Assembly (NCBI GenBank): GCA_938084715.1
Contig: CALKES010000011.1
Location: forward strand, 1 to 60,413
Direction of reading: 5' to 3'
Source: Candidatus Bipolaricaulota bacterium
Lineage (GTDB): Bacteria > Bipolaricaulota > Bipolaricaulia > Bipolaricaulales > Bipolaricaulaceae
Length of the DNA: 60,413 bases
Shown here: positions 1 through 60,413 of the stretch, in pieces
How the letters are laid out: the number at the start of each line of letters is the position of its first letter
Position numbering within the stretch: the stretch's first letter is position 1
The notes under the pieces: model-generated
What the model was told of the DNA's origin: nothing
Databases searched by the model: none
What the model saw: only the letters and a program-made list of their open reading frames with translations
Program-made: the position numbers and the translations under genes

Positions 1-1
1 T

Positions 2-2134
2 GTGGACGACGCGGCCGGGGTGTACATCGACCTCGGGGCGGTGAACGCCCAGGTGATCGGGAACACCATCAACTCCGCCACCTCGGGGATCGTGGTCGGG
101 GCCCCGAACGCAACCGTGCGGAACAACACGATCACCGACGCCGCGACCGGCGCCGACGCGGCCCTCGTTGCGGCCTGGGCTGTCCCGGCGTGCGGGATCG
201 CCGTGTACGCGGTCGGGGCGACGATCGAGAACAACACGGTCTTGAACGTCTCCAACGCGGGACAGGACACCACGATCCCCCACAACGGGGGGCACGGGGT
301 CGGCCTGTTCGGCGCCCTTCCGCAAACTCCGTCGTACAACCCGGCCTTCCCGGGCAGCCTCAACGCCCAGGTGCGCAATAACACCCTCCGGTCGGCGGCT
401 CGCCACGGGGTGAGCGTCGAGGCCGCGACCTCGATGAACAACGTGATCGAGGGGAACACGATCGAGCTCGCCAACAACAACGGCGTGAACATCAACGTCG
501 GCGCGTTCAACAACATCATCCGGGGGAACACGATCCGCTCCTGCGGGAACTCCGGGATCTTCGTGAACAACGGGGCCCTCAACACCCTCATCCTCAACAA
601 CACCCTCGTGGACAACGGGTCCCAGGGCTCGCCGCCCGTGGCGCCCACGGTCTCCGAGGCCCTCGTCGTCTCCGGCGGGTCCAACAACTCCGAGGTCCGC
701 GGGAACACGATCACCACCACGGTGACCCTTCCCGAGAACCGCGGGATCCGCGTCGAGGCTTCAACGAATGTGGTCGTGGACGGCAACACGATTCGCAACA
801 CCTCACCCACCACGCTCACCCACGGGATCGTTATCGAGACCGGGACCACGAACTGCACGTTCTCCAACAACAGGATCGAGAACATGCAGGAGTACGGGAT
901 CGTCATCCGTGGCGGGAGCGCCACGCTCGGCCGGGTGGACGTGACCGGGAACTCCCTCGTCAACAACGCGATCGGGATCCTGTTCGACGGCGGGGCGTCC
1001 AACGTCACCTGCAACCTCATCTGGGGTGGCTCGGACGGTTTCCGGATCAGCGCCGGGATCCCGGTGGGGAACCACCTGTTCCGCAACAACGCCATCTACT
1101 CCCCGATTCGGGCCCGAAACCTCGGGGTCAGCACGTTCAATGCCCAGCAGAACTACTGGGGTGCCCCGGCAGGCGCTCCGGCTAATACGGTGTTCGGCCC
1201 GGTGGACACGAGCAACCACCTCACCTCTCACCCGACCTGTGCACCTGAGGTCCCCGTTGCACCCGGGCTCCCGCCCGCAGGTCTGACCTACACCTACGGC
1301 CCGGCGGGCTGGACCTTGGTCTCGGTCCCGACCACCGGCGACACCTCGACCATCTTCGGCGTGACCCTCTACAACTGGAACGGGACCGCCTACACCACGG
1401 CCACAAGCCTCAACCCGAACATGGGCTACTGGGCTAACCTCCCGGCCAACAAGACCGTCACCGCCACCGGCACCGTGCCGACGACGGACCAGACCCTCGC
1501 CCTCACCCGCACCGGCTGGCACATGGTCAGCGCTCCGTGGGCCTACCCGCGGACCGCGATCCAGGTCATCCGGGGCTCCGAGGTGAGGAGCTGGGCCGAC
1601 GCCGTCGCCGCGGGCTGGGTCCGGGATGTCCTCTGGGGCTGGGACGGGACGCAGTACGTCTCGGCCACGACGATCCAGCCGTGGTACGGCTACTGGCTGC
1701 GGGCCCTCGTCGACAACCTCTCGATCCGGTTCCTGTACGCCTCTCGCGTGACGACGATGCCGACGGGCCTCGGGCTTGAGCCGGCCTCCGCGCTGGACCT
1801 CACCGAGCTCCCGCCGCCGCCGCCGATGGGCGTGACCGGCGCCGCAGGCCTCGCCTTCGGCAACAGCCCGAACCCAATCACGGACGTCCACACCACGACG
1901 TTCCGGGTGACGGGGCCGATGGCGTCGCTGGTGACGGAGATCCGGGTCGTGGTGTTCGACCTCTCCGGGAAGCTCGTGTGGCAGGGGAGCGCGGCGGGAG
2001 CCGAGCTCAACTGGCACACCGACGACCTGGCCGGTCGGTACCTGGCCAACGGGGTCTACCTCTACCAGATCACGGCCAAGGTGGCGGGCACGACGGTGTC
2101 TTCGGGCATCCTCAAGCTCGCAATCTACCGGTAA
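2..2134 (+). CDS. Secreted parallel beta-helix protein with C-terminal cassette (5' end outside window)
   Basis: The frame is open from the first bases, so the true start is probably upstream; no signal peptide is visible. Residues 1 to about 410 are rich in N-N and G-N-T-I repeats (NNTI, GNTI), typical of right-handed parallel beta-helix (NosD/pectate-lyase-like) folds that present Asn ladders. About residues 425-585 form an internally duplicated module whose halves carry GW-x-LVSVP/GW-x-MVSAP and end in GYW. A Pro-rich linker (ELPPPPP) follows, then a FlgD-Ig-like C-terminal domain (VFDLSGKLVWQG, LANGVYLYQI). The same module, linker and tail end two other proteins in this window. Likely exported and surface-bound or released; substrate unknown. 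Sure about architecture, unsure about function and start. Confidence 0.85.
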   Translation: MDDAAGVYIDLGAVNAQVIGNTINSATSGIVVGAPNATVRNNTITDAATGADAALVAAWAVPACGIAVYAVGATIENNTVLNVSNAGQDTTIPHNGGHGVGLFGALPQTPSYNPAFPGSLNAQVRNNTLRSAARHGVSVEAATSMNNVIEGNTIELANNNGVNINVGAFNNIIRGNTIRSCGNSGIFVNNGALNTLILNNTLVDNGSQGSPPVAPTVSEALVVSGGSNNSEVRGNTITTTVTLPENRGIRVEASTNVVVDGNTIRNTSPTTLTHGIVIETGTTNCTFSNNRIENMQEYGIVIRGGSATLGRVDVTGNSLVNNAIGILFDGGASNVTCNLIWGGSDGFRISAGIPVGNHLFRNNAIYSPIRARNLGVSTFNAQQNYWGAPAGAPANTVFGPVDTSNHLTSHPTCAPEVPVAPGLPPAGLTYTYGPAGWTLVSVPTTGDTSTIFGVTLYNWNGTAYTTATSLNPNMGYWANLPANKTVTATGTVPTTDQTLALTRTGWHMVSAPWAYPRTAIQVIRGSEVRSWADAVAAGWVRDVLWGWDGTQYVSATTIQPWYGYWLRALVDNLSIRFLYASRVTTMPTGLGLEPASALDLTELPPPPPMGVTGAAGLAFGNSPNPITDVHTTTFRVTGPMASLVTEIRVVVFDLSGKLVWQGSAAGAELNWHTDDLAGRYLANGVYLYQITAKVAGTTVSSGILKLAIYR

Positions 2135-2150
2135 AGGAAACCCTGCGCCC

Positions 2151-2176
2151 CCCCTCTCCCCGGCCGGGGAGAGGGG
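2151..2176. repeat. Perfect 26-nt palindrome of the CCCCTC/GAGGGG type
   Basis: Two 13-nt arms (CCCCTCTCCCCGG and its exact complement) abut with no loop, 17 nt after the stop codon of the beta-helix gene. Similar C-run/G-run palindromes occur in several other gaps here (near 5,000, 11,200, 11,970, 33,420 and 34,930). It may be a dispersed intergenic repeat; no T-run follows it directly. Confidence 0.6.
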
Positions 2177-2196
2177 CGGGCCAGGGGTGGAGATCC

Positions 2197-2230
2197 GAGG
2201 GGCTGGCGAGACCAGCCCCTCTTCCTTTTT
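2197..2230 (+). terminator. Rho-independent terminator after the beta-helix gene
   Basis: A perfect 10-bp stem (GAGGGGCTGG / CCAGCCCCTC) with loop CGAGA is followed by TTCCTTTTT. It lies 62 nt past the stop codon and before the next gene's ribosome binding site, separating the two transcripts. Confidence 0.8.
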
Positions 2231-2326
2231 CCCCTCACCCCTGGTGGGGTAGGATGAGCGCGGTACAGCACCGCGGAGACGGCATCCCCGCACCCCACGG
2301 CGCCTGTCCAAGGAGGCGGTAGCGCA

Positions 2327-4894
2327 ATGAACCGCAGACGTCTCGTGGCGTGGGGTCCCTCCGCTCGATCAGCGTTGGCCGTGGGCTTGATCCTCCTCTT
2401 GGGCGCGGTCGCCCACGCCGCATCGCTCAAACTGAGCCTGGACCAGCTCGCTTCAGGCGCTGACACCATCGTCGTCGGCACGGTCTCCCACACGGAGGCC
2501 TTCTGGGACCTGGACCAGTCGTCTATCTACACCGCGGTGACCCTCGCCGTGGACGACCAGCTCAAGGGCCCACCCCTCGGCCGGACGGTCTCCCTCCTCG
2601 TCCTCGGCGGGACCGTGGGGGAGATGGGAATGGCCGTGTCGGACATGCCGCGGTTTGCCCTCGGCGAGCAGGCGGTTCTCTTCCTGAAAGCGTTGTCCCC
2701 CGAGCGGCTGGCGGAACGGCGCCTCGGACCAGCGGCCCTCCCCTACGCCCCCTTCGAGGTCTACGGGAACGACCAGGGGAAGCTCGAGGTCGTCGGAGGT
2801 CTGGCCCGCGGGATCCCCCTCGGCGACCTCCTCCTCCACCTGCGCCGGCTAGAGGAGGACCCGGGGGGGCCCGTCCCAATGACCCTGGCGCCGGAGAACC
2901 CCGTCGAACCCCTCTACGCCCCGACCGGCCAGCGCTGGCCCGGGGAGTGGCCCAACGTGAGCTACGTCGTCCACACGGGCTTCACCGACGCCCAAAACTG
3001 GGCAATCCGAAGCTCGGCCAACACCTGGACCACCGCCGGAGCCCGGTTCACCTACACCTACGCCGGCACCCACTCCCGAGCCGGCGGCGCCCAACGCAAC
3101 GGGGTGAACGAGGTGGTGGGGGCTGACCTGGGGGACGGCCCGACCCTCGGCCGCGGCACCTGGTGGTACTCGGGGTCCACCATCATCGAGATCGACGTGG
3201 AGTTCAACACCCGCCACTCGTGGAGCACGTCCACTCCCCCTACGGCCAACGACTTCGAGTCGGTCTCGCTCCACGAGCTCGGCCACTGCCTGGGACTGGG
3301 ACACACCGACGTGGCTGACGCGGTGATGTACTACCAGCTCATGGTCCGCACCGCCAAGCGCGCCCTCCACGCGGACGACCTCGCCGGCGTCCGGGCGATC
3401 TACGGCGTCCCCGGGACCCCACCCGCCGAGCCCGCGCTCTCGGTCACGCCCGCCACGCGCAACGTGGACGCGGGGGCGGGGACAACCACGTTCGGCGTGA
3501 CCAACACCGGGGGGGGAACGATGAACTGGACCGCGGCCGTCACCGCGGGGGGCGGTTGGCTCCACATCACCTCCGGTGCGAGTGGAACGAACGCCGGGAC
3601 GATCACCATCTCCTACACCGCCAACCCCGGCCCCTCCTCCCGCACGGGGACGATCACCGTCACCGCCCCGGGCGCCACGGGAAGCCCGGCCACGGTGACC
3701 GTCGTTCAGGCCGGCGGAGCCCCGGCGGAAAACCGCCCCCCCACAGTCTCGTTGCGCTACAGCCCCGCCAACCCCACCACTGCCGACACGATCGTGTTCA
3801 CGGCCACGGCCACGGACCCGGACGGGGATCCCCTCCGGTACGAGTGGTACCTCAACGGGACCCGACAGACGGAGGTCAGCCCCACCGCAAGCGAGGTCCG
3901 CTGGCCCAATCCCCGGGCAGGAACCCACACCCTGCGGGTGGGGGTCTCCGACGGCCGGGGCGGGACGGCCGAGGCCAGCGTGACCTTCACGGTCACCGCG
4001 GGGGAACCCCCTCCCGAGGATGGCAACTCCCACACCTACGGGAGCGTTGCGGGCTGGTACCTGGTCTCGGTGCCCGTGGCCGCCGGGGCCCCGGAAGGGG
4101 TCACGATGTGGTGGTGGAACCCCTCGAGCCGAAGCTATGTCCGGCCGAGCACGATCTACCCGCAGGTGGGGTACTGGGCCCGACTGGGGGCGAGCACGCG
4201 GTTCTCGGTGACGGGTTCCCCGCCGGCGTCGGACGTGTCGCTGGAGCTGGGCGTGGCCGGCTGGCACATGGTGAGCGCCCCCTGGACGTACCCCAAGGGC
4301 GCGATCCAGGTCGTTCGGGGAGGCGAGGCCCGCGGTTGGGCCGATGCCGTGGCCGCGGGTTGGGTGCGGAACGCGATCTACGGGTTCAAGGCCACGGATG
4401 GGGCCTACACGAGCTCGACGACGCTCAGCCCGTGGTACGGGTACTGGCTCGAGGCGAGGGTCCCGGGGCTCACCCTGCGCTTTGCCTACGCCTCCCGGGC
4501 CACGGCCGCGGCCCTGCTCGCCGACAGGGGGGACTCGTCGCCGCTTTGGAATTCCCCAAGCGAGCTTCCGCCCCCCCCGCCCGAGGGGGGCGGGGCGGTG
4601 GCCGGTGAACTCCGCTTTGCAAACCATCCGAACCCGATCACGGACGTCCAGACGACGACGTTCCAGGTGACGGGACCGATGGCATCGCTGGTGACGGAGA
4701 TCCGGGTCGTGGTGTTCGACCTCTCCGGGAAGCTCGTGTGGCAGGGGAGGGCGGCGGGAGCCGAGCTCAGCTGGCACACCGAGGACCTGGCCGGTCGGTA
4801 CCTGGCCAACGGGGTCTACCTGTACCAGATCACGGCGGAGGTGGCGGGGACGACGGTGACGTCGCCGCTTCTGAAGCTCGCGATCTACCGGTAA
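2327..4894 (+). CDS. Secreted metzincin (matrixin-like) protease with BACON/PKD-like domains and C-terminal cassette
   Basis: 855 residues starting at an ATG behind an AAGGAGG ribosome binding site. Residues 1-31 look like a signal peptide. An uncharacterised region follows, then a catalytic domain with the zinc motif HELGHCLGLGH (His316, Glu317, His320, His326) and a downstream Met-turn-like DAVMYY (Met334), as in metzincins/matrixins. About residues 368-465 resemble a BACON-type beta domain and 470-560 a PKD/Ig-like domain. The tail (about 565-855) is the duplicated GW/GYW module, a Pro-rich linker and a FlgD-like domain, almost identical at the end to the preceding gene. Probably an extracellular zinc endopeptidase; substrate unknown. 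Confidence 0.88.
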   Translation: MNRRRLVAWGPSARSALAVGLILLLGAVAHAASLKLSLDQLASGADTIVVGTVSHTEAFWDLDQSSIYTAVTLAVDDQLKGPPLGRTVSLLVLGGTVGEMGMAVSDMPRFALGEQAVLFLKALSPERLAERRLGPAALPYAPFEVYGNDQGKLEVVGGLARGIPLGDLLLHLRRLEEDPGGPVPMTLAPENPVEPLYAPTGQRWPGEWPNVSYVVHTGFTDAQNWAIRSSANTWTTAGARFTYTYAGTHSRAGGAQRNGVNEVVGADLGDGPTLGRGTWWYSGSTIIEIDVEFNTRHSWSTSTPPTANDFESVSLHELGHCLGLGHTDVADAVMYYQLMVRTAKRALHADDLAGVRAIYGVPGTPPAEPALSVTPATRNVDAGAGTTTFGVTNTGGGTMNWTAAVTAGGGWLHITSGASGTNAGTITISYTANPGPSSRTGTITVTAPGATGSPATVTVVQAGGAPAENRPPTVSLRYSPANPTTADTIVFTATATDPDGDPLRYEWYLNGTRQTEVSPTASEVRWPNPRAGTHTLRVGVSDGRGGTAEASVTFTVTAGEPPPEDGNSHTYGSVAGWYLVSVPVAAGAPEGVTMWWWNPSSRSYVRPSTIYPQVGYWARLGASTRFSVTGSPPASDVSLELGVAGWHMVSAPWTYPKGAIQVVRGGEARGWADAVAAGWVRNAIYGFKATDGAYTSSTTLSPWYGYWLEARVPGLTLRFAYASRATAAALLADRGDSSPLWNSPSELPPPPPEGGGAVAGELRFANHPNPITDVQTTTFQVTGPMASLVTEIRVVVFDLSGKLVWQGRAAGAELSWHTEDLAGRYLANGVYLYQITAEVAGTTVTSPLLKLAIYR
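4633..4894 (+). repeat. DNA-level repeat of positions 1873-2134 (C-terminal domain coding region)
   Basis: The last about 260 nt of the metzincin gene match the last about 260 nt of the beta-helix gene nearly base for base, including long identical runs around the FDLSGKLVWQG codons and the stop codon context. Identity extends through synonymous sites, which suggests recent duplication or gene conversion rather than protein-level selection alone. Confidence 0.85.
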
Positions 4895-4907
4895 AGGTGA
4901 TCTTCTA

Positions 4908-4941
4908 CCCCGCCCCCCTGACCCCAGGGGAGCGGGGTTTT
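4908..4941 (+). terminator. Rho-independent terminator after the metzincin gene
   Basis: A GC-rich stem (CCCCGCCCCCCTG ... CCAGGGGAGCGGGG, one mismatch) is followed by TTTTCTTCTT, starting 14 nt after the stop codon. Confidence 0.8.
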
Positions 4942-5249
4942 CTTCTTCCCCCGCGGATTCACTTCCTCGCCCCTCTGCATACGCACCCCCCTCCCTTCTG
5001 TGGGGGAGGGTTGGGGAGAGGGCAGGGTGACGGGGATCACCCTCCCTCACCCCCCTCCCATGGAGGGAGGGGGGATAAAAGCGGCTCCCATCAAGGGAGG
5101 GGAGATAGAGAGGCTCTTATTGAGGAGGGGGGTGCTGGAAGGATTCCATCGCGGGGGATCCCGTCGAGGGAGGGGGGTAACAACAACGTGGGGGTAAGGG
5201 TTCGCCCTCCCTCCACCAGCCCCCGCTCGCCATCTCCAACCAGGAAGGC
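4942..5249. other. Gene-free stretch of C/G-run repeats
   Basis: No convincing reading frame. It holds a palindromic C-run/G-run element near 4985-5028, a short tandem array at 5055-5177 (separate entry), and then the start-proximal promoter of the TlpA-like gene. Confidence 0.6.
5055..5177. repeat. Degenerate 29-30-nt tandem repeat of short hairpins
   Basis: Units begin at 5055, 5085, 5114 and 5143, with a partial one near 5158. Each resembles CTCCCATNNAGGGAGGGG followed by GATA-like and A/G-rich bases, so each unit can fold as a CTCCC/GGGAG mini-hairpin. A similar pair of units lies near 11,210-11,260. The units abut without spacers, so this is not a CRISPR array. Confidence 0.6.
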
Positions 5250-5255
5250 TACAAT
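5250..5255 (+). promoter_or_regulatory. -10 box (TACAAT) of a leaderless start
   Basis: TACAAT ends 6 nt before the GTG at 5262, which would put transcription initiation at or next to the start codon. A weak -35 candidate (TCGCCA at 5227) is 17 nt upstream. Confidence 0.55.
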
Positions 5256-5261
5256 CGCCCC

Positions 5262-5828
5262 GTGGCTCCAAGCGGGAAGGGAACAGGTGCCTGGCCGATG
5301 GGGCTCGTCCGTCGGCCCTGGGTGGGGATCGTGGCCCTCGCCGTCCTCCTCGGTTCGGCCGCCGGAGCCTACCTCCTCACCCGCCCCCGCCAGCCCCCCG
5401 TGGGCACCGCGGTGGGCCTCACCGCCCCGAACTTCGCCCTACCCGACCTCCAAGGCCGCACCTTCTCCCTCTCCGACTTCCGCGGCCGGGTCGTCCTCCT
5501 CCTCTTCTGGCAGTCCACCTGCCCAGACTGCACCGTCGCCCTCCCCAAGCTCCGGGACCTGTGGAAGCGGTTCCAGGACCGGGGCGTCGCCCTCGTCGGG
5601 GTCAACCTCGACTACGACGAGCGGGCGGCCCGGGACTACCTCTCCTCCCACGGCTACGTCGACCTCCTCACCCTCCGGGGTTCGTACGACGCGGCGATGG
5701 ACGTGGTCGGCTTGCTCTCCGTCCCGTACGTCCCCTACTGCCTCGTCATCGATAAGCGCGGCGTGATCCGGTTCGCCGGGGTCTACCCGAACTTCCCCAC
5801 GGAACGGGACCTCACCCCCTGGCTCTAG
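5262..5828 (+). CDS. Membrane-anchored TlpA/ResA-like thioredoxin-fold protein
   Basis: 188 residues. An N-terminal hydrophobic segment (about 20-39) should anchor it with the thioredoxin domain outside the cytoplasm. The active-site motif is CPDC (Cys87, Cys90) in the context LFWQSTCPDC, and the domain ends with a cis-Pro region near VPYVPYCLVIDKRG. The family (AhpC/TSA-Redoxin, TlpA/ResA) reduces disulfides of exported proteins. The GTG start is preferred because TACAAT lies 6 nt upstream; an in-frame ATG at 5298 is the alternative and would still include the anchor. It sits between secreted proteins, so a role in envelope thiol chemistry is plausible; the partner is unknown. Confidence 0.85.
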   Translation: MAPSGKGTGAWPMGLVRRPWVGIVALAVLLGSAAGAYLLTRPRQPPVGTAVGLTAPNFALPDLQGRTFSLSDFRGRVVLLLFWQSTCPDCTVALPKLRDLWKRFQDRGVALVGVNLDYDERAARDYLSSHGYVDLLTLRGSYDAAMDVVGLLSVPYVPYCLVIDKRGVIRFAGVYPNFPTERDLTPWL

Positions 5829-5831
5829 ACT

Positions 5832-5860
5832 GGGCAAACCGTCGGACGTTCGTGTACCAT
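5832..5860 (+). promoter_or_regulatory. Candidate promoter of the PorV-like gene
   Basis: TGGGCA (5831-5836), 18-nt spacer, TACCAT (5855-5860). Start would be near 5867, giving a short leader with the GGGAGG ribosome binding site at 5881. Confidence 0.4.
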
Positions 5861-5892
5861 TTTCATGTATTGATCTTTCGGGGAGGTCTCCT

Positions 5893-6858
5893 TTGAACAT
5901 GAAAACGCGGCTTGTGGTCCTGGGAATGGCGTTGGGTCTCGTCGGAGGCGCGGTCCTCGCTCAGGAGGGGCCGCCGGGGTTTGGCGCGCTCGCCCAGTAC
6001 CGGTTCGGAACCGGCGCCCGGGCCCTCGGGCTTGGCTCGGCGTTCACCGCCGTGGCCACCGGCGCGGAGGGGCTCTACTGGAACCCCGCCGGGTTGGCTT
6101 GGGCCACCCTGAACGTCGGGGGCATGTACACCGAGCCGTTCGCCGGCCTCGGGGGCGGGACCTTGGACTACCGGATTCAATACCTGGGCGCCGTCGGCAC
6201 CGTCCGCGAGATCGGCCTCGGCGGGGGCTGGTTCAGCGCCCGCGTGGGGGGCATCCCGTCCACCGAGGAGGGGGGCACGTTCGACTACGATGCCTCGGTC
6301 TTCCTCGCGGGCGGCGCGCTCCGGATCCCCGCAGGGGACGCCGCCACCGTGGCCGTGGGCCTGACCGCGAAACTCTACCGGGAACGGATGCTCGAGGGCC
6401 GGGCCCAAGGGATGGGGTTCGACGCCGGGGTGGTCGTGGACCTCGGCACCCTCCGGCTGGCCTACTGCTCCCAGGACGTGGGCGGCACCCGCTACCAGTG
6501 GCGGGGCACCGGCCAGGAACCGGAAGTGAACATCCCGTGGCTTCACCGGATCGGTGCCGCCGCATCCTGGCTCGAGGGCTCCATCCTCACCACCGCGGAT
6601 GCCGTGCTGGAATCGGGAGCCTCCCCCAGCTTCCGGTTGGGGGTGGAGTGGACCCTCTTGGACACCCTCGCCCTCCGGGGAGGCGTCCGCCTGGAACCCG
6701 TCCCGACCCAGGGCTACCGGCCCGTCTTCACCGCGGGCCTGGGCGTGGCCTGGAGCGCCTTCGCCCTCGACGCGGCCTACCTGCGGAGCCCGGTGGCCAC
6801 CGTGGAAGGGGGCCTCTCCACGGACACGTTCGTCTTCTCCGTGGGCCTGAGGTTCTAG
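5893..6858 (+). CDS. PorV/PorQ-like outer-membrane beta-barrel protein (UPF0164/FadL-like)
   Basis: 321 residues. A signal peptide (to about residue 24, AVLAQ) precedes a barrel-like sequence with the family hallmark GTGARALGLGSAFTAVA and GLYWNPAGLA near the N terminus, and it ends in Phe (VGLRF). TTG at 5893 is 6 nt after GGGAGG; an in-frame ATG two codons later is 12 nt away, so TTG is favoured. Families of this type occur with FlgD-like C-terminal domain proteins in several phyla; in Bacteroidota PorV is part of type IX secretion, but no other T9SS gene is seen here. It ends exactly where the subtilase starts, suggesting co-translation. Confidence 0.75.
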   Translation: MNMKTRLVVLGMALGLVGGAVLAQEGPPGFGALAQYRFGTGARALGLGSAFTAVATGAEGLYWNPAGLAWATLNVGGMYTEPFAGLGGGTLDYRIQYLGAVGTVREIGLGGGWFSARVGGIPSTEEGGTFDYDASVFLAGGALRIPAGDAATVAVGLTAKLYRERMLEGRAQGMGFDAGVVVDLGTLRLAYCSQDVGGTRYQWRGTGQEPEVNIPWLHRIGAAASWLEGSILTTADAVLESGASPSFRLGVEWTLLDTLALRGGVRLEPVPTQGYRPVFTAGLGVAWSAFALDAAYLRSPVATVEGGLSTDTFVFSVGLRF

Positions 6859-9300
6859 TTGGACCGGGCTCTCTGGCGCTGCGGCGCCCTGGCTGCAGCG
6901 CTCCTCGCCCTGGGAATAGGGGCCGCGGGGTGGGATAAAGCCATCCCCCCGGAACGCGCCGTCCCCACCCTGGAGGCGGAGTTCCAGCGGCTGGCGGAAG
7001 GGGCGGCCCGGGACCCCTCCTCCCTGGGGCCCCTCGCCGCTCAGGCGGGACTCCCCCTCTCCGATGGGAAGGTGACGGTCGTCGTCGAGGCCGACTCCCC
7101 CCCCGCCCTCGGCGCGGTGGGCGGCACCCTCCTCGGGTCAGCCCCGGACCTCGGCCTGTGGGAGGTCCGGGTCGGAGTGGACCGCCTCCTCGATCTCGCC
7201 GCGCTCCCCGGAGTCCGCTACGTCCGCCCCCCCCACCGCCCGGCCCCCCTCATCCAGGGCGTGGACCTCACGGGGATTGCCCCCTGGCACGCCGCGGGCC
7301 ACCGGGGCCAGGGGGTCCGGGTGGCGGTGATCGACGTCGAGTTCGGCGGCCTGGCCCAGGCGGTGGCGGAGGGCCGGCTCCGCCGCGTGGTCGCCACCCG
7401 GGACTACACGGGGGCGGGCATGGAGACCGGCGGCCGCCACGGGACGGCCTGCGCGGAGATCGTCCAGGACATGGCCCCCGAGGCGGAACTCGTCCTCATG
7501 AGGATCGATCACGAGGTCCACCTCGCCCAGGCCGTGGCCGACGCCCTCGCCCTCGGGGTCCGGGTCGTCTCCCACTCCCTGGGCTGGTTCAACACGAACT
7601 TCTACGACGGAACCGGGGTGGTGTGCGAAATCGTCCGCCGCGCGGTGGAGGGGGGGATCCTGTGGGTGCACGCCGCCGGGAACTCGGCCGACGGCGCCCA
7701 CTGGGAGGGGGAATGGCGAGATCAGGACGGGGATGGACTCCTCGACTTCGCCCCCGGGGTGAACGCCAACGCCTTCCAGGCCGAGGCCGGGGTCCCAATC
7801 GGAATCTGGCTCACCTGGGACGCCTGGCCGACCACGGACCAGGACTACGACCTCTACCTCGTCAGCCTCCCGGGGGGGGTGGTCGTGGCGAGTTCGACGG
7901 GCACCCAGGCCGGGGGCCAGCCCCCCACGGAGCAGGTGTTCTACGTCCCGCCCGCGGCGGGGACGTACGGGGTCGTGATCCGGGCCCACGCGGCCCCGGC
8001 CCGGCCCCGGCTGGAACTGTTCACCACCAGCCGGGTCAAGCTGCGGTACGCGGTGGCGGAAAGCTCGATCCCCGCCCCCGGCAACGCCCCGTTTGTCCTC
8101 ACCGTGGGGGCCATCGCCGCCGCTTCCTGGACCTCCGGCCCCCAGGAACCCTACAGCTCCCAGGGGCCGACGAACCGCAGCCGCCTGAACCCGGTTTCGA
8201 TCACCAAGCCGGACCTCATGGGGCCGGATCGCGTGACCACCTGGAGCTACGGCCCCTCCGGCTTCCCCGGGACCTCAGCCTCCGCCCCCCACGTGGCCGG
8301 GGTGGCGGCGGTCCTCCTCTCGGCCCACCCCACCTGGACGGCCCGCGAGGTCCGGGAGTTCTTGGAGCAGAACGCCGTCGACATGGGCCGGCCGGGAAAG
8401 GACAACGTCTACGGCCACGGCCGGCTCTACTTGCCCCCCCTCGCCCCGCCGTCGGGGCTCCGCCACGCCTACGGCGCGGCCGGGTGGTACCTCGTCTCCG
8501 TGCCCACGGAAGGGGAACCCCTGGACCTGTTCGGGGTCCCCCTCTACGAGTGGACGGGAACGGCCTACGCCCGCCCCACCTCCCTCTCCCCCACCCGCGG
8601 GTACTGGGCCCGCCTCCCCCAGGGGAAGGCCGTGGTCGCCCAAGGCGTGGTCCCGGCCTCGGATCAGCGCGTCCCCCTCGATCGGGCGGGCTGGCACCTC
8701 GTGGGCGCGCCCTGGCCGGTCGCCAAGACTGCCCTCGAGGTCGTCCGGGAGGGGCAGGTGAAGTCGTGGGCGGACGCGGTGGCCGCGGGATGGGTCCGGG
8801 ACACCCTCTGGGGCTACCGGGCCGAGGACGGAGCCTACCGCCGGGCCACCACCTTGGAGCCCTGGTACGGTTACTGGCTCTACGCCTTGGTCGGCGGGCT
8901 CACCCTGAGGGTCCGGGCGGGAAGTCCCCCTCCCCCGCCGCCCGAGGCCGCGGCGACGGCCCTCAGCCCAGACGAACTCCCTCCCCCTCCCCCACCGGAC
9001 GAGCCCGTCCCCGGGCTCCTCCGCGTCCGCATCGCTCCGAACCCGTGGCGGGGGAATGGGTCCATCGTCGTCCAGGCGGTGGGAACCTCAGTTCCGGCCG
9101 TGTCCGAGCTGCGGGTGGAGATCTTCGACCTCTCCGGACGCCTCGTCTGGCAAGGGGTTGCCTTGGGCTCGAGGCTTGAGTGGGACGGCACCTCCGCCGG
9201 ACGCCCCCTCGCCAACGGGGTCTACCTCGCCCGGGTCCAGGCCCGGCTTGGCGAGGCCTGGATGGGCCTAGGGCTCGAGCGGATCGCGATCTTGCGCTAG
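6859..9300 (+). CDS. Secreted subtilisin-like serine protease with C-terminal cassette
   Basis: 813 residues, TTG start directly after the previous stop codon, with GAGG 6 nt upstream inside the preceding gene. Signal-peptide-like N terminus (1-24), a propeptide-like region to about 135 ending with VRPPHRP, then an S8 domain with Asp159 (VAVIDVEFGG), His194 (GGRHGTACAE), Asn275 and Ser473 (GTSASAPHVAG). A beta-rich insert (about 310-390, DYDLYL) lies between the catalytic His and Ser. The duplicated GW/GYW module (about 536-688), Pro-rich linker and FlgD-like domain (720-813) follow. The catalytic half is clearly paralogous to the large subtilase at 35.6-40.1 kb (both have GWFNTNFYDGTG). Likely an extracellular endopeptidase. 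Confidence 0.9.
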   Translation: MDRALWRCGALAAALLALGIGAAGWDKAIPPERAVPTLEAEFQRLAEGAARDPSSLGPLAAQAGLPLSDGKVTVVVEADSPPALGAVGGTLLGSAPDLGLWEVRVGVDRLLDLAALPGVRYVRPPHRPAPLIQGVDLTGIAPWHAAGHRGQGVRVAVIDVEFGGLAQAVAEGRLRRVVATRDYTGAGMETGGRHGTACAEIVQDMAPEAELVLMRIDHEVHLAQAVADALALGVRVVSHSLGWFNTNFYDGTGVVCEIVRRAVEGGILWVHAAGNSADGAHWEGEWRDQDGDGLLDFAPGVNANAFQAEAGVPIGIWLTWDAWPTTDQDYDLYLVSLPGGVVVASSTGTQAGGQPPTEQVFYVPPAAGTYGVVIRAHAAPARPRLELFTTSRVKLRYAVAESSIPAPGNAPFVLTVGAIAAASWTSGPQEPYSSQGPTNRSRLNPVSITKPDLMGPDRVTTWSYGPSGFPGTSASAPHVAGVAAVLLSAHPTWTAREVREFLEQNAVDMGRPGKDNVYGHGRLYLPPLAPPSGLRHAYGAAGWYLVSVPTEGEPLDLFGVPLYEWTGTAYARPTSLSPTRGYWARLPQGKAVVAQGVVPASDQRVPLDRAGWHLVGAPWPVAKTALEVVREGQVKSWADAVAAGWVRDTLWGYRAEDGAYRRATTLEPWYGYWLYALVGGLTLRVRAGSPPPPPPEAAATALSPDELPPPPPPDEPVPGLLRVRIAPNPWRGNGSIVVQAVGTSVPAVSELRVEIFDLSGRLVWQGVALGSRLEWDGTSAGRPLANGVYLARVQARLGEAWMGLGLERIAILR

Positions 9301-9304
9301 GCCC

Positions 9305-9841
9305 CTACCGCTCCACCCCGGGCGGGAGAGCCCTCGGCCGGGGTTCGCTCGCCACGACGAACCCCACTGCCCAGGGGAGGTAGGGGTAGGTTACCTTCCC
9401 GTAGGGGGTGTTCCGCTGGGCCACCGCCAGCGAGCTGGAGGCGTAGAGCCCGAGGTTCCCTGTGATCCACCACTCGAGCCCCACCGTCACCGCCCCGGCG
9501 AGGTTGCTCGCGAACCCCCCAAGCGGCTTGGCCTCCACCACCGCCCCCGCGCCGAGGGCGAGGAACGGCCGGAACCCACCCACGGGGGCAAACCGGGCTC
9601 CGGCCATCACGAGCATCGCCGGCCCCTCGGCGGGGAGCAGGGGCGGGAGGTAACAAAGGGTCACCCGCCCGGAAAGCCAGGCATGGCCCTCGAGCTCGGT
9701 GAACATCTCCAAGGCGGCGATCCGGAGCTGGTCTCCGATGGCCACCGCCGCTCCGCCCCCCATCCCCAGCTTGGCCCCCGCCCACCCCGGGGCCCCCAGG
9801 GCCAGGAGCAAGGCCCCCACCACGATCATCTTCTTGGTCAT
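9305..9841 (-). CDS. Small secreted beta-barrel-like protein, function unknown
   Basis: 178 residues. ATG preceded by GAGGAGGGG; signal peptide of about 22 residues (GAPGWAGA). The mature part alternates hydrophobic and small residues with aromatics (GLEWWITGNLGLYAS, KVTYPYLPWAVGF), as in small outer-membrane barrels, but it does not end in Phe. I do not recognise a family. It is convergent with the subtilase gene (4 nt between stop codons) and divergent from the FN3 lipoprotein. Confidence 0.65.
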   Translation of the reverse strand: MTKKMIVVGALLLALGAPGWAGAKLGMGGGAAVAIGDQLRIAALEMFTELEGHAWLSGRVTLCYLPPLLPAEGPAMLVMAGARFAPVGGFRPFLALGAGAVVEAKPLGGFASNLAGAVTVGLEWWITGNLGLYASSSLAVAQRNTPYGKVTYPYLPWAVGFVVASEPRPRALPPGVER

Positions 9842-10127
9842 CAACCCCTCCTCGTTCCCCCGCACCGGCCGCCGGCGGGTGGAACCGAACCGTCTTAGCC
9901 CACCGGAGCCCTGGTCCACAACGACAACCGTCCTGTGCCCAACGCCCTTCCGCGCCCCGCCGGGGACAGCGGCGTCCTCCCCCGGTGTTCCGTGCCCGCT
10001 CCCCAAACCCCCAGCGTCCACCCCGCACTCCCCACAGGCCCTCGGTGGCACCCCGGCCACGCGCTACACTTCCCGCTGACCACAATGGGCTGAAGCAGAG
10101 TGCGCCCATGCAGCGGGGGAGGACACG

Positions 10128-11108
10128 ATGAACGCGCAGACCAAGGTCGGACGGAGAAACGGGATCTACGGAGTGGTCCTCCTGGGCACGGCCCTTGCCC
10201 TGGGGGGGTGCACCCTCCTCACGGGGGGCATGGCACCCTCGGTCCCGGGGGAGCTCACCGTGACCGTGGGGGAGTTCGCGGACCGGGTCCGGGTGGTGTG
10301 GGGGCCCGTCGCAGAGGCCACCGGGTACGAGGTCTGGCGGTCCACCTCGGCCACGGGGGCCTACCAGCTCGTGGCCACCACGGGCCACTGCGCCTACGAC
10401 GACACGGGCGTGATTCCCGAAACCACGTACTGGTACAAGGTCCGGGCCTGCAACCGCGCCGGGTGCAGCCAGTTCACCCCGCCGCAGTCCGGCAAGGCCG
10501 CCTCAGGCCAGGTGCCCGCCGTGCCCACGGGGCTGACCGCCTCCCAGGGCACGTTCACCGACCGCGTCCGGATCACGTGGCAGGCGTCCCCCCGGGCCAC
10601 CGAGTACGCCCTCTACCGGGGGCTCAGCCAGACGGGATCGTTCACCCTTCTGACGACCGTTCAGGGGACCTCCTACGACGACCTCGAGGTGGTCCTCGGC
10701 ACGCCGTATTGGTACCGGGTTCGGGCGTGCGGGGCCGGCGGGTGCAGCGTCCTCTCGGACCCCGTCTCCGGCTTTGCCACGAGCCAGGTTCCCCCGGCTC
10801 CCCAGGAGCTGACCGCAAGCGACGGGACGGAAAACGGGAAGGTCGTGGTCACCTGGCAGGCCGTCTCCGGAGCAGTCAATTACCTCGTCTACCGCGCGCT
10901 GAGCGCCGATGGCACGCCGGCCCTCCTGGCCACGGTGGAAGAGACGACGTACGAGGACACGGCCGTGACCGTGGGAACCACGTACTGGTACTGGGTCCGG
11001 GCCTGCAACGCCTCCGGCTGCGGTCCGTTGGCTGGCCCTGAATCCGGGACGCCCGGCGGAAATGGCGAGGAGCCTCCTCCACCTCCTCCAGGGTCCACCT
11101 CCCTCTAG
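10128..11108 (+). CDS. Lipoprotein with three fibronectin type III repeats
   Basis: 326 residues behind a GGGGGAGGA ribosome binding site. The N terminus has a charged segment, a hydrophobic stretch and a lipobox (LGGC, Cys28), so it should be processed by signal peptidase II. Three FN3-like repeats of about 93 residues follow, each with a W near the start of the B strand, a Y-x-VWRS/Y-x-LYRG/Y-x-VYRA strand and a TYWYKVRACN-like end with paired Cys. The tail is Pro-rich (EEPPPPPPG). The repeats are similar enough to suggest recent internal duplication. Probably an envelope-tethered binding or spacer protein; ligand unknown. Confidence 0.8.
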   Translation: MNAQTKVGRRNGIYGVVLLGTALALGGCTLLTGGMAPSVPGELTVTVGEFADRVRVVWGPVAEATGYEVWRSTSATGAYQLVATTGHCAYDDTGVIPETTYWYKVRACNRAGCSQFTPPQSGKAASGQVPAVPTGLTASQGTFTDRVRITWQASPRATEYALYRGLSQTGSFTLLTTVQGTSYDDLEVVLGTPYWYRVRACGAGGCSVLSDPVSGFATSQVPPAPQELTASDGTENGKVVVTWQAVSGAVNYLVYRALSADGTPALLATVEETTYEDTAVTVGTTYWYWVRACNASGCGPLAGPESGTPGGNGEEPPPPPPGSTSL

Positions 11109-11123
11109 AGCCTCTCTCGCCTT

Positions 11124-11163
11124 GGCCAGCACCGTCTCCGCAAGGGGACGGTGCTGGCCTTTT
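11124..11163 (+). terminator. Rho-independent terminator after the FN3 lipoprotein
   Basis: A 13-bp perfect stem (GGCCAGCACCGTC and complement) with a 10-nt loop is followed by TTTT, 15 nt after the stop codon. Confidence 0.85.
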
Positions 11164-11274
11164 CTCCCTCTTCCCTTGCGGAGCAGGTTGGGGAGAGGGA
11201 GCCCCTCTCCCCTCCCGTCGAGGGAGGGGGCAAGGAAACTCCCCATCGGGAAAGGGGCCGGGGGTGGATCCCGG

Positions 11275-11670
11275 TTAGGGCAAGCGTTCCATGGGGAGTT
11301 CCCCCGCTAGAGCGTCGAAGTGCCGGTCTCGATGGACAAGGGTTGCACCCCGCACCGCCGCAAACGCCGCCACCAGGGCGTCGGCCAAGGGAAGCCGGTG
11401 GGCAGCCTTGAACTTCGCTGCCCCGAGGACCACGGCCTCGTCGGCCTCCCACAAGATCCAAGCCGGGAGGGCCTTGAGAAGCGCATGTCGGCGCTTGGCC
11501 TCGGCCACCGATGCCGTCCCCAGGGTGAGGTTGTAGGCCTCCACCAGCACCACAAAGGGGAGGAGGACTTCTTCGCTCCGGAGGATCTCCTCGACCCGCC
11601 CCGCCCCGGGCTCGTCCCCGTGGAGGATCAGCACCGCCGAGGTGTCAAGAAGGTAGAGCCCCTTCCGCAC
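11275..11670 (-). CDS. PIN-domain toxin (VapC-type ribonuclease)
   Basis: 131 residues. The first acidic residue is in YLLDTSAV (Asp9) and the later ones in PLADALVAAFA and HRDRHFDAL, the usual PIN metal-binding pattern. GTG at 11670 is chosen because GGAGGAGG ends 6 nt upstream; an in-frame ATG two codons earlier touches the ribosome binding site. It overlaps the end of the antitoxin gene by 26 nt, so the two are translationally coupled. VapC toxins are Mg-dependent RNases, often cutting tRNA or rRNA; the target here is unknown. Confidence 0.85.
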   Translation of the reverse strand: MRKGLYLLDTSAVLILHGDEPGAGRVEEILRSEEVLLPFVVLVEAYNLTLGTASVAEAKRRHALLKALPAWILWEADEAVVLGAAKFKAAHRLPLADALVAAFAAVRGATLVHRDRHFDALAGELPMERLP

Positions 11671-11887
11671 GCACATCCTCCTCCCGAGACGCGAGAAGCC
11701 GGCCCAGCAGGCCTTCCCCCCGGGCACACCCCCGGAGGGCGCGGATCGGGTCCGCTGGAATGGGGATCACCCGAATCTCCCCACCGTCGTCCACCCACTC
11801 CAACATGTCCCCCTCTCCGATCCCGTACCGCCGACGGATCTCGGCGGGGACCGAGGTCTGGGCTCGCTTCGTCACCTTCGTCCGCAT
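11645..11887 (-). CDS. AbrB/MazE-type antitoxin of the PIN toxin
   Basis: 80 residues with a swapped-hairpin AbrB fold signature near the N terminus (KVTKRAQTSVPAEIRRRYGI, then GDMLEWVDDGG). The C-terminal half would bind and block the PIN toxin. ATG at 11887 has GGGAGGGG upstream. Such antitoxins bind their own promoter; a 10-nt direct repeat lies just upstream (separate entry). Confidence 0.85.
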   Translation of the reverse strand: MRTKVTKRAQTSVPAEIRRRYGIGEGDMLEWVDDGGEIRVIPIPADPIRALRGCARGEGLLGRLLASREEDVRAEGALPS

Positions 11888-11904
11888 CCGCACCCCTCCC
11901 GAGG

Positions 11905-11934
11905 GGTCTACAAGCCGTAGAAGTGGTTTACAAG
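11905..11934 (-). promoter_or_regulatory. Candidate autoregulatory operator of the PIN/AbrB pair
   Basis: Read on the minus strand, CTTGTAAACC and CTTGTAGACC are 10-nt direct repeats (one mismatch) spaced by 10 nt, so their centres are about two helical turns apart. They lie 18 nt upstream of the antitoxin ATG, in an unusually AT-rich patch for this window. An adjacent CCCCTC/GAGGGG hairpin (11893-11906) covers the ribosome binding site. Confidence 0.5.
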
Positions 11935-12001
11935 GCAAAACTGCCTACGACATGTCGCCCTCCCTTCGTAGGGGGAAGGACAGGGCTAGGGTGAGGGGGT
12001 C

Positions 12002-13108
12002 CTACCCCTGGGGGGGCTCGGGGGGCGGAAGGGTCTCCAGAAGCTCCTCCACAAGCCGCTTCTGGAGCCGCGAAAGCTTCTTCGGAACCTCGACCTTGAG
12101 TCTCACTTTCAGGTCCCCCCGCCGCCGGCCCCGGGGCATCCCCTCCCCAGGCACCGCGAGCACGGCCTCGGGATCCGTCCCAGGGGGGATCTTGAGCTCG
12201 GCCTCCCCCCGCAGGGTCGGCACCCTCACCGTCGCCCCCAGCACAAGCTGCCCCCAGTGGACGGGGAGCTCAAGCTCCAGGTCCTCCCCTTTGCGCCGGA
12301 ACAGGGGGTGGGGCTGGACCTCCACGGTCACGTAGAGGTCCCCGGGCGGCCCCCCGGCGGCCCCGGCGTTCCCGCCCCCGGGGATCCGCAGCCGGGCCCC
12401 CTCCTCGACCCCGGGGGGGACCTCGATCGCGATCTCCCCCTTCTCCCGCACCCGCCCCTCCCCCCCACAGGCCCCACACGGGGCCTCGGGGAGCTCCCCG
12501 ATCCCCCCGCACTCGGGGCACGTCCGGACGTTCACAAACGTCCCAAACACCGACGCCTGCCGGTACTCGATCCGGCCGTGGCCCCGGCACGTCGGGCACA
12601 CCCGGAGGCCCGTCCCGGGGGAGAGCCCGGACCCCCCGCACCGCCCGCAGGGGACGTACCGCGACGCCGTCGCCCGGAGCTTGGCCCCAAAGGCGGCGTC
12701 CTCGAGGGTGATCCGAACCCGGTACTCGAGGTCCTCCCCCCGCCGGGCCCGCCCGGCCCGCTCCCTCGTCCGCACCCCCTCGCCGAAGAACATGCTCCAC
12801 AGGTCCTCAAACGGCCGGCCGAAGAACTCGCCAAACGCCTCCCGCGTCCGCTGGAAGTCCCCGGGCCCGAAGTCGAACCCCTGTTCGGGCCCCACGTGGC
12901 CGTACCGGTCGTACTGGGCCCGCTTCTGGGGGTCGGACAGGACCTCGTAGGCCTCGGCGATCTTCCGGAACTTCCGCTCGGCCTCCCTCTTGTCCCCCTT
13001 GTACGCGTCGGGGTGGTACTCCTTGGCGAGCCTCCGGAACGCCCGCTTGATCTCCTCCGGGGAGGCGGTCCGGTCCACCCCGAGGACGCTGTAGTAGTCC
13101 TGGGCCAC
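12002..13108 (-). CDS. dnaJ: Chaperone DnaJ (Hsp40)
   Basis: 368 residues. The J domain holds the HPD motif ([10 protein letters not shown]) that stimulates DnaK ATPase. A Gly/Phe-poor linker leads to a zinc-finger region with four CxxCxGxG motifs ([32 protein letters not shown]), then two substrate-binding domains. It starts with GTG that shares one base with the dnaK stop (TAGTG), so translation is coupled. Last gene of the hrcA-grpE-dnaK-dnaJ operon. Confidence 0.97.
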
Positions 13109-14928
13109 TACTTCCCCTCCTTATCGTAGGGGATGTACTCGCCCTTGCCCGGGCCCGCCTGGCCCGACCCCGCTCCCTGGTACGCCGCCGCGGCGACCTC
13201 CCCGGCCAGGCGCTTGAGCTCCTCCATCCCGACCCGGAGGGAGGTGGCATCGGCCTTCCGCTCGAGCTTCTCCCGCAAGGAGCGGATCGCCCCCTCCACC
13301 GCCGCCCGCTTGTCGGCGGAGACCTTGTCCCCAAGCTCCCCGAGGCTCTTCTCGACAGCGTGGATCAGGGCGTCGGCCGCGTTCCGGGCCTCGGCCTCCT
13401 CGAGCCTCCTCCGGTCCTCCTCGGCGTGCTCCTCGGCGTCCCGCCGCATCCGCTCGATCTCGGCCTCGGTCAGGCGCGAGGTCTCCTTGATCTCGATCGA
13501 GGCCGACTTCCCCGTGGCCTTGTCCTTGGCGGTGACGTTGAGGATCCCGTCGGCGTCAATTGCGAACGTGACGTCGATCTGGGGCACCCCCCGCGGCGCC
13601 GGGGGGATCCCGGTGAGCTGGAACCGGCCCAGGCTCTTGTTGTCGGCGGCCATCTTCCGCTCCCCCTGGACGATGTGGATCTCCACCGTCGTCTGGAAGT
13701 CCTCGGCGGTGGTGAACGTCTTCGTCTTCTCCACGGGGATCGTCGTGTTCCGCTCGATGATCGGGGTCGCCACCCCGCCCAGGGTCTCGATGGAAAGCGT
13801 CAGCGGCGTCACGTCGAGGAGGACGAGGGACTTCATCTCCCCGGCCAGCACCGCGGCCTGGATCGCCGCCCCGAGGGCCACCACCTCGTCGGGGTTGATG
13901 TCCTTGTTCACCTTGGCCCGCCCGAACTTCCCGGCCACGAGCTCCTGGACCCTGGGGATCCGGGTCGAGCCCCCGACGAGAACCACCTGGTCGATCTCCT
14001 CGGGGGTGAGCTTCGCGGCCTGGAGGGCTTGGTCCACGATCCGCATCGTCCGCTCCAGGTAGTCGCCGATCATCGCCTCGAACTTGGCCCGGGTGAGGGT
14101 CCGCTCGAGGTGCTTGGGCCCCCTGGAATCGGCGGCAAGGTACGGAAGGGAGATCCGGGCCTCCATCCGGCTCGAGAGCTCCTTTTTGGCCGCCTCGGCC
14201 GCGTCCCGGAGCCGCTGCATCGCCTGGGGATCGCCCCGGACGTCGATCCCCGTCTCGGCCTGGAACTCCGAGGCGAGCCAGTCCATGACCCTCCGGTCGA
14301 AGTCGTCGCCCCCAAGCTGGGTGTCCCCGTCGCTGGCGATGACCTCGAACACCCCTTCCCCGATGTCGAGGATCGAGACGTCGAACGTCCCGCCCCCGAG
14401 GTCGTAGACGAGGATCTTCCCCTCCCGGTTCTTATCCAGGCCGTAGGCGAGGGCGGCCGCGGTGGGCTCGTTGATGATCCGGAGGACCTCCAGGCCTGCG
14501 ATCTTCCCGGCGTCTTTGGTCGCCTGGCGCTGGAGGTTGTTGAAGTAGGCGGGGACGGTGATCACGGCTTTCCCGATCTTCGTCCCGAGGAGCTCCTCGG
14601 CGTCGCGCCGGATCTTCTGGAGGATGAACGCCGAGATCTGCTCTGGGGTGTAGGTCTCCTCCCGGCCGTTCACCTTGACCCGGAACCGCCAATCCGTCCC
14701 CATCTTCCGCTTCACGGACAGGACGGTCCGGGTGGGGTTGAGGATCGCCTGCCGGCGGGCGAGCTGCCCCACGAGGACCTCCCCGGCCTCGGTGAACGCC
14801 ACCGCCGACGGGGTGATCCGCTCCCCTTCCGCGTTCAACAGCACCTCGGGCCGGCCCCCACGGACGAGCGCCCCGCAGGAGAACGTCGTCCCGAGGTCGA
14901 TTCCAATGATCTTCTCCTTGTCGGTCAC
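13108..14928 (-). CDS. dnaK: Chaperone DnaK (Hsp70)
   Basis: 606 residues. The N-terminal ATPase domain starts with [12 protein letters not shown] and contains [17 protein letters not shown] and [12 protein letters not shown]. The substrate-binding domain includes [16 protein letters not shown], followed by a helical lid and the tail PYDKEGK. GTG start overlaps the grpE stop by four bases (GTGA). Cytosolic folding chaperone cycling with DnaJ and GrpE. Confidence 0.98.
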
Positions 14929-15410
14929 GAGACACCACCTCCTGGGCGTCCCAAGCTCACCTTCACCTTGGCCGGGCGGAGGACGCGCCCGTTGCGGACG
15001 AACCCCCGCTCGTACTCGGCCAGGATCGTGTTCTTCTCACAGTCCGCTTCCTCCCCCCACAGGGCCTCGTGGTAGAGGGGGTCGAAGCTCTTCCCCAGGG
15101 ACTCGTAGGCCTGGCACCCCAGGCGCGCCAGGGACTCCTCCACCAGGCCCTGGAGGCGGAGGAGGCTCTCCCGGAGGGGATCCCCCTCCCCGTGGGCCTC
15201 CAGGGCCCTCCCGAGGGCGTCGTAGACCGGCAGCAGGGCCAGGGCCGCCTCGTCGAGGGCCTTCTCCCGGAGGAGCTCCCGCTCCCGGGCGACGGCCTTT
15301 CGGTAGTTGTCGAACTCCGCGGCCAGGCGCAGGAGCTCCCGCCGGAGCTCCCCCTCCCCGGCCGAACCTTCAACCGACCTCACCGGCTCGTCGTGGCGGT
15401 CCTCGGTCAT
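14925..15410 (-). CDS. grpE: Nucleotide exchange factor GrpE
   Basis: 161 residues. An N-terminal coiled-coil ([19 protein letters not shown]) with the GrpE hallmark FDNYRK, a four-helix part, and a C-terminal beta wing ([17 protein letters not shown]). Its ATG overlaps the hrcA TGA (ATGA) and its TGA overlaps the dnaK GTG. It releases ADP from DnaK. Confidence 0.95.
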
Positions 15411-16426
15411 CCTTCCCTCCCCGCGGCGAGGAGCGCCCCAAGCCGCCCGGCCACGTACCGGGAGGAGGAGAACGCCCGCGCGTAGTCCATCCACAGGGGG
15501 CCCACCACCCCCACCACCCCGCTCCCCCCGAGGTAGGGCGCGGCCACCAGGGACAGGTCCCGGAGCTCGGGAATCGAGCCGTCCCCCACGTGGACGGCCA
15601 GCCCCCCTTCGAGCCGGAGGCCCCCCACGAGGTCGGAAAACGCCCGCCCGTCCTCGAGGAGGCGGAGGAGCTCCTGCCCCCGGGCGAGGGCCCACTCCGG
15701 GGACCGGTGGGCGAGCCCCACGAGGAGCTGGGGCCAGCCCTCGACGTACACCCCCCGCTCCGACCCCCCCTTGGCGAGCCCCCGGAGGACGGCCAGGGCC
15801 CCGAGCGCCGCCCGGCTGTGCCAGCCCGTGGGGACGTCCCCCGCGGGCGGGGCGTCGGCCAGGGTGTGCTCCGCAAGCCACCGGGCGAGGAACCCCTCCG
15901 CCTCCCCAAGCTCGTCCTCCGTGGGGTCGAAGTCCAGGGGGAGGAGCCGCGCCTCCACCGTCCCCAGCTCCGTCAGGGCCACGGCGAGGACCGTCCCCGG
16001 CCCGACCCGGCGGAGGACAAGGGTCCGGATCCGGAGCCGCTCCCGGGGCGGGGGGAGGACGAACCCAAGCTCCCCGGTGAGGGCGGCGAGCACCGCCGCC
16101 GTGCTCCGGTACAGGTCGGGGAGCTCCCCGAGCTCGACCTCGGGCCGCTCCACGGGCCGGACCTCGGGGCTTGCCTCGAGCTCGGCGAGATCCAGGAGCC
16201 AGTCGGCGAAGAACCGGAACCCTTTGGGGGTCGGGACCCGGCCCGAGGAGGGGTAGGGCTTGTAGAGGTACCCCTCCCGCTCCAGGGCGAGGAGCTCGGC
16301 CCGGATCGTGGCCGGGCTGAACCGGTGCCGGTAGGCGGCTCCAACCTCCCGGGACGAGACCGGCTTCCGGGTCCGGATGTACCGGTCCACGACCTCGACG
16401 AGGAGCCGCGCCCTCCTTCCCTGCAT
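15407..16426 (-). CDS. hrcA: Heat-inducible transcription repressor HrcA
   Basis: 339 residues. An N-terminal winged helix (RARLLVEVVDRYIRTRKPVS, then SPATIRAELLALEREGYLYKP) is followed by a GAF-like domain, and the C terminus keeps VGVVGPLWMDYARA, typical of HrcA. It represses its own operon by binding the CIRCE element that abuts its start codon and is normally activated for DNA binding by GroE, which is not in this window. Confidence 0.96.
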   Translation of the reverse strand: MQGRRARLLVEVVDRYIRTRKPVSSREVGAAYRHRFSPATIRAELLALEREGYLYKPYPSSGRVPTPKGFRFFADWLLDLAELEASPEVRPVERPEVELGELPDLYRSTAAVLAALTGELGFVLPPPRERLRIRTLVLRRVGPGTVLAVALTELGTVEARLLPLDFDPTEDELGEAEGFLARWLAEHTLADAPPAGDVPTGWHSRAALGALAVLRGLAKGGSERGVYVEGWPQLLVGLAHRSPEWALARGQELLRLLEDGRAFSDLVGGLRLEGGLAVHVGDGSIPELRDLSLVAAPYLGGSGVVGVVGPLWMDYARAFSSSRYVAGRLGALLAAGREG

Positions 16427-16453
16427 TTGGCACTCACCACCTTTGACTGCTAA
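16427..16453. promoter_or_regulatory. CIRCE operator
   Basis: TTGGCACTC, 9-nt spacer, GACTGCTAA, against the consensus TTAGCACTC-N9-GAGTGCTAA; two mismatches in all. It ends directly at the hrcA start codon and overlaps the ribosome binding site (GGTGGTGAG on the minus strand), so bound HrcA would block initiation of transcription or early elongation. Confidence 0.92.
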
Positions 16454-16456
16454 GTG

Positions 16457-16484
16457 ATGATAGGGGGTTTCGCCCGCGGTTCAA
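16457..16484 (-). promoter_or_regulatory. Sigma-A-type promoter of the hrcA operon
   Basis: On the minus strand TTGAAC (16484-16479), 16-nt spacer, TATCAT (16462-16457). Transcription would begin inside the CIRCE element. Confidence 0.75.
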
Positions 16485-16515
16485 GGGGGAAGGGCAGGGT
16501 GAGCGAAGCTCGACC

Positions 16516-17643
16516 TCAGGACGGAGGTCGGAGGTAGGCTCCGATTCCGTTCTTCCGCAGCTCGACCAGCCCGGGGAACCCCGCAACCACCACAGGGGTG
16601 GCGCGGTTAGCTGCCGAGTAGGTTTCAATGAGCACCTTCAAGGTCTGGAGGTGGCGGCCGACTCGCTCCTCCAGGGGCCAGCCGCGCTCGGTGAACTTCA
16701 CGTACAGCCGGTTTCTCGTTCCAGCCTGGGTATAGAACTTGTCCTGGCCGGTCAGCACGAGGTGGGTGTCGGTCCGGCCCCGCAGCCGTCCCTGGGACGG
16801 GTTGGGAGCTTCGAGGAGAAGGGCCAGGGTGTCCGTGTGATCCCCCCACTCGCGGTGAGAAAGGCCGCGCAGGGTGGCGGGCGACATCTCCACCGCAATG
16901 TCCATTCCTTCCAGTTCAAGGAACATCGCGGCCTTCACCGCCAACTCTAGGGCCCGCGGGTGAGCGACGATGGCGTTGATCACCGGGTACTCAGGGGACG
17001 CTTCGTGGAGGTCGATGGAAAGGGCTGGCTTTTCGATCCGGATGAGCTCCATGATCGCATGGCCCAACCGCTCGGTGGGGTAACCGGTGGGGCTGCCCGG
17101 ATAGGATCGGTTCAGGTTACGGACCTCTGACCCCGTGAGCTGCTGCCCGAGGCGGTTCACGTAGACCACTGGATCCGGCCACTGGTGGACGGGGTTTGTG
17201 GCTCGACTGCCAAACGTGAACTCGCGGGGTCCACCCGGCGTTGGAATGTGGTACACCTGGGGCTGGCCCTCCCCAGGGTCGGTGCAGGTGAACCCGGAGC
17301 GGTTTGCCCGGGGAATTACGATCAGGCGGCCCCGCTGGACCACAGCGTTCTCTACAAGGACCACCGCGGCCAGGAACCCCCCGGGTTCGTTGGGGTGCGT
17401 TCCCCCAAGGACGAGCACCGTTGCCCCAGGGGCCTCCCCCTCAAGGTAGTACACGTCCGTGTCTAGTCCGGTCCCCGCCAGGCTGGGGAAGTAAGCGCTG
17501 AGCTTCCCCACGCGGGTGACTCCAGGTCCGGCGTAGATCGGCCGATCTCGGTGCATATCCAGGAAGGTGAACGCGGAGATCGTCACCACCACAGCGACCA
17601 AGGCGAGGAAACCCGCTCCTGTCACCCACGGTCGAGCGCGCAT
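16516..17643 (-). CDS. Membrane-anchored aspartoacylase/succinylglutamate desuccinylase-like carboxypeptidase
   Basis: 375 residues. An N-terminal signal anchor (about 7-28) places the M14-type zinc domain outside the cytoplasm. Zinc ligands are expected in LGGTHPNEPGG (His and Glu) and a later His, and the motif LSIDLHEASPEYP is present, as in AstE/ASPA-like enzymes that cleave N-acyl amino acids or peptide-like amides. ATG preceded by GGGAGGA. It is the last gene of the leftward pgs locus and a paralogue of the protein at 19.2-20.2 kb (shared GGTHxNE, RGRLIVIPxAN, RNLNRxYPG). A hairpin with arms CGACCTC/GAGGTCG spans the stop codon. A role in trimming exported acyl- or gamma-glutamyl products is inference from neighbours. 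Confidence 0.8.
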   Translation of the reverse strand: MRARPWVTGAGFLALVAVVVTISAFTFLDMHRDRPIYAGPGVTRVGKLSAYFPSLAGTGLDTDVYYLEGEAPGATVLVLGGTHPNEPGGFLAAVVLVENAVVQRGRLIVIPRANRSGFTCTDPGEGQPQVYHIPTPGGPREFTFGSRATNPVHQWPDPVVYVNRLGQQLTGSEVRNLNRSYPGSPTGYPTERLGHAIMELIRIEKPALSIDLHEASPEYPVINAIVAHPRALELAVKAAMFLELEGMDIAVEMSPATLRGLSHREWGDHTDTLALLLEAPNPSQGRLRGRTDTHLVLTGQDKFYTQAGTRNRLYVKFTERGWPLEERVGRHLQTLKVLIETYSAANRATPVVVAGFPGLVELRKNGIGAYLRPPS

Positions 17644-17656
17644 GTTCGGTCCTCCC

Positions 17657-17803
17657 TTACTTGATCATCAACAGCCGCAGCACAAGAGGGACGAGCACCA
17701 TCGCTGCCACCGCCTGCCGCCGGACGCTCTTCTCCCGGAGGAGATCCCATCCCACCAATACGACAAGCATTCCTACGATCAGGCGGTACGACCAGCCGAT
17801 CAT
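17657..17803 (-). CDS. 48-residue membrane protein in the pgs locus
   Basis: Two hydrophobic segments (about 6-20 and 32-46) flank a charged loop (LLREKSVRRQ). Its ATG overlaps the TGA of the DctM-like gene (ATGA), and GGAGGA lies 4 nt upstream, so it is a real, coupled gene. I know no family; it is too short to be a standard DctQ. It could be a minimal partner of the permease. Confidence 0.7.
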   Translation of the reverse strand: MIGWSYRLIVGMLVVLVGWDLLREKSVRRQAVAAMVLVPLVLRLLMIK

Positions 17804-19191
17804 GGCTCCTCCTTCCTTGTCAAGGCTCGCTTCAGCCACTCCAGACCTAGGACGAGCAGGGTCAGACCCAACCCCAGACCGCTCAGAAACAACCCCCGGG
17901 AGAGGGCCGGTGATCGGGTGAGCACTCGCTCGAGGGTAGGAGCCCCCACCAGGGAGGCCACCGCGACCCCGGCTATCAGGAGGGCCGGCACTCCGCACCG
18001 GGCAAGGATCCGCAGGTAGTTCTTCTCCCCCACCACTTGGGCGGCAAACAGGCCAGCGAGCGCGGTGGGCGGTACCAGGTCACCCAAAGAGGCGAACAAG
18101 GAAAGGCTCGAAGCGGTGACAATCACTCCAGCCCCCAAGAGGTTGAGCAGAAAGGGCACCCCGAGGATGGAGGCCGATCCAAAGGCGCTTACCGCACCGA
18201 ACAGGGGCATGCTTACGGCAATGCTCCCATAGAACAAGGAACGGGGTAGTCCGGCGAACGCCTCCACGATCATCCCCCGGGCCCCGGTGAGGGTCATCAC
18301 CTGGATGAACGTCCCCACCCCTACGAGGATGCCAAGGATCGGTAGAGCGTCATGAATTGCTTGGACCGCTGTTTTCACTGGGTTGAACAGGCGTCCACAC
18401 AGGGGGCTTATGGCGTACGCGGCGAGGAAGGCGATGGGGAGACCTAAGGACGGGAACCCCGTGGGAAATGCCCGCTCGGCCACCACAACCCCCACGAAGA
18501 GGAGGAGCGGGAAGTAGAGCCTCAAGCCGTACTCTCGATGGACCGATGGAGGAAGATTCGAGCCCTCACCGAGGCGGCGGATGCCCCGCCACCCAATCCA
18601 CAGGGCGGCAAGGACTGCGGTGGGCACCGTGAGGACAAGGAGAGGAAGGTAGAAACCCTCGTAGGGCATGTCCACCCCACCCCCAATGATCATGACGGGG
18701 ATGTTCACTGGGGGGGCAATCATCCCCAGCAGTCCGGCAATAGCGATGAGGGCGCCTACCCTCGCCTTGTCAAGGCCCATGGTGACAAACACCTGGGCGG
18801 CGATTGCCCCGGTCGTGAGGACCGAAGCCGTGGACGAACCCGTGGCCATCCCCGCCGTCATGGCGAACACCATCATGGCCACAAGGAGCACCGTGGGCCA
18901 GTTCCTCAGGCTCCGGGCAATGTGGTGGGCTACGGTCTCTAGAAGTCCTGAGGCTTGGATCCCCCGCATGAACAGCATCGCACAGGCGATGATCAGGATC
19001 GTATCGAGATAGACAAACGCCCCCTCTACGAGGTGCCGCAGGGGAAATCCCAACCCTGCCACCGCGGCGCCCATGATCGAACCAGCCAACAAGGCCAAGG
19101 CCACCGGCTGGCGAAGGAGAAACACGGTGAGGAGGAACGTCCCCACCATCGCGATGAACACCCACGCCTCAGGGAAAAAAAGGTTTGTCAT
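17800..19191 (-). CDS. TRAP-type (DctM-like) large permease
   Basis: 463 residues, about 11-12 hydrophobic segments. Segment GLLGMIAPPVNIPVMIIGGG matches the conserved DctM substrate-translocation loop, and a second, inverted-repeat half has GDLVPPTALAGLFAAQ. DctM proteins move carboxylates with Na+ with the help of DctQ and a periplasmic DctP; neither is next to it. In its place are a 48-residue membrane protein and two exported aspartoacylase-like enzymes. Uptake of glutamate-like or dicarboxylate products of the neighbouring exported enzymes is inference. Confidence 0.8.
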   Translation of the reverse strand: MTNLFFPEAWVFIAMVGTFLLTVFLLRQPVALALLAGSIMGAAVAGLGFPLRHLVEGAFVYLDTILIIACAMLFMRGIQASGLLETVAHHIARSLRNWPTVLLVAMMVFAMTAGMATGSSTASVLTTGAIAAQVFVTMGLDKARVGALIAIAGLLGMIAPPVNIPVMIIGGGVDMPYEGFYLPLLVLTVPTAVLAALWIGWRGIRRLGEGSNLPPSVHREYGLRLYFPLLLFVGVVVAERAFPTGFPSLGLPIAFLAAYAISPLCGRLFNPVKTAVQAIHDALPILGILVGVGTFIQVMTLTGARGMIVEAFAGLPRSLFYGSIAVSMPLFGAVSAFGSASILGVPFLLNLLGAGVIVTASSLSLFASLGDLVPPTALAGLFAAQVVGEKNYLRILARCGVPALLIAGVAVASLVGAPTLERVLTRSPALSRGLFLSGLGLGLTLLVLGLEWLKRALTRKEEP

Positions 19192-19203
19192 GTGACCGTC
19201 TCC

Positions 19204-20247
19204 TCACCAGTTGAGCCATGCAGAGACGCCGGTTTTGATGATTTCGCGGTAGGTCGGAACCCCGGTCACGACCACCGGTTGTAGTCTCAGCTGGTTTCCA
19301 ATCGCGAGAATTCTCATCGTGAGTTCGAGGTGAATCCCCACCCTCTGTTCGATGGGGTAGTGTGGATCGGCCACCACGTCGGGGGATTCCAGTCCCGGTT
19401 CTTGTCCAGGGTTTGGGGTTTCGATGAGGAATACCAGTGCTGATGTAAGGTCTCCCAGTTCGCGGTGGGACAGGCCCCGGAACTCCTCCCGGGAGGGTTC
19501 GAGCTTCATCCTCACCCCCTCCAGCTCGAGGTCGATGACTGCGATGGCCCCAAGAGCAAGGGCACGGGGATGGCAGACCAGGGTGTGGGCAAGCCTCGAG
19601 CTGGGGCCGGCTTCGTGGAGATCGAACACGTAGTCCACCGTTTCCTTAATGACCAGGCGGGTGATGGCGTACGCGATCTGCTCCGTCAGCGTGCCGCCGG
19701 GAAGCCCGGGGTAGACCCGGTTGAGGTTTCGTGCTTCCTCGCCCGGGAAGGAGAGGCCGGAGGGGTGGACGTAGGTCTCGGGATCGGGGGATTGGAGCGA
19801 GGGGTTGGTGAGGCGCGGCGAGTAGCGGAACGACCGGGCGGCCCCTTCGGGGCCCTGAAGGGTTACCCAGGGACCACAGGAGGCGCACCGGGGATCGGGG
19901 TAGCCGTGGACCGCGTTGTTGGCGTGGGGGATCACGATAAGGCGTCCTTGAACCGGAGTTGCGCGCTCCACAAGCACGATGGAAGCTAAGACCCCGGCGA
20001 TCTCATTGCCGTGGGTTCCCCCCAGCACGAGGGCGGTGCCTCCCGGGACGCCGGAGTCGAGAATGTAGATCCGGGTGTCTCCCGGCGTGCCCCGCAAGGG
20101 GGGGAAGTAGTCGCTGAGCCAAGCTAGATGAGTAATCCCGTACCCAGGACGGACGTCGTGGGTGGCCGGTCCTTGGGCAGTGGCGACGAGGTTCAGGAGG
20201 AGGACGGCCCCCAGGGCCGCCCCCCTCCAGTTTAGTTGCTGCCTCAT
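19204..20247 (-). CDS. Exported aspartoacylase/succinylglutamate desuccinylase-like enzyme
   Basis: 347 residues from the ATG at 20247, 7 nt after the upstream stop codon. Signal peptide (about 1-24, NLVATAQ). The zinc motif LGGTHGNEIAG is the family consensus, followed by RLIVIPHANN, RNLNRVYPG and YVFDLHEAGP. It ends 12 nt before the DctM-like start. Family members hydrolyse N-acyl amides of acidic amino acids, so an acidic amide or peptide product of the pgs/GGT enzymes is a plausible substrate. A frame extension to 20376 is rejected because it lies inside the upstream gene. Confidence 0.82.
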   Translation of the reverse strand: MRQQLNWRGAALGAVLLLNLVATAQGPATHDVRPGYGITHLAWLSDYFPPLRGTPGDTRIYILDSGVPGGTALVLGGTHGNEIAGVLASIVLVERATPVQGRLIVIPHANNAVHGYPDPRCASCGPWVTLQGPEGAARSFRYSPRLTNPSLQSPDPETYVHPSGLSFPGEEARNLNRVYPGLPGGTLTEQIAYAITRLVIKETVDYVFDLHEAGPSSRLAHTLVCHPRALALGAIAVIDLELEGVRMKLEPSREEFRGLSHRELGDLTSALVFLIETPNPGQEPGLESPDVVADPHYPIEQRVGIHLELTMRILAIGNQLRLQPVVVTGVPTYREIIKTGVSAWLNW

Positions 20248-20254
20248 GAGGTGT

Positions 20255-21271
20255 TCACCGCCACAAGCTGAACAGGTCGACCATGACCTCCGCCGCTTCC
20301 GCCGTCGCGGTGATCGTGCGGAGGGGGAGCCCATGTGCCTGGCACAACGTAGTGAAGAGTCCGTCCGCGTTTCCATCCGCCTTGACCACGACGTAGTCAG
20401 CCTGCGGGGTGAACTCGGTGATCAGCGCATCGCTCAGCGCTCCCCGGCGGGGCTCTCCCTCGATGTGCATAACGACGACCGCCAGGCCCTGGCGGCGGGC
20501 CTCGGCAATCAGAGCGCGTCCCCGGGCTAATTCGTCATCCAGCGAGATCCCCGCTGCTCCCAGGCCCTTGGAACTGGCCCCGAGGACGAGGATCAGGGTC
20601 TGTACGCTGCGGAGGTCACTGGGTTGCGCCCCTTCGATGTAGTCGTGGACCAGGCCTGCCCGTTCGGCAAGGACCTTGGCCATAAGTCCTCCAGGGCTCC
20701 GTCCCAGTGAGGTGATCAGGACGGGCCCAGCAAAGGAGCTTGCGTGGAACTGGCTGAACGCTGCCTGGCCGCGCACCGCGACTCCGGCCGCTCCGAGCAT
20801 GGTTTCCCATGCAGGGTCGGCAGCCTCCAGGACTGGGTTTCCGTTCACAAGCACCCGCGCTTTGCTTCCGGAGAAAGCAAGGGTGAGCGTGGCGGGGAAG
20901 GTCGAGGCTATCGCCTGGTTCCAGGTCCTCTCGAGGCCACCGGTGCGCGTGACGAGCAGAACCCCCGCGTTCATGATCCGAACCTCAACCCAGTTGTTTT
21001 CATCTTGGTATTTCGCTACTACCGCAGCCCATTCACCGGCGAGGGAGGCGATGGTCGCCTCCACGCGCCGACCGGCACCGACCTGGACGGGGAACAAAAC
21101 GCGTCCGTTTTCACCTCTGAGCTGGCCGTCGGCTACTTGCCACGTTCCTGTAGCGGCGGCCCAAGAGGGCTCTGTTCCTGAGCTGAAACCCACGTTGAAC
21201 ACTGGGCCCGCGACCCCTACCAGTGCCGCAACAAACACCAACAGCACAATGGTCAGCACTCTCCTATCCAC
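20255..21271 (-). CDS. Exported two-domain protein: concanavalin-like domain plus DUF6305-like domain
   Basis: 338 residues from the GTG at 21271, which has AGGAGG 6 nt upstream. Signal anchor (residues about 5-24). About 30-190 reads as a beta-sandwich (WAAATGTWQVADGQLRGENG, NNWVEVRIMNAGVLLVTRTG), the style of ConA/LamG-like domains. About 190-338 is an alpha/beta domain (LITSLGRSPGGLMAKVLAER, VQTLILVLGASSKGLGAAGI), which I would match tentatively to DUF6305; no catalytic motif is evident. It sits between a GGT and an aspartoacylase gene. Possibly a binding protein for the exported substrate. Confidence 0.6.
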   Translation of the reverse strand: MDRRVLTIVLLVFVAALVGVAGPVFNVGFSSGTEPSWAAATGTWQVADGQLRGENGRVLFPVQVGAGRRVEATIASLAGEWAAVVAKYQDENNWVEVRIMNAGVLLVTRTGGLERTWNQAIASTFPATLTLAFSGSKARVLVNGNPVLEAADPAWETMLGAAGVAVRGQAAFSQFHASSFAGPVLITSLGRSPGGLMAKVLAERAGLVHDYIEGAQPSDLRSVQTLILVLGASSKGLGAAGISLDDELARGRALIAEARRQGLAVVVMHIEGEPRRGALSDALITEFTPQADYVVVKADGNADGLFTTLCQAHGLPLRTITATAEAAEVMVDLFSLWR

Positions 21272-21323
21272 AGCACGCCTCCTTTCTTCCAAGCCTTCCG
21301 ACTTCGTCTATCGCACGGCGGCT

Positions 21324-23033
21324 TTACGGTCCCGCGGCCCCGCCTAGGCGTCGAACGTCGGCTACACCGATCATCGTTCCGTCGGCGAGGACCATCACGG
21401 CGTTCGTCCCTCCGAAGTACAGGTCGAGGGGACCGTACTCTTTGATCGCGTGGCCCAACGTCTTCAGGACTTCGATGGTTCCTACCGAGAACCCCCCTTC
21501 GATCTCAAGGTTTGCCACTGCGTTCCGGCTGTAGAACTTCGGTGCGGTGATGGCTTCTTCAAGATTCAGGCAGAAGTCCACGACGGCGACGATGGTCTGG
21601 ACCACGACGCCGGGGATTCGCCCTGCCCCCGGGGTGCCGACCACGAGGAACACCTCACCGCGGTCCAGCAAGATGGTTGGGGCAATGACAGTGCGGGGGC
21701 GCTTGTAGGGTTCGGCCACGTTCCGGTCATCGGGACGATCCGCCCGGTACAGGTTGAAGTTCTGGTACTGGTTGTTCAGAAGAAATCCGTAGCCGGGGAC
21801 TGCAACCCGGCTTCCCCAGAACGAGCTCAGGGTTTGGGTTAGGCTGACCGCGTTTCCGTGCTTATCCACTACGCTGATGTGGGTGGTGCAGCCCGCATCG
21901 GCCTCCGCTCCCACTCCGACCGGGAGGGCGGTGGAGTTGAATTGCCAGGGATCTCCCACGGGCACCCTGGCGGGGGGGATGACCTTGTCGAGGGCGATGA
22001 GCTTGGCCCGTTCTGCGGCAAATTTCTTCGAGGTCAGCCCGGTTACCGGTACCTCGTAGAAGTCCGGGTCCCACACCACGGGGTCACGGTCAGCAAACGC
22101 CAGCTTCAGCGCCTCGGCGATGATGTGAACCACCGTGGGATGGTCATAGCGACCGTACCGGGACAAGTTGAAGTTCTCGATGATGTTCAAGGCCTCCACG
22201 ACCACCACCCCGGCAACGATCGGGGGGGCGCTGAGGATCTCGTAGCCCCGGTAGGTGCCCCGTACAGGCTCCCGGACCACAGCCCGGTAGGCAGCCAGGT
22301 CCGCCTTGGTGATCCAGCCCTCAGTGGCGGCGACAATGGCATCGGCTATCTCCCCTGTGTAGAACACCTCCGCCCCCTCCTCGGCGATCAGCCGAAGGGC
22401 ATAGGCAAGCTTCGGGTTGGTGATCCGCTGGCCGACATCGGGGGCCAACCCGTTGGGGAGGAACAGAGCTCCCGCCTCAGCATACTTTGGATCGGACAGG
22501 TCCTTGAAGGCGTCGAGCACCCGACGGACGTACACCTCGTCGGCGGGGAAGCCCCCCTCGGCCAGCTCAATTGCTGGGGCCAGCACCTCAGCCAGGGTCA
22601 TCGTCCCGTACTCACGGAGCACAAGGTCCATCGCAGCCACAGCGCCAGGGATGCACACGGACTGTGGACCGTAGGTGGCCCGGGAGGTCTGGGGGGTCAC
22701 GTGGCCCGGCGCCCAGGCCCGAAAATCCACCGCCACCTGGGTCCCGTCGGCAAGGGCCAGAATCATGTACCCCTCCCCTCCCAAGCCCGAGGCATAGGGT
22801 TCGACCACGCCGAGGGCGAACGACATGGCAACCGCCGCGTCCACAGCGTTGCCTCCCCGAGCGAGAACCTGGGCTCCGACCATCGCAGCAAAGGGGTGGG
22901 CGCACGCCACCATCCCCTCTTTGCCCACGGCCACTTGGCCTGGAAGAGCAGCTGTGGTTTGGGTAAAGACCGGTAGCCCGATCGCTAGAAGCGCTGCGGC
23001 TACGCCTAGGAGTACCGAGAACTTCTGTTTCAT
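21324..23033 (-). CDS. ggt: Exported gamma-glutamyltransferase (GGT/CapD superfamily), copy 1
   Basis: 569 residues from the ATG behind AAGGAGGG. Signal peptide (about 1-25). Large-subunit features: GGNAVDAAVAMSFALGVVEP, GLGGEGYM and VDFRAWAPG (the Arg binds the glutamate alpha-carboxylate in known enzymes). The autoprocessing nucleophile is expected at Thr383 in GCTTHISVVD, followed by the small subunit (GFLLNNQYQNF). GGTs cleave gamma-glutamyl amide bonds; CapD members cut or ligate poly-gamma-glutamate. Next to pgsBCW the latter is attractive, but family level alone cannot decide. Confidence 0.93.
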   Translation of the reverse strand: MKQKFSVLLGVAAALLAIGLPVFTQTTAALPGQVAVGKEGMVACAHPFAAMVGAQVLARGGNAVDAAVAMSFALGVVEPYASGLGGEGYMILALADGTQVAVDFRAWAPGHVTPQTSRATYGPQSVCIPGAVAAMDLVLREYGTMTLAEVLAPAIELAEGGFPADEVYVRRVLDAFKDLSDPKYAEAGALFLPNGLAPDVGQRITNPKLAYALRLIAEEGAEVFYTGEIADAIVAATEGWITKADLAAYRAVVREPVRGTYRGYEILSAPPIVAGVVVVEALNIIENFNLSRYGRYDHPTVVHIIAEALKLAFADRDPVVWDPDFYEVPVTGLTSKKFAAERAKLIALDKVIPPARVPVGDPWQFNSTALPVGVGAEADAGCTTHISVVDKHGNAVSLTQTLSSFWGSRVAVPGYGFLLNNQYQNFNLYRADRPDDRNVAEPYKRPRTVIAPTILLDRGEVFLVVGTPGAGRIPGVVVQTIVAVVDFCLNLEEAITAPKFYSRNAVANLEIEGGFSVGTIEVLKTLGHAIKEYGPLDLYFGGTNAVMVLADGTMIGVADVRRLGGAAGP

Positions 23034-23122
23034 GGCGATCCCTCCTTGCATCCGGAGGTCAGGAAGCGGGGGTACCTCCCCCGCTTTCCGACCTCATTCA
23101 ATCAGCTTGGCCGCCGCCCATG

Positions 23123-24826
23123 CTAGTACCCGACGGCCACCCCAAGACGGCGTGAGTCAGCCCCACCGTACATGATCCCCGCGTCGGGGTCGAACAGGAT
23201 CCCCTGAGCGGTGCCGAACGTGCCACTCTTGTCGGCGCCTGTGAGCTTGTGCCCGAGCCGCTCCAGCCCGGCCAGAACCGCGGGATCGATGCCCCGCTCG
23301 TAGAACAAGTTCCCGGTTGCCAGCTGGTAGATTCGAAGCTGCTCGATAGCCTCGTCCATCTTCATCCCGTGGTCGACTACGTTCATGATGATCTGCGCAA
23401 GCGCGGTGATGATCCGCGTGGCCCCCGCGGAACCTACCGCCATGAACGGACGGCCCTTCGGGTCGAGAACGAGGGTGGGCGACATGGAGGACAGGGGGCG
23501 CTTCCCCGGCTCGGGAGCGTTCACGCTCGCGGGGTCCTTGGAGAAGTCGTCCATCTCGTTGTTGAGCATGATCCCATACGCAGGCACAAAGACGCCGCTT
23601 CCAAAGAAGTAGTTAATCGTGTTCGTGGAGGCCACGATGTTCCCCGCCGCATCCACCACCGAGAAGGAGCTCGTGGAGGTGACTTCGCTGCCCAACCCGC
23701 CCATCCATTCCGGTATAGCCTCAGACTTGGGCTCGTATGCCCAGGGGTTTCCGGGGTTGACCGAGGCGGCGGCCTGGGTGAGGTCGATCTTGCATGCCAG
23801 CTCACGGGCGTAAGCCTTGGAGGTCAGGCCGGCAAGGGGCACCTGGGCGAACGCGGTATCCGCCATGTACTTGCCGCGATCAGCGAACACGAGCTTCATC
23901 GCCTCAGCCATGATGTGGAGGGCCACGGTGGAGTTGTGCCCTAGCTCCCGGATGGGGAAGTACTCCAGGATGTTCAGGAGCTGGATGATGTGGGTGCCCC
24001 CGCTGGAGGCCGGAGGCACGGAGTAGATTTGGTAGCCGCGGTATGTTCCGTACACGGGTTGACGCTCCACCACCTGGTAGGAGCGGAGGTCCTCCATGGT
24101 CATCGCCCCGCCCGCCTTGTTCACTGCGGCCACGATCGCCTCCCCGATGGGGCCATCGTAGAACACCTTCGGGCCGTGTTCCGCGATGAGGCGGAACGTC
24201 TGGGCCAAGGCTGGCTGCTTGAGAACTCGACCCGCCTCGATGGGCAAGCCGTTTTCGAGGTAGGGAAGCAACGAGGCATCCGTATAGCGGAGCATCTTCT
24301 GCAGGTTGTCGGAGATGATCCCTGTCTGCATGGGGTGGACCACGAAGCCCTCTTCAGCGAGACGAATCGCCGGGGCCGCGACCTCCGCGAAGGACATCGT
24401 GCCGTACTTTTCCAAGGCGGTCCACATTCCAAGGAGCCAGCCCGGGACGCCCACCGACATGCCCCCGAGAACGGACCACCGCTCGGTCCGGGCTTGGTCC
24501 GAGGCGTACATGTCCTTCGTGGCCGAGGCCGGGGCAACCTCGCGGTAGTCGAGGACGATTACTTTGCCGGTGGAAGCGAGGTAGATGGTCATAAACCCGC
24601 CCCCGCCGATTCCTGACGCGTTGGGCTCGACCACGTTCAGAGCGAGCGCGGTGGCCACCGCCGCGTCCACTGCGTTTCCACCCTTCTGAAGGATCTCCAC
24701 CCCGGCTTGGGAGGCCAACTCGTGCGCCGAGGCCACCATCCCCTGTCGGGCAATCACTTCCTGACCCGAGGAGGCAATCCCCCCTGCGATCAGGAGACCC
24801 ACTGCGAACGCCAGCGCCTGTTTCAC
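23123..24826 (-). CDS. ggt: Exported gamma-glutamyltransferase (GGT/CapD superfamily), copy 2
   Basis: 567 residues. GTG at 24826 is 7 nt after AGGAGGT; the frame opens three codons earlier. Signal peptide (about 1-20). Motifs: GGNAVDAAVATALALNVVEP, GIGGGGFMT, LDYREVAP (substrate Arg95) and the nucleophile Thr385 in TSTSSFSVVD, where copy 1 has TTHISVVD. Small subunit has GIMLNNEMDDF. The two copies differ a lot in sequence, so they are old paralogues or separately acquired, perhaps for synthesis-linked release and for full breakdown. Confidence 0.92.
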   Translation of the reverse strand: MKQALAFAVGLLIAGGIASSGQEVIARQGMVASAHELASQAGVEILQKGGNAVDAAVATALALNVVEPNASGIGGGGFMTIYLASTGKVIVLDYREVAPASATKDMYASDQARTERWSVLGGMSVGVPGWLLGMWTALEKYGTMSFAEVAAPAIRLAEEGFVVHPMQTGIISDNLQKMLRYTDASLLPYLENGLPIEAGRVLKQPALAQTFRLIAEHGPKVFYDGPIGEAIVAAVNKAGGAMTMEDLRSYQVVERQPVYGTYRGYQIYSVPPASSGGTHIIQLLNILEYFPIRELGHNSTVALHIMAEAMKLVFADRGKYMADTAFAQVPLAGLTSKAYARELACKIDLTQAAASVNPGNPWAYEPKSEAIPEWMGGLGSEVTSTSSFSVVDAAGNIVASTNTINYFFGSGVFVPAYGIMLNNEMDDFSKDPASVNAPEPGKRPLSSMSPTLVLDPKGRPFMAVGSAGATRIITALAQIIMNVVDHGMKMDEAIEQLRIYQLATGNLFYERGIDPAVLAGLERLGHKLTGADKSGTFGTAQGILFDPDAGIMYGGADSRRLGVAVGY

Positions 24827-24851
24827 CTCAACCACCTCCTGATGAGCCGTA

Positions 24852-26057
24852 TTATAGCGATCCCCTCGGTTTTCTGCGGGAACCCAGCCGAACCCTGGGG
24901 TTGACTACGAGGGTGAACAGGGCTGCCGTCACCACCAGCCCCAGGTAGAGGCCGGCCACGAGGAGGAAGGCCGAGCTTCGGTTTCCCGCTGCGGTTGCGA
25001 AGGGTGTGCCCTCGCCCGCCCTTGGGAGAGGGGAGGGGTCCCAGGGCAGTCCGTACCGGGCAGCAAGCCCACGGAGGTTGAGGAGGTGGAGGACGGGGAT
25101 GCCCCGCCGCAACATGTGCAAGCTGACGCCCTCCTCCGGGTCTGGTGGGGAGGAGGAGAGGTAAAGGTTGAGGCCTGGTTGGAGGGCGAGGGCAGTAGCG
25201 GTTTCCCCGAGATCAGCCCACGCCCCTCCGATCCCTACGAACGCGGCGATCCGACGGCCCCCGGCATGCAGATCGTAGATGCGGAGGCGCTCCACTACGT
25301 TGCTCTCCAGATCGGGCTGGTATATGAAATGTGCTCCCCGCGCCTCGATCGAAGCGACGAGTTGCTCCCGTAGTTCTGCGTTGAGTTCCAGCGCTACGTC
25401 CCGGTCGCCTCCCAGGGACACGGCCACGGCGCGGTGCCCCTCGGGAAAAACGCCTCTACTCACCAGGCAATCTTCCATGGCAAGCCAGGTGAATCGGGGG
25501 TCATTTGCTCCCCATTGCGAGGCCCCAAGGGAGCAGATTAGGATGGGGTGGAGGTCAAGGGCGTAGGTTGCGGCGAGCACAGCGAGGATGAGTGCAGGGA
25601 ACGATCCTGAAGCTCCAATGGCGATGGTATCTCCTGGTTGCGCCCCCGCCTCCACCAAGATCTGCACGAGGAGAGCCGCTATGTTGGGGTTGGTTGACGT
25701 GCGCTTGGCTGCCAAGTCTCCCAGCGTGGTGGTAAGGGGAGAGAACGGGAGGCCGATGAGCCCGGTGACGTTCACATCGTCGGGGCTGAGCTGAACCCCT
25801 TGGGCTGTCCGGCAATCTAGAACTGCGGCCGTGGCCTCGGCCATCAGTCGTGCCGCTGTCAGCATCGGGCTCCGCAGGCTGTTGGCCCCGTGATGGGTTG
25901 CACGTTGGGCAGCCACGTAGGCCCCGACGCTCAGCCCGGCGAGGAGGGCAAGAACGACAAACTCGACTCCCCACTGTTGGCGCGCACCAACGTGCTCTGG
26001 TTTCCGTAGGGGCCCCCGAAAACCTATGGGGCTAGGATAAGCCGAACGAGGAACCAC
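24852..26057 (-). CDS. pgsW: Poly-gamma-glutamate system protein PgsW
   Basis: About 401 residues. One N-terminal membrane segment (VEFVVLALLAGLSVGAYVAA), a large outer domain with DTIAIGASGSFPALILAVL and DLHPILICSLGASQWGAND, and a C-terminal membrane segment (FLLVAGLYLGLVVTAALF). This matches what I know of the poly-gamma-glutamate system protein family found next to pgsB/pgsC. The start is uncertain: no ATG is available, and the best codon is GTG at 26057, overlapping pgsC by 34 nt without a clear ribosome binding site. Biochemical role unknown; it may replace PgsA/CapA in export. Confidence 0.75.
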   Translation of the reverse strand: MVPRSAYPSPIGFRGPLRKPEHVGARQQWGVEFVVLALLAGLSVGAYVAAQRATHHGANSLRSPMLTAARLMAEATAAVLDCRTAQGVQLSPDDVNVTGLIGLPFSPLTTTLGDLAAKRTSTNPNIAALLVQILVEAGAQPGDTIAIGASGSFPALILAVLAATYALDLHPILICSLGASQWGANDPRFTWLAMEDCLVSRGVFPEGHRAVAVSLGGDRDVALELNAELREQLVASIEARGAHFIYQPDLESNVVERLRIYDLHAGGRRIAAFVGIGGAWADLGETATALALQPGLNLYLSSSPPDPEEGVSLHMLRRGIPVLHLLNLRGLAARYGLPWDPSPLPRAGEGTPFATAAGNRSSAFLLVAGLYLGLVVTAALFTLVVNPRVRLGSRRKPRGSL

Positions 26058-26458
26058 GTTATCACACTGGCTGTGGCAGTTCCAAGAACAGTAATTGCCA
26101 CGCCTTGGCGTTCGAAGGAGTTGGCCAGAAGCCCTGGGATGACCCAGCCAATGGTCCGTAGCTGGACAGCGGTGGGCCAGAGTCCTGGCAGGAGGCGGTA
26201 GCCGATCGCTCCCAGTGCGGCACCGAGGGTCACGAGCAGGACGAACCTCCGGCGGCCGAAGAGGATGAGGAAGCGGGAGAGAAAGAGGTAGCCTCCCCAG
26301 GCGGCAAGGGCCACGGCCAACGTCCCCACGAGGCGCAAAGGCTGGTCCAGGTGCAGGGCCACGTAGGCCGGAACGACCAGACCCCCCGGATAGAACCCGG
26401 TCACCTCGGCAAACAAAGCTGCGATGCCAATCCCTACGACAAGGAACTCCACAGACAT
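26024..26458 (-). CDS. pgsC: Poly-gamma-glutamate biosynthesis protein PgsC/CapC
   Basis: 144 residues (family about 149), four or five membrane segments. The start MSVEFLVVGIGIAALFAEVT and the early motif GFYPGGLVVPAYVALHLDQP are characteristic of CapC. ATG has GGGGGAG 6 nt upstream and overlaps pgsB by 25 nt. PgsC forms the membrane part of the amide-ligase complex with PgsB. Confidence 0.92.
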   Translation of the reverse strand: MSVEFLVVGIGIAALFAEVTGFYPGGLVVPAYVALHLDQPLRLVGTLAVALAAWGGYLFLSRFLILFGRRRFVLLVTLGAALGAIGYRLLPGLWPTAVQLRTIGWVIPGLLANSFERQGVAITVLGTATASVITWFLVRLILAP

Positions 26459-27642
26459 TGTGGCTCCCCCACGTTCTCCCAATGCTCGACGAGGACTCCT
26501 CCCACCCCGCCGATGTTTCCAAACCCAAACAGTACGCCTCCGTCTGGGGCAAAACGTCGCCCAGCGCGGAAGATGTCGGAGGGCTCCCGCACCCGGACCG
26601 CCTCCACCCGGTCTTTGTAGCGGCTTCGGGCTCGGCGTACTAGGGAGGCAGGGCGGTCTCCTACCACGAGGAGAAAGTCGAGCGGAGGGCCTTCCCGTGA
26701 GGCCAAGAGTTTGCTCCATTGGCCAGTGCGGTCCCCCCGATCTCCCCGGAGGTTGAGGACCCCCCCGATGGGTAGCCCGCGGCAGAGGGGCGCGTCTTGC
26801 ACACGATGGAGGATGGAGAGTGTCGAGACTGGATCGTTGGCAGCAAACGCGTTGATCACGATCCACTCTCTGTCTTCCTCCGTAATCCGCCACGCCCGTA
26901 GGGCACCGAAATCTCCACGAACTCTTGCCATGCCTCGCCCAGCAACCGCTGCCGGGACCCCTGCCGCTTCACACACGGCCAGGGCCAGACGAACGTTGTT
27001 CGTCCACTCGGCATAGGGAACGGTAAGCCCAGCTAGCTCGCTCCGATAAGCGTTGGGATCCACCGCCGTGACCTGGGAAGCGCGCTGGGGCAACAACTTC
27101 GTCGCGCTCTCTGGCCAGGTGCCCTGGAGGTAAACCACATGCGTGCCCGCAGGGACTCCTTGCATGAACGTGCGCGCCGCCTGTTCGGGGGAGGAGCCAA
27201 GGTCGGCCACGTGGTCGGGGCGCACGTTCGTGAGGGCAAGGATGTGGGGCCGGAGCAGGTGGCCCAGCTCCACTGCATAGTTTTCGGGGCGGATGCTCAT
27301 CACCTCGACCACGAGGGCGTTGGCCCCAGCCCGCCGGGCCATGGCGAGGATGTGTCGCTGCTCAAGGATCGAAGGGAGGCCGCGACGGAGGAGAAGACGC
27401 TCCTCCCCCGAAGGGAGGAGGACTGCTGCCCGGGACCCGGTGGTCTTGGCCAAGGGCCGCTTGTTGCCAGCGGCCAGACCGGCAGCAACCAGGCGCGTGA
27501 CGCTCGACTTTCCCCGGGTCCCCGCCACGGCGATGCGCAGAGGGATAGCTTGTTGGTTTGCCCTTACCCAGACCCTCTCAACCCCGAGCAAGGCGAGGGC
27601 GATTCCCACTCCGCCCAGGGGGATGAGCAGTTCCGGGGTCAT
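26434..27642 (-). CDS. pgsB: Poly-gamma-glutamate synthase PgsB/CapB
   Basis: 402 residues (family about 393). An N-terminal membrane segment is followed by the Mur-ligase-like P-loop AVAGTRGKSSVTRLVAAGLA, then VVEVMSIRPENY and LTNVRPDHVADLG, all conserved in CapB. This ATP-dependent ligase joins glutamates through the gamma-carboxyl. It starts only 5 nt after the secA stop with no ribosome binding site, so translation is probably coupled to secA. Confidence 0.93.
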   Translation of the reverse strand: MTPELLIPLGGVGIALALLGVERVWVRANQQAIPLRIAVAGTRGKSSVTRLVAAGLAAGNKRPLAKTTGSRAAVLLPSGEERLLLRRGLPSILEQRHILAMARRAGANALVVEVMSIRPENYAVELGHLLRPHILALTNVRPDHVADLGSSPEQAARTFMQGVPAGTHVVYLQGTWPESATKLLPQRASQVTAVDPNAYRSELAGLTVPYAEWTNNVRLALAVCEAAGVPAAVAGRGMARVRGDFGALRAWRITEEDREWIVINAFAANDPVSTLSILHRVQDAPLCRGLPIGGVLNLRGDRGDRTGQWSKLLASREGPPLDFLLVVGDRPASLVRRARSRYKDRVEAVRVREPSDIFRAGRRFAPDGGVLFGFGNIGGVGGVLVEHWENVGEPQCLWSSLS

Positions 27643-27647
27643 GGGGA

Positions 27648-30407
27648 TCAGCGGCCGTGGCAGTGCTTGTACTTCTTCCCCGACCCGCACGGGCAGGGGT
27701 CGTTCCGGCCCACGGCTTGGGCGGGCTTGGAGGGACCCGTCCCGGAGCGGGGGGCTGCGGCGGCGGTCGTGCCCGTCGAGCTCGCCGCCCCGGCGGTCAC
27801 GGGAACGCGCGTGGCCACGGGACGGCCGTCCCCTGCTTCCGCCCGGACGGAGAGCCGCGGGCTCAGGAGGAACCGCAGCGCCTCCTCCTCCGCCCGGAGG
27901 ACCATCTCCTGGAAGATCCGGTGGGCCTCCCGCTTGAACTCGATCAGGGGGTCCGTCCCCCCGTAGGCCCGCAGCCCAATCCCCTCCCGGAGCTCGTCGA
28001 GCTCCAACAGGTGCTGGCGCCAGTTCTCGTCGATCGTCCGGAGGAGGACGATCCGGCAGATCAGGGGGTAGTGGGGGGAGAGCCGCTCCCACTGGGAGGA
28101 GAGCTGCCCCTGGAGGAGCTCCGCCACGAGATCGGCCAGGGCCTCCCGCCTCTGGGGGAGCTCGGGGACCTCGGGGAGGAGCTGGCTGAGCTCCCGCCGC
28201 AGCCCGGGGAGGTCCCACCCCTCGGGGGACGGTCCCGGGGCGTAGCGCTCCAGGAGGAGCTCCCCGAACTCACTTGCCATCTCCTCCAGGTGCTCGCGGA
28301 GGGCCGCGTCGTCGGGGGTCTCCCCCTCCTCGGGGAGGAGGAACCGCTCCCGGAGGGCGTACATGGCCTCGCGTTGTTTCGCCATGATCTCGTCGTACTC
28401 CAGGAGCCGCTTCCGGATCTCGAAGTTCCGCTCTTCAACCCTTTTTTGGGCCCTCCGGATCGAGCGGGTGAGGAGGTCGTGGGTGATCGCCTCCCCCTCC
28501 TTCACCCCGAGCTTCTCCATGAGCGAGCTCAGCCGCTCCCCGCCGAAGACGCGGAGGAGGTCGTCCTCGAGGGAGAGGAAGAACTGGCTTGTCCCGGGGT
28601 CGCCCTGGCGGCCGCAGCGGCCCCCGAGCTGGTCGTCGATCCGGCGGGCCTCGTGGCGCTGGAACCCCAGGACGGCGAGGCCCCCCTCCATGACCTCCCA
28701 CTCCTCGGGCCTAAACGGCCGCCCGACCTCGGCGCACCAGTCCTTGATCTTGGCCAGGGCCCGCTTGACGTAGGCGGGATCCTCCGCCTTCCGAACGATC
28801 TTCTCCCGCTCCGCGGCCGCCTCGGCCCGGTACCGGGCGAGGAGCTCCCGGTACTTCTCCGGCTCCGCCTCCGGGTCGGCCTCGGCCCGGGCCCGGAACT
28901 CGGGGTTCCCCCCGAGGAGGATGTCCGTCCCCCGGCCGGCCATGTTCGTGGCGATCGTGATCGCCCCGGCCCGGCCGGCCTGGGCGATGATCGCCGCCTC
29001 CTTCTCGTGGTACTTGGCGTTCAGGACCTGGTGGGGGAGGCCCCGCTTCTTGAGGAGCCGCGAGAGGTCCTCCGAGTCCTCGATCGAGGTCGTCCCGATC
29101 AAGACCGGCCGGCCCTCCCGGTGGAGCCGCTCCACCTCGTCGGCCACGGCCTCGAACTTCCCCTTCTTCGTCCGGTAGATCACGTCCGGAAGCTGCTCCC
29201 GAATGAGGGGCCGGTTCGTGGGGATCTGGACGACCTCCAGCCCGTAGATCTCCTTGAACTCCTCCTCCTCGGTCTTCGCCGTCCCCGTCATCCCGGCCAG
29301 GCCCCGGTACAGCCGGAAGTAGTGCTGGAGGGTGATCTGGGCCAGGGTCTGGTTTTCGCGCTGGACGGGGAGGCCCTCTTTGGCCTCGATGGCCTGGTGG
29401 AGGCCGCCCGAGTAGCGGCGGTCGGGCATGAGCCGGCCGGTGAACTCGTCGACGATGATCACCCGGCCGTCCTTCACGATGTACTCCCGGTCCCGGTGGA
29501 AGAAGACCCTCGCTCGGAGGGCCGTCTCGAGGTGGTAGCGGGCGGTGGTGGCCCGGGGGTCGGCGATGTTGTCAAACTTCAGGATCCCCTCGGCCTTCCG
29601 CCACCCCTGTTCGGTCAGGGACAGCCGCTTGTGGGCCTCGTCCACCTCGAAGTCCTCCCCCTCCTTGAAGAGCTTGGCGATCCGGGCGAACTCCCGGTAC
29701 TGGCGGGCGGTGTCGGCGGTGGGGCCGGAGATGATGAGGGGGGTTCGGGCCTCGTCGATCAAGATGTTGTCGATCTCGTCCACGATCGCGTAGTCCAGCG
29801 GCCCCTGGACCATCTGGGACCGGGAGACGACCATGTGGTCCCGGAGGTAGTCGAACCCGAACTGGGCGTTGGTCCCGTAGACGATGTCGCAGGCGTAGGC
29901 GGCCCGGCGCTCCTCGGGGGGGGTGGTCTCCTGGAGGAGGCCGACGGTGAGGCCGAGGGACTCGTAGACGGGGCCCATCCAGTTCCGGTCCCGCTTGGCG
30001 AGGTAATCGTTGACGGTGACGATGTGGACCTTGCCGGCGAGGGCGTTCAAGTAGGCAGGCATGGTGGCGACGAGGGTCTTGCCCTCCCCGGTCTTCATCT
30101 CGGCGATCATCCGCCGGTGGAGGACGATCCCCCCCATCACCTGGACGTCGTAGGGCCGCAGCCCGATCGTCCGGGCGGCGGCCTCCCGAACGCAGGCGAA
30201 CGCCTCGGGGAGGAGGTCATCGAGGGACTCCCCCGCCTGGAGGCGCCCTCGGAACTCGTCCGTCTTCGCCCGGAGCTCCCCGTCGGAGAGGGCGGCGACC
30301 CTCTCCCCCCAGGCGTTCACCTCGGCAACCACCGGGAGGAGCCGGCGGAGGCGCTGCTCGTTCGTCTGGCCGAACAGGAACTCGATCCCCCGGCGGAGAA
30401 AAGGCAT
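27648..30407 (-). CDS. secA: Preprotein translocase ATPase SecA
   Basis: 919 residues. Start MPFLRRGIEFLFGQTNEQRL; Walker A MKTGEGKTLVATMPAYLNAL; DEAD-like VDEIDNILIDEARTPLI; motif GMTGTAKTEEEEF; GRGTDILLGG; helical scaffold; flexible linker rich in Ala/Thr/Pro; and a C-terminal SEC-C zinc site (CPCGSGKKYKHCHGR). It drives post-translational export through SecYEG. No ribosome binding site: a TTGCGG-N17-TATAGT promoter ends 9 nt before ATG, so the mRNA is nearly leaderless. The pgs genes follow on the same strand. Confidence 0.98.
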   Translation of the reverse strand: MPFLRRGIEFLFGQTNEQRLRRLLPVVAEVNAWGERVAALSDGELRAKTDEFRGRLQAGESLDDLLPEAFACVREAAARTIGLRPYDVQVMGGIVLHRRMIAEMKTGEGKTLVATMPAYLNALAGKVHIVTVNDYLAKRDRNWMGPVYESLGLTVGLLQETTPPEERRAAYACDIVYGTNAQFGFDYLRDHMVVSRSQMVQGPLDYAIVDEIDNILIDEARTPLIISGPTADTARQYREFARIAKLFKEGEDFEVDEAHKRLSLTEQGWRKAEGILKFDNIADPRATTARYHLETALRARVFFHRDREYIVKDGRVIIVDEFTGRLMPDRRYSGGLHQAIEAKEGLPVQRENQTLAQITLQHYFRLYRGLAGMTGTAKTEEEEFKEIYGLEVVQIPTNRPLIREQLPDVIYRTKKGKFEAVADEVERLHREGRPVLIGTTSIEDSEDLSRLLKKRGLPHQVLNAKYHEKEAAIIAQAGRAGAITIATNMAGRGTDILLGGNPEFRARAEADPEAEPEKYRELLARYRAEAAAEREKIVRKAEDPAYVKRALAKIKDWCAEVGRPFRPEEWEVMEGGLAVLGFQRHEARRIDDQLGGRCGRQGDPGTSQFFLSLEDDLLRVFGGERLSSLMEKLGVKEGEAITHDLLTRSIRRAQKRVEERNFEIRKRLLEYDEIMAKQREAMYALRERFLLPEEGETPDDAALREHLEEMASEFGELLLERYAPGPSPEGWDLPGLRRELSQLLPEVPELPQRREALADLVAELLQGQLSSQWERLSPHYPLICRIVLLRTIDENWRQHLLELDELREGIGLRAYGGTDPLIEFKREAHRIFQEMVLRAEEEALRFLLSPRLSVRAEAGDGRPVATRVPVTAGAASSTGTTAAAAPRSGTGPSKPAQAVGRNDPCPCGSGKKYKHCHGR

Positions 30408-30416
30408 GGGGAGAGC

Positions 30417-30445
30417 ACTATACGCCCCCCTCCCCCTGCCCGCAA
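30417..30445 (-). promoter_or_regulatory. secA promoter
   Basis: TTGCGG (30445-30440), 17-nt spacer, TATAGT (30422-30417), then 9 nt to ATG. Initiation would fall 0-3 nt before the start codon. Confidence 0.75.
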
Positions 30446-30452
30446 GGACCAC

Positions 30453-30476
30453 CCGCGGGGCTTCCTCCCCCCGCGG
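30453..30476. other. GC-only hairpin between the SLH gene and secA
   Basis: CCGCGGGG, 8-nt loop, CCCCGCGG. It follows the SLH gene's stop codon by about 10 nt on the minus strand and could end that transcript, but has no T-run. Confidence 0.45.
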
Positions 30477-30486
30477 CCCTACCCCC

Positions 30487-30978
30487 CTAGAACCAGAGGA
30501 ACAGGGCCAGGGCGGCCAGGGCGAGGACGACCCCCGTCACCCCGACCACGAGGGCCGTCTGGGCCTTCCGCTCCGCCGCGGCTGCAGCCCCGCCGGCCTG
30601 GAGCTGGGCGAGCTGGGCCTTGATCGCCCCGAGCTCCCGGGTCAGGGTCGCGTCCAGCCCACTCACCCGCGTCTCGAGGCTCGTGAGCCGCGGGGTGAGG
30701 TCCGTTCCCGCCCGCATCGTCGTCTCGAGGTTCGTGATCGTCCGGTGGAGCCACTGGGCCGCATCGTAGCGGAGGAGGGGGGAATTGCCGCCGAACTCCC
30801 CCCCCGCCCCGACCACGATGATCCCCCGGGAGACGAGGTTCTGGATCGCCGGGTAGGCGGGGTGGGTCGTGGGGACGTCCACGAACATCCCACCGATCCC
30901 CGCGTCCGCCAGCCCCGGGGTCACCGCCCACAGGGCGAGCACCGCTACCGCCGCACCACACACCGCCGCTTTCCGCAT
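30487..30978 (-). CDS. SLH-domain / coiled-coil / C-terminal TM envelope protein (Omp-alpha-like)
   Basis: 163 residues: signal peptide (1-26, GLADAG), one SLH domain (about 30-80, FVDVPTTHPAYPAIQNLVSR), a predicted coiled coil (about 85-130, LTSLETRVSGLDATLTRELG and AIKAQLAQLQ) and a C-terminal hydrophobic helix (VVGVTGVVLALAALALFLWF). This order is that of Thermotoga Omp-alpha, which tethers the outer envelope to the cell wall, but here in a much shortened form. Ribosome binding site AAGGAGG. Function by architecture only. Confidence 0.75.
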   Translation of the reverse strand: MRKAAVCGAAVAVLALWAVTPGLADAGIGGMFVDVPTTHPAYPAIQNLVSRGIIVVGAGGEFGGNSPLLRYDAAQWLHRTITNLETTMRAGTDLTPRLTSLETRVSGLDATLTRELGAIKAQLAQLQAGGAAAAAERKAQTALVVGVTGVVLALAALALFLWF

Positions 30979-31078
30979 CGCGCATCCGCCTCCTTGTCCG
31001 AGTGTGATCCACGCTACGCACCCGGCGGCTCCCCCTCAAGGAAACGGGTCTTGTCCCCAGGGGACGCGCGGGCGGGGG

Positions 31079-31084
31079 TACAAT
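31079..31084 (+). promoter_or_regulatory. -10 box (TACAAT) of the MNT/HEPN operon
   Basis: TACAAT ends 6 nt before ATG, a leaderless arrangement. TTGTCC at 31051 is a possible -35 but the 22-nt spacer is too long to be convincing. Confidence 0.55.
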
Positions 31085-31090
31085 GGCCCC

Positions 31091-31462
31091 ATGGCCCTGG
31101 AGGAGCTCCTCGCCCGCGCCCGCGGGGACCCGGACGTCCTGGCCGTGATCCTCTACGGAAGCCAGGCCCGCGGGGACGCGGGTCCGGGCTCGGATACCGA
31201 CGTCTGCCTCGTCCTCCGGGACGCCTTCCCCCGGGAGGAGCTTCCCCGGAAGACCCTGGACTACCTCGGGTTCGACCTCGACCTGCGGATCTTCCAGGCC
31301 CTGCCCCTCCCCTTGCGGCGGCGGGTCCTCCGGGAGGGGGGGGTCCTGTTTGTCCGGGACGAGGGGGCCCTCTACGACCTCGCGATCAAGACGGCCAAGG
31401 CGTGGGAGGACTTCCGGCACGTCTACTCCGACTACCTGGAGGCGGTGGCCCGTGGACCGTGA
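31091..31462 (+). CDS. mntA: Minimal nucleotidyltransferase (MntA-type antitoxin)
   Basis: 123 residues with the GSx10DxD motif (YGSQARGDAGPGSDTDVCLV). MntA enzymes add AMP units to a Tyr of the partner HEPN toxin, switching it off. The ATG is preceded by TACAAT at 6 nt, with no ribosome binding site. It overlaps the HEPN gene by 11 nt. Confidence 0.88.
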   Translation: MALEELLARARGDPDVLAVILYGSQARGDAGPGSDTDVCLVLRDAFPREELPRKTLDYLGFDLDLRIFQALPLPLRRRVLREGGVLFVRDEGALYDLAIKTAKAWEDFRHVYSDYLEAVARGP

Positions 31463-31877
31463 GCGGATCCTCGCCCGGCTCGATGCCCTGGGGGGGTACC
31501 TCCGGGAGCTCCGGGGGATTGTCCCCCCGTCGTTTGCCGCCTACCGCAAGGTGGAGGTGCGGCGGGCCTGCGAGCGGCTGGCCCAGCTCGCGATCGAGGC
31601 CGCCCTCGACGTCTGCGCGCTCCTCGTTCGGGAGCTGCGCCTGGGGGTCCCTGGCGAGGAGGACGACCTCCTGACCAAGCTCCGGGACGCAGGGGTCCTC
31701 TCCCCGGCCGCGGTGGAGAACCTCCGGCGGATGAAGGGGTTCCGGAACGTCCTCGTCCACGAGTACACCGCCATCGACGACCGGATCGTGTACGAGGTGG
31801 TTTCGAACCGCCTGGGGGATCTGGAGGGCTTCGCCGCTGAGGTCCGGGCGGCCCTGGCCCGGGAGGGGGGGCGATGA
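31452..31877 (+). CDS. hepT: HEPN-domain toxin (HepT-type RNase)
   Basis: 141 residues, all helical, GTG start. The RX4-6H RNase motif is present as RNVLVH, and it continues as HEY, giving the RX4HXY pattern whose Tyr is modified by the partner nucleotidyltransferase in studied systems. Its TGA overlaps the ATG of the sugar isomerase gene (ATGA), so the toxin-antitoxin pair is translationally tied to a metabolic gene. Confidence 0.88.
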   Translation: MDRERILARLDALGGYLRELRGIVPPSFAAYRKVEVRRACERLAQLAIEAALDVCALLVRELRLGVPGEEDDLLTKLRDAGVLSPAAVENLRRMKGFRNVLVHEYTAIDDRIVYEVVSNRLGDLEGFAAEVRAALAREGGR

Positions 31878-32890
31878 GGGATCCGGTGGACTGGGACGGG
31901 CTTGCGGAGGTGGACCGCTCCGGGATGGGGGAGGTCCTCCGCGCCTTCCCCCGCAGCTGCCGGGAGGGGCTCGAGCTCGGGCGGGCGGTGGACGCCCGCG
32001 CCCTGGAGGGGTTCCGGCGGGTGGTGGCCCTTGGGATGGGGGGGTCGGGGATCGCCGGGGCCCTCCTCGCCTCCCTTGTCCCCCTCGAGGTCGTCCCGGT
32101 CCGGGACTACCGGCTCCCCCCCTGGGTCGGGGAGGAGTCCCTCGTCGTCGCCCTGTCCTACTCCGGGGACACGGAGGAGACCCTGGCGGCGTTCGGGGAG
32201 GCCCGGGGGCGGACGGGGCGGCTGCTCGCCGTCACCTCGGGGGGAGAGCTCGGCCGGCTCTGCGCCCGGGAGGGGATCCCGTGGATCGAGATCCCGGGGG
32301 GCCTTCAGCCCCGGGCGGCGCTCGGCTACCTCCTGTTCCCCCTCCTCGGGGTGCTGGGGGGGCTCGGCCTCGCCCCCGACCTCACGGAGGCCCTGGCGGT
32401 CCTCGACGCCCTCGCCGCCGGGGAGGGGGAGGAGGAGGCCCGGCGGCTCGCCCCGGGCCTTGAGGGCCGGGTTCCCCTCGTCTACGGGGCCGGGCCCACC
32501 GCCCCGGTCGCCTACCGGTGGAAGACCCAACTGAACGAGAACGCCAAGGCCCCGGCGTTCTGGGGGGAGCTCCCCGAGCTCTGCCACAACGAGGTCGTGG
32601 GCTGGGAGCTCCAGGGGAGGCTCCTCCCCGGGGGGACGGTCCTCTTCCTCCGGACGGGCCACGACCACCCCCGGGTCGGGCTCCGGGTCGGGATCCTCCA
32701 GGAGCTCCTCCGGGCGCGGGGGATCCCCTGGGTCGAGGCGTGGGGCCGGGGGGAGGGCCTCCCGGCCCAGGTCCTGTCCCTCCTCTACCTCGGGGACTGG
32801 GCGAGCTACTGCCTCGCCCTCCTCCACGGGGTGGACCCCACCCCGGTCGCGATCATCCGGGAGCTCAAGGACCGCCTGGCCGAGGGGTAG
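31874..32890 (+). CDS. Bifunctional phosphoglucose/phosphomannose isomerase
   Basis: 338 residues, two SIS subdomains. Motifs: VVALGMGGSGIAGAL, LSYSGDTEETL, and the catalytic region ELCHNEVVGWE, as in the PGI/PMI family first described in archaea such as Pyrobaculum. It interconverts glucose-6-P or mannose-6-P with fructose-6-P. Third cistron of the MNT/HEPN operon with a 4-nt overlap, so no promoter or ribosome binding site of its own is evident. Confidence 0.92.
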   Translation: MRDPVDWDGLAEVDRSGMGEVLRAFPRSCREGLELGRAVDARALEGFRRVVALGMGGSGIAGALLASLVPLEVVPVRDYRLPPWVGEESLVVALSYSGDTEETLAAFGEARGRTGRLLAVTSGGELGRLCAREGIPWIEIPGGLQPRAALGYLLFPLLGVLGGLGLAPDLTEALAVLDALAAGEGEEEARRLAPGLEGRVPLVYGAGPTAPVAYRWKTQLNENAKAPAFWGELPELCHNEVVGWELQGRLLPGGTVLFLRTGHDHPRVGLRVGILQELLRARGIPWVEAWGRGEGLPAQVLSLLYLGDWASYCLALLHGVDPTPVAIIRELKDRLAEG

Positions 32891-32921
32891 CCCCCGTGGG
32901 GTGAGCTGAAGGGCCCCCTTC

Positions 32922-33125
32922 TCAGCGGCGGTCTTCCTCCGCCGGGGCGGGGACCCCGAGGTCGCGGCAGATCTTGCGGGCAAGCCAGGGGCTGATCTCG
33001 CGGTGGCGGGGGACCGTGGAGGTCCGGAGCGACGCGGGGTTCAGGTACACCGAGTGCCCCTTCCCCTCGCGGAGGAGCCGGCAGCCGTGGGTTCTCAGGT
33101 GGGCGAGGAGCGCCCGACGGCGCAT
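32922..33125 (-). CDS. hicA: HicA-type mRNA interferase toxin
   Basis: 67 residues with the HicA pattern HGCRLLREGKGHSVYLNP and STVPRHREISPWLARKICRD. The catalytic His is His24 in GKGHSVY. It begins directly after the hicB stop codon (TAG-ATG, no gap). HicA cuts mRNA and is held by HicB. Confidence 0.93.
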   Translation of the reverse strand: MRRRALLAHLRTHGCRLLREGKGHSVYLNPASLRTSTVPRHREISPWLARKICRDLGVPAPAEEDRR

Positions 33126-33338
33126 CTACACCGCGAGTTCCTCGCGGACGACCTCTTCTCCGGCGGCTTCGGCCTGGGCCAGGGCGCGGTTGGCCTCCAG
33201 GATGAGGACCACCGCTTCCCTCAGGTTCTCCCGCGCCTCCTCCAGGGTGCGGCCCTGGGTGTTGGCCCCGGGGAGCTCCTCCACGTAACCCGTCCACCAC
33301 GGGCCGTCGCGCCGGAACACAGCGGTGTACTTCGTCAT
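33126..33338 (-). CDS. hicB: HicB-type antitoxin
   Basis: 70 residues, RNase-H-like HicB fold: YTAVFRRDGPWWTGYVEELP, GANTQGRTLEEARENLREAV. No C-terminal DNA-binding domain is present, so autoregulation would need another factor. Antitoxin-first order. A possible -10 (TATGCT) lies about 18 nt upstream of the ATG. Confidence 0.92.
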   Translation of the reverse strand: MTKYTAVFRRDGPWWTGYVEELPGANTQGRTLEEARENLREAVVLILEANRALAQAEAAGEEVVREELAV

Positions 33339-33548
33339 CGGACCACCCGCCCCGAGCATACCTGGCCGAGGGGACCCGGCAAGGGGACAAGGGAAAGGCC
33401 TCCCCCTCACTCCTGCCTTCCCCCACGGTGGGGGGAGGGTGCAGAGCGGTGGGGAGGGAGGGGCACGGCAGGGGAAACGCCCATCCCCTCCGTTCTTCTT
33501 CCCCTCGCCCTTCCCGGCCGGGACGGTGATGGGGATCACACCGGGGTC
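33339..33548. other. Gene-free stretch with C-run/G-run repeat
   Basis: Holds the hicB upstream region and a C-run/G-run palindrome near 33,405-33,450, ending at the strong promoter of the Cys-rich protein. No coding signal seen. Confidence 0.55.
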
Positions 33549-33577
33549 TTGACAGGGGACAGGGGTCTCGCTACCAT
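33549..33577 (+). promoter_or_regulatory. Strong consensus promoter of the Cys-rich outer-membrane protein
   Basis: TTGACA (33549-33554), exact 17-nt spacer, TACCAT (33572-33577). This is the only perfect TTGACA with ideal spacing that I noticed. It implies a leader of about 130 nt, unlike the leaderless genes nearby. Confidence 0.8.
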
Positions 33578-33644
33578 CGGCCCTGTATCCTGCAACGAGG
33601 GGAGGTGGTGGACCGAGCGAGGAGACCGTTGTGCTTGTGGGATT

Positions 33645-33658
33645 TTCGGGATCCCGAA
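33645..33658 (+). promoter_or_regulatory. Perfect 14-nt palindrome in the leader of the Cys-rich protein gene
   Basis: TTCGGGATCCCGAA, about 60 nt downstream of the predicted transcription start. It could be an operator or an mRNA stem that stabilises or regulates the leader. Confidence 0.4.
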
Positions 33659-33713
33659 GGTTGTTGAGGCAGTACAACCGGAATCTGAGTAAGGAACCAA
33701 GGAGGATGGAACG

Positions 33714-34856
33714 ATGAAGCGGGCTCTCGCGATTGCTGTTGCGCTTTGTACGATCGGCTTTGCGGGCTTCTCCCAGATCGCCATCAAGGGGAGCTGGACG
33801 GCTGAGGTGTGCCTCCTGCCGACGACGACCCTCACCAGCACCCTCAACCTGACCTACACGGTGGCGGGGTTTGACATCACGAGCATCACCGGCTTCGGGG
33901 TCGGGGGGATCACGAGCCAGAGGTTCACGTTCAAGGGCGTGTTCGGGCCGTTCTCCACGTCGGGGAACGTGTGGTTCCAGCCGTCCCCTGCGGCCTACCT
34001 CGCCGCGAACGCGGTGACGAGCTTTGACTTCGGCGGGATCGCCATCGGTGCCACGGTCTACCACTGGACGCCGGGGAACTACCGGTGGGGCACCGACCCC
34101 TGCAGCGCCCAGACCCCGCCGGGAGTGGGGTACCTCCAGTACATCTTCACCGGGACGATCTCCCCGGTCACGATCCGGGTTCGGTTCGCCGACTGCTGCA
34201 CCGGGACGGCGTTCCAGGACCTGCTGATCAGCCTGAGGGGGATCGACCTCTGCTGCGGGATCAAGTACAACGCCGAGGTTAACTTCACCAAGGCCGGGTT
34301 CGAGAACCTGACCCTCACCGGGATCAACGTCCCGCTCTGCTGCGGCGTCTCGTTCGACGTCTCGATCACGTACGGCGTCACTTACAAGAGCGTGACCGTC
34401 ACCCCGAAGTTCGCCGGGATCGTCGAGGGGTGCTTCACGGTGTGGGGCGGCCCGTTGACGGGGACGACGGGCAACATTTGGGAAGGGATCCGGGTTGACG
34501 GGTACGCCATCAGGTGCACGCTCGCCGACTGCAACTACTTCGAGTACTTCCACGCCTTCCGCCCGATCCAGACCACCATCCCGAGCGCGTACCGGGACAA
34601 GCTCCTCACGGCGTGCCAAGAGTACGAGTACGTTGAGCTGGGGTTCTGCGGCGCCGGCTGCTGCGGCGGCAAGTACACCGTCACGCTCCGGATCCTGTGG
34701 GGCGGCACGACCCCTGGCCTGTTCGGGATCACCCGGTTCGTCGGATCGGCGAAGGTCCCGGTCATGTCCAACTTCACCCTCAACCTCGACTTCGTGATGC
34801 CGGTCTCGGCCTGCGCCACGGCTAACTTCTGCTTCGGCTGGACGTTCTCGTTCTAG
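33714..34856 (+). CDS. Cysteine-rich outer-membrane beta-barrel-like protein
   Basis: 380 residues behind AAGGAGG. Signal peptide of about 20 residues (GFAGFSQ). The mature protein has alternating polar/hydrophobic strands, many Thr/Gly/aromatic residues, and ends in Phe (FGWTFSF), the usual barrel signal. It has 17 Cys, several paired: ADCCTG, LCCGIK, LCCGVS, FCGAGCCGG. Charged residues are few. The consensus promoter, strong ribosome binding site and long terminator suggest an abundant envelope protein, perhaps a disulfide-stabilised porin. I know no named family; similar Cys-rich barrels would be expected in relatives. Confidence 0.75.
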   Translation: MKRALAIAVALCTIGFAGFSQIAIKGSWTAEVCLLPTTTLTSTLNLTYTVAGFDITSITGFGVGGITSQRFTFKGVFGPFSTSGNVWFQPSPAAYLAANAVTSFDFGGIAIGATVYHWTPGNYRWGTDPCSAQTPPGVGYLQYIFTGTISPVTIRVRFADCCTGTAFQDLLISLRGIDLCCGIKYNAEVNFTKAGFENLTLTGINVPLCCGVSFDVSITYGVTYKSVTVTPKFAGIVEGCFTVWGGPLTGTTGNIWEGIRVDGYAIRCTLADCNYFEYFHAFRPIQTTIPSAYRDKLLTACQEYEYVELGFCGAGCCGGKYTVTLRILWGGTTPGLFGITRFVGSAKVPVMSNFTLNLDFVMPVSACATANFCFGWTFSF

Positions 34857-34876
34857 TCGAACTCTCAGGTCGTTCC

Positions 34877-34908
34877 GACGGGCCCCGGAACCCCGGGGCC
34901 CGTCTTTT
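34877..34908 (+). terminator. Strong rho-independent terminator of the Cys-rich protein gene
   Basis: A 12-bp perfect stem (GACGGGCCCCGG and complement), loop AACC, then TTTT, 20 nt after the stop codon. Confidence 0.9.
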
Positions 34909-34910
34909 CC

Positions 34911-34967
34911 CCCCCTCATCCCCACCTTCTCCCCCTGAGGGGGAGAAGGGTCTAGCGGATGAGGGGG
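34911..34967. repeat. Nested palindromic repeat flanked by a 13-nt direct repeat
   Basis: Outer arms CCCCCTCATCC (34911-34921) and GGATGAGGGGG (34957-34967) enclose inner arms CCTTCTCCCCC (34925-34935) and GGGGGAGAAGG (34939-34949) with a TGA loop. GGGGCCCGTCTTT occurs on both sides (34895-34907, inside the terminator, and 34964-34976). Confidence 0.75.
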
Positions 34968-35020
34968 CCCGTCTTTCCCGCGGGTGTACCCTGGGCCCAG
35001 CCCCGGCGGAGCACCGACCC

Positions 35021-35359
35021 GTGAGGCGCTCCCCGAGGGGACGGCCGGACCCACACGGCGATGGGAAGGCCGACGATTCGGACACGCTCTTCGCGGCCCG
35101 GTTCACCAAAGGAAATGGAGGTCCGGCCCGACAAGCCGGCCTCGATCCCCGGCTTCTGGACGTTCTGGCCCGCTGCGTGGCCCAAGCGTACCCCCGCGAG
35201 TTCGTCCCCAAGCTCTCGGACGACACGCTCGAGAGGGAGTACCAGGACGCCTTCGGAAAGCCGTTCTCCCCCGCCGACTGCCTGGGGATCGCCCTCCGGG
35301 TCCTCGGGAACGCCGGCCACGGGGACGCCCCGGGGGAGCTCCTCGCTGGGAGGGGGTGA
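35021..35359 (+). CDS. Small hypothetical protein, doubtful
   Basis: 112 residues with a GTG start. The first 40 residues are low-complexity, but about residues 42-105 look like real protein (DPRLLDVLARCVAQAYPREF, LSDDTLEREYQDAFGKPFSP). No family recognised and no good ribosome binding site. It could be the remnant of a longer gene. The following 230 nt to the subtilase stop codon show nothing I can support. Confidence 0.4.
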   Translation: MRRSPRGRPDPHGDGKADDSDTLFAARFTKGNGGPARQAGLDPRLLDVLARCVAQAYPREFVPKLSDDTLEREYQDAFGKPFSPADCLGIALRVLGNAGHGDAPGELLAGRG

Positions 35360-35589
35360 TCGTCGGCCTCGGGAGGGAGGGGACGGCGGGGTTTGGGTTC
35401 GCCGTTCCCGCGCCGACCACCGACACCGCGCAGCCCGCGGCCGCCGGCCGTCGTCCTCCCACCGTTCGTCCAGTTCCGGACGACCCGACCAGGTCCAGGA
35501 GGGGAGACAGGCTCCCCCGACCTCGCCGTGGTCCGGCTCGATGCCTCGCTCAGTCGTGACCCGCGGTCGAGAACTTCGGGGCCGCCTCC

Positions 35590-38500
35590 CTATGGCCCGC
35601 TGCCCTCCAAGGCCCCAATCGTCGTGGTCACGAAGTGGACCGACAGGGTTCCCTGGGCGATCCGGAAGTCGTGGACCGGAAGCACGGCCCCCATCGCCTC
35701 CTCGGGCTTGAGGAACAGCATCGGGTTGTAGGGCGGGGAGACCTTCTTGGAGCGGAGGAAGGCCATCGCCCGGGCGTCGGCCGCGGTCCGGGGCAGGGGA
35801 TCGCCGTCCCCATCGAGGTCGATGTACAGCTTGAGCTCGAGAATCCACCCGCCGTCGCTCAGCCCAAACTGGAGGTCCACCCATCCCGACTGAACCGTCC
35901 CCTCCCAGAGGAGGTTCCGGTTGTTGTTGGAGAGGACCGGGGCGGGCCCGGAGCTCGGCACCACCTCCACCGCCCGGAACTGACCGACGGTCCCAAGCTC
36001 GATTCGGAACGGCCGGGGCGCGGTCCAGGTGGCGCTGCCGGCGACCGTGACGTGCCACCGGTACTGGGGGTCGCCCCACACGTAGATCCCCGGGCGGTCG
36101 ATCGTCGGCATCCCGGGAAGGGTCGCCGGCGGGGGAGGCGGCGTCCCCACGGTGATCGTCCGGGTCGTCGTCCCCGTCGCGCCGACGTTGTCGGTCACGG
36201 TGAGGGTCACGGTGTAGACCCCGGCCGCGGCGTAGCTCTTCGTCACGCTCGGCGTGGCCACACTGGCGGTCGTCCCGTCCCCGAAGTTCCAGCTGTAGCT
36301 TGTAATCGTCCCATCGGGGTCGGAGGACCCGGCCGCGTTGAACGTGACGTTCTGCCCTGGATCGGGGTTCGCCGGACTGAACGTGAAGCTGGCCGTGGGC
36401 GGCTGGTTCGGCGTGCCCACGACCACGGTGCGCGTCGTGGTGGCCGTGGCCCCCCGGTTGTCGGTCACGGTGAGGGTCACGGTGTAGGTCCCGGGGGCGC
36501 TGTACCGCTTCTGGATCTGGGACCCGGTCCCGGTCGCCCCGTCCCCGAAGTTCCAGCTCCAGGCGACGACCACCCCGTCGGGGTCGCTTGAGCCCCGCCC
36601 GTCGAAGGTGATCCACTGGTTGGGGAGCGGGTTCGTCGGGGAGAAGGTGAAACTGGCCGTCGGCGGCTGGTTCGTCGGAAGGACGATCGTGAACGGGGCA
36701 CTGGCCTCGGCCCACGACCCAGAGGGGACGTTCGAGCCGAGCCACGCCCGGACCTGGGACAGGAAGGCGGCCCCGTTCGTGGCGAGAATCGGGTACCCCG
36801 CGGGGTAGCTCGTGGGGAAGTAGGGTACCGCCCGGTCCGCGGCGAAGGCGACGATCTGCTCGCTTCCCGCGGGCTCGGAGGCGATGTAGGCGTACGTTGT
36901 GGACCGCGGGAAGACGGTCGTCCCGGCCGGGACCTGGGGGTTTGTGTCCCGCCAGTTGGGGAAGACGAGGACCGCCCGCCCGGCGGCGTCGAGCTCCACG
37001 AGGTACACGTAGCTTGGCCGAGACAGGGTCACCGTGATCCGCACCGGCTCGCCCACGGTGTAGACGGACTTGTCGGTGGCCACGGCCAAGCCGAGCGGCG
37101 CCACGGCGCCGATCACCTGCACCTGGCGGGTGTTGTTCGCCTCGTTGCTCTCGGGCACTTGGTTGAACACGTCGGCCGTCGCCGTGAACGTCTCCGGCGA
37201 GGTCGACAGGGGCAGGGTGAACGTCCGGGTCACCGACGCCCCGGCCCCAAGGGAGCTCACGCTCCCATCCTGGGATGGGCCGACCCCCTGGAGCCGGACC
37301 ACGAACGCCCCGGCCGCGGCCGTCCCCTGGTTCCGGACCGTCACCTGGAACGTCACCGTCGAACCGATCGTCGGGTTTGTTGGGCTGTGCGTGATGTTTG
37401 TCACGACGAGGTCGGGCCGGGCAGCCGGCGCGGTGAGGGTGAGCTGGGCGGTGTTGTTCCCCTCGTCACTTTCGGCGACCTGCCCCAGGGCGTCGGCGGT
37501 GGCGGTGAAGGTTTGCGGGCTGGCGGAGGTGGTGAGGGCGATCGTCCGGGTGGCCGTGGCACCAGGGGCAAGGGAGCTCACCGAGGCGTCCTGAGACGCT
37601 CCGGCCCGGGAGACGCGGATCACAAACGCCCCGGCAGGGGCGGTCCCCTGGTTCCGGACGGTCACGGTGAAGGTTACAGTGTCCCCCACATTGGGGCTGG
37701 GGGGGCTCGCGGTGAAGGAGTCGACCACGAGGTCGGGCTGGAGGACGACGCCGGTCACGGTCACCTGAGCGGTGTTGTTCGTCTCGTTGCTCTCGGGCAC
37801 TTGGTTGAACACGTCGGCGGTGGCGGTGAAGGTCTCCGGACTGGTCGACAGGGGCAGGGTGAACGTCCGGGTCACCGACGCCCCGGCCCCAAGGGAGCTC
37901 ACGCTCCCATCCTGGGATGGGCCGACCCCCTGGAGCCGGACCACAAACGCCCCGGCCGCGGCCGTCCCCTGGTTCCGGACCGTCACCTGGAACGTGACGG
38001 TGGAGCCCACGGTCGGGTTCGTCGGGGAGTGGGTGATCGACTGGATCACGAGGTCGGCCTGCGCGGTCGGCTGGGGCGAGGCCTGAAGCCTTCCCGCCCC
38101 GAACGCGTACGGGTCCCCCATCGCCACGCAGAACGACAGGATCCGGCTCGTGAGGCTAGCCCGGTCGAGGCCTGGGTTCTCCGCCTTGAGGAGGGCGGCG
38201 ACCCCGGCCACGTGGGGGGCGGCGGCCGATGTGCCGGGGAACGGGTTGTAGAAGCTCACCCCGGTCGTCACGTTCGCCGGGGCGGCGAGGTCGGGCTTCT
38301 GGCGCCCGTCTCCGGTGGGCCCGCGGGAGGAGTAGGGGGCGATGGGGCCGGTGGCGTAGTTCGGCCAGTCGATCGCCCCCACGGTGAGGACCTCGGCGGC
38401 GTTCCCCGGGGCGGGGATGCTCGAGGCGGACACGACCGGGCTCACCTCTTGGAGAATCGAGAACAGGGACAGCCGCCGCGCCGCCCCGCTTGCCCTCTGG

Positions 38501-40092
38501 ATCCGCACCCGGTAGGTCCCGCTCGATGCGGCCGTGGTGGTGATCCGCTCCGTGGGCTGCTCGGTTCCGGCCTGGGTGGCCGTGGAGCTCGCCACGAGCG
38601 CCCCCGTGGGTCCGTACAGGTAGAGGTCGTAGTCGTCGGCGGTGGCCGGCCAGGAGTCCCACGTGAGGTAGAGGATGATCTGCTGGCCCGCGGTGGCGGT
38701 GAAGGTGACATCGGTGTCGTGCCAGCCGTCGGCGTTGGTATCGGTGAACGTCCCCCCGTAGTGCTTCTGGGCGGAGTTCCCCGCCGCCTGAACCCACAGG
38801 ATGCCGGCCGAGGTCGCCCTCCGGGCGATCGCGGCGATCGTCCCCGTCCCGTCGTAGAAGTTCGTGTTGAACCAGCCCAGGGAGTGGTTGATCACGTGCA
38901 CGCCCTCGGAGATGCAGTAGCTGACGGCGTTATCGAGGTCGACTTCGTTGGCGATCTTGATCAAGTAAAGCTGGGCGTCGGGGGCGACGTCGTGGACGAT
39001 CTGGGCCACGGCCGTCCCGTGGGAGATCCCGGTGGCGATCCCGGTCCCGGTGAAGTCGCGGGTGATCACGCTGGAGGGGAGGTCGCCCTGGGCCTGGGCG
39101 GTGGAGAGGCCGCCAAACCCAAGGTCAATGACCGCGATCTTCACGCCCGACCCGCGGTTCCCAACGGCGTGGAACGCCCCTGCGCCAACGAGGGCCATCC
39201 CCTCCGAGGTGACGGCCATCTCGTGGGGGGTGTAGGGGAGCCGTACGTAGACACCCGACCCCACCTGGGCGAGGAAGGTCTCCAGCTGGCTGAGTGGGAT
39301 TGTGACCTTGGACAGCCCGAGCGGGGACGGGGTGGTCTCCACGGCTACCCCGAGCGGAGCCACCCCGCCCTTCGATTCCACAACGAGGGTCACCTCCCCC
39401 CCGGCGGTGAGGGGGATCCCGAGCATCTCCGCCACCCTCGTCAGGGCATCCCGGGCCTGGGACGGAAGCCCGGCGAGGGCAGTGAGGGGACCCGTCGGAA
39501 CGACCTGCCGCACCGCCGCCAGCAGGGTCTCCAGCGCCCCGTCCACGTGGGGGTTCGACTTCGCCGTCTTGGTGATCGTGATCGCACCGATCGTCAACGG
39601 GACGCCCTTGGAGGTCGCCTGGGGGCCAACGGCCCGCCCCGCCCCGAGGTGGGTCAGGAACTGAACGGCCTGGGGGATCCGCGTCGAGCGGGCCGAGATC
39701 CCGGCGAAGGCGTCCGACCGCCAGGGGAGGACGACCCCGATCGTCCGCCCGCCGTGGGTGTGGAGCTGGAGCCCCGCCCCCAGGAGCTCGTGGGCGTAGG
39801 GGGAGAGGTCGGCGAACCGGGAGGCCACGGTCGGCGTCCAGCCGGTGAGGGCCTGGGCCACGTCGAACCGGACCGACCCGAGGCCGGCCAGGAGGTAGAC
39901 CTGGTTGTAGAGGGCCGCTTCGTTGTAGTCCTTGATCGTGGCGGAAAGCCCGGCCCCGCGCGCCTGGGACGCCACCGCGTCCCACGCCGCCCGGTCGGCG
40001 TCGAGGACGAGGACGTCGAGCTGGGCCAGCGCCCCAGCCCCCGCAAGGACCACTCCAACCAGAAGGCCAACTGCAGACACACGGATCTTCAT
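35590..40092 (-). CDS. Giant secreted subtilase with CARDB, DUF4384-like and PKD domains
   Basis: 1,500 residues. Signal peptide (1-24), a long propeptide region to about 295 (ending VRLPYTPHE), then an S8 domain with Asp323 (IAVIDLGFGG), His358 (GISHGTAVAQIV), Asn439 and Ser622 (PGTSAAAPHVAGVA), with a DYDLYL-type insert between His and Ser. Three CARDB repeats (QADLVIQSITHSPTNPTVG, QPDLVVDSFTASPPSPNVG, RPDLVVTNITHSPTNPTIG), a DUF4384-like domain (DKSVYTVGEPVRITVTL), two PKD domains (NQPPTASFTFSP, WNFGDG) and a novel tail follow. It lacks the C-terminal cassette of the other subtilase. ATG at 40092 is chosen for its signal peptide and the ribosome binding site AGGAG 10 nt upstream. Confidence 0.9.
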   Translation of the reverse strand: MKIRVSAVGLLVGVVLAGAGALAQLDVLVLDADRAAWDAVASQARGAGLSATIKDYNEAALYNQVYLLAGLGSVRFDVAQALTGWTPTVASRFADLSPYAHELLGAGLQLHTHGGRTIGVVLPWRSDAFAGISARSTRIPQAVQFLTHLGAGRAVGPQATSKGVPLTIGAITITKTAKSNPHVDGALETLLAAVRQVVPTGPLTALAGLPSQARDALTRVAEMLGIPLTAGGEVTLVVESKGGVAPLGVAVETTPSPLGLSKVTIPLSQLETFLAQVGSGVYVRLPYTPHEMAVTSEGMALVGAGAFHAVGNRGSGVKIAVIDLGFGGLSTAQAQGDLPSSVITRDFTGTGIATGISHGTAVAQIVHDVAPDAQLYLIKIANEVDLDNAVSYCISEGVHVINHSLGWFNTNFYDGTGTIAAIARRATSAGILWVQAAGNSAQKHYGGTFTDTNADGWHDTDVTFTATAGQQIILYLTWDSWPATADDYDLYLYGPTGALVASSTATQAGTEQPTERITTTAASSGTYRVRIQRASGAARRLSLFSILQEVSPVVSASSIPAPGNAAEVLTVGAIDWPNYATGPIAPYSSRGPTGDGRQKPDLAAPANVTTGVSFYNPFPGTSAAAPHVAGVAALLKAENPGLDRASLTSRILSFCVAMGDPYAFGAGRLQASPQPTAQADLVIQSITHSPTNPTVGSTVTFQVTVRNQGTAAAGAFVVRLQGVGPSQDGSVSSLGAGASVTRTFTLPLSTSPETFTATADVFNQVPESNETNNTAQVTVTGVVLQPDLVVDSFTASPPSPNVGDTVTFTVTVRNQGTAPAGAFVIRVSRAGASQDASVSSLAPGATATRTIALTTSASPQTFTATADALGQVAESDEGNNTAQLTLTAPAARPDLVVTNITHSPTNPTIGSTVTFQVTVRNQGTAAAGAFVVRLQGVGPSQDGSVSSLGAGASVTRTFTLPLSTSPETFTATADVFNQVPESNEANNTRQVQVIGAVAPLGLAVATDKSVYTVGEPVRITVTLSRPSYVYLVELDAAGRAVLVFPNWRDTNPQVPAGTTVFPRSTTYAYIASEPAGSEQIVAFAADRAVPYFPTSYPAGYPILATNGAAFLSQVRAWLGSNVPSGSWAEASAPFTIVLPTNQPPTASFTFSPTNPLPNQWITFDGRGSSDPDGVVVAWSWNFGDGATGTGSQIQKRYSAPGTYTVTLTVTDNRGATATTTRTVVVGTPNQPPTASFTFSPANPDPGQNVTFNAAGSSDPDGTITSYSWNFGDGTTASVATPSVTKSYAAAGVYTVTLTVTDNVGATGTTTRTITVGTPPPPPATLPGMPTIDRPGIYVWGDPQYRWHVTVAGSATWTAPRPFRIELGTVGQFRAVEVVPSSGPAPVLSNNNRNLLWEGTVQSGWVDLQFGLSDGGWILELKLYIDLDGDGDPLPRTAADARAMAFLRSKKVSPPYNPMLFLKPEEAMGAVLPVHDFRIAQGTLSVHFVTTTIGALEGSGP
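37140..37353. repeat. DNA repeat inside the subtilase gene (copy 2 at 37782-37995)
   Basis: About 214 nt recur 642 nt downstream with only a few differences. They code for parts of CARDB repeats 3 and 1; repeat 2, lying between, is clearly more diverged. This pattern suggests duplication of a two-repeat block or gene conversion. Confidence 0.8.
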
Positions 40093-40097
40093 TGGGA

Positions 40098-40835
40098 TCA
40101 CGCTCCTGCGGGATGCGGGGTGTAGGGCGGCCGGACGTTCCGCACCGCCGGGTCCTGGCCGAGCCTTGGGAGAAGGGGGATCGGGATGAGGAGGTCGATC
40201 AGGGAGCCGGTGGAGCTGAGGACGTACGGCTCAAGGTCCTCCCCCAGGGCCCCCGATCCCTCGGCCACGACCCGCACCCGGAGCCCGACCCGCTCCAGGC
40301 CGTAGTCCCGCGCCGCCCCGAACCAGTCGGGGTGCCCCACCAGGGCCCACAGGGTCGGGTCGAGCCGGGTCCCCTCCGGGACGCGGGGGAGCTTGAGGGG
40401 GACCTCCCTCACCGTCAGGGTGACCGTGGTCCCCGGGGCGAGGAGCCCCAGGGCCCGGGCGAGGTCGAAGAACGCCTCGGAGGGCGGGACAAGGGCGTCC
40501 CGGGCCACGACGATCAGCTCCGCCTTCTCCGCGTTCCCCCGGAGCAGGGCGCCCTCGGCGGGCGTCTCCACCCCGAGGAGGAAGAACGGGGGGTCGAGGT
40601 AGAGGTAGGCCCCGCCCGCCCGGAGGTCGGCCTCGGACAGGCCCTCGGGGAAGACGAGGGCCCCGTCCTTCACTTGGGCCACGGGGAGGCCAAGCTCCCC
40701 CGCCTTCTCGGCCAGGGCGGCCACCGCCCGGGGGGGAGGCACCACCTCTGCCCACAGGTACTGGGGGCCCTGGGCCAAGGCCCCAAAGGCCACCGCCGCG
40801 ATCCCTACGCTCCACCACAACCGTCGGCTCGACAT
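40098..40835 (-). CDS. Secreted protein resembling a free-standing subtilase propeptide
   Basis: 245 residues behind AAGGGAGGAG. Signal peptide (about 1-22, AFGALAQ). The C-terminal 60 residues (VRVVAEGSGALG ... VRNVRPPYTPHPAGA) resemble the stretch that precedes the catalytic domain in both subtilases here (VRLPYTPHE and VRPPHRPAP), and the protein stops where a catalytic domain would begin. It lies 5 nt upstream of the giant subtilase on the same strand. It could be an inhibitor or folding helper acting in trans, or the surviving N-terminal part of a duplicated protease. Confidence 0.65.
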   Translation of the reverse strand: MSSRRLWWSVGIAAVAFGALAQGPQYLWAEVVPPPRAVAALAEKAGELGLPVAQVKDGALVFPEGLSEADLRAGGAYLYLDPPFFLLGVETPAEGALLRGNAEKAELIVVARDALVPPSEAFFDLARALGLLAPGTTVTLTVREVPLKLPRVPEGTRLDPTLWALVGHPDWFGAARDYGLERVGLRVRVVAEGSGALGEDLEPYVLSSTGSLIDLLIPIPLLPRLGQDPAVRNVRPPYTPHPAGA

Positions 40836-40890
40836 CGTCTCCTCCCTTGTCACCCCACTATACACCCCGCGGGGGGGAGGGGTTCCGGGG

Positions 40891-40919
40891 TTGCCGGGGC
40901 CTCGCCCTGCCGGAACAAT
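40891..40919 (+). promoter_or_regulatory. Promoter of the ThiF-family gene
   Basis: TTGCCG (40891-40896), 17-nt spacer, AACAAT (40914-40919), then 6 nt to GTG. A complete promoter for a leaderless mRNA. Confidence 0.7.
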
Positions 40920-40925
40920 CCCCCC

Positions 40926-41930
40926 GTGGCCCTCGATCGGTTCGCCCGGCAGCGGGTCCTCCCCGAGCTTGGGGAGGGGGGCCAGCGCCGGCTCGGGGAG
41001 GCCACCGCCCTCGTCGTCGGCTGCGGGGCCCTGGGGACCCACGGGGCGGAGCTCCTCCTCCGGGCCGGGGTCGGGCGGCTCCTCCTCGTGGACCGGGACC
41101 TCGTCGAGGAGACGAACCTCCACCGGGTGGCCCTGTTCACCCCCGACGACCTGGGGAAGCCGAAGGCCCTCGCCGCGGCCGAAGCCCTCCGCCGGATCGC
41201 CCCCGACACCGAGGTCGTCCCCCGCGTCGCCCACCTCGGGCCGGAGCTCGCCCGGGAGCTCGTCGCCGACTCGGACGTCGTCCTCGACGGCCTGGATAAC
41301 CTCGAGACCCGGTACGTCGTGAACGACGCCTGCGTCGAACGGGGGATCCCGTGGGTCTACACCGCGGTCCTGGGGACGGGGGGGATGACGATGGCCATCC
41401 TCCCGGGGAAGGGGCCGTGCCTGCGCTGCCTGTTCCCCGACCCCCCGCCCCCGGGGGCGATCCCCACCTGCGCCGAGGCCGGGATCCTGGGCCCGGTCCC
41501 GGCCGCCCTCGCCGCCGTGGCCGCCGCCCAAGCGATCGCGGTTCTCGCCGGAAGCGCGGACCTCGTCCCGGGGCGGCTCCTCCTCCTCGACCTCTGGCGG
41601 GGGCGGGTGGAAGGAACAGACGTCGTCCGGGCCCCAGGCTGCCCCGCCTGCGGAAGGCGGCGGTTCGAGTTCCTCTCCCCCGGTCCGTCGGCGGCCGTCC
41701 TGTGCGGGGGGGGCGTCCAGGTCCTCCCCCGGACCCGGGGGACGGTGGACCTGGCGGACCTCCAGGGCCGGCTCGCCCCCCTGGGCCCGGCCCGGCTCGC
41801 CCAAGGGGTCCTCGTGGCCCAGATCGAGGGGGTCGAGCTCACGGTGTTCCCCGACGGCCGGGCTGTGGTGAAGGGGGTTTCCGACCCAGCCCGGGCCCAG
41901 GCCCTCTACGACCGGTACGTGGCTAGGTAG
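40926..41930 (+). CDS. ThiF/MoeB/HesA-family adenylyltransferase with extra C-terminal domain
   Basis: 334 residues. Start ALDRFARQRVLPELGEGGQR is the usual family N terminus. A Rossmann ATP site (VVGCGALGTHGAELLLRAGV), VDRDLVEETNLHR and GLDNLETRYVVND follow, and two CxxC pairs (CLRC, CPAC) bind zinc. The last about 80 residues (AVLCGGGVQVLPRTRGTVDL, ELTVFPDGRAVVKG) are an added domain also seen in some anaerobe homologues. It activates the C-terminal Gly of a ThiS/MoaD-like protein; none is seen nearby. It converges with the TPR gene with an 8-nt overlap. Confidence 0.88.
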   Translation: MALDRFARQRVLPELGEGGQRRLGEATALVVGCGALGTHGAELLLRAGVGRLLLVDRDLVEETNLHRVALFTPDDLGKPKALAAAEALRRIAPDTEVVPRVAHLGPELARELVADSDVVLDGLDNLETRYVVNDACVERGIPWVYTAVLGTGGMTMAILPGKGPCLRCLFPDPPPPGAIPTCAEAGILGPVPAALAAVAAAQAIAVLAGSADLVPGRLLLLDLWRGRVEGTDVVRAPGCPACGRRRFEFLSPGPSAAVLCGGGVQVLPRTRGTVDLADLQGRLAPLGPARLAQGVLVAQIEGVELTVFPDGRAVVKGVSDPARAQALYDRYVAR

Positions 41931-42357
41931 GCCGGCGGAGGAGCCAGAGGACGAGGACCAAGAGGCCCAGGGCGAGGAGGGGGACGAAGGCAACCCACCC
42001 CGCCCGGCGGACGGCCGCCCGCCGCTCGGGGGAGAGCTCGACCCGCCGCGGGTAGCGGAGCTCGAGCCACTGGGCCCTCTTGAGCATCTTCACCGACTGG
42101 GCGACCTTCCCCTGCCGGCGGTAGACGACCCCCAGGTTGTGGTGGGCCGAGGCGTGGTGAGGGTCCTCCTCAATTGCCCTCCGGAACGCGTACTCGGCCC
42201 TCCCCAGGTCCCCCCGCTCGAAGTAGAGGACCCCGAGGCGGAACAGGACCTGGGCCTTGGCCTCCCCATGGCGGAGGGCGTCCAGGAGGAGGGCGATCCC
42301 CTCCTCGGGCTTCCCCTCCCGGCGGAGCTCCTCGGCCCGGGCGAGGGCCCTCTCCAC
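41923..42357 (-). CDS. TPR protein with C-terminal membrane anchor
   Basis: 144 residues. Two or three tetratricopeptide repeats (VLFRLGVLYFERGDLGRAEY, AFRRAIEEDPHHASAHHNLG, VVYRRQGKVAQSVKMLKRAQ) precede a hydrophobic tail (VAFVPLLALGLLVLVLWLL) ending RRPT, so it is tail-anchored. GTG at 42357 follows GGAGGGG; an earlier start overlapping the glycosylase cannot be excluded. Partner unknown. Confidence 0.72.
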   Translation of the reverse strand: MERALARAEELRREGKPEEGIALLLDALRHGEAKAQVLFRLGVLYFERGDLGRAEYAFRRAIEEDPHHASAHHNLGVVYRRQGKVAQSVKMLKRAQWLELRYPRRVELSPERRAAVRRAGWVAFVPLLALGLLVLVLWLLRRPT

Positions 42358-42380
42358 CGCCCCCCTCCGCTCCCCCGGGC

Positions 42381-42977
42381 TCAGGCCCGCCCGGTCGGGG
42401 AGAGGAGAGCGAGCCGCTCCTTCACCGTCTGGATGTCCTGCCATGTCTGGTGCTTGGGGCTCCCCTTGGCCTTGCTCGGGTTGCGGAGGAGGTAGCTGGG
42501 GTGGTACATGGGGAACACCTCGATCCCCCCCCGCCAGCGGTGGAACCGCCCCCGGAGCTGGGTGATCCCCTCGGAGGAGTTGAGGAACCAGCTCGTGGGG
42601 GTGTTCCCGAGGGTGACGATGATCCGGGGGTTGATGAGGGCGATCTGGGCGGAGAGCCACTCCCAGCACGCCTCGGTCTCGGCCCGGGTGGGGACCCGGT
42701 TCCCCGGGGGCCGGCACTTCACGATGTTCGCGATGTAGACCTCCTCCCGGGGGATCCCCACCGAGGCGAGGATCTGGGTCAGGAGCTGTCCGGCGGGCCC
42801 GACGAACGGCCGGCCCGTGTCGTCCTCCACCTCCCCCGGGCCCTCCCCCACGAACATGAGCGAGGCCCGGGGGTTCCCCTCCCCGAACACCACCGTCTTC
42901 CGCCCCTCGGCGAGGGGACAGCGGCGGCACCCCTTGGCTCGCTCGGCGAGGAGCTCCAGGGAGATCGGAACCGCCAA
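42381..42977 (-). CDS. Family 4 uracil-DNA glycosylase (Fe-S type)
   Basis: 198 residues. Motif 1 is GEGPGEVEDDTGRPFVGPAG, with Cys in CRRC and in IVKCRPPGNR and EACWEW that would hold the 4Fe-4S cluster, and the late motif MYHPSYLLRN. It removes uracil from DNA, important in hot environments. TTG start 6 nt after AAAGGAGG, so TTG is well supported. It lies just downstream of tRNA-Gly on the same strand, with no promoter between. Confidence 0.93.
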   Translation of the reverse strand: MAVPISLELLAERAKGCRRCPLAEGRKTVVFGEGNPRASLMFVGEGPGEVEDDTGRPFVGPAGQLLTQILASVGIPREEVYIANIVKCRPPGNRVPTRAETEACWEWLSAQIALINPRIIVTLGNTPTSWFLNSSEGITQLRGRFHRWRGGIEVFPMYHPSYLLRNPSKAKGSPKHQTWQDIQTVKERLALLSPTGRA

Positions 42978-43018
42978 GGGTTACCTCCTTTGGGAAAGCC
43001 GGAAGGTGGGGGATCCGC

Positions 43019-43094
43019 TGGAGCGGGCAACGGGGATCGAACCCGTGGCCTGCAGCTTGGGAAGCTGCCGCTCTACCATCTGAGCTATGCCCGC
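43019..43094 (-). tRNA. tRNA-Gly (anticodon CCC)
   Basis: A 76-nt cloverleaf: acceptor GCGGGCA/TGCCCGC, D arm GCTC-AGATGGTA-GAGC, anticodon stem GCAGC/GCTGC with loop TTCCCAA (anticodon CCC, reads GGG), T arm ACGGG-TTCGATC-CCCGT, discriminator T, and an encoded CCA. Confidence 0.97.
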
Positions 43095-43106
43095 AGCCTG
43101 GAAACG

Positions 43107-43134
43107 ATGATACGCTCCCCCCGCCTCCCGTCAA
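43107..43134 (-). promoter_or_regulatory. tRNA-Gly promoter overlapping the pgk stop codon
   Basis: TTGACG (43134-43129), 16-nt spacer, TATCAT (43112-43107), 12 nt before the mature tRNA. The TGA of pgk lies inside the TTGACG box. Confidence 0.8.
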
Positions 43135-44315
43135 GCGCGGAGGGCCTCGAGGGCCGGCATCGGCTTCCCCCGGAGGAAGTCGAGGGTCGCCCCCCCGCCC
43201 GTGGAGACGTACCCGAACCTCGCGGCGAGCCCGAGCCTCTCCACCGCCTCCCCCGTCTCCCCACCCCCGACCACGCTGAACGCCTTCGAGGCGACAAGGG
43301 CTCTCGCCACCGCCTCCGTCCCGGCGGCGAACGGGGCGTGCTCGAACGCCCCCATCGGCCCAGCCCAGACCACCGTCCCCGCCCCCCGGAGGGCCTGGGC
43401 AAACCGCTCCCGGGTCCGGGGCCCGATGTCGAGGCCCATCCACCCCTCCGGGATCTCCCCTGCGGGGACCACCCGTACCTCCCCCCCCGCCGGCTCCCGG
43501 GCGACCACCACGTCCTCGGGGAGGAGGATCTCCTTCCCGAGGGCCCGCGCCCGCTGGAGGAGCTCCCCCAGGACGGGGACGAGGTCGCGGTCCACCACGC
43601 TCCTCCCCACGGCGAGCCCCTGGGCGGCAAGGAACGTGAACGCGACCCCGCCCCCCACGAGGAACCCGTCCACCTGGGGGAGGAGGTCGGTGAGGACCCC
43701 GAGCTTGTCCTTGGCCTTCTTCCCCCCGACGAGGAGGTAGTACGGGCGCCGCGGGGCGTCCCGAACGCCGGACAGGACCTCCACCTCCCGTTCCATGAGG
43801 AGCCCGGCGTAGGCGGGGAGAAGCTTTGTCACCCCGACGGTGGAGGCGTGGGCCCGGTGGGCGGTGGCAAAGGCGTCGTTCACAAAGAGGTCAAACGGCG
43901 CGGCGAGCTCCCGGGCCAACCCGGGGTCGTTCTCCTCCTCCCCCGGGTGGAACCGGACGTTCTCGAGGACGAGCACCTCTCCTGGGGAGAGGGAGTCCAC
44001 CGCTCGATGGACTTCCTCTCCGATAGAGTCCCGGAGCGCGTTGACCCGGGCCCCGACGAGCTCGCCGAGGCGCCGGGCCACGGGCCCCATCCGGAGCTCC
44101 TCCACGACCCTCCCTTCGGGGCGGCCGAGGTGGGAGAGAACAGCCACCTTCGCCCCCCGCTCCCCCAGGAGGCGCAAGGTCGGGAGGACGGCCCGGATCC
44201 GGCCGTCGTCGGCCACCTCCCCGTCCTTCAGGGGGACGTTGAGGTCAGCCCGGAGGAGGACCCGCTTCCCCCGGGGGTTCACGTCGCGCACGCTGCGGAG
44301 CCTGACGGGCGGCAT
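43131..44315 (-). CDS. pgk: Phosphoglycerate kinase
   Basis: 394 residues. N-terminal GKRVLLRADLNVPLKDG, VLSHLGRPEG and VLENVRFHPGEEEND for 3-phosphoglycerate binding; C-terminal PYYLLVGGKKAKDKLGVL, VVWAGPMGAFEHAPFA and STGGGATLDFLRG for nucleotide binding. It makes ATP from 1,3-bisphosphoglycerate. ATG at 44315 is preferred over one three codons upstream because TAGAAT ends 7 nt before it and the earlier ATG overlaps that box. Confidence 0.97.
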   Translation of the reverse strand: MPPVRLRSVRDVNPRGKRVLLRADLNVPLKDGEVADDGRIRAVLPTLRLLGERGAKVAVLSHLGRPEGRVVEELRMGPVARRLGELVGARVNALRDSIGEEVHRAVDSLSPGEVLVLENVRFHPGEEENDPGLARELAAPFDLFVNDAFATAHRAHASTVGVTKLLPAYAGLLMEREVEVLSGVRDAPRRPYYLLVGGKKAKDKLGVLTDLLPQVDGFLVGGGVAFTFLAAQGLAVGRSVVDRDLVPVLGELLQRARALGKEILLPEDVVVAREPAGGEVRVVPAGEIPEGWMGLDIGPRTRERFAQALRGAGTVVWAGPMGAFEHAPFAAGTEAVARALVASKAFSVVGGGETGEAVERLGLAARFGYVSTGGGATLDFLRGKPMPALEALRA

Positions 44316-44322
44316 GGGGCTC

Positions 44323-44351
44323 ATTCTAGGTTCCGATCTCGACCTGGACAA
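44323..44351 (-). promoter_or_regulatory. pgk promoter
   Basis: TTGTCC (44351-44346), 17-nt spacer, TAGAAT (44328-44323), 7 nt before ATG: a leaderless arrangement. It overlaps the divergent promoter region of the LolA-like gene. Confidence 0.72.
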
Positions 44352-44355
44352 GGGG

Positions 44356-44361
44356 TATCAT
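44356..44361 (+). promoter_or_regulatory. -10 box (TATCAT) of the LolA-like gene
   Basis: TATCAT ends 6 nt before the GTG at 44368; no good -35 seen. Confidence 0.55.
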
Positions 44362-44367
44362 CGCCCT

Positions 44368-45078
44368 GTGAACGTCCTCCTCGTCCTCGGGGTGGTCCTC
44401 CTCGGGCTCGCCGTGGCCCTCGGGCCGGCGGCCCTGAGCTGGCTCGACCCCCTCTCCCCGGCCCGGGCGGCGGGGAGGTTCCTCGCGGTGGTGAGTTCCT
44501 GGAACGGGATCCGAGACCTCCAGGCGGAACTCCTCGTCCGCGGGGCGGGGGGGGAGGCCAGGCTCAGGATGTTCTTCCTCGCCCCAGCAGCCGTCCGAAT
44601 CGAGGTCGTCTTGCCCTCCGACCTCGCCGGGGAGGTGTTCGCCCTGCGGCCCCTTCCCGGGGGGACCTGGCTCTTCCTCCACCACCGCCCGGCGTTGGAG
44701 CTCGGGGTCGAGGCCCGCCTCCCCGCGGGGGAAATCGGGCTTCCCGTTGTCTTCCCGACCGCAGGCGAGCTCCGGGACGGCCTCCGCAGCGGCCGGATCA
44801 CGGTGGCCTACACCCCGGGAGGGGAGGAGGGCGACCGGTTCGACCTCCGGGGCCTGCCGGGCTCGTTCCCGCGGGTCGAGCTGTGGGTGGACCCGGAGAC
44901 CCTTCTCCCCTGGCGGGGGCGCCTGTACCGGGATCCCGACCGTCCCCAGGCGCTCGAGATCGAAGTGGCCTCCGAAAAAGGATCCCGCCTCCTCCAGGTC
45001 AACCGGGGCCTGGAGCTACGGGACCTGTTTCAGCTTTCCCCCCCGCCGCGGCGGTGGTTGGTGGCGCCGCGGCCCTAG
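44368..45078 (+). CDS. LolA-like outer-membrane lipoprotein carrier family protein
   Basis: 236 residues from a leaderless GTG. N-terminal hydrophobic segment (1-26), then a region beginning RAAGRFLAVVSSWNGIRDLQ and with ARLRMFFLAPAAVRIEVVLP, in the style of LolA/LolB or sortilin-like outer-membrane lipoprotein-sorting domains. If correct, it carries lipoproteins such as the FN3 protein across the periplasm. Family match is by pattern only. Its TAG shares the CTAG with the stop codon of the convergent DUF151 gene. Confidence 0.65.
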   Translation: MNVLLVLGVVLLGLAVALGPAALSWLDPLSPARAAGRFLAVVSSWNGIRDLQAELLVRGAGGEARLRMFFLAPAAVRIEVVLPSDLAGEVFALRPLPGGTWLFLHHRPALELGVEARLPAGEIGLPVVFPTAGELRDGLRSGRITVAYTPGGEEGDRFDLRGLPGSFPRVELWVDPETLLPWRGRLYRDPDRPQALEIEVASEKGSRLLQVNRGLELRDLFQLSPPPRRWLVAPRP

Positions 45079-45560
45079 CCCTCCTGGGCCCGGCGGCGGA
45101 ACTCCCCCAGGTTGAGCTCCTTCTCCACGAACTCCTCGAACTGCTCCTCCTCGATGAACGGGGACTCGATCGCCGACTTCTCGAACACCGAGTCCTCGAT
45201 GTAGATCGGGGCCCGGGTCCGCAGGGCGAGGGCCACCGCATCGGAGGGGCGGGCGTCGATGTCCCGGGTCGTCCCGGTCGCGTCCCGGACGACGAGGCTT
45301 GCGTAGTAGGTGCTGTCCTTGACCGAGGTGATCACCGCCCGCTCGAGGTTTCCCCCCAGCGTGCTCAGGATTTCCTTCATCAGGTCGTGGGAGAGCGGCC
45401 GAGGGAACCGGTGGCCCTGGAGTTCGATGGCGATGGACATGGCCTCCTGTTCGCCGATCCAGATGGGCATGGCCTTCGACGAGTGCCGGTCCTTGAGGAG
45501 CAGGACCGGAGTCTTCGTCGTTGGATCGAGAAGTAGCGCCCTCACCTCAGCTTCCCTCAT
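45075..45560 (-). CDS. DUF151 bifunctional nuclease family protein
   Basis: 161 residues. The start VRALLLDPTTKTPVLLLKD and the core MPIWIGEQEAMSIAIELQGH, RPLSHDLMKEIL and RPSDAVALALRTRAPIY are those of the bifunctional nuclease family (cleaves DNA and RNA in tested members). The C terminus is acidic (IEEEQFEEFVEKEL). Ribosome binding site AGGAGG 8 nt upstream and a perfect TATAAT box. Cellular role in this lineage unknown. Confidence 0.88.
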   Translation of the reverse strand: MREAEVRALLLDPTTKTPVLLLKDRHSSKAMPIWIGEQEAMSIAIELQGHRFPRPLSHDLMKEILSTLGGNLERAVITSVKDSTYYASLVVRDATGTTRDIDARPSDAVALALRTRAPIYIEDSVFEKSAIESPFIEEEQFEEFVEKELNLGEFRRRAQEG

Positions 45561-45592
45561 TCCTGGCCTCCTCTCGTCGAACTCGCGCTCGG

Positions 45593-45598
45593 ATTATA
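45593..45598 (-). promoter_or_regulatory. Consensus -10 box (TATAAT) of the DUF151 gene
   Basis: TATAAT on the minus strand; read on the plus strand the same bases give TTATAG/TATAGC, a possible -10 for the divergent smpB transcript. Confidence 0.65.
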
Positions 45599-45683
45599 GC
45601 GACCCCCGGGAGGGGCGACCATGGTCGGCATTACGTTCGGGGAGTGGCGGGGGGGTCAGGGGGGCGGTAGCCTCGGAACCGCC

Positions 45684-46139
45684 ATGGTTCGCCAGGTCGT
45701 CGCCCGCAACCGCCGGGCCCGAAGGGACTACGCGGTGGAGGAGACCTACGAGGCGGGGATCGAACTCCGCGGCTCGGAGGTCAAGTCCCTCCGCGCCGGC
45801 CGGGTCTCCCTGGAGGAGGCCTACGCCAAGGTGGACGGGGGGGAGGTGTGGCTCCTTGGGCTCCACATCGCCCCCTACGGCCCCAGCGGCCTCCGGGGCC
45901 ACGACCCCCTCCGGCCAAGGCGGCTCCTCCTCCACAAGCGGGAGATCGCCCGCCTGATCGGCAAGGTCGGCCGAGCGGGCTACACCCTCGTCCCCTTGGC
46001 GATCTACTTCACCGAGCGGGGGTACGCGAAGGTCGAGCTCGCCCTCGGGCGCGGCCAGACCAAAGTCGACAAGCGGCGGAAGATGATCCAGGAGGAGGAG
46101 GAGCGGCGGGCCCGGGAGGCGATGAAGCGCTTCCGCTAG
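45684..46139 (+). CDS. smpB: SsrA-binding protein SmpB
   Basis: 151 residues. [40 protein letters not shown] and a C-terminal basic helix ([20 protein letters not shown]). SmpB brings tmRNA to stalled ribosomes; ssrA is not in the window. ATG at 45684 gives a normal N terminus but has no ribosome binding site. An in-frame ATG at 45621 has GGGAGGGG upstream and would add 21 odd residues, so the true start is open. Confidence 0.95.
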
Positions 46140-47197
46140 AGGTTTTCCGCGACCTCAGCCGAGAGGATGGGGTCGATCAGGGGGTCGAGGTCCCCATCCA
46201 GGACCTCGGAGAGCTGATAGAGGGTGAGGCTGATCCGGTGGTCGGTGACCCGCGACTGGGGGAAGTTGTAGGTCCGGATCTTCTCCGAGCGGTCCCCGGT
46301 CCCGATCTGGCGCCGGCGGGCCTCGCGGCGCTCCTTGGCCCGGGCCTCCTCCTGGATCTCCCACAGTTTGGCCCGCAGGATCCGCAGGGCGAGCTCCCGG
46401 TTGCGGTGCTGGCTCCGCTCGTCCTGGCAGGCGACGACGATCCCCGTGGGGAGGTGGGTGATCCGGACCGCCGTCTCGTTTTTCTGCATGTGCTGGCCCC
46501 CGGGGCCGCTGGCACGGAACGTGTCCATCTTCAGGTCCTCGGGCCGGATCTCGACGTCGATCTCCTCGGCCTCGGGGAGGACGGCGACGGTGGCCGTGGA
46601 GGTGTGGATCCGACCGCTGGCCTCCGTCTCCGGAACCCGCTGGACCCGGTGGACCCCGGACTCGTAGCGGAGGCGGCCGTAGGCCCCCTCCCCCTCGACG
46701 GCGAACACGACCTGCTTCATCCCCCCCAACGGGGTGGGGTGGCTGTCCATCACCCGGACGGTGAACCCTTTCCGCTCGGCGTACCGGCTGTACATCCGGA
46801 AGAGTTCAGCGGCAAAGAGGGCCGCCTCCTCCCCTCCGGTCCCGGCCCGGATCTCGACGATGGCGTTCTTGCGGTCGGCCGGGCTTTCGGGGAGGAGCAT
46901 CCGCAGGATCTCCCCGGAGAGTCTGTCCGCCCGGGCCCGGTCCCGCTCCAGCTCCTCCCGGAGCGCGGCCCGCAGCTCTTCGTCCCCCTCCTCCCGCAGC
47001 AGCTCCTCCTCCTCGGCGATGGCCTCCCGCAGCCGCCGGAGCTCCTCCCCCCTGGCCACGAGGTCCCGGAGGCGGGCGTAGCGCCGGGAGAGCTCGGCGA
47101 AGTCCGGCCGTGCGGCCACCCCCGGCTGGGCGAGCTGTTCCTCCAGCTCCCGGAGCTCCTCCGCCGCCCCCTCCACCCGGGCCAAGATCTTGTCCAC
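46136..47197 (-). CDS. prfA: Peptide chain release factor 1
   Basis: 353 residues. N-terminal coiled coil; domain 2 with [20 protein letters not shown]; the GGQ hydrolysis motif in [17 protein letters not shown]; and [17 protein letters not shown] near the end. It terminates at UAA and UAG. GTG start with TACCCT 6 nt upstream, 29 nt after rpiA. Its stop codon overlaps that of smpB on a CTAG. Confidence 0.97.
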
Positions 47198-47203
47198 GGC
47201 CGT

Positions 47204-47209
47204 AGGGTA
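47204..47209 (-). promoter_or_regulatory. -10 box (TACCCT) before prfA
   Basis: TACCCT ends 6 nt before the GTG, in the 29-nt gap after rpiA; no clear -35. Confidence 0.4.
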
Positions 47210-47226
47210 GCCGAAAGGGGCCCGCG

Positions 47227-47928
47227 CTACAGCGAGGGGCGCCGGAGGTGGCGGACCCCCCCGGGTCCGGCCACGAAGAGGTCGGTGGCCAGCCCGAGAA
47301 ACAGGCCGTGCCCGAGGATCCCCGCCCGGGCCTCGAGCTTCCGGGCCAGGGCCTGGGGGTCCCGGATCGGGCCGAAGTGGCAGTCGAGGACGAAGTTCCC
47401 CTGATCGGTCTGGAACGGGGTCCCGTCCCCCCCCCGACGGAGGACCACCTCGGCCCCGAGCCCCTTCAGGAACGGAACGTGGGTTCTCCAGCCGAAGGGG
47501 AGGACCTCCACCGGGACCGGGGACCGGGTCCCCAGGGCCGGGGAGAGCTTCCCCTCGTCGACCACGATCGCCTCCCGCCGGCTTGCCTGGGCCACGACCT
47601 TCTCCCGGAGGAGCGCCCCCCCACCCCCCTTGATGAGGTCCAGGTCGGGGTCCACCTCGTCCGCCCCGTCGATCGTGAGGTCCAGGATGGGGTGTTCCTC
47701 CAGGGTCGTGAGGGGGATCCCGAGCTCCCGCGCCTCCCGCTCGACCTGGCTAGAACAGGGGACGCCGGAGATGCCGTGGAGATCCCCGGACCGGAGACGC
47801 TCGGCGATCCGGAGGAGGGCGTAGCGGGCCGTGGAGCCGTGGCCGAGGCCGACCGCCATCCCCGGCTCGACGAGCCTCACCGCCGCCTCGGCCGCGGCCC
47901 GCTTCCACCGCTCCCCAGGGGACTCCAT
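47227..47928 (-). CDS. rpiA: Ribose-5-phosphate isomerase A
   Basis: 233 residues. [20 protein letters not shown] (phosphate loop), [40 protein letters not shown] and VDEGKLSP with the usual catalytic Asp and Lys. It interconverts ribose-5-P and ribulose-5-P. ATG has TACGAT 7 nt upstream and no ribosome binding site. prfA follows 29 nt later. Confidence 0.96.
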
Positions 47929-47935
47929 CGAGCGG

Positions 47936-47941
47936 ATCGTA
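47936..47941 (-). promoter_or_regulatory. -10 box (TACGAT) of rpiA
   Basis: TACGAT ends 7 nt before ATG; no clear -35. Confidence 0.5.
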
Positions 47942-47954
47942 CCCGATCGGCCCC

Positions 47955-47983
47955 GTGCGGGGGGGGGCCCTCTCGGCGACAAT
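47955..47983 (+). promoter_or_regulatory. Promoter of the acyl-CoA synthetase/GNAT gene
   Basis: GTGCGG (47955-47960), 17-nt spacer, GACAAT (47978-47983). Start near 47990 leaves a leader of about 11 nt holding GGAGG. Confidence 0.5.
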
Positions 47984-48000
47984 GCCCCGGAGGTAGGACC

Positions 48001-50691
48001 GTGAGCATTCGCAACTTGGACAAGATCTTCAACCCCCAGCGGGTGGCCGTAGTCGGCGCGAGCAGCAACCCCGGTACCGTCGGCTACAGCGTCCTCCGGA
48101 ACATGATCAACGCCGGGTTCACCGGGGTCGTCTACCCGGTGAACCCCAAGCGGGAGAGCGTCCAGGGGATCCAGAGCTACCCGAGCGTGGAGGCCCTTCC
48201 CCGGACGCCGGACCTCGCCGTCCTGTGCACCCCAGCCCCCACGGTCCCCGGGCTCGTCCGGGAGTGCGGGCGGGCGGGGATCCGGGGCCTGGTGGTCCTC
48301 ACCGCGGGGTTTCGGGAGGCGGGGGAGGCGGGGCGGGCGCTGGAGGCCCAAGTCCGGTCGGCCGCCTCCGAGTTCGATGGGATGAGGATCATCGGGCCCA
48401 ATTGTCTCGGGATCATCGTCCCCCGGATCGGGCTCAACGCCACGTTTGCCGCCGGGCACCCCCCCGACGGGAACGTGGCGTTCATCTCCCAGTCCGGGGC
48501 CCTGTGCACCTCGATCCTCGACTGGGCCGTCGAGGAGGGGATCGGCTTCTCCCACTTCGTCTCGGTGGGGAACATGCTCGACGTGGACTTCGGCGACCTG
48601 ATCGACTTCTTCGGCGAGGACGACAAGACCCGGTCGATCCTCCTCTACATCGAGTCGGTGAGCGAGGCGCGGAAGTTCATGTCCGCGTCCCGGGCGTTTG
48701 CCCGCTCCAAGCCCCTCATCGTCTACAAGGCGGGGCGGTTTGCCGAGTCGGCCAAAGCGGCGAGCTCCCACACCGGGGCGATGGCCGGGGAGGACGCGGT
48801 GTACGACGCTGCGTTCCGCCGGGCGGGGATGGTCCGGGTCTACGAGATCGGGGCCCTGTTCGACGCGGCCGAGCTCCTGGCCAAGATCCGGCCCCCGGGG
48901 GGGCCCCGGCTGGCGATCCTCACGAACGCCGGCGGGCCGGGGGTCATGGCCACCGACGCCCTCATCGCCCGCCGGGGGACCCTCGCCCCCCTCTCCCCGG
49001 AGACGACCGCGAAGCTCAACGGGCTCCTTCCCCCCTTCTGGTCCCACGGAAACCCGGTGGACGTCCTCGGGGACGCCCCGCCGGAGCGCTACGCCGCCGC
49101 GCTGGAGATCCTCCTCTCGGACCCCAACGTGGACGCGGTCCTGGCGGTCCTCGCGCCTCAAGCGGTGACCGACCCCACGACCACGGCCCAGGAGGTGGCG
49201 GCGATCGCCAAGAAGTCCCCCAAGCCCGTCCTCGCCTCGTGGATGGGGGGGAAGCTCATGCGGGAGGGGATCGCGGTCTTCAACCGGGCCGGGGTCCCCA
49301 CCTACGCCACCCCGGACCAGGCGGTGGAGGCGTTCATGCACCTCGTCGACTACGCCCGGAACCTCGAGCTCCTCTACGAGACCCCCCGGGAGGTCCCCGT
49401 CCGGTTTCCCCTCGACCAGGCGACGGTCCGGAAGACGCTTCGGCCGATCCTCGAGAAGGGCGGTATCCTCTCCGAGGCGGACTCCAAGGCGGTCCTCGCC
49501 GCGTACGGGATCCCCGTCGTCAGGCCCCTCCCCGCCCGCTCGGCGGAGGAGGCCGTAGCACGTGCAGAGGGGGCGGGGTACCCCGTGGTCCTCAAGGTCC
49601 TGTCCCCGGACATCACCCACAAGACGGACGTCGGCGGGGTGGCCCTCGGGCTCCACTCGGCCGAGGAGGTCCGGGCCGCGTACCAGCGAATGGTGGAGAC
49701 GGTCGGGAAGCGGGCCCCCCGGGCTCGGATCGAAGGGGTCACCGTCCAGCGGATGGTGGACACCTCCCGGGGGTTCGAGCTCCTCCTCGGGGCGAAGAAG
49801 GACCCCACGTTCGGGACCGTGCTCATGGTGGGCCTGGGGGGGATCGCGGCCGAAGTGTACAAGGACACGGCCCTCGAGCTCCCCCCCCTCAACGAGCGCC
49901 TGGCCCGGCGGAAGCTCGAGAGCTTGCGCAGCTGGCCCCTCCTTCAGGGGTACCGGGGAAGGCCGGGGGCGAACGTCGACCTCCTTGTGGAGACCCTCAT
50001 CCGGGTCTCCTACCTCGTGGCCGACTACCCGGAGATCAAGGAGCTCGACATCAACCCCCTCCTCGCCTCCCCCGACGAGGTCGTGGCGGTGGACGCCCGG
50101 ATCGTCGTGGACGAGGAGGCCCTCCGGAACCCGCCCCGGCCCTACGCCCACCTGGCGATCCGCCCCTACCCCGAGGGCTACACCCGGAAGGCCGCCCTCA
50201 AGAGCGGGACCCCGGTGACCCTGCGGCCGATCCGCCCCGAGGATGAGCCCCTGTGGCACGAGATGATCGCCGTCTCGTCCCGGGAGTCGATCCGGTTCCG
50301 GTTCCGGTACCTGTTCAAGGAGACGACCCACCAGATGGCGATCCCGTTCTGTTTCATCGACTACGACCGGGAGATGGCGATCGTGGCTGAACTTGAGGAG
50401 GGGGGGCGGAAGCGGATCGCTGGGGTGGGGCGGCTCGTCGTGGGCCCGGACCCGACCACGGCCGAGTACGCGGTGTTCGTGGCCGACCCCTGGCAGAACC
50501 AGGGCCTGGGAGGCCTCCTCACGGACTACTGCCTGGAGATCGCCCGGGGGTGGGGGGTGGAGGTGGTGACGGCGGAGACGACCCCGGACAACGTGCGGAT
50601 GCTCGCGATCTTTCAGAAGCGCGGCTTCCGGATCGAGCACCGCCCTGGGGACGGGGTTGTCCTCGCGACCCTCCCCCTCCGGGGGAGCTAG
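48001..50691 (+). CDS. ADP-forming acyl-CoA synthetase fused to a GNAT acetyltransferase
   Basis: 896 residues, GTG start behind GGAGG. Order: CoA-binding Rossmann domain ([20 protein letters not shown]), ligase domain with phospho-His257 in [18 protein letters not shown], second ligase part, ATP-grasp domain (about 490-720, [20 protein letters not shown]), and a GNAT domain (about 737-896) with acetyl-CoA loop QNQGLGG and [15 protein letters not shown]. This order matches Pat/PatZ protein lysine acetyltransferases, in which the synthetase part is generally considered inactive. Here the phosphorylatable His is kept, so it may also form ATP plus acetate from acetyl-CoA. It faces the acs operon. 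Confidence 0.93.
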
Positions 50692-52448
50692 AACAGGCCG
50701 CGCACCTCGCCCGTCTCGGGGTCCACGTCCACCCGGCGGAAGGCCGGGTCGGACCCCGTCCCGGGCATGAGGGAGATCTCCCCGGCCACGGGGCAGAGAA
50801 AGCGGGCCCCGGAGAAGAGGAGGACGTCCCGGATCGGCAGCGTCCATCCCCTGGGGACGCCCTTCAGGTCGGGGTCGTGGGAGAGGGAGAGGTGGGTCTT
50901 CACCATCACCGTGGCGTAGTCCCGGAACCGGGGGTCGGCCTCGAGGACCCTCGCCTTCTCCTCGGCCTCCGGGCTCCAGGTGACCCCGTCGGCCCCGTAG
51001 ACCTCCCGGGCGATCCGCTCCACCCGCTCCCGGAGGGGGGTCTCCAGCGGGTACAGGAACCGGAAGTTCTTCTTCTCCCGGCAGGCCTCGACGACGGCGT
51101 CGGCGAGCTCGAGGGCCCCCTCTCCGCCCCGGAGCCAGTGCTCCCCCACCGCGAACCGGGCCCCGGCCCCTTCCGCCGCCCTCCGGACGAGGGCCACCTC
51201 CCGATCGGTGTCCGTGGGGAAGCGGTTCAGGCACACGACGGCCGGAACCCCGGCCCGGCGGACGATCCCGAGGTGGTGGAGGAGGTTCGGCATTCCCCCC
51301 TCGACCAGGGAGAGACCCTCCTTGGCGTACTCCTTGGGGAGGGGGTGCCCAGGGACGACCCGCGGCCCTCCCCCGTGGGCCTTCAGGGCCCGCACGGTGA
51401 CGGTGAGGACGACCGCGTCGGGGACGAGGCCGCTGAGGCGGCACTTCACGTTCCACAGCTTCTCAAACCCGATGTCGGCCCCGAACCCGCTCTCCGTGAC
51501 GTGCCAGTCCCAAAGCTTGAGCCCCAGCTCGTCGGCGAGGATCGAGGACTGCCCCAGGGCGATGTTCGCAAACGGCCCGGCGTGGACGAGGATCGGCTGG
51601 TACTCCACGGTCGAGCAGAGGGTTGGATGGAGGGCCCGGCGCATCCAGGCCGCCATCGCCCCCCCCACCTCGAGGTCGTCGCACGTGACCGGCTCCCCCT
51701 TCCGGCTGTAGGCGACCGTGATCTCCCCGATCCGCCGCCGGAGGTCCCCGAGGTCCCGGGCGACCGCCAAGATCGCCATGAGCTCCGAGGACACCGCGAT
51801 CTGGAACCCCGACTCCATCGGGACCCCGTCCTTCCGCCCCCCGAGGCCGATCACCACGTGGCGGAGGGCCTGGGCGCAGAAGTCGATCGCCCACTTCATC
51901 TCCACCCGCCGGGGGTCGATGTCGAGGCGCCGCAGGCCCCGCCTCCCAAGGGCCTCGTCGGAGTAGTTCGCCTCGTGGAGGATCCGGGCGGTGAGGGCGA
52001 CCATGGCCAGGTTGTGGGCGTTTGTGACGGCGTCGATGTCTCCCGTGAGGCCGAGCGTGAACTCGGCCATCGGGATGAGGAGGGCATTGCCCCCCCCGGC
52101 AGCGGTGCCTTTGACGTTCATCGACGGCCCCCCCGAGGGCTGGCGGATCGCCCCCCCCGCCCCGAGGCCCCGCCGGGCCAGGCCCTCGATCAGGCCCAGG
52201 GTCGTCGTCGTCTTCCCCTCCCCCAGCGGGGTCGGGGTGATCGCTGTGACCGCGATGTACTTCCCCCGCGGGCGGCCCCCCAGCCGGGCGAGGATTCGCT
52301 CCCCATGGAGCTTGGCCACCCGGCCGCAGGGGATGACCTCCTCGTCCCGGAGGCCGAGGCGCTTCTGCCAGTCCCACGGAGACGGCAGCGCCGCCTCCGC
52401 CGCCCGGGCGATCTCCCAGTCCGCCATCTTCGTTGGGTCGTAGGGCAT
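50688..52448 (-). CDS. fhs: Formate-tetrahydrofolate ligase
   Basis: 586 residues. P-loop [39 protein letters not shown] and [20 protein letters not shown]-like motifs are those of Fhs. It activates formate to 10-formyl-THF with ATP, the first methyl-branch step of the Wood-Ljungdahl pathway. ATG behind GGGAGGTGAAGG, 4 nt after folD. Stop codon shared on CTAG with the convergent gene. Confidence 0.97.
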
Positions 52449-52452
52449 TCCT

Positions 52453-53328
52453 TCACCTCCCGGTCGTCTGGGCCTCACAGGCGAGCACGGTGTTCAGGAG
52501 GAGGACCGCCACGGTCACCGGCCCCACCCCGCCCGGGACGGGGGTGATCGCCTCCACCTTGTCCTGCAGGGCCGCGAAGTCGGCGTCTCCCACGAGCCGG
52601 TAGCCCTTGGGGGTGGGGACCCGGTTCACCCCGACGTCGACCACCACCGCGCCCTCCCGGACCACCTCCGCCGTGAGGGTTCCCGGCTTCCCCACGGCCA
52701 CGACGACGATGTCCCCCTCCCGGGTGAAGCGGCCGAGGTTGGGGGTCGCGGAGTGGCACAGGGTGACCGTGGCGTCCCCCCCGGGGCCCCGTTGGGAGAG
52801 GAGGATCGAGAGCGGCCGGCCGACGAGGAGGCCCCGCCCGACGATCACCACGTGCTTCCCGGACGGAGGGTACCCGCTCCGGACGAGGATCTCCTGGACC
52901 GCCCGAGGGGTGCAGGGGAGGAGGTTGGGGTCGCCGCGGACGAGGCGGCCGAGGTTTTCGGGGTGGAGGCCGTCGGCGTCCTTCCGGGGGTCCACCGCCG
53001 CGAGGACCCGCTCCGGGGAGAGGTGGGGGGGCAGGGGGAGCTGAACGAGGACCCCGTGGACGCCCGGGTCCCCGTTGAGCCGGCTGATGAGGGAGAGGAG
53101 CTCCGCTTCTTCCACCTCCGCGGGGAGGACGAACACGTGGGATCGGAGGCCCAAGCCCGTCGCTGCCCGGTCCTTCTGCCGAACGTAGGAGACGGAAGCT
53201 GGATCCTCCCCAACCCGGACGATGGCGAGCCCGGGGACGACCCCCCGGGCGGCGAGGCTGGAGGCCCGCTCCCGAACCTCGTGTTGGATAGCGGCGGCGA
53301 CTGGCTGGCCGTCGAGGATCCGGCCCAC
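52453..53328 (-). CDS. folD: Bifunctional methylene-THF dehydrogenase/cyclohydrolase FolD
   Basis: 291 residues. [20 protein letters not shown] (catalytic Tyr and Lys), [35 protein letters not shown], and the nucleotide site [20 protein letters not shown] (RGLLVG where many enzymes have RSxIVG). GTG shares a base with the preceding stop codon (TAGTG), with AGGAGG 4 nt upstream. Next C1 step after Fhs. Confidence 0.96.
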
Positions 53329-54554
53329 TAGGCCTCCTGGGGCTTGAGCCCAACCCAGGCGAGGACGAACCCCGCCGCGGCCAGCCCGATCACCGGCGGG
53401 AACACGGCGAGGTAGCTCCCCGTGAGATCCCGCAGGATCCCCGACAGGACGTTCCCCAGGATCGCGCCGACCCCGTAGGCGGTGAAGACCACGCCGTAGT
53501 TCTCCGCGTAGTGGGCGGTGCCGAACAGGGTGGCCGTGGCTGCGGGGGCGATGGCCAGCCACCCCCCGAGGTTGAACCACAGGAGCGCAAACCCGAGGAA
53601 GTAGACGACCGGGTACCGGCCCTCGAACTCCAGGAGGAGGGCGGCGAGGAGGATGAGGGCGAAGGAGAGGAGGGCCGCCTCCCGGGGGCTACGGCGGTCG
53701 GTGAGCCAGCCGAACGCCGGCCGGCCGAGCCCGTTGAACAGGGCGAACACGGACACCGCCCCAGCCGAAAGGCCCGGCGTGAGGTGGGCCACCTCCCGGC
53801 CAAACGGGGCCGCAATCCCGATCGCCATCAACCCCGCCAGGCACCCCAGGGTGAAGGTCGTCCACAGGGCGGCGAACGCCCGGGTCCGGAGCATGCTCCC
53901 CCGGGTGTGGTCGCGGGCCGAGGCCGTCCGGGCGCTTCCGTTGGCCGTGAACCCCGTAGGGGGGAAGCGAAGGGGAAGCGCCCCCAGGGTCATCAGGGCG
54001 AAGAACGCGATGCCCAGCAAGGTGAACGTCCGGAGGGGGCCGTAGGCGTGGATAAGGGCGTTCATGAGGGGGGCCACCAGGAGGGCCGAGGCCCCGAACC
54101 CCGCCAGGGCCAGCCCGACGGCCAGGCCCCGCCGGTCGGGAAACCACCGGCCCACCACGGCGATCGGGCAGCCGTACACCACCCCCACCCCCAGCCCGCC
54201 CAGCACCCCGTAGAGGACCGTGAGCACCGCGATGTTCGGCGAAAAACCGGCCAGGATCCACCCCGCCCCCACCATGGCCCCCCCCACGAGCCCCACCCGC
54301 CGGGGCCCCCACCGCTCCACCGCCTTCCCCGCCCCAGCCATCCCCAGGGCGAACATCGCCAGGAACACCAGGAACGGAAGCCCGCTCTGGGTCGCCCGGA
54401 TCCCCCACAGCTCCTCCAGGGGTTTCCGGAACACGCTGTAGGCGTACACCGCCCCCGCGCACAGGTTGATGAGGAACCCCAGCCCCACGTACGTCCAACG
54501 GCTCAGACCTTCAAACCCGTTCGAAGAGACGCTATCCATCGCTGCACGCTTCAT
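53328..54554 (-). CDS. OFA-family major facilitator transporter, copy 2
   Basis: 408 residues from ATG at 54554 (GTG at 54566 possible), 12 membrane segments. AGAVYAYSVFRKPLEELWGI and VVGRWFPDRRGLAVGLALAG are typical of the oxalate:formate antiporter (OFA) family. Located between acs and folD-fhs, it may move formate, acetate or another monocarboxylate; substrate not readable from sequence. Coupled to folD through TAGTG. Confidence 0.85.
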   Translation of the reverse strand: MKRAAMDSVSSNGFEGLSRWTYVGLGFLINLCAGAVYAYSVFRKPLEELWGIRATQSGLPFLVFLAMFALGMAGAGKAVERWGPRRVGLVGGAMVGAGWILAGFSPNIAVLTVLYGVLGGLGVGVVYGCPIAVVGRWFPDRRGLAVGLALAGFGASALLVAPLMNALIHAYGPLRTFTLLGIAFFALMTLGALPLRFPPTGFTANGSARTASARDHTRGSMLRTRAFAALWTTFTLGCLAGLMAIGIAAPFGREVAHLTPGLSAGAVSVFALFNGLGRPAFGWLTDRRSPREAALLSFALILLAALLLEFEGRYPVVYFLGFALLWFNLGGWLAIAPAATATLFGTAHYAENYGVVFTAYGVGAILGNVLSGILRDLTGSYLAVFPPVIGLAAAGFVLAWVGLKPQEA

Positions 54555-54607
54555 CGTGTTGACCACTTCCTACCATTCCAGCTGGAAGGAGGGGCCTTCC
54601 AGGTGAT

Positions 54608-55858
54608 TTACGGGAGCCTGTAGCCGCGCTTGAGGGCCACGGCGAGGAGGAGCCCGAGCCCCGTGGTTCCCCCCGCAAGGAGGAACGCCGGGGTGTAGCT
54701 TCCGGTCACGTCAAAGAGCCACGAGCCGATCACCGATCCCAACGCCCCCATCCCGAAGGCGGTGAACACCAGGCCGTAGTTCATCCCGAGGTTCTTGGGG
54801 CCAAAGCACCACGCCGTGACGGCGGGGAACAGGGCCAGGGTCACCGCGTAGCCCCACCCCAGGAGGGCCGAGGCGAGGTAGTAGGGGGACAGGGCCACCG
54901 CCACGACGGGGAAGGCCAGGAAGACCGCGGTCTGGACGGTGAAGGTCGCCACCATCACCCGGAGGGGGCCGATCCGATCCCCCAAGTAGCCGGCGAGCGG
55001 CCGCCCGAGCCCATTGACGAGGGCAAAGAGCGACATCGCCCACGCCGCCCGCCCCGCGGGGAGCCCCAGGGTCAGCTGCCCGTAGGGCTTGATCAGCCCG
55101 ATGGCCATCAGCCCCCCGACCATCACCAGGGCGAACGTCCCCCAGATCATGTAGAAGATGGGGCTTCGGAGGAGCTCCCGGGGTTGGGCGTCCCCCCGGA
55201 GGCTTTCGACCGCTGGCCGGGGGGAGCCGGAGCCCCGCTGGGGCGGGGCCCAGCCGGGGGGCGGGTCCCGGAGGACGAGGGCGGCCAGGGCGCTCAGCCC
55301 GGCCACGAGGAGCCCGAGGAACAGGAGGGTTCCCTCGACCCCCCAGGACGGGATGAGGAGGTCGGCCTTGAGGGGGGAGAAGAGGACCGCGGCGAGCCCA
55401 AACCCCGCCACCCCAAGGGAGATGGCAAACCCCGGTCGGTCCGGAAACCACTTTCGGGCTGGGGGAGCCACGCAGGCGTAGGTGAGGGCGCATCCCGTTC
55501 CCCCGAGGAACCCGTAGGTCCCCACGAGCCACAGGGGGTGTCCGACGCGGCCCACGAGGTAGGCCAGACCGTAGGCGAGGAGGAACACCCCTGCCCCGGC
55601 GAGGGCGACCCGCCGGGGGCCGTAGCGATCCTGCAATCGCCCGGCGGGCACCATCCCCAGGGCAAACACAACCATGAACACCGTGAACGGGAGCGTGGCC
55701 TCGGCCGTGGTCCACCCGAACTTCCCCGTGAGGGGGACGACGAACGAGCCCCAGGCGTAGGATACGCCCCCCATGAGGGCGAGGACGAACCCCGCCCCGG
55801 GGATCACCCACCGGGGCAGAACCCGCGGCGGCCGCTCGGTTGTCGAGGCCTGGGCCAT
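54608..55858 (-). CDS. OFA-family major facilitator transporter, copy 1
   Basis: 416 residues, 12 membrane segments. GVSYAWGSFVVPLTGKFGWT, ARKWFPDRPGFAISLGVAG and MGALGSVIGSWLFDVTGSYT match the OFA family. It starts 6 nt after the acs stop codon and shares the same layout as copy 2, so the pair arose by duplication and diverged. Confidence 0.86.
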   Translation of the reverse strand: MAQASTTERPPRVLPRWVIPGAGFVLALMGGVSYAWGSFVVPLTGKFGWTTAEATLPFTVFMVVFALGMVPAGRLQDRYGPRRVALAGAGVFLLAYGLAYLVGRVGHPLWLVGTYGFLGGTGCALTYACVAPPARKWFPDRPGFAISLGVAGFGLAAVLFSPLKADLLIPSWGVEGTLLFLGLLVAGLSALAALVLRDPPPGWAPPQRGSGSPRPAVESLRGDAQPRELLRSPIFYMIWGTFALVMVGGLMAIGLIKPYGQLTLGLPAGRAAWAMSLFALVNGLGRPLAGYLGDRIGPLRVMVATFTVQTAVFLAFPVVAVALSPYYLASALLGWGYAVTLALFPAVTAWCFGPKNLGMNYGLVFTAFGMGALGSVIGSWLFDVTGSYTPAFLLAGGTTGLGLLLAVALKRGYRLP

Positions 55859-55864
55859 GGAGCG

Positions 55865-57838
55865 CTAGCCCTTGTACCCCACGATTTTCTGGAGCTCGGC
55901 CACGCTCTCGGGGTTCCGGAGGGTGGTGAGGTCGCCCACCGGCTCGTTCCGCACAAGGGCCTTGAGGATCCGGCGCATGATCTTTCCCGAGCGGGTCTTC
56001 GGAACGTCGTCGGCGAAGTAGATCGCTGCCGGCCGGGCCGTGGGCCCGATGATCTTGTCCACCGTCTTCACGAGGTCCTTCTTCAGCTCCTCGGAGGGTT
56101 GGGCTCCCTTCTTGAGGAGGACGAACGCCACCGGGACCTCGCCTTTCACCTCGTCGGGCTTGGAGACGACCGCGACCTCGGAGACGAGGGGGTGCTGGGA
56201 CAGGGCGTCCTCGACCTCGGCCGTGGCCAGCCGGTGCCCGGCCACGTTCATCACGTCGTCCACCCGGCCCGTGACCCGGATGTTCCCTATCTCGTCCATC
56301 CGCGCCCCGTCCTTGGTGAAGTAGAGCTTGGGCCCGAGGTCCCCGAAGTAGGTCGCCCGGAACTTCTCCACGTCCCCGTAGAGGCCGCGGAGGAGGGCGG
56401 GCGGGAAGGGAGGCTCGATCACCAGGTACCCTCCATCCCCCGGCTTCACCGGGGTACCACCGGCGTCGACGATCTTGGCCCGGATACCCGGGAAGGGCCG
56501 CCCGGCCACCGTGGGGATGAAGGGCCCGATCCCCGGGAGGGCCTGGACGCACGTCGCCCCGGTCTCGGTCTGCCACCAGGTGTCGATGATCGGGCACCGC
56601 TTCCCCCCGATGTGCTCAAAGTACCACAGCCACGCCTCCTCGTTGATTGGCTCCCCCACGGAGCCGAGGACCCGGAGGCTGGACATGTCGTACTTTGCCG
56701 GCCACTCCTCGCCCCATTTCACGTGCATCCGGATTGCGGTCGGGGCGGTGTAGTACACCGTCACCTTGTGCTTGGCGATGACCTGCCACATCCGGCCGTG
56801 GTCGGGGAAGTCGGGCGTCCCCTCGTAGACGAGGGTCGCCACCCCGTTCATGAGGGGGCCGTAGTTGATGTAGGAGTGGCCGGTGACCCACCCCACGTCG
56901 GCCGTGCACCAGTGGACGTCGTCCTCGTGGAGGTTGAAGTCCCACTTGCAGGTGGCGTGGACTTGGACGGCGTAGCCCCCGGTGGTGTGCATGACCCCCT
57001 TGGGTTTCCCCGTCGTCCCCGAGGTGTAGAGGATGAACGAGAGGTCCTCGGAGTCCAGGGGCTCCGGGGGGCAGGTGGCGGACTTCCCCTCCACCACCTC
57101 GTGGTACCACACGTCGCGGCCCTTCTGGATCGGGACGGGAGTCCCCATCCGCCGGACGACGACCACCTTTTCCACCGCGGTCCCGGCCAGGGCCTGGTCG
57201 GCCTGCTCCTTGAGGGCGATCGCCTTCCCCCGCCGCCAGTACCCGTCGGCGGTGACCAGGAGCTTGGCCCCACAGTCCAGGAGCCGGTCCCGGAGGGACT
57301 CGGGGGAGAAAGCAGAGAAGACGACGGTGTGGACTGCGCCGATGCGGACCACGGCCTGCATGGCGATCACCGCCTCCGGGATCATGGGGAGGTAGATCCC
57401 CACCCGGTCACCCTTCTGGACCCCGAGGGCCTTGAGGGCGTTGGCGAACCGGGATACCTCCTCAAGGAGCTCCCGGTAGGTGAAGGTACGGCCGGGCTCG
57501 TCCACGGGCTCCGGCTCCCAGATGAGGGCGGTCTTGTCCCCCCGCCCCGCCTCCACGTGGCGGTCGAGGGAGTTGTAGGAGAGGTTGAGCTTGCCCCCCA
57601 CGAACCACCGGTAGGCGTAGGGTTCGTCCACGTAAGCTTCCGTCCACTTTTGGAACCAGGAGAGCTCCCGCGCCCGCTCCTCCCAGAACGCCACCGGGTC
57701 CTTGGCCGCTTTCTCGTAAATGGTGGGATCCGCGACCCAGGCGTGGGCTTGGAGGGCGTCGCTGGGCCAGTACCAGTTTGTGCGCTTGGGATCGGGAACG
57801 ACCCACTGCGTTCCAGCCATCGCCGCTTTCTTCTTCAC
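55865..57838 (-). CDS. acs: Acetyl-CoA synthetase (AMP-forming)
   Basis: 657 residues. Start NWYWPSDALQAHAWVADPTI-like leader, AMP-binding YTSGTTGKPKGVMHTTGGY, IDTWWQTETGAT, GRVDDVMNVAGHRLATAEVE, and the C-terminal PKTRSGKIMRRIL with Lys619, the residue acetylated by Pat-type enzymes in other bacteria. GTG at 57838 is 8-9 nt after AAGGAGG; the frame runs open further upstream. First gene of acs-OFA-OFA-folD-fhs. Confidence 0.97.
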   Translation of the reverse strand: MKKKAAMAGTQWVVPDPKRTNWYWPSDALQAHAWVADPTIYEKAAKDPVAFWEERARELSWFQKWTEAYVDEPYAYRWFVGGKLNLSYNSLDRHVEAGRGDKTALIWEPEPVDEPGRTFTYRELLEEVSRFANALKALGVQKGDRVGIYLPMIPEAVIAMQAVVRIGAVHTVVFSAFSPESLRDRLLDCGAKLLVTADGYWRRGKAIALKEQADQALAGTAVEKVVVVRRMGTPVPIQKGRDVWYHEVVEGKSATCPPEPLDSEDLSFILYTSGTTGKPKGVMHTTGGYAVQVHATCKWDFNLHEDDVHWCTADVGWVTGHSYINYGPLMNGVATLVYEGTPDFPDHGRMWQVIAKHKVTVYYTAPTAIRMHVKWGEEWPAKYDMSSLRVLGSVGEPINEEAWLWYFEHIGGKRCPIIDTWWQTETGATCVQALPGIGPFIPTVAGRPFPGIRAKIVDAGGTPVKPGDGGYLVIEPPFPPALLRGLYGDVEKFRATYFGDLGPKLYFTKDGARMDEIGNIRVTGRVDDVMNVAGHRLATAEVEDALSQHPLVSEVAVVSKPDEVKGEVPVAFVLLKKGAQPSEELKKDLVKTVDKIIGPTARPAAIYFADDVPKTRSGKIMRRILKALVRNEPVGDLTTLRNPESVAELQKIVGYKG

Positions 57839-57879
57839 GGTGGTGTGCCTCCTTCGTAGGGTCAGAGCCGACCCGGCGC

Positions 57880-57908
57880 ATGATACCCAAGCCCCCGACC
57901 CTTGCACA
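57880..57908 (-). promoter_or_regulatory. Candidate acs operon promoter
   Basis: TGTGCA (57908-57903), 17-nt spacer, TATCAT (57885-57880); leader of about 35 nt with a ribosome binding site. Confidence 0.5.
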
Positions 57909-57923
57909 GCCCGGGATGTCGGT

Positions 57924-57953
57924 TTGGCAAGGGGGCGGGGTTTGACGTACAAG
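57924..57953 (+). promoter_or_regulatory. Promoter of the DUF502 gene
   Basis: TTGGCA (57924-57929), 18-nt spacer, TACAAG (57948-57953), 7 nt before ATG: leaderless arrangement. Confidence 0.6.
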
Positions 57954-57960
57954 ATGGCCG

Positions 57961-58608
57961 ATGCGGCGCTTCCTTCGCTGGGTGCGGGCAACGTTCGTGT
58001 CCGGGCTCCTCGCCCTGGGGCCGCTCGCGCTCTGCCTGTACCTCCTGTGGCTTCTCTATCGCCTCGCCTACGCGCTTCTGGGGCCCGAGACTGCGTTTGC
58101 GTCCCTCATGCGCCGGCTTCTGGGGCGCTACGTTCCGGGGACCGAGATCGCCGCTAGCGTGATCCTGATCCTCCTCGTGGGGGTCGTGGCCCGGCACTGG
58201 GTCGGGCGGGGGATTTTGGCCGGGGTGGAGCGGATCGTGCGGGCGATCCCCGGGGTGCGGAACGTGTACTGGGGGGCCCGCCAGCTGGCCCATGTGGTCC
58301 TCCGCCGGGATCAGCCCTTTGCCACCGGACGACGCATCGTCCTCGTGGAGTTTCCCCAGCCGGGCTCCCACGTCCTGGGGATCCTCACCAACGAGGACGT
58401 GGCCGGGCGAAGCGAGCGGCTCACCCCGAACACAGTGGCGGTCTACATTCCCACCGCCCCCAACCCCCTCTCGGGGTGGGTCCTGTTCGTCCCCCGGAGC
58501 AAGGTGCTCCCCGTGGACCTCACCGCCGAGGAGGCCCTCAGCCTCATCCTCTCGGGGGGGCTCGTCTTCCGTCCGGGGGAGGAGCCCAGGGGAGACGGAT
58601 CGGGCTGA
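57961..58608 (+). CDS. DUF502 family membrane protein
   Basis: 215 residues. Two membrane segments (about 10-34 and 60-80) and a soluble part with GVRNVYWGARQLAHVVL, VVLVEFPQPG-like FQ-P-G region and FVPRSKVLPVDLTAEEALSL, LILSGGLV, all characteristic of DUF502. No function established. Starts the small rightward cluster with the FNR-like regulator. Confidence 0.88.
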   Translation: MRRFLRWVRATFVSGLLALGPLALCLYLLWLLYRLAYALLGPETAFASLMRRLLGRYVPGTEIAASVILILLVGVVARHWVGRGILAGVERIVRAIPGVRNVYWGARQLAHVVLRRDQPFATGRRIVLVEFPQPGSHVLGILTNEDVAGRSERLTPNTVAVYIPTAPNPLSGWVLFVPRSKVLPVDLTAEEALSLILSGGLVFRPGEEPRGDGSG

Positions 58609-58634
58609 GGCTGGACGCGGGCCCTGGACCGCGG

Positions 58635-58640
58635 TACAAA
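58635..58640 (+). promoter_or_regulatory. -10 box (TACAAA) of the FNR-like gene
   Basis: TACAAA ends 8 nt before ATG; no ribosome binding site lies between the two. Confidence 0.45.
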
Positions 58641-58648
58641 GTGCCCTG

Positions 58649-59401
58649 ATGCCAGGCGCCAAGGCCGACTCGTCCCGGGCCACGGACCTCTGCGCGCAGT
58701 GCCCCCACGCCTGCGCCGAGGTCTTCGCCGGCCTCTCCCCCGCGAGCCGCGCGGAGCTCCGGTCCCTCATGCGGCCGATGTCCCTCGACGCCGGGGCCAC
58801 CCTGTTCCAGGAGGGGATGCCCGCCTTCGGCCTCTACGTCCTCTGCCAGGGGAAGGTCAAGCTCGCCAAGAGGTCCCGGGGCGGTCACTCCCAGATCCTC
58901 AAGCTCCTCGGGCCCGGGGAGGTCCTCGGGGAGAAGACGATGTTCGACCGGGAGTGCTACACCTGCTACGCCAAGACCCTGGAGCCCTCCACCCTTATGT
59001 TCATTCCCCGGGAGGAGTTCCTCCTCTTCCTCCGCCGCCACCCCGAGGTGGCCCTGCGGTTTCTCGAGCGGCTATCCCGGGAGAGCAAGGTGTTCGGGGA
59101 CCGGCTCGTGGAGATCAAGTCCCGATCAGCGCGGGAGCGGGTGGCGCGCGCGCTTCTCGAGCTTGCCCAGGCGTTTGGGGAGGAGACCCCGGAGGGGTGG
59201 GACCTCGGCGTGGAGCTCCCCCGGGGGGAACTGGCCGAGATGGCGGGGGTGTCCACGGAGACCGCGATTCGGGTCCTGTCGGAGTTCAAGGAGCGGGGGA
59301 TCGTGGCCCTCCCGGGGAAGCGGATCGTGATCCTCCGGGCCGACGAGGTCCGGCGGCTGGCCCACCCGTTCCGGACCTTCCTCCGGGAGAGCCCGGCCTA
59401 G
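58649..59401 (+). CDS. CRP/FNR-family regulator with FNR-like cysteines
   Basis: 250 residues. N-terminal Cys15, Cys18 and Cys22 (LCAQCPHACAE) and Cys103/Cys106 in the cNMP-like domain (DRECYTCYAKT) resemble the ligand set of FNR's oxygen-sensitive 4Fe-4S cluster. The C-terminal winged helix is PRGELAEMAGVSTETAIRVL, SEFKERGIVALPGKRIVIL. A redox or oxygen sensor is likely; targets unknown. An open frame upstream to 58292 lies inside the DUF502 gene and is rejected. Confidence 0.9.
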   Translation: MPGAKADSSRATDLCAQCPHACAEVFAGLSPASRAELRSLMRPMSLDAGATLFQEGMPAFGLYVLCQGKVKLAKRSRGGHSQILKLLGPGEVLGEKTMFDRECYTCYAKTLEPSTLMFIPREEFLLFLRRHPEVALRFLERLSRESKVFGDRLVEIKSRSARERVARALLELAQAFGEETPEGWDLGVELPRGELAEMAGVSTETAIRVLSEFKERGIVALPGKRIVILRADEVRRLAHPFRTFLRESPA

Positions 59402-59405
59402 TCCC

Positions 59406-59852
59406 GTGGCCCGCGCCATCCTCGGGGTCGGGAACCCCCTCCGGCGGGACGACGGGGTCGGGGTGTGGGTGGCCGAGAGGATGCGCGGGACGGGCTGGGA
59501 GGTCATCGTCGCCGGCCTGAGCGTGGAGAACGCGTTGGGGACCGTGCGGCGGTTTGCCCCCGATCTCCTCGTGGTGGTGGACGCCGCGGAGTTGGGGCTC
59601 CCTCCCGGAAGTGCCCGTCGCCTCCGCCTCGAGGAATCAGCCCGGATGCTCGGCTCGACGCACGCCCTTCCCCTCCCGTTCCTCCTCTCCACCGTGGGCG
59701 ACCGGGTAGGGAAGATCGTCCTCATCGGGATCCAGCCCGCCGACCGCTCCCTCGGGGAGGGGCTGACCCCCGAGGTGCGGGCCGGGGCGGAGGGCCTCGT
59801 CGTCCGTCTCCTGGCCGGTGACCTCGGGGCGATCCCCGCCCTGGGGTCGTGA
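59406..59852 (+). CDS. NiFe-hydrogenase maturation protease (HycI/HyaD family)
   Basis: 148 residues. N-terminal ILGVGNPLRRDDGVGVWVAE, then LLVVVDAAELG and a His in GSTHALPLPFLL; these carry the acidic and His nickel-sensing ligands of the family. It removes the C-terminal tail of a hydrogenase large subunit. GTG start 4 nt after the regulator's stop codon, so co-expressed with it. No hydrogenase subunit lies within the window. Confidence 0.92.
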   Translation: MARAILGVGNPLRRDDGVGVWVAERMRGTGWEVIVAGLSVENALGTVRRFAPDLLVVVDAAELGLPPGSARRLRLEESARMLGSTHALPLPFLLSTVGDRVGKIVLIGIQPADRSLGEGLTPEVRAGAEGLVVRLLAGDLGAIPALGS

Positions 59853-60263
59853 CCCGCGAGGGCGGGCCTGGAAAGGGCGCCCCCTCCCGTTCCCGCCGAT
59901 TGGTTTTCGGCTGGGGAGGACGACCACCGCGTACCACCCAGGGGACGAGAGGGTACCGATGGGCACGGCCAAAGGCCACGGCGTGAGGACCATGAGACAG
60001 ACCTCGCCAGGGTTCGAGGTCGTGACCGGGATCTGGCGGCCGAGGATCGTCACCTGCGGCACCTGTGGAGCGCACGAGGCCTTCCCGGTGCCCGACAGGA
60101 CAAGCACGACGGGATCGCCCGTACTCGGATGGGGCGGGAGGACCTGGGCCTCCGCGGTCCCGAGCTGCGCCACACCTTCGACCCTGAACGCCACCAGACC
60201 GACACCCAAAAGGAGAACCAAGACGGCACTGAGCAAGGAGAGCCTCTCTCGCCGGTGGGGCAC
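59637..60263 (-). CDS. Secreted hypothetical protein, 3' end unresolved
   Basis: 208 codons, GTG start, with a signal anchor (SLLSAVLVLLLGVGLVAF). About residues 40-115 look like one small beta domain (PVVLVLSGTGKASCAPQVPQ, SSPGWYAVVVLP) with two Cys. After residue about 120 the reading is low-complexity and runs antisense through the hydrogenase protease gene for 216 nt, so the real end may be earlier, through an error or frameshift; no stop codon is close in any frame. No family recognised. Upstream to the window end (60264-60413) I see no other gene. Confidence 0.4.
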   Translation of the reverse strand: MPHRRERLSLLSAVLVLLLGVGLVAFRVEGVAQLGTAEAQVLPPHPSTGDPVVLVLSGTGKASCAPQVPQVTILGRQIPVTTSNPGEVCLMVLTPWPLAVPIGTLSSPGWYAVVVLPSRKPIGGNGRGRPFQARPRGSRPQGGDRPEVTGQETDDEALRPGPHLGGQPLPEGAVGGLDPDEDDLPYPVAHGGEEEREGKGVRRAEHPG

Positions 60264-60413
60264 CGTCTGCCCACACTCCCACCGCCGGCCGTTATGGAGC
60301 CATATGGAGCACCACCTCCCTTGTCCGCGTCACAGATCGTCCGATCTCCCCGCATCGCATCGTTTTCACCCTCGCCTCCTTGGAACGGCTCTGTCCCCGC
60401 ACTCAACCCCCCA

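What the first reader, a model, noticed from the sequence alone, without database searches (positions are those of the whole stretch)
16516..27642. A pgsB-pgsC-pgsW locus with two GGTs, two aspartoacylase-like enzymes and a DctM-type permease, without pgsA
Ten genes in one direction combine a membrane amide-ligase (PgsB/PgsC), PgsW, two exported gamma-glutamyltransferases, a ConA/DUF6305-like exported protein, two exported aspartoacylase-like metalloenzymes, a DctM-like permease and a 48-residue membrane protein. Gaps are tiny or negative. Known capsule operons use PgsA/CapA and one CapD; here the order reads like make, export, cut, deacylate and re-import. One reading is a secreted gamma-glutamyl polymer or storage/osmolyte cycle. 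Another is a different N-acyl or gamma-linked product. The gene families are established; the cycle is inference.
Basis: partly seen in the sequence, partly recalled or inferred. Interest (0 to 1): 0.85.

Follow-up and report, generated by a model that had tools for sequence, protein, structure and literature searches.

The report
Polyglutamate-type synthase with built-in salvage operon
This bacterium carries a cassette of ten genes that probably makes a glutamate-like chain, sends it out of the cell, cuts it up and takes the pieces back in; the same plan recurs in very distant bacteria, but no paper I could search describes it.

Summary
Ten co-directional genes (window 27642 down to 16516) encode PgsB, PgsC, PgsW, two exported GGTs, an exported DUF6305 protein, two exported AstE-like Zn enzymes, a permease and a 48-aa membrane protein. 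No pgsA/CapA homologue was found in the 96%-complete genome.

The locus is a discrete cassette between secA and the hrcA promoter. Eight congeners lacking it have secA next to hrcA.

Its core, PgsB-PgsC-PgsW plus an exported peptidase/amidase, DUF6305, permease, 48-aa protein and AstE, recurs in Bacillota, Fusobacteriota, Aminicenantota, Bipolaricaulota and others. Two GGTs and two AstEs are a lineage variant; most relatives carry a C69 or M28 peptidase instead. Permease type follows hydrolase type across phyla, whereas synthase type does not. So the cassette is a synthase joined to an interchangeable cut-and-recapture module. The two GGTs differ: GGT1 has a canonical, lid-less pocket like Bacillus PGA-degrading GGTs; GGT2 has a conserved altered pocket.

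Best reading: a PgsA-independent gamma-glutamyl-polymer synthase with its own depolymerisation and salvage system (confidence 0.5). The product, the deacylation step and the direction of transport are inferred. New variant of a known kind.

The parts
26434..27642 (-). PgsB, Mur-ligase-type amide ligase, 402 aa, N-terminal TM, P-loop GTRGKSS
   Evidence: TIGR04012 245.6 bits above cutoff 222.7; PF08245
26024..26458 (-). PgsC, 144-aa integral membrane protein, 4 hydrophobic segments
   Evidence: TIGR04011 and PF14102 above cutoffs; hydropathy
24852..26057 (-). PgsW, TM-anchored at both ends, alpha/beta core; start codon uncertain (GTG 26057)
   Evidence: TIGR04332 309 bits, cutoff 100; AF2 pLDDT 91.8; no PDB fold match with E<=0.001
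23123..24835 (-). GGT1, exported, canonical gamma-glutamyl pocket (R114, T391, N411, D433, S462/S463 equivalents), no lid loop
   Evidence: PF01019/TIGR00066; best solved relative 4y23, T388 aligns with residue 1 of small subunits; residue table
21324..23051 (-). GGT2, exported, catalytic Thr389 kept, altered pocket (N411S, D433N, S462T, S463V equivalents)
   Evidence: same signature in orthologues L057, L058, L100, L101, L105, L108, L109; partly in L110 and L104
20255..21271 (-). Exported protein: unidentified N-terminal domain plus DUF6305 domain (about residues 183-334), proposed extracytoplasmic ligand-binding protein
   Evidence: PF19823 156 bits; AF2 pLDDT 94.5, Rossmann-like
19204..20247 (-). 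AstE1, exported AstE/AspA-like Zn enzyme (ATG 20376 start rejected in favour of 20247, which begins a signal peptide)
   Evidence: PF24827 41.7 bits; Zn ligands and catalytic Glu conserved
17800..19191 (-). 12-segment permease distantly related to DctM/DcuC/CitMHS/Na-H antiporter families
   Evidence: GGT-linked clade of the permease tree
17657..17803 (-). S48, 48-aa two-TM protein with conserved C-terminal P-x-x-LR-x-x-x-(L/I)-K, next to the permease
   Evidence: 44 ORFs; purifying selection
16516..17643 (-). AstE2, membrane-anchored exported AstE/AspA-like Zn enzyme
   Evidence: PF24827 25.3 bits, at cutoff 25; invariant H83/E86/H213/E278
27648..30452 (-). secA, upstream flank of the cassette (not part of the system)
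   Evidence: Pfam SecA domains; adjacent to hrcA in 8 congeners lacking the cassette
15407..16426 (-). hrcA, downstream flank, preceded by a promoter-like site TTGAAC-16-TATCAT at 16484-16457 that is also in the empty site of G011
   Evidence: PF01628

Best explanation
A PgsA-independent gamma-glutamyl-polymer synthase (PgsB ligase + PgsC membrane subunit + PgsW) operonic with a matched extracytoplasmic cut-and-recapture module. Proposed working: PgsB/PgsC make and extrude a gamma-linked glutamate chain; PgsW, anchored at both ends in the membrane, takes the helper place of PgsA. Outside, GGT1 removes amino-terminal glutamates; GGT2, whose pocket has lost the residues that read a free alpha-amino group, cuts where that group is not free (internal bonds or capped ends). 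The AstE-like Zn enzymes trim the carboxyl end or remaining amide bonds. DUF6305 captures the released amino acid or oligomer and hands it to the permease plus S48 for uptake. Shown here: gene content, conservation, module exchange, active-site residues, insertion site. Inferred: that the product is poly-gamma-glutamate, each enzyme's substrate, PgsW's role, and inward transport.
For: Family assignments above cutoff for PgsB, PgsC, PgsW, GGTs, DUF6305. Conserved neighbourhood: 42 of 80 PgsW loci have permease + AstE near the synthase, in the order DUF6305-permease-S48-AstE wherever DUF6305 adjoins the permease (the window's phylum adds an AstE in GGT modules); Cetobacterium has the same set. 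In the window's phylum PgsW and DUF6305 each occur in 10 of 100 genomes and coincide in 8 (Fisher p = 1e-8). Permease tree: the 11 GGT-linked permeases (plus 2 of unknown hydrolase) separate from the C69/M28-linked ones at 100/100, across phyla, and one genome (G010, L100) holds one permease of each type beside the matching hydrolase; the synthase tree does not follow this label (138 of 500 shuffles as low). GGT1 is lid-less and its best solved match is 4y23, a Bacillus-type GGT; lid-less GGTs are linked to PGA degradation and B. subtilis GGT is an exo-gamma-PGA hydrolase (PMC8062742). E. coli GGT D433N loses transpeptidation but keeps hydrolysis (PMC8062742), as GGT2's Asn would predict. pgsBC without pgsA suffices for PGA in B. 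subtilis (PMC6029982). DUF6305 also sits beside solute-binding protein, sensor-kinase and ABC-importer genes in PgsW-less Clostridiales. A related Acetothermia organism is a peptide/amino-acid fermenter (PMC6092417).
Against: No product or substrate data. C69 and M28 peptidases, which stand in for GGT in most relatives, are not gamma-glutamyl-specific, so the product might not be gamma-PGA in all cases. The permease has no confident family and no solved relative. DUF6305 occurs without PgsW in three Clostridiales genomes, so it is not polymer-specific. 10 of 33 long PgsW loci have no permease nearby. Neither GGT has been shown to act on a polymer.
Confidence: 0.5

Rival explanations
1. Same machinery, different product: PgsB/PgsC/PgsW make another exported amide (for example glutamate linked to another amine, or an N-capped oligomer), and GGT2 plus the AstE enzymes remove the cap or acyl group; a secreted N-acyl or mixed gamma-glutamyl compound rather than gamma-PGA.
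For: GGT2's conserved pocket signature resembles class IV cephalosporin acylases, which have Asn at the D433 position and act on glutaryl groups (PMC8062742); AstE's best profile matches among solved structures are N-acetyl-diaminobutyrate deacetylase and succinylglutamate desuccinylase/aspartoacylase-like proteins; relatives use non-gamma-specific C69/M28 peptidases.
Against: PgsB and PgsC pass equivalog cutoffs for poly-gamma-glutamate enzymes; GGT1 keeps a fully canonical gamma-glutamyl pocket.
Confidence: 0.25
2. Envelope or capsule polymer locus: GGTs act like CapD to attach and trim a gamma-glutamyl polymer on the envelope; AstE and permease serve turnover or export rather than recapture.
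For: GGT family includes CapD (one search lists CapD structures among matches); GGT1 has the residues needed for transpeptidation.
Against: GGT is missing from most PgsW loci (6 of 80 hold one), so anchoring by GGT cannot be the general function; GGT2 has Asn at the position whose D-to-N change abolishes transpeptidation in E. coli GGT (PMC8062742); hydrolase and permease co-vary, which an anchoring role does not predict.
Confidence: 0.13
3. Mainly a scavenging operon for exogenous peptides or gamma-glutamyl compounds (DUF6305-permease-S48-AstE-hydrolase), to which the synthase is only loosely tied.
For: The module stands alone or apart from PgsBCW in several Bipolaricaulota contigs (L103, L105, L108, L110); DUF6305 with the same kind of sensor kinase is used by PgsW-less Clostridiales next to ABC importers; one genome, G027, has the module but no PgsW detected.
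Against: PgsW and DUF6305 co-occur in 8 of 10 carriers in the phylum and the exceptions are incomplete MAGs; physical linkage to PgsBCW recurs across phyla with both module types.
Confidence: 0.1

Closest known systems
Bacillus PgsBCA(E) gamma-PGA synthase with secreted GGT and PgdS
   Same: PgsB and PgsC families; exported GGT that degrades PGA from the amino end; extracellular polymer that can be re-used as nutrient (PMC8062742)
   Different: No PgsA anywhere in the genome; PgsW instead; depolymerases, a permease, DUF6305 and S48 are built into the same operon; extra AstE-like Zn enzymes; second, divergent GGT
NCBI 'poly-gamma-glutamate system protein' (pgsW, TIGR04332) loci, e.g. Cetobacterium somerae plasmid p1
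   Same: pgsB-pgsC-pgsW plus ggt, DUF6305, TRAP-like large permease, 47-aa protein and AstE-like gene, the non-synthase genes in the same order
   Different: Window has GGT2 of the altered-pocket type, an extra AstE1, an N-terminal extension on DUF6305 and no two-component system; synthase first in the operon
CapD (GGT-family capsule enzyme)
   Same: GGT fold and catalytic Thr; works on a poly-gamma-glutamate product
   Different: GGT1 scores higher against secreted Bacillus-type GGT; GGT2 carries the Asn that removes transpeptidation in E. coli GGT; no capsule evidence
PghP/PghL gamma-PGA hydrolases
   Same: Carboxypeptidase-like Zn enzymes (PMC6506827); the AstE enzymes share a His/Glu/His Zn site and a catalytic Glu of that superfamily
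   Different: AstE1/AstE2 belong to the AstE/AspA family, are exported or membrane-anchored and are larger; substrate unknown
TRAP transporters (DctP-DctQ-DctM)
   Same: Large permease with weak DctM similarity, a small membrane partner and a secreted partner encoded together
   Different: Permease below the DctM cutoff; no DctP or DctQ; DUF6305 and the 48-aa protein are unrelated families

Membership tests
Bacillus-type PgsBCA poly-gamma-glutamate synthase | PgsB amide ligase | tested here: met
   TIGR04012 245.6 bits, cutoff 222.7
Bacillus-type PgsBCA poly-gamma-glutamate synthase | PgsC membrane subunit | tested here: met
   TIGR04011 100.4 bits, cutoff 96.45; PF14102
Bacillus-type PgsBCA poly-gamma-glutamate synthase | PgsA/CapA (PF09587) | tested here: not met
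   No match in whole genome, controls positive; not filed as a PgsBCA member
Bacillus-type PgsBCA poly-gamma-glutamate synthase | Product is poly-gamma-glutamate | not testable with these tools
   needs chemistry
PgsW-type system (TIGR04332) | PgsW next to PgsB and PgsC | tested here: met
   TIGR04332 309 bits; adjacency
Gamma-glutamyltransferase (GGT1) | Catalytic Thr and gamma-Glu-binding residues | tested here: met
   T388 plus R114/N411/D433/S462/S463 equivalents
Gamma-glutamyltransferase (GGT2) | Canonical gamma-Glu-binding residues | tested here: not met
   Family PF01019 and catalytic Thr met, but N411S, D433N, S462T, S463V: GGT fold, altered substrate pocket
AstE/AspA deacylases | Family profile and Zn-site residues | tested here: met
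   PF24827: AstE1 clear, AstE2 marginal; Zn ligands, NR motif, catalytic Glu invariant
AstE/AspA deacylases | Acts on N-acyl amino acids | not testable with these tools
   substrate unknown
TRAP transporter | DctM large subunit above cutoff | tested here: not met
   18.6 bits, cutoff 23.8
TRAP transporter | DctP and DctQ partners in the cassette | tested here: not met
   No such family among the cassette's proteins
CapD-type capsule anchoring | Transpeptidation of polymer onto envelope | not testable with these tools
   needs biochemistry

The most novel reading that the evidence does not exclude
The locus is one of a widespread, undescribed class of closed extracellular polyamide cycles: a PgsA-free synthase plus interchangeable cut-and-recapture modules built on a new kind of uptake system (DUF6305 receptor, IT-type permease, 48-aa subunit), letting anaerobic amino-acid fermenters bank glutamate outside the cell and reclaim it.
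Probability: 0.3. Interest if true: 0.8.

Novelty: new variant of a known kind. Interest (0 to 1): 0.62.

Why it matters
Poly-gamma-glutamate is studied almost only in Bacillus, with PgsA as a standard part. This cassette suggests that distant, mostly uncultured anaerobes use a PgsA-free version wired to its own degradation and uptake genes. It gives testable functions to three unassigned families (PgsW, DUF6305, the 48-aa protein) and to a conserved class of altered-pocket GGTs, and it makes concrete a question that PGA studies leave open: what the polymer is for outside Bacillus.

Tried and rejected
PgsW and DUF6305 as homologues: rejected (hhalign probability 2.5%). Function of PgsW or DUF6305 from fold: no PDB match with E<=0.001 for PgsW; DUF6305 matches (PfkB, SGNH hydrolases, designed scaffolds) have query TM-scores of about 0.5 or less, so no function is claimed. 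Solved relatives of the permease and of the N-terminal 'ConA' region: none convincing. CapA among neighbours of PgsW loci: not in the 25 commonest families of 80 neighbouring proteins, although most PgsW genomes tested hold a CapA-like gene somewhere, so 'no pgsA in the genome' is true of this genome but not a rule. Guess that two GGTs define the system: rejected. DUF6600 (PF20245) as a handle: wrong family, nothing found. Literature: 'pgsW' and 'DUF6305' gave no relevant paper; the Cloacimonadota PGA paper concerns a CapBCA operon. Whether Fusobacterium nucleatum, reported to make polyglutamate (Candela 2009, cited in PMC3815933), uses a PgsW-type locus could not be checked.
Full report
Observation. 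PgsB, PgsC and PgsW pass NCBIfam cutoffs, both GGTs pass PF01019, and DUF6305 is unmistakable. The 'DctM' label is weaker than stated (below the Pfam cutoff), and the 'ConA' part is not supported by any family or solved structure. Hydropathy and N-terminal sequence indicate exported or membrane-anchored GGTs, DUF6305 and AstEs, a 12-segment permease and a two-segment 48-aa protein. No pgsA/CapA was found in the genome, while the same search is positive in 7 of 14 control genomes. The only promoter-like match in the region, on either strand, lies after AstE2, in front of hrcA; this is a consensus match, weak but in keeping with one transcript.

The cassette is a discrete unit. Of twelve members of the genus including the window, eight have secA followed directly by hrcA (for example 73 nt apart in the closest relative, G011), while the window, G010 and G002 have the cassette there; G008's contigs are too short to tell. 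The sequence before hrcA, including its TTGAAC/TATCAT-like promoter, is the same in the empty site of G011 and after AstE2 in the window, and pgsB starts 5 nt after the secA stop. So an 11-kb cassette is gained or lost between the secA stop codon and the hrcA promoter. Presence in the phylum is patchy: PgsW in 10 of 100 genomes.

What is conserved. One scan of GTDB genomes with a PgsW profile gave 80 loci; with a Cetobacterium plasmid and whole-genome hits these were annotated with profiles built here. The recurrent unit is PgsB-PgsC-PgsW plus an exported hydrolase, DUF6305, permease, S48 and AstE; DUF6305-permease-S48-AstE keeps that order wherever the genes are contiguous, except that GGT-type modules of the window's phylum have an extra AstE between DUF6305 and the permease. 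42 of 80 loci hold permease and AstE; of 33 loci of 18 kb or more, 23 hold the permease. NCBI names of MAGs are rough, but cultured or complete carriers confirm wide spread: Clostridium tetanomorphum, C. pascui, Sedimentibacter saalensis, Flavonifractor, Cetobacterium, and closed Aminicenantes and Gemmatimonadota chromosomes. The exported hydrolase is GGT in 6 of 80 loci, C69 peptidase in 24 and M28 in 21 (some loci hold two kinds). Two GGTs and two AstEs are therefore a lineage variant.

Two modules. G010 carries secA-PgsB-PgsC-PgsW-C69-C69-DUF6305-permease-S48-AstE followed by GGT1-GGT2-DUF6305-AstE-permease-S48-AstE and hrcA; G002 has a matching set on two contigs. The window holds the synthase directly followed by the second (GGT) module. 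The window's permease is 83-84% identical to the GGT-module permeases of its congeners but 31% to their C69-module permease, while its synthase is 67% identical to theirs. Either the C69 module was lost in the window or it was gained in the others. The GGT module also stands away from PgsBCW in G092, G089, G059 and G053.

Permease follows hydrolase, synthase does not. In the permease tree all 11 GGT-linked rows, plus two with no known hydrolase, lie on one side of a 100/100 branch and all C69/M28-linked rows on the other; the GGT side spans Bipolaricaulota, Fusobacteriota and Bacillota. The one GGT row from a halophile (L065) is a long branch. In the concatenated PgsBCW tree the GGT label is scattered (5 changes; 138 of 500 shuffles as low), and the window groups with C69-linked relatives at 100/100. 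The simplest reading is that what the hydrolase releases is what the permease carries, and that one synthase type can be paired with either module. This is the strongest evidence for recapture; it is indirect.

The two GGTs. Aligned with E. coli GGT, GGT1 keeps the equivalents of R114, T391, N411, D433, S462 and S463 and, like its best solved match 4y23, has a short lid region. Lid-less GGTs are the ones linked to PGA hydrolysis, and B. subtilis GGT is an amino-terminal exo-hydrolase of PGA (PMC8062742). GGT2 keeps the catalytic Thr but has S, N, T, V at the N411, D433, S462, S463 positions; the same set recurs in orthologues from other families of the phylum. In E. coli GGT, D433N abolishes transpeptidation, keeps about 82% of hydrolysis and gives glutaryl-acylase activity; class IV cephalosporin acylases carry Asn there (PMC8062742). 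I infer that GGT2 hydrolyses gamma-acyl substrates without a free alpha-amino group, for example internal bonds or capped ends.

AstE. Both copies keep the His/Glu/His Zn site, the Asn-Arg pair and the catalytic Glu that are invariant in 31 rows; solved relatives are AstE/AspA-like deacylases. PghP/PghL, true gamma-PGA hydrolases, are also carboxypeptidase-like Zn enzymes (PMC6506827, PMC4497714), so polymer trimming and deacylation are both open.

DUF6305, S48, PgsW. DUF6305 is a compact alpha/beta domain with no convincing solved relative. In Halanaerobiales-like loci (L065, L074) a second copy sits beside a sensor kinase, and in three PgsW-less Clostridiales genomes DUF6305 lies between a family-5 solute-binding protein and a related sensor kinase, response regulator and ABC importer. 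A ligand-binding role outside the cell is the best inference. In that order DUF6305 occurred in 5 of 227 genomes above cutoff and PgsW in 2, both of which have DUF6305. S48 is a conserved family next to the permease, so probably a permease subunit. PgsW is modelled with high confidence as a core with a membrane helix at each end and has no PDB fold match. PgsBC alone can make L-rich PGA in B. subtilis when pgsA is absent (PMC6029982), so lack of pgsA does not argue against PGA.

Limits. Product, substrates and transport direction are not shown. MAG contigs are short and incomplete, the genome scan used a single peptide pattern with the best 80 of 134 loci kept, hydrolase labels come from neighbourhood, and several GGT-clade rows are close relatives. 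Confidence that this is one conserved functional unit: about 0.95. That it makes, cuts and recaptures a gamma-glutamyl polymer: about 0.5.

Noticed in passing
L129 9267-15019, L130, L131 (Clostridiales genomes G116, G115, G227): DUF6305 without PgsW, between an SBP_bac_5 protein and a sensor kinase/response regulator, followed by a DUF3798 lipoprotein and an ABC importer; looks like a peptide or amino-acid sensing-uptake operon.
   Followed up: partly
L038 13696-14274, L022 14138-15568, L051 4991-5602 and other Aminicenantes loci: A conserved protein of about 192 residues (one TM, no Pfam match) beside the permease in Aminicenantes PgsW loci; sometimes two copies.
   Followed up: no
L038 14404-16488, L022 5893-8193: Exported M28 peptidases sit in or beside Aminicenantes PgsW loci where other lineages have GGT or C69.
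   Followed up: partly
L057 10731-11426; L011 1-410: Mutator-type transposase next to pgsW in a Bipolaricaulota contig and an IS6 transposase beside the Cetobacterium locus, fitting the patchy spread of the cassette.
   Followed up: no
L066 7582-8301, L079 7669-8421: Clostridium tetanomorphum and C. pascui have an extra short AstE-like gene (about 240-250 aa) directly before pgsB.
   Followed up: no
L012 (titled Thermotoga sp.) and L042 (titled Candidatus Atribacteria): Both records match genomes placed in the window's own genus or class (G002, G059), so their public organism labels look wrong.
   Followed up: partly
window 20777-21271: N-terminal domain of about 165 residues on the DUF6305 protein, absent from most relatives (their DUF6305 proteins are about 200 aa; longer forms in L100, L101, L110), with no family or structure match.
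   Followed up: partly

Follow-up and report, generated by a model that had tools for sequence, protein, structure and literature searches.

A double-ended variant of the BoxC/PIT/TM intrastrand-triplex repeat behind a terminator-like hairpin of a Bipolaricaulota bacterium, with a local duplication

The nested palindrome found behind a terminator-like hairpin, between two convergent genes, at positions 34911-34967 of a 60,413-nucleotide stretch of Candidatus Bipolaricaulota DNA (hereafter the window) is a variant copy of an intrastrand-triplex repeat of a kind already described, BoxC/PIT/TM. The copy is double-ended, such that either strand can make the triplex motif, and in many genomes the third strand of such repeats matches the hairpin arm as its mirror image. 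Taken together, we consider it probable that an intrastrand-triplex repeat in double-ended form lies here behind a terminator and that the 13-nt duplication around it arose once, by slippage or template switching.

Read 5' to 3', the palindrome runs CCCCCTCATCC-CCA-CCTTCTCCCCC-TGA-GGGGGAGAAGG-GTCTAGC-GGATGAGGGGG. An earlier note on this DNA had described two tiers of 11-bp arms, which is correct for the outer arms (34911-34921 with 34957-34967), whereas the inner arms pair over 12 bp (34925-34936 with 34938-34949). The 13-nt direct repeat that the note had seen around the palindrome, GGGGCCCGTCTTT, is present and perfect (34895-34907 and 34964-34976), and on extension to 16-mers (34895-34910 and 34964-34979) the two copies agree at 15 of 16 positions; the second copy shares four nucleotides (34964-34967) with the right outer arm. 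The terminator-like hairpin is GACGGGCCCCGG-AACC-CCGGGGCCCGTC (34877-34904), followed by only TTTT, and with this tail it extends over 34877-34908. The features are as follows.

33714-34856, plus strand: upstream gene, open reading frame for a predicted protein of 380 aa, with matches in 29 of 40 related genomes
34877-34904, plus strand: terminator-like hairpin (12-bp stem, 4-nt loop, TTTT); a hairpin stands at the orthologous position
34895-34907, plus strand: direct repeat copy 1, comprising the terminator right half and the T tail
34911-34921, no strand assigned: left outer arm CCCCCTCATCC, its complement providing the third strand of the triplex motif on the minus strand (scan match)
34925-34935, no strand assigned: inner pyrimidine arm CCTTCTCCCCC (sequence and triplex scan)
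34939-34949, no strand assigned: inner purine arm GGGGGAGAAGG (sequence and triplex scan)
34957-34967, no strand assigned: right outer arm GGATGAGGGGG, providing the third strand of the triplex motif on the plus strand, with 11 of 11 allowed triads
34964-34976, plus strand: direct repeat copy 2, its GGGG doubling as the end of the right outer arm
35590-40101, minus strand: convergent downstream gene, 1503-aa open reading frame, conserved in the relative G011

The layout of the element comprises a pyrimidine arm, a purine arm and a third purine strand mirroring the purine arm. The right outer arm, when reversed, equals the inner purine arm with one A changed to T and yields eleven allowed purine-motif triads on the plus strand, while the minus strand carries the same motif with a second loop of 3 nt. 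A triplex-motif scan finds both focal strands, at most one match being returned in any of 20 order-1 Markov control runs, and elsewhere in the window it reports only one other place, at about 5073 on the minus strand, with one mismatch. The same succession of a pyrimidine arm, a purine arm and a purine third strand, separated by short loops, characterises the BoxC/PIT/TMECO repeats of E. coli, which also share the A-to-T change in the third strand and are always intergenic, at variable loci (Holder et al. 2015, PMC4666352). The focal arm type, CCTTCTCCC/GGGAGAAGG (termed R), differs from the E. coli type, CCCTCTCCC/GGGAGAGGG, by an extra A.T step, and has an additional triad type in the CCTTCTCCC arm of an 11-bp stem. 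The exact TMECO pattern, CCCTCNCCC N3-6 GGGNGAGGG N3 GGGNGAGGG, is accordingly not matched by the focal copy, so that the latter is a variant of the BoxC/PIT/TM kind and not a TMECO copy. Furthermore, one hairpin here serves third strands on both sides, whereas the inverted pairs described for E. coli consist of two separate hairpins (PMC4666352).

Repeats of this kind are dispersed. A pattern search admitting both R and the E. coli-like form (GGGAGAGGG ... GGTGAGGG; termed S) finds the motif in 10 of the 12 genus genomes, most copies being of the S form, with no match for the reversed pattern. In a second pattern search across the phylum it occurs in 43 of 100 genomes (709 matches summed), the reversed control giving none in any genome. 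Abundance is high in the relatives G004 and G007, and in the focal genome (G000) there are six matches at five places, of which only the focal place is of R type; the genome-wide search proposed in the note thus recovers the motif, but the focal outer arms only at the focal site. Within the window the inner palindrome has no second match at up to three mismatches, as in the shuffled controls, and the 13-nt word recurs only with two mismatches, at chance level (six in total against 4.6 expected). The claim of related C-run/G-run palindromes in at least five other gaps holds in part, such palindromes lying at four places (2151-2176, 5050-5074, 11190-11212 and 40958-41001). The first of these is a perfect 26-bp palindrome, CCCCTCTCCCCGG/CCGGGGAGAGGGG, just past an apparent gene end and devoid of a third strand, and at 5048-5180 several imperfect AGGGAGGGG-type units, perhaps a decayed array, lie behind a C/G-run palindrome. 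Most copies are single-ended, with no matching left outer arm; a scan of the window and 34 chosen loci yielded 18 double-ended copies, the focal one included, in which the outer arms match exactly over 9 bp or more to the left and to the right.

The repeats are also abundant in some genomes of the class, G059, G061, G063 and G034 having 61 to 141 matches each, far above the focal genome, and some of their S-hairpin copies bear a AGGGATGAGGG third strand. In G004 and G007, blocks that are 79-95% identical flank thoroughly rearranged, repeat-filled intergenic gaps. Two corresponding regions of these two species, L064 (G004:C1:12000-31999) and L068 (G007:C1:474000-493999), contain 22 and 19 hairpins, and their gaps are mosaics of focal-kind repeats and other palindromic repeat types. 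All four gaps compared between these genomes were rearranged, and none displayed a clean insertion.

How, then, is the element related to the terminator behind which it lies? The hairpin at 34877-34904 follows the stop codon in orthologues too, with a compensatory change of C-G to T-A in G011, and the convergent gene region is 84% identical to G011 at the DNA level over 619 bp. Its tail is only T4, and a strict terminator scan (at least five T in eight) does not call it. The 380-aa upstream protein matched no Pfam family. Between the element and the convergent gene, a small open reading frame at 35021-35359 aligns to G009 with 70.8% DNA identity over 342 columns and, although it has no Pfam match, may be a real gene, as judged from this alignment. 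Copies of the repeat lie near T4/A4 runs more often than control positions do, both in the genus set (12 of 99 copies against 4 of 265 controls, about 8-fold) and in a wider set (20 of 116 against 13 of 323, about 4-fold), which suggests an association with terminator tails but is not a proven target rule. This enrichment, together with the place of the element, close behind a terminator and with genes converging on it, and its very stable predicted fold (for RNA over 34870-34985, z -6.4, with none of 200 shuffles as stable; for DNA over the element, z -5.2), would suit a plain nested RNA hairpin or a second terminator element at the transcript end. We nevertheless regard that reading as unlikely. 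Single-ended copies lack the left-arm partner and yet have a third strand mirroring the hairpin arm; the only T-run after the palindrome is in the duplicated tail; and PIT elements, according to PMC4666352, had shown neither promoter nor terminator activity in earlier work. A search of Rfam over 33000-36500 gave no score near the gathering threshold.

Comparative evidence bearing on the triplex geometry comes from the covariation of the third strand with the arm type. The S arm is its own mirror image, and it is therefore the R type alone that separates a mirror from a direct order. Within the 100 genomes of the phylum, the R arm (GGGAGAAG) is accompanied by a GATGAGGG third strand in seven of seven matches (six loci, the focal locus being counted on both strands) and never by GGTGAGGG, while an S hairpin combined with an R third strand occurs in 19 matches, against about 700 others. 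An all-genome pattern scan, from which 38 of at least 80 loci were used, led to 37 genomes of other groups with 2809 matches. In terms of inner and outer arms these include 1365 R/R, 10 R/S and 15 S/R copies, the remaining 1419 being S/S or copies with unequal inner arms (nearly all S/S in the rows listed for part of the set). The presence of an R copy was the criterion by which these genomes were selected, and this inflates the R/R count but not the avoidance of mixed copies; in 30 of the 37, at least five R/R copies occur alongside at least five of the rest. Similarly, behind R hairpins in viral contigs, mirror third strands were found in at least 120 stretches and direct-repeat ones in two, the mirror pattern tolerating two ambiguous bases and the direct pattern one. 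For the length of the G-runs, the correlation between inner and outer arms is weak in the genus set (rho 0.36) and absent from the wider one (rho 0.07, p 0.45). Part of the arm-type match could also be explained by two old lineages copied whole.

The mirror rule speaks for a triplex rather than for an alternative hairpin or a quadruplex. A switch between G-quadruplex and hairpin might be considered, given the G-runs of the element and given that similar motifs of Methanomicrobiaceae, in which a G-rich repeat adjoins a C-rich tract, shift among quadruplex, hairpin and antiparallel triplex (PMC8044849). The archaeal motif, however, differs in order and sequence and has the quadruplex option by virtue of four G-runs, which are missing in the focal copy, where each strand has only three runs of at least three G. 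As the switch would in addition leave the matched extra A of the inner and outer arms unexplained, we hold it to be very improbable. In the open literature a limited search returned no report tying the R-type arm to intergenic palindromes, and the main text of PMC4666352 makes no mention of compensation, coevolution or covariation. Thus, while the repeat kind is already known, both its double-ended form and the mirror covariation may be new.

The flanking duplication is real but is not a feature of the repeat family. The note had proposed the footprint of a small mobile palindrome that duplicated its target, or else a duplication of the terminator around it. The first proposal amounts to a MITE-like palindrome inserted in the terminator tail, and the perfect 13-nt flanking repeat, the dispersal of copies, some of which abut T/A runs, and the absence of an element at this site in G011, the genome with the most similar upstream gene, count in its favour. 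Yet target-site duplication is not shared across copies, which is largely the outcome that the note had named as refuting its reading: when the repeat borders are fixed at the outer arms, direct repeats of more than 6 nt border only one of the 18 double-ended copies, the focal one (mispaired control, 6 of 306 at 8 nt or more). This stricter test was adopted because a looser one, allowing repeats within about 25 nt, was uninformative, the other copies showing repeats of as much as 14 nt where the sequence is G-rich, and mispaired flanks matching over equal lengths; the focal 13-mer is set apart by the non-repetitive CCCGTCTTT. G004 has at the same site a double-ended S-type copy directly after TTTT, with neither a second half-terminator nor a bordering repeat. 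Moreover, all 18 double-ended copies have GGGGG or a longer G-run at the end of the outer arm (one with an extra C inside the pairing), and the GGGG of the repeat therefore belongs to the arm of the element itself. With these 4 of 13 nucleotides intrinsic, the newly copied part is reduced to CCCGTCTTT, 9 nt, and a nearly matching C stretch.

Nor did the comparison of empty sites in relatives, as suggested in the note, demonstrate one, because the gap of the nearest relative, G011, fails to align. REP elements with RAYT transposases are likewise short intergenic palindromes in many copies. Unlike such systems, the focal genome has no match to a Y1 transposase (PF01797, the one family searched; assembly 96% complete). 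For these reasons we think an inserted mobile palindrome rather improbable, the dispersed nature of the repeat being the part of that proposal that survives. The duplication of the terminator comes closer, inasmuch as a copy of its right half, albeit a partial one, follows the element.

Slippage or template switching is more likely than mobile insertion as the source of the duplication, and the overlap of GGGG at the junction fits such an event at a stalled fork; we infer the copying mechanism from this one junction, which has no ancestral site beside it. On the account that we favour, that of a double-ended triplex repeat, the inner pyrimidine and purine arms would pair as a hairpin whenever a strand becomes single, be it behind a replication fork or a transcription bubble or within an extruded cruciform. 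The outer purine arm would then fold back antiparallel into the groove, forming G.GC, A.AT and T.AT triads. As outer arms flank the hairpin to the left and to the right, the triplex could form on either strand, and the whole element could also extrude as a long hairpin. The triplex fold could stall a polymerase, and at this structure slippage or template switching, primed by the GGGG common to the outer arm and the terminator stem, would once have produced the additional copy of CCCGTCTTT. Triplex formation in vitro and raised local instability have been described for the E. coli type, as well as, by earlier authors, polymerase blocking in vitro, and E. coli loci that carry such motifs are more changeable than control loci, with slippage being discussed (PMC4666352).

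For BoxC/PIT repeats in the cell, footprinting gave no support for a stable triplex, and in the presence of both strands CD/NMR indicated a duplex (PMC4666352). In this context the arm type is of importance. The E. coli-type arm is the same forwards and backwards, and its mirror third strand is therefore indistinguishable from a direct repeat, but the R-type arm lacks this symmetry, and its third strand takes the mirror order, which provides comparative evidence for triplex geometry. More tentatively, and we would put this as a possibility short of an expectation, the three-stranded fold may itself be selected across many bacterial phyla, such that the third strand takes up, in mirror order, any change in the hairpin arm, while double-ended copies, folding on either strand, may drive local duplication via fork stalling. 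The R-type arm offers a ready mutational test of triplex geometry.
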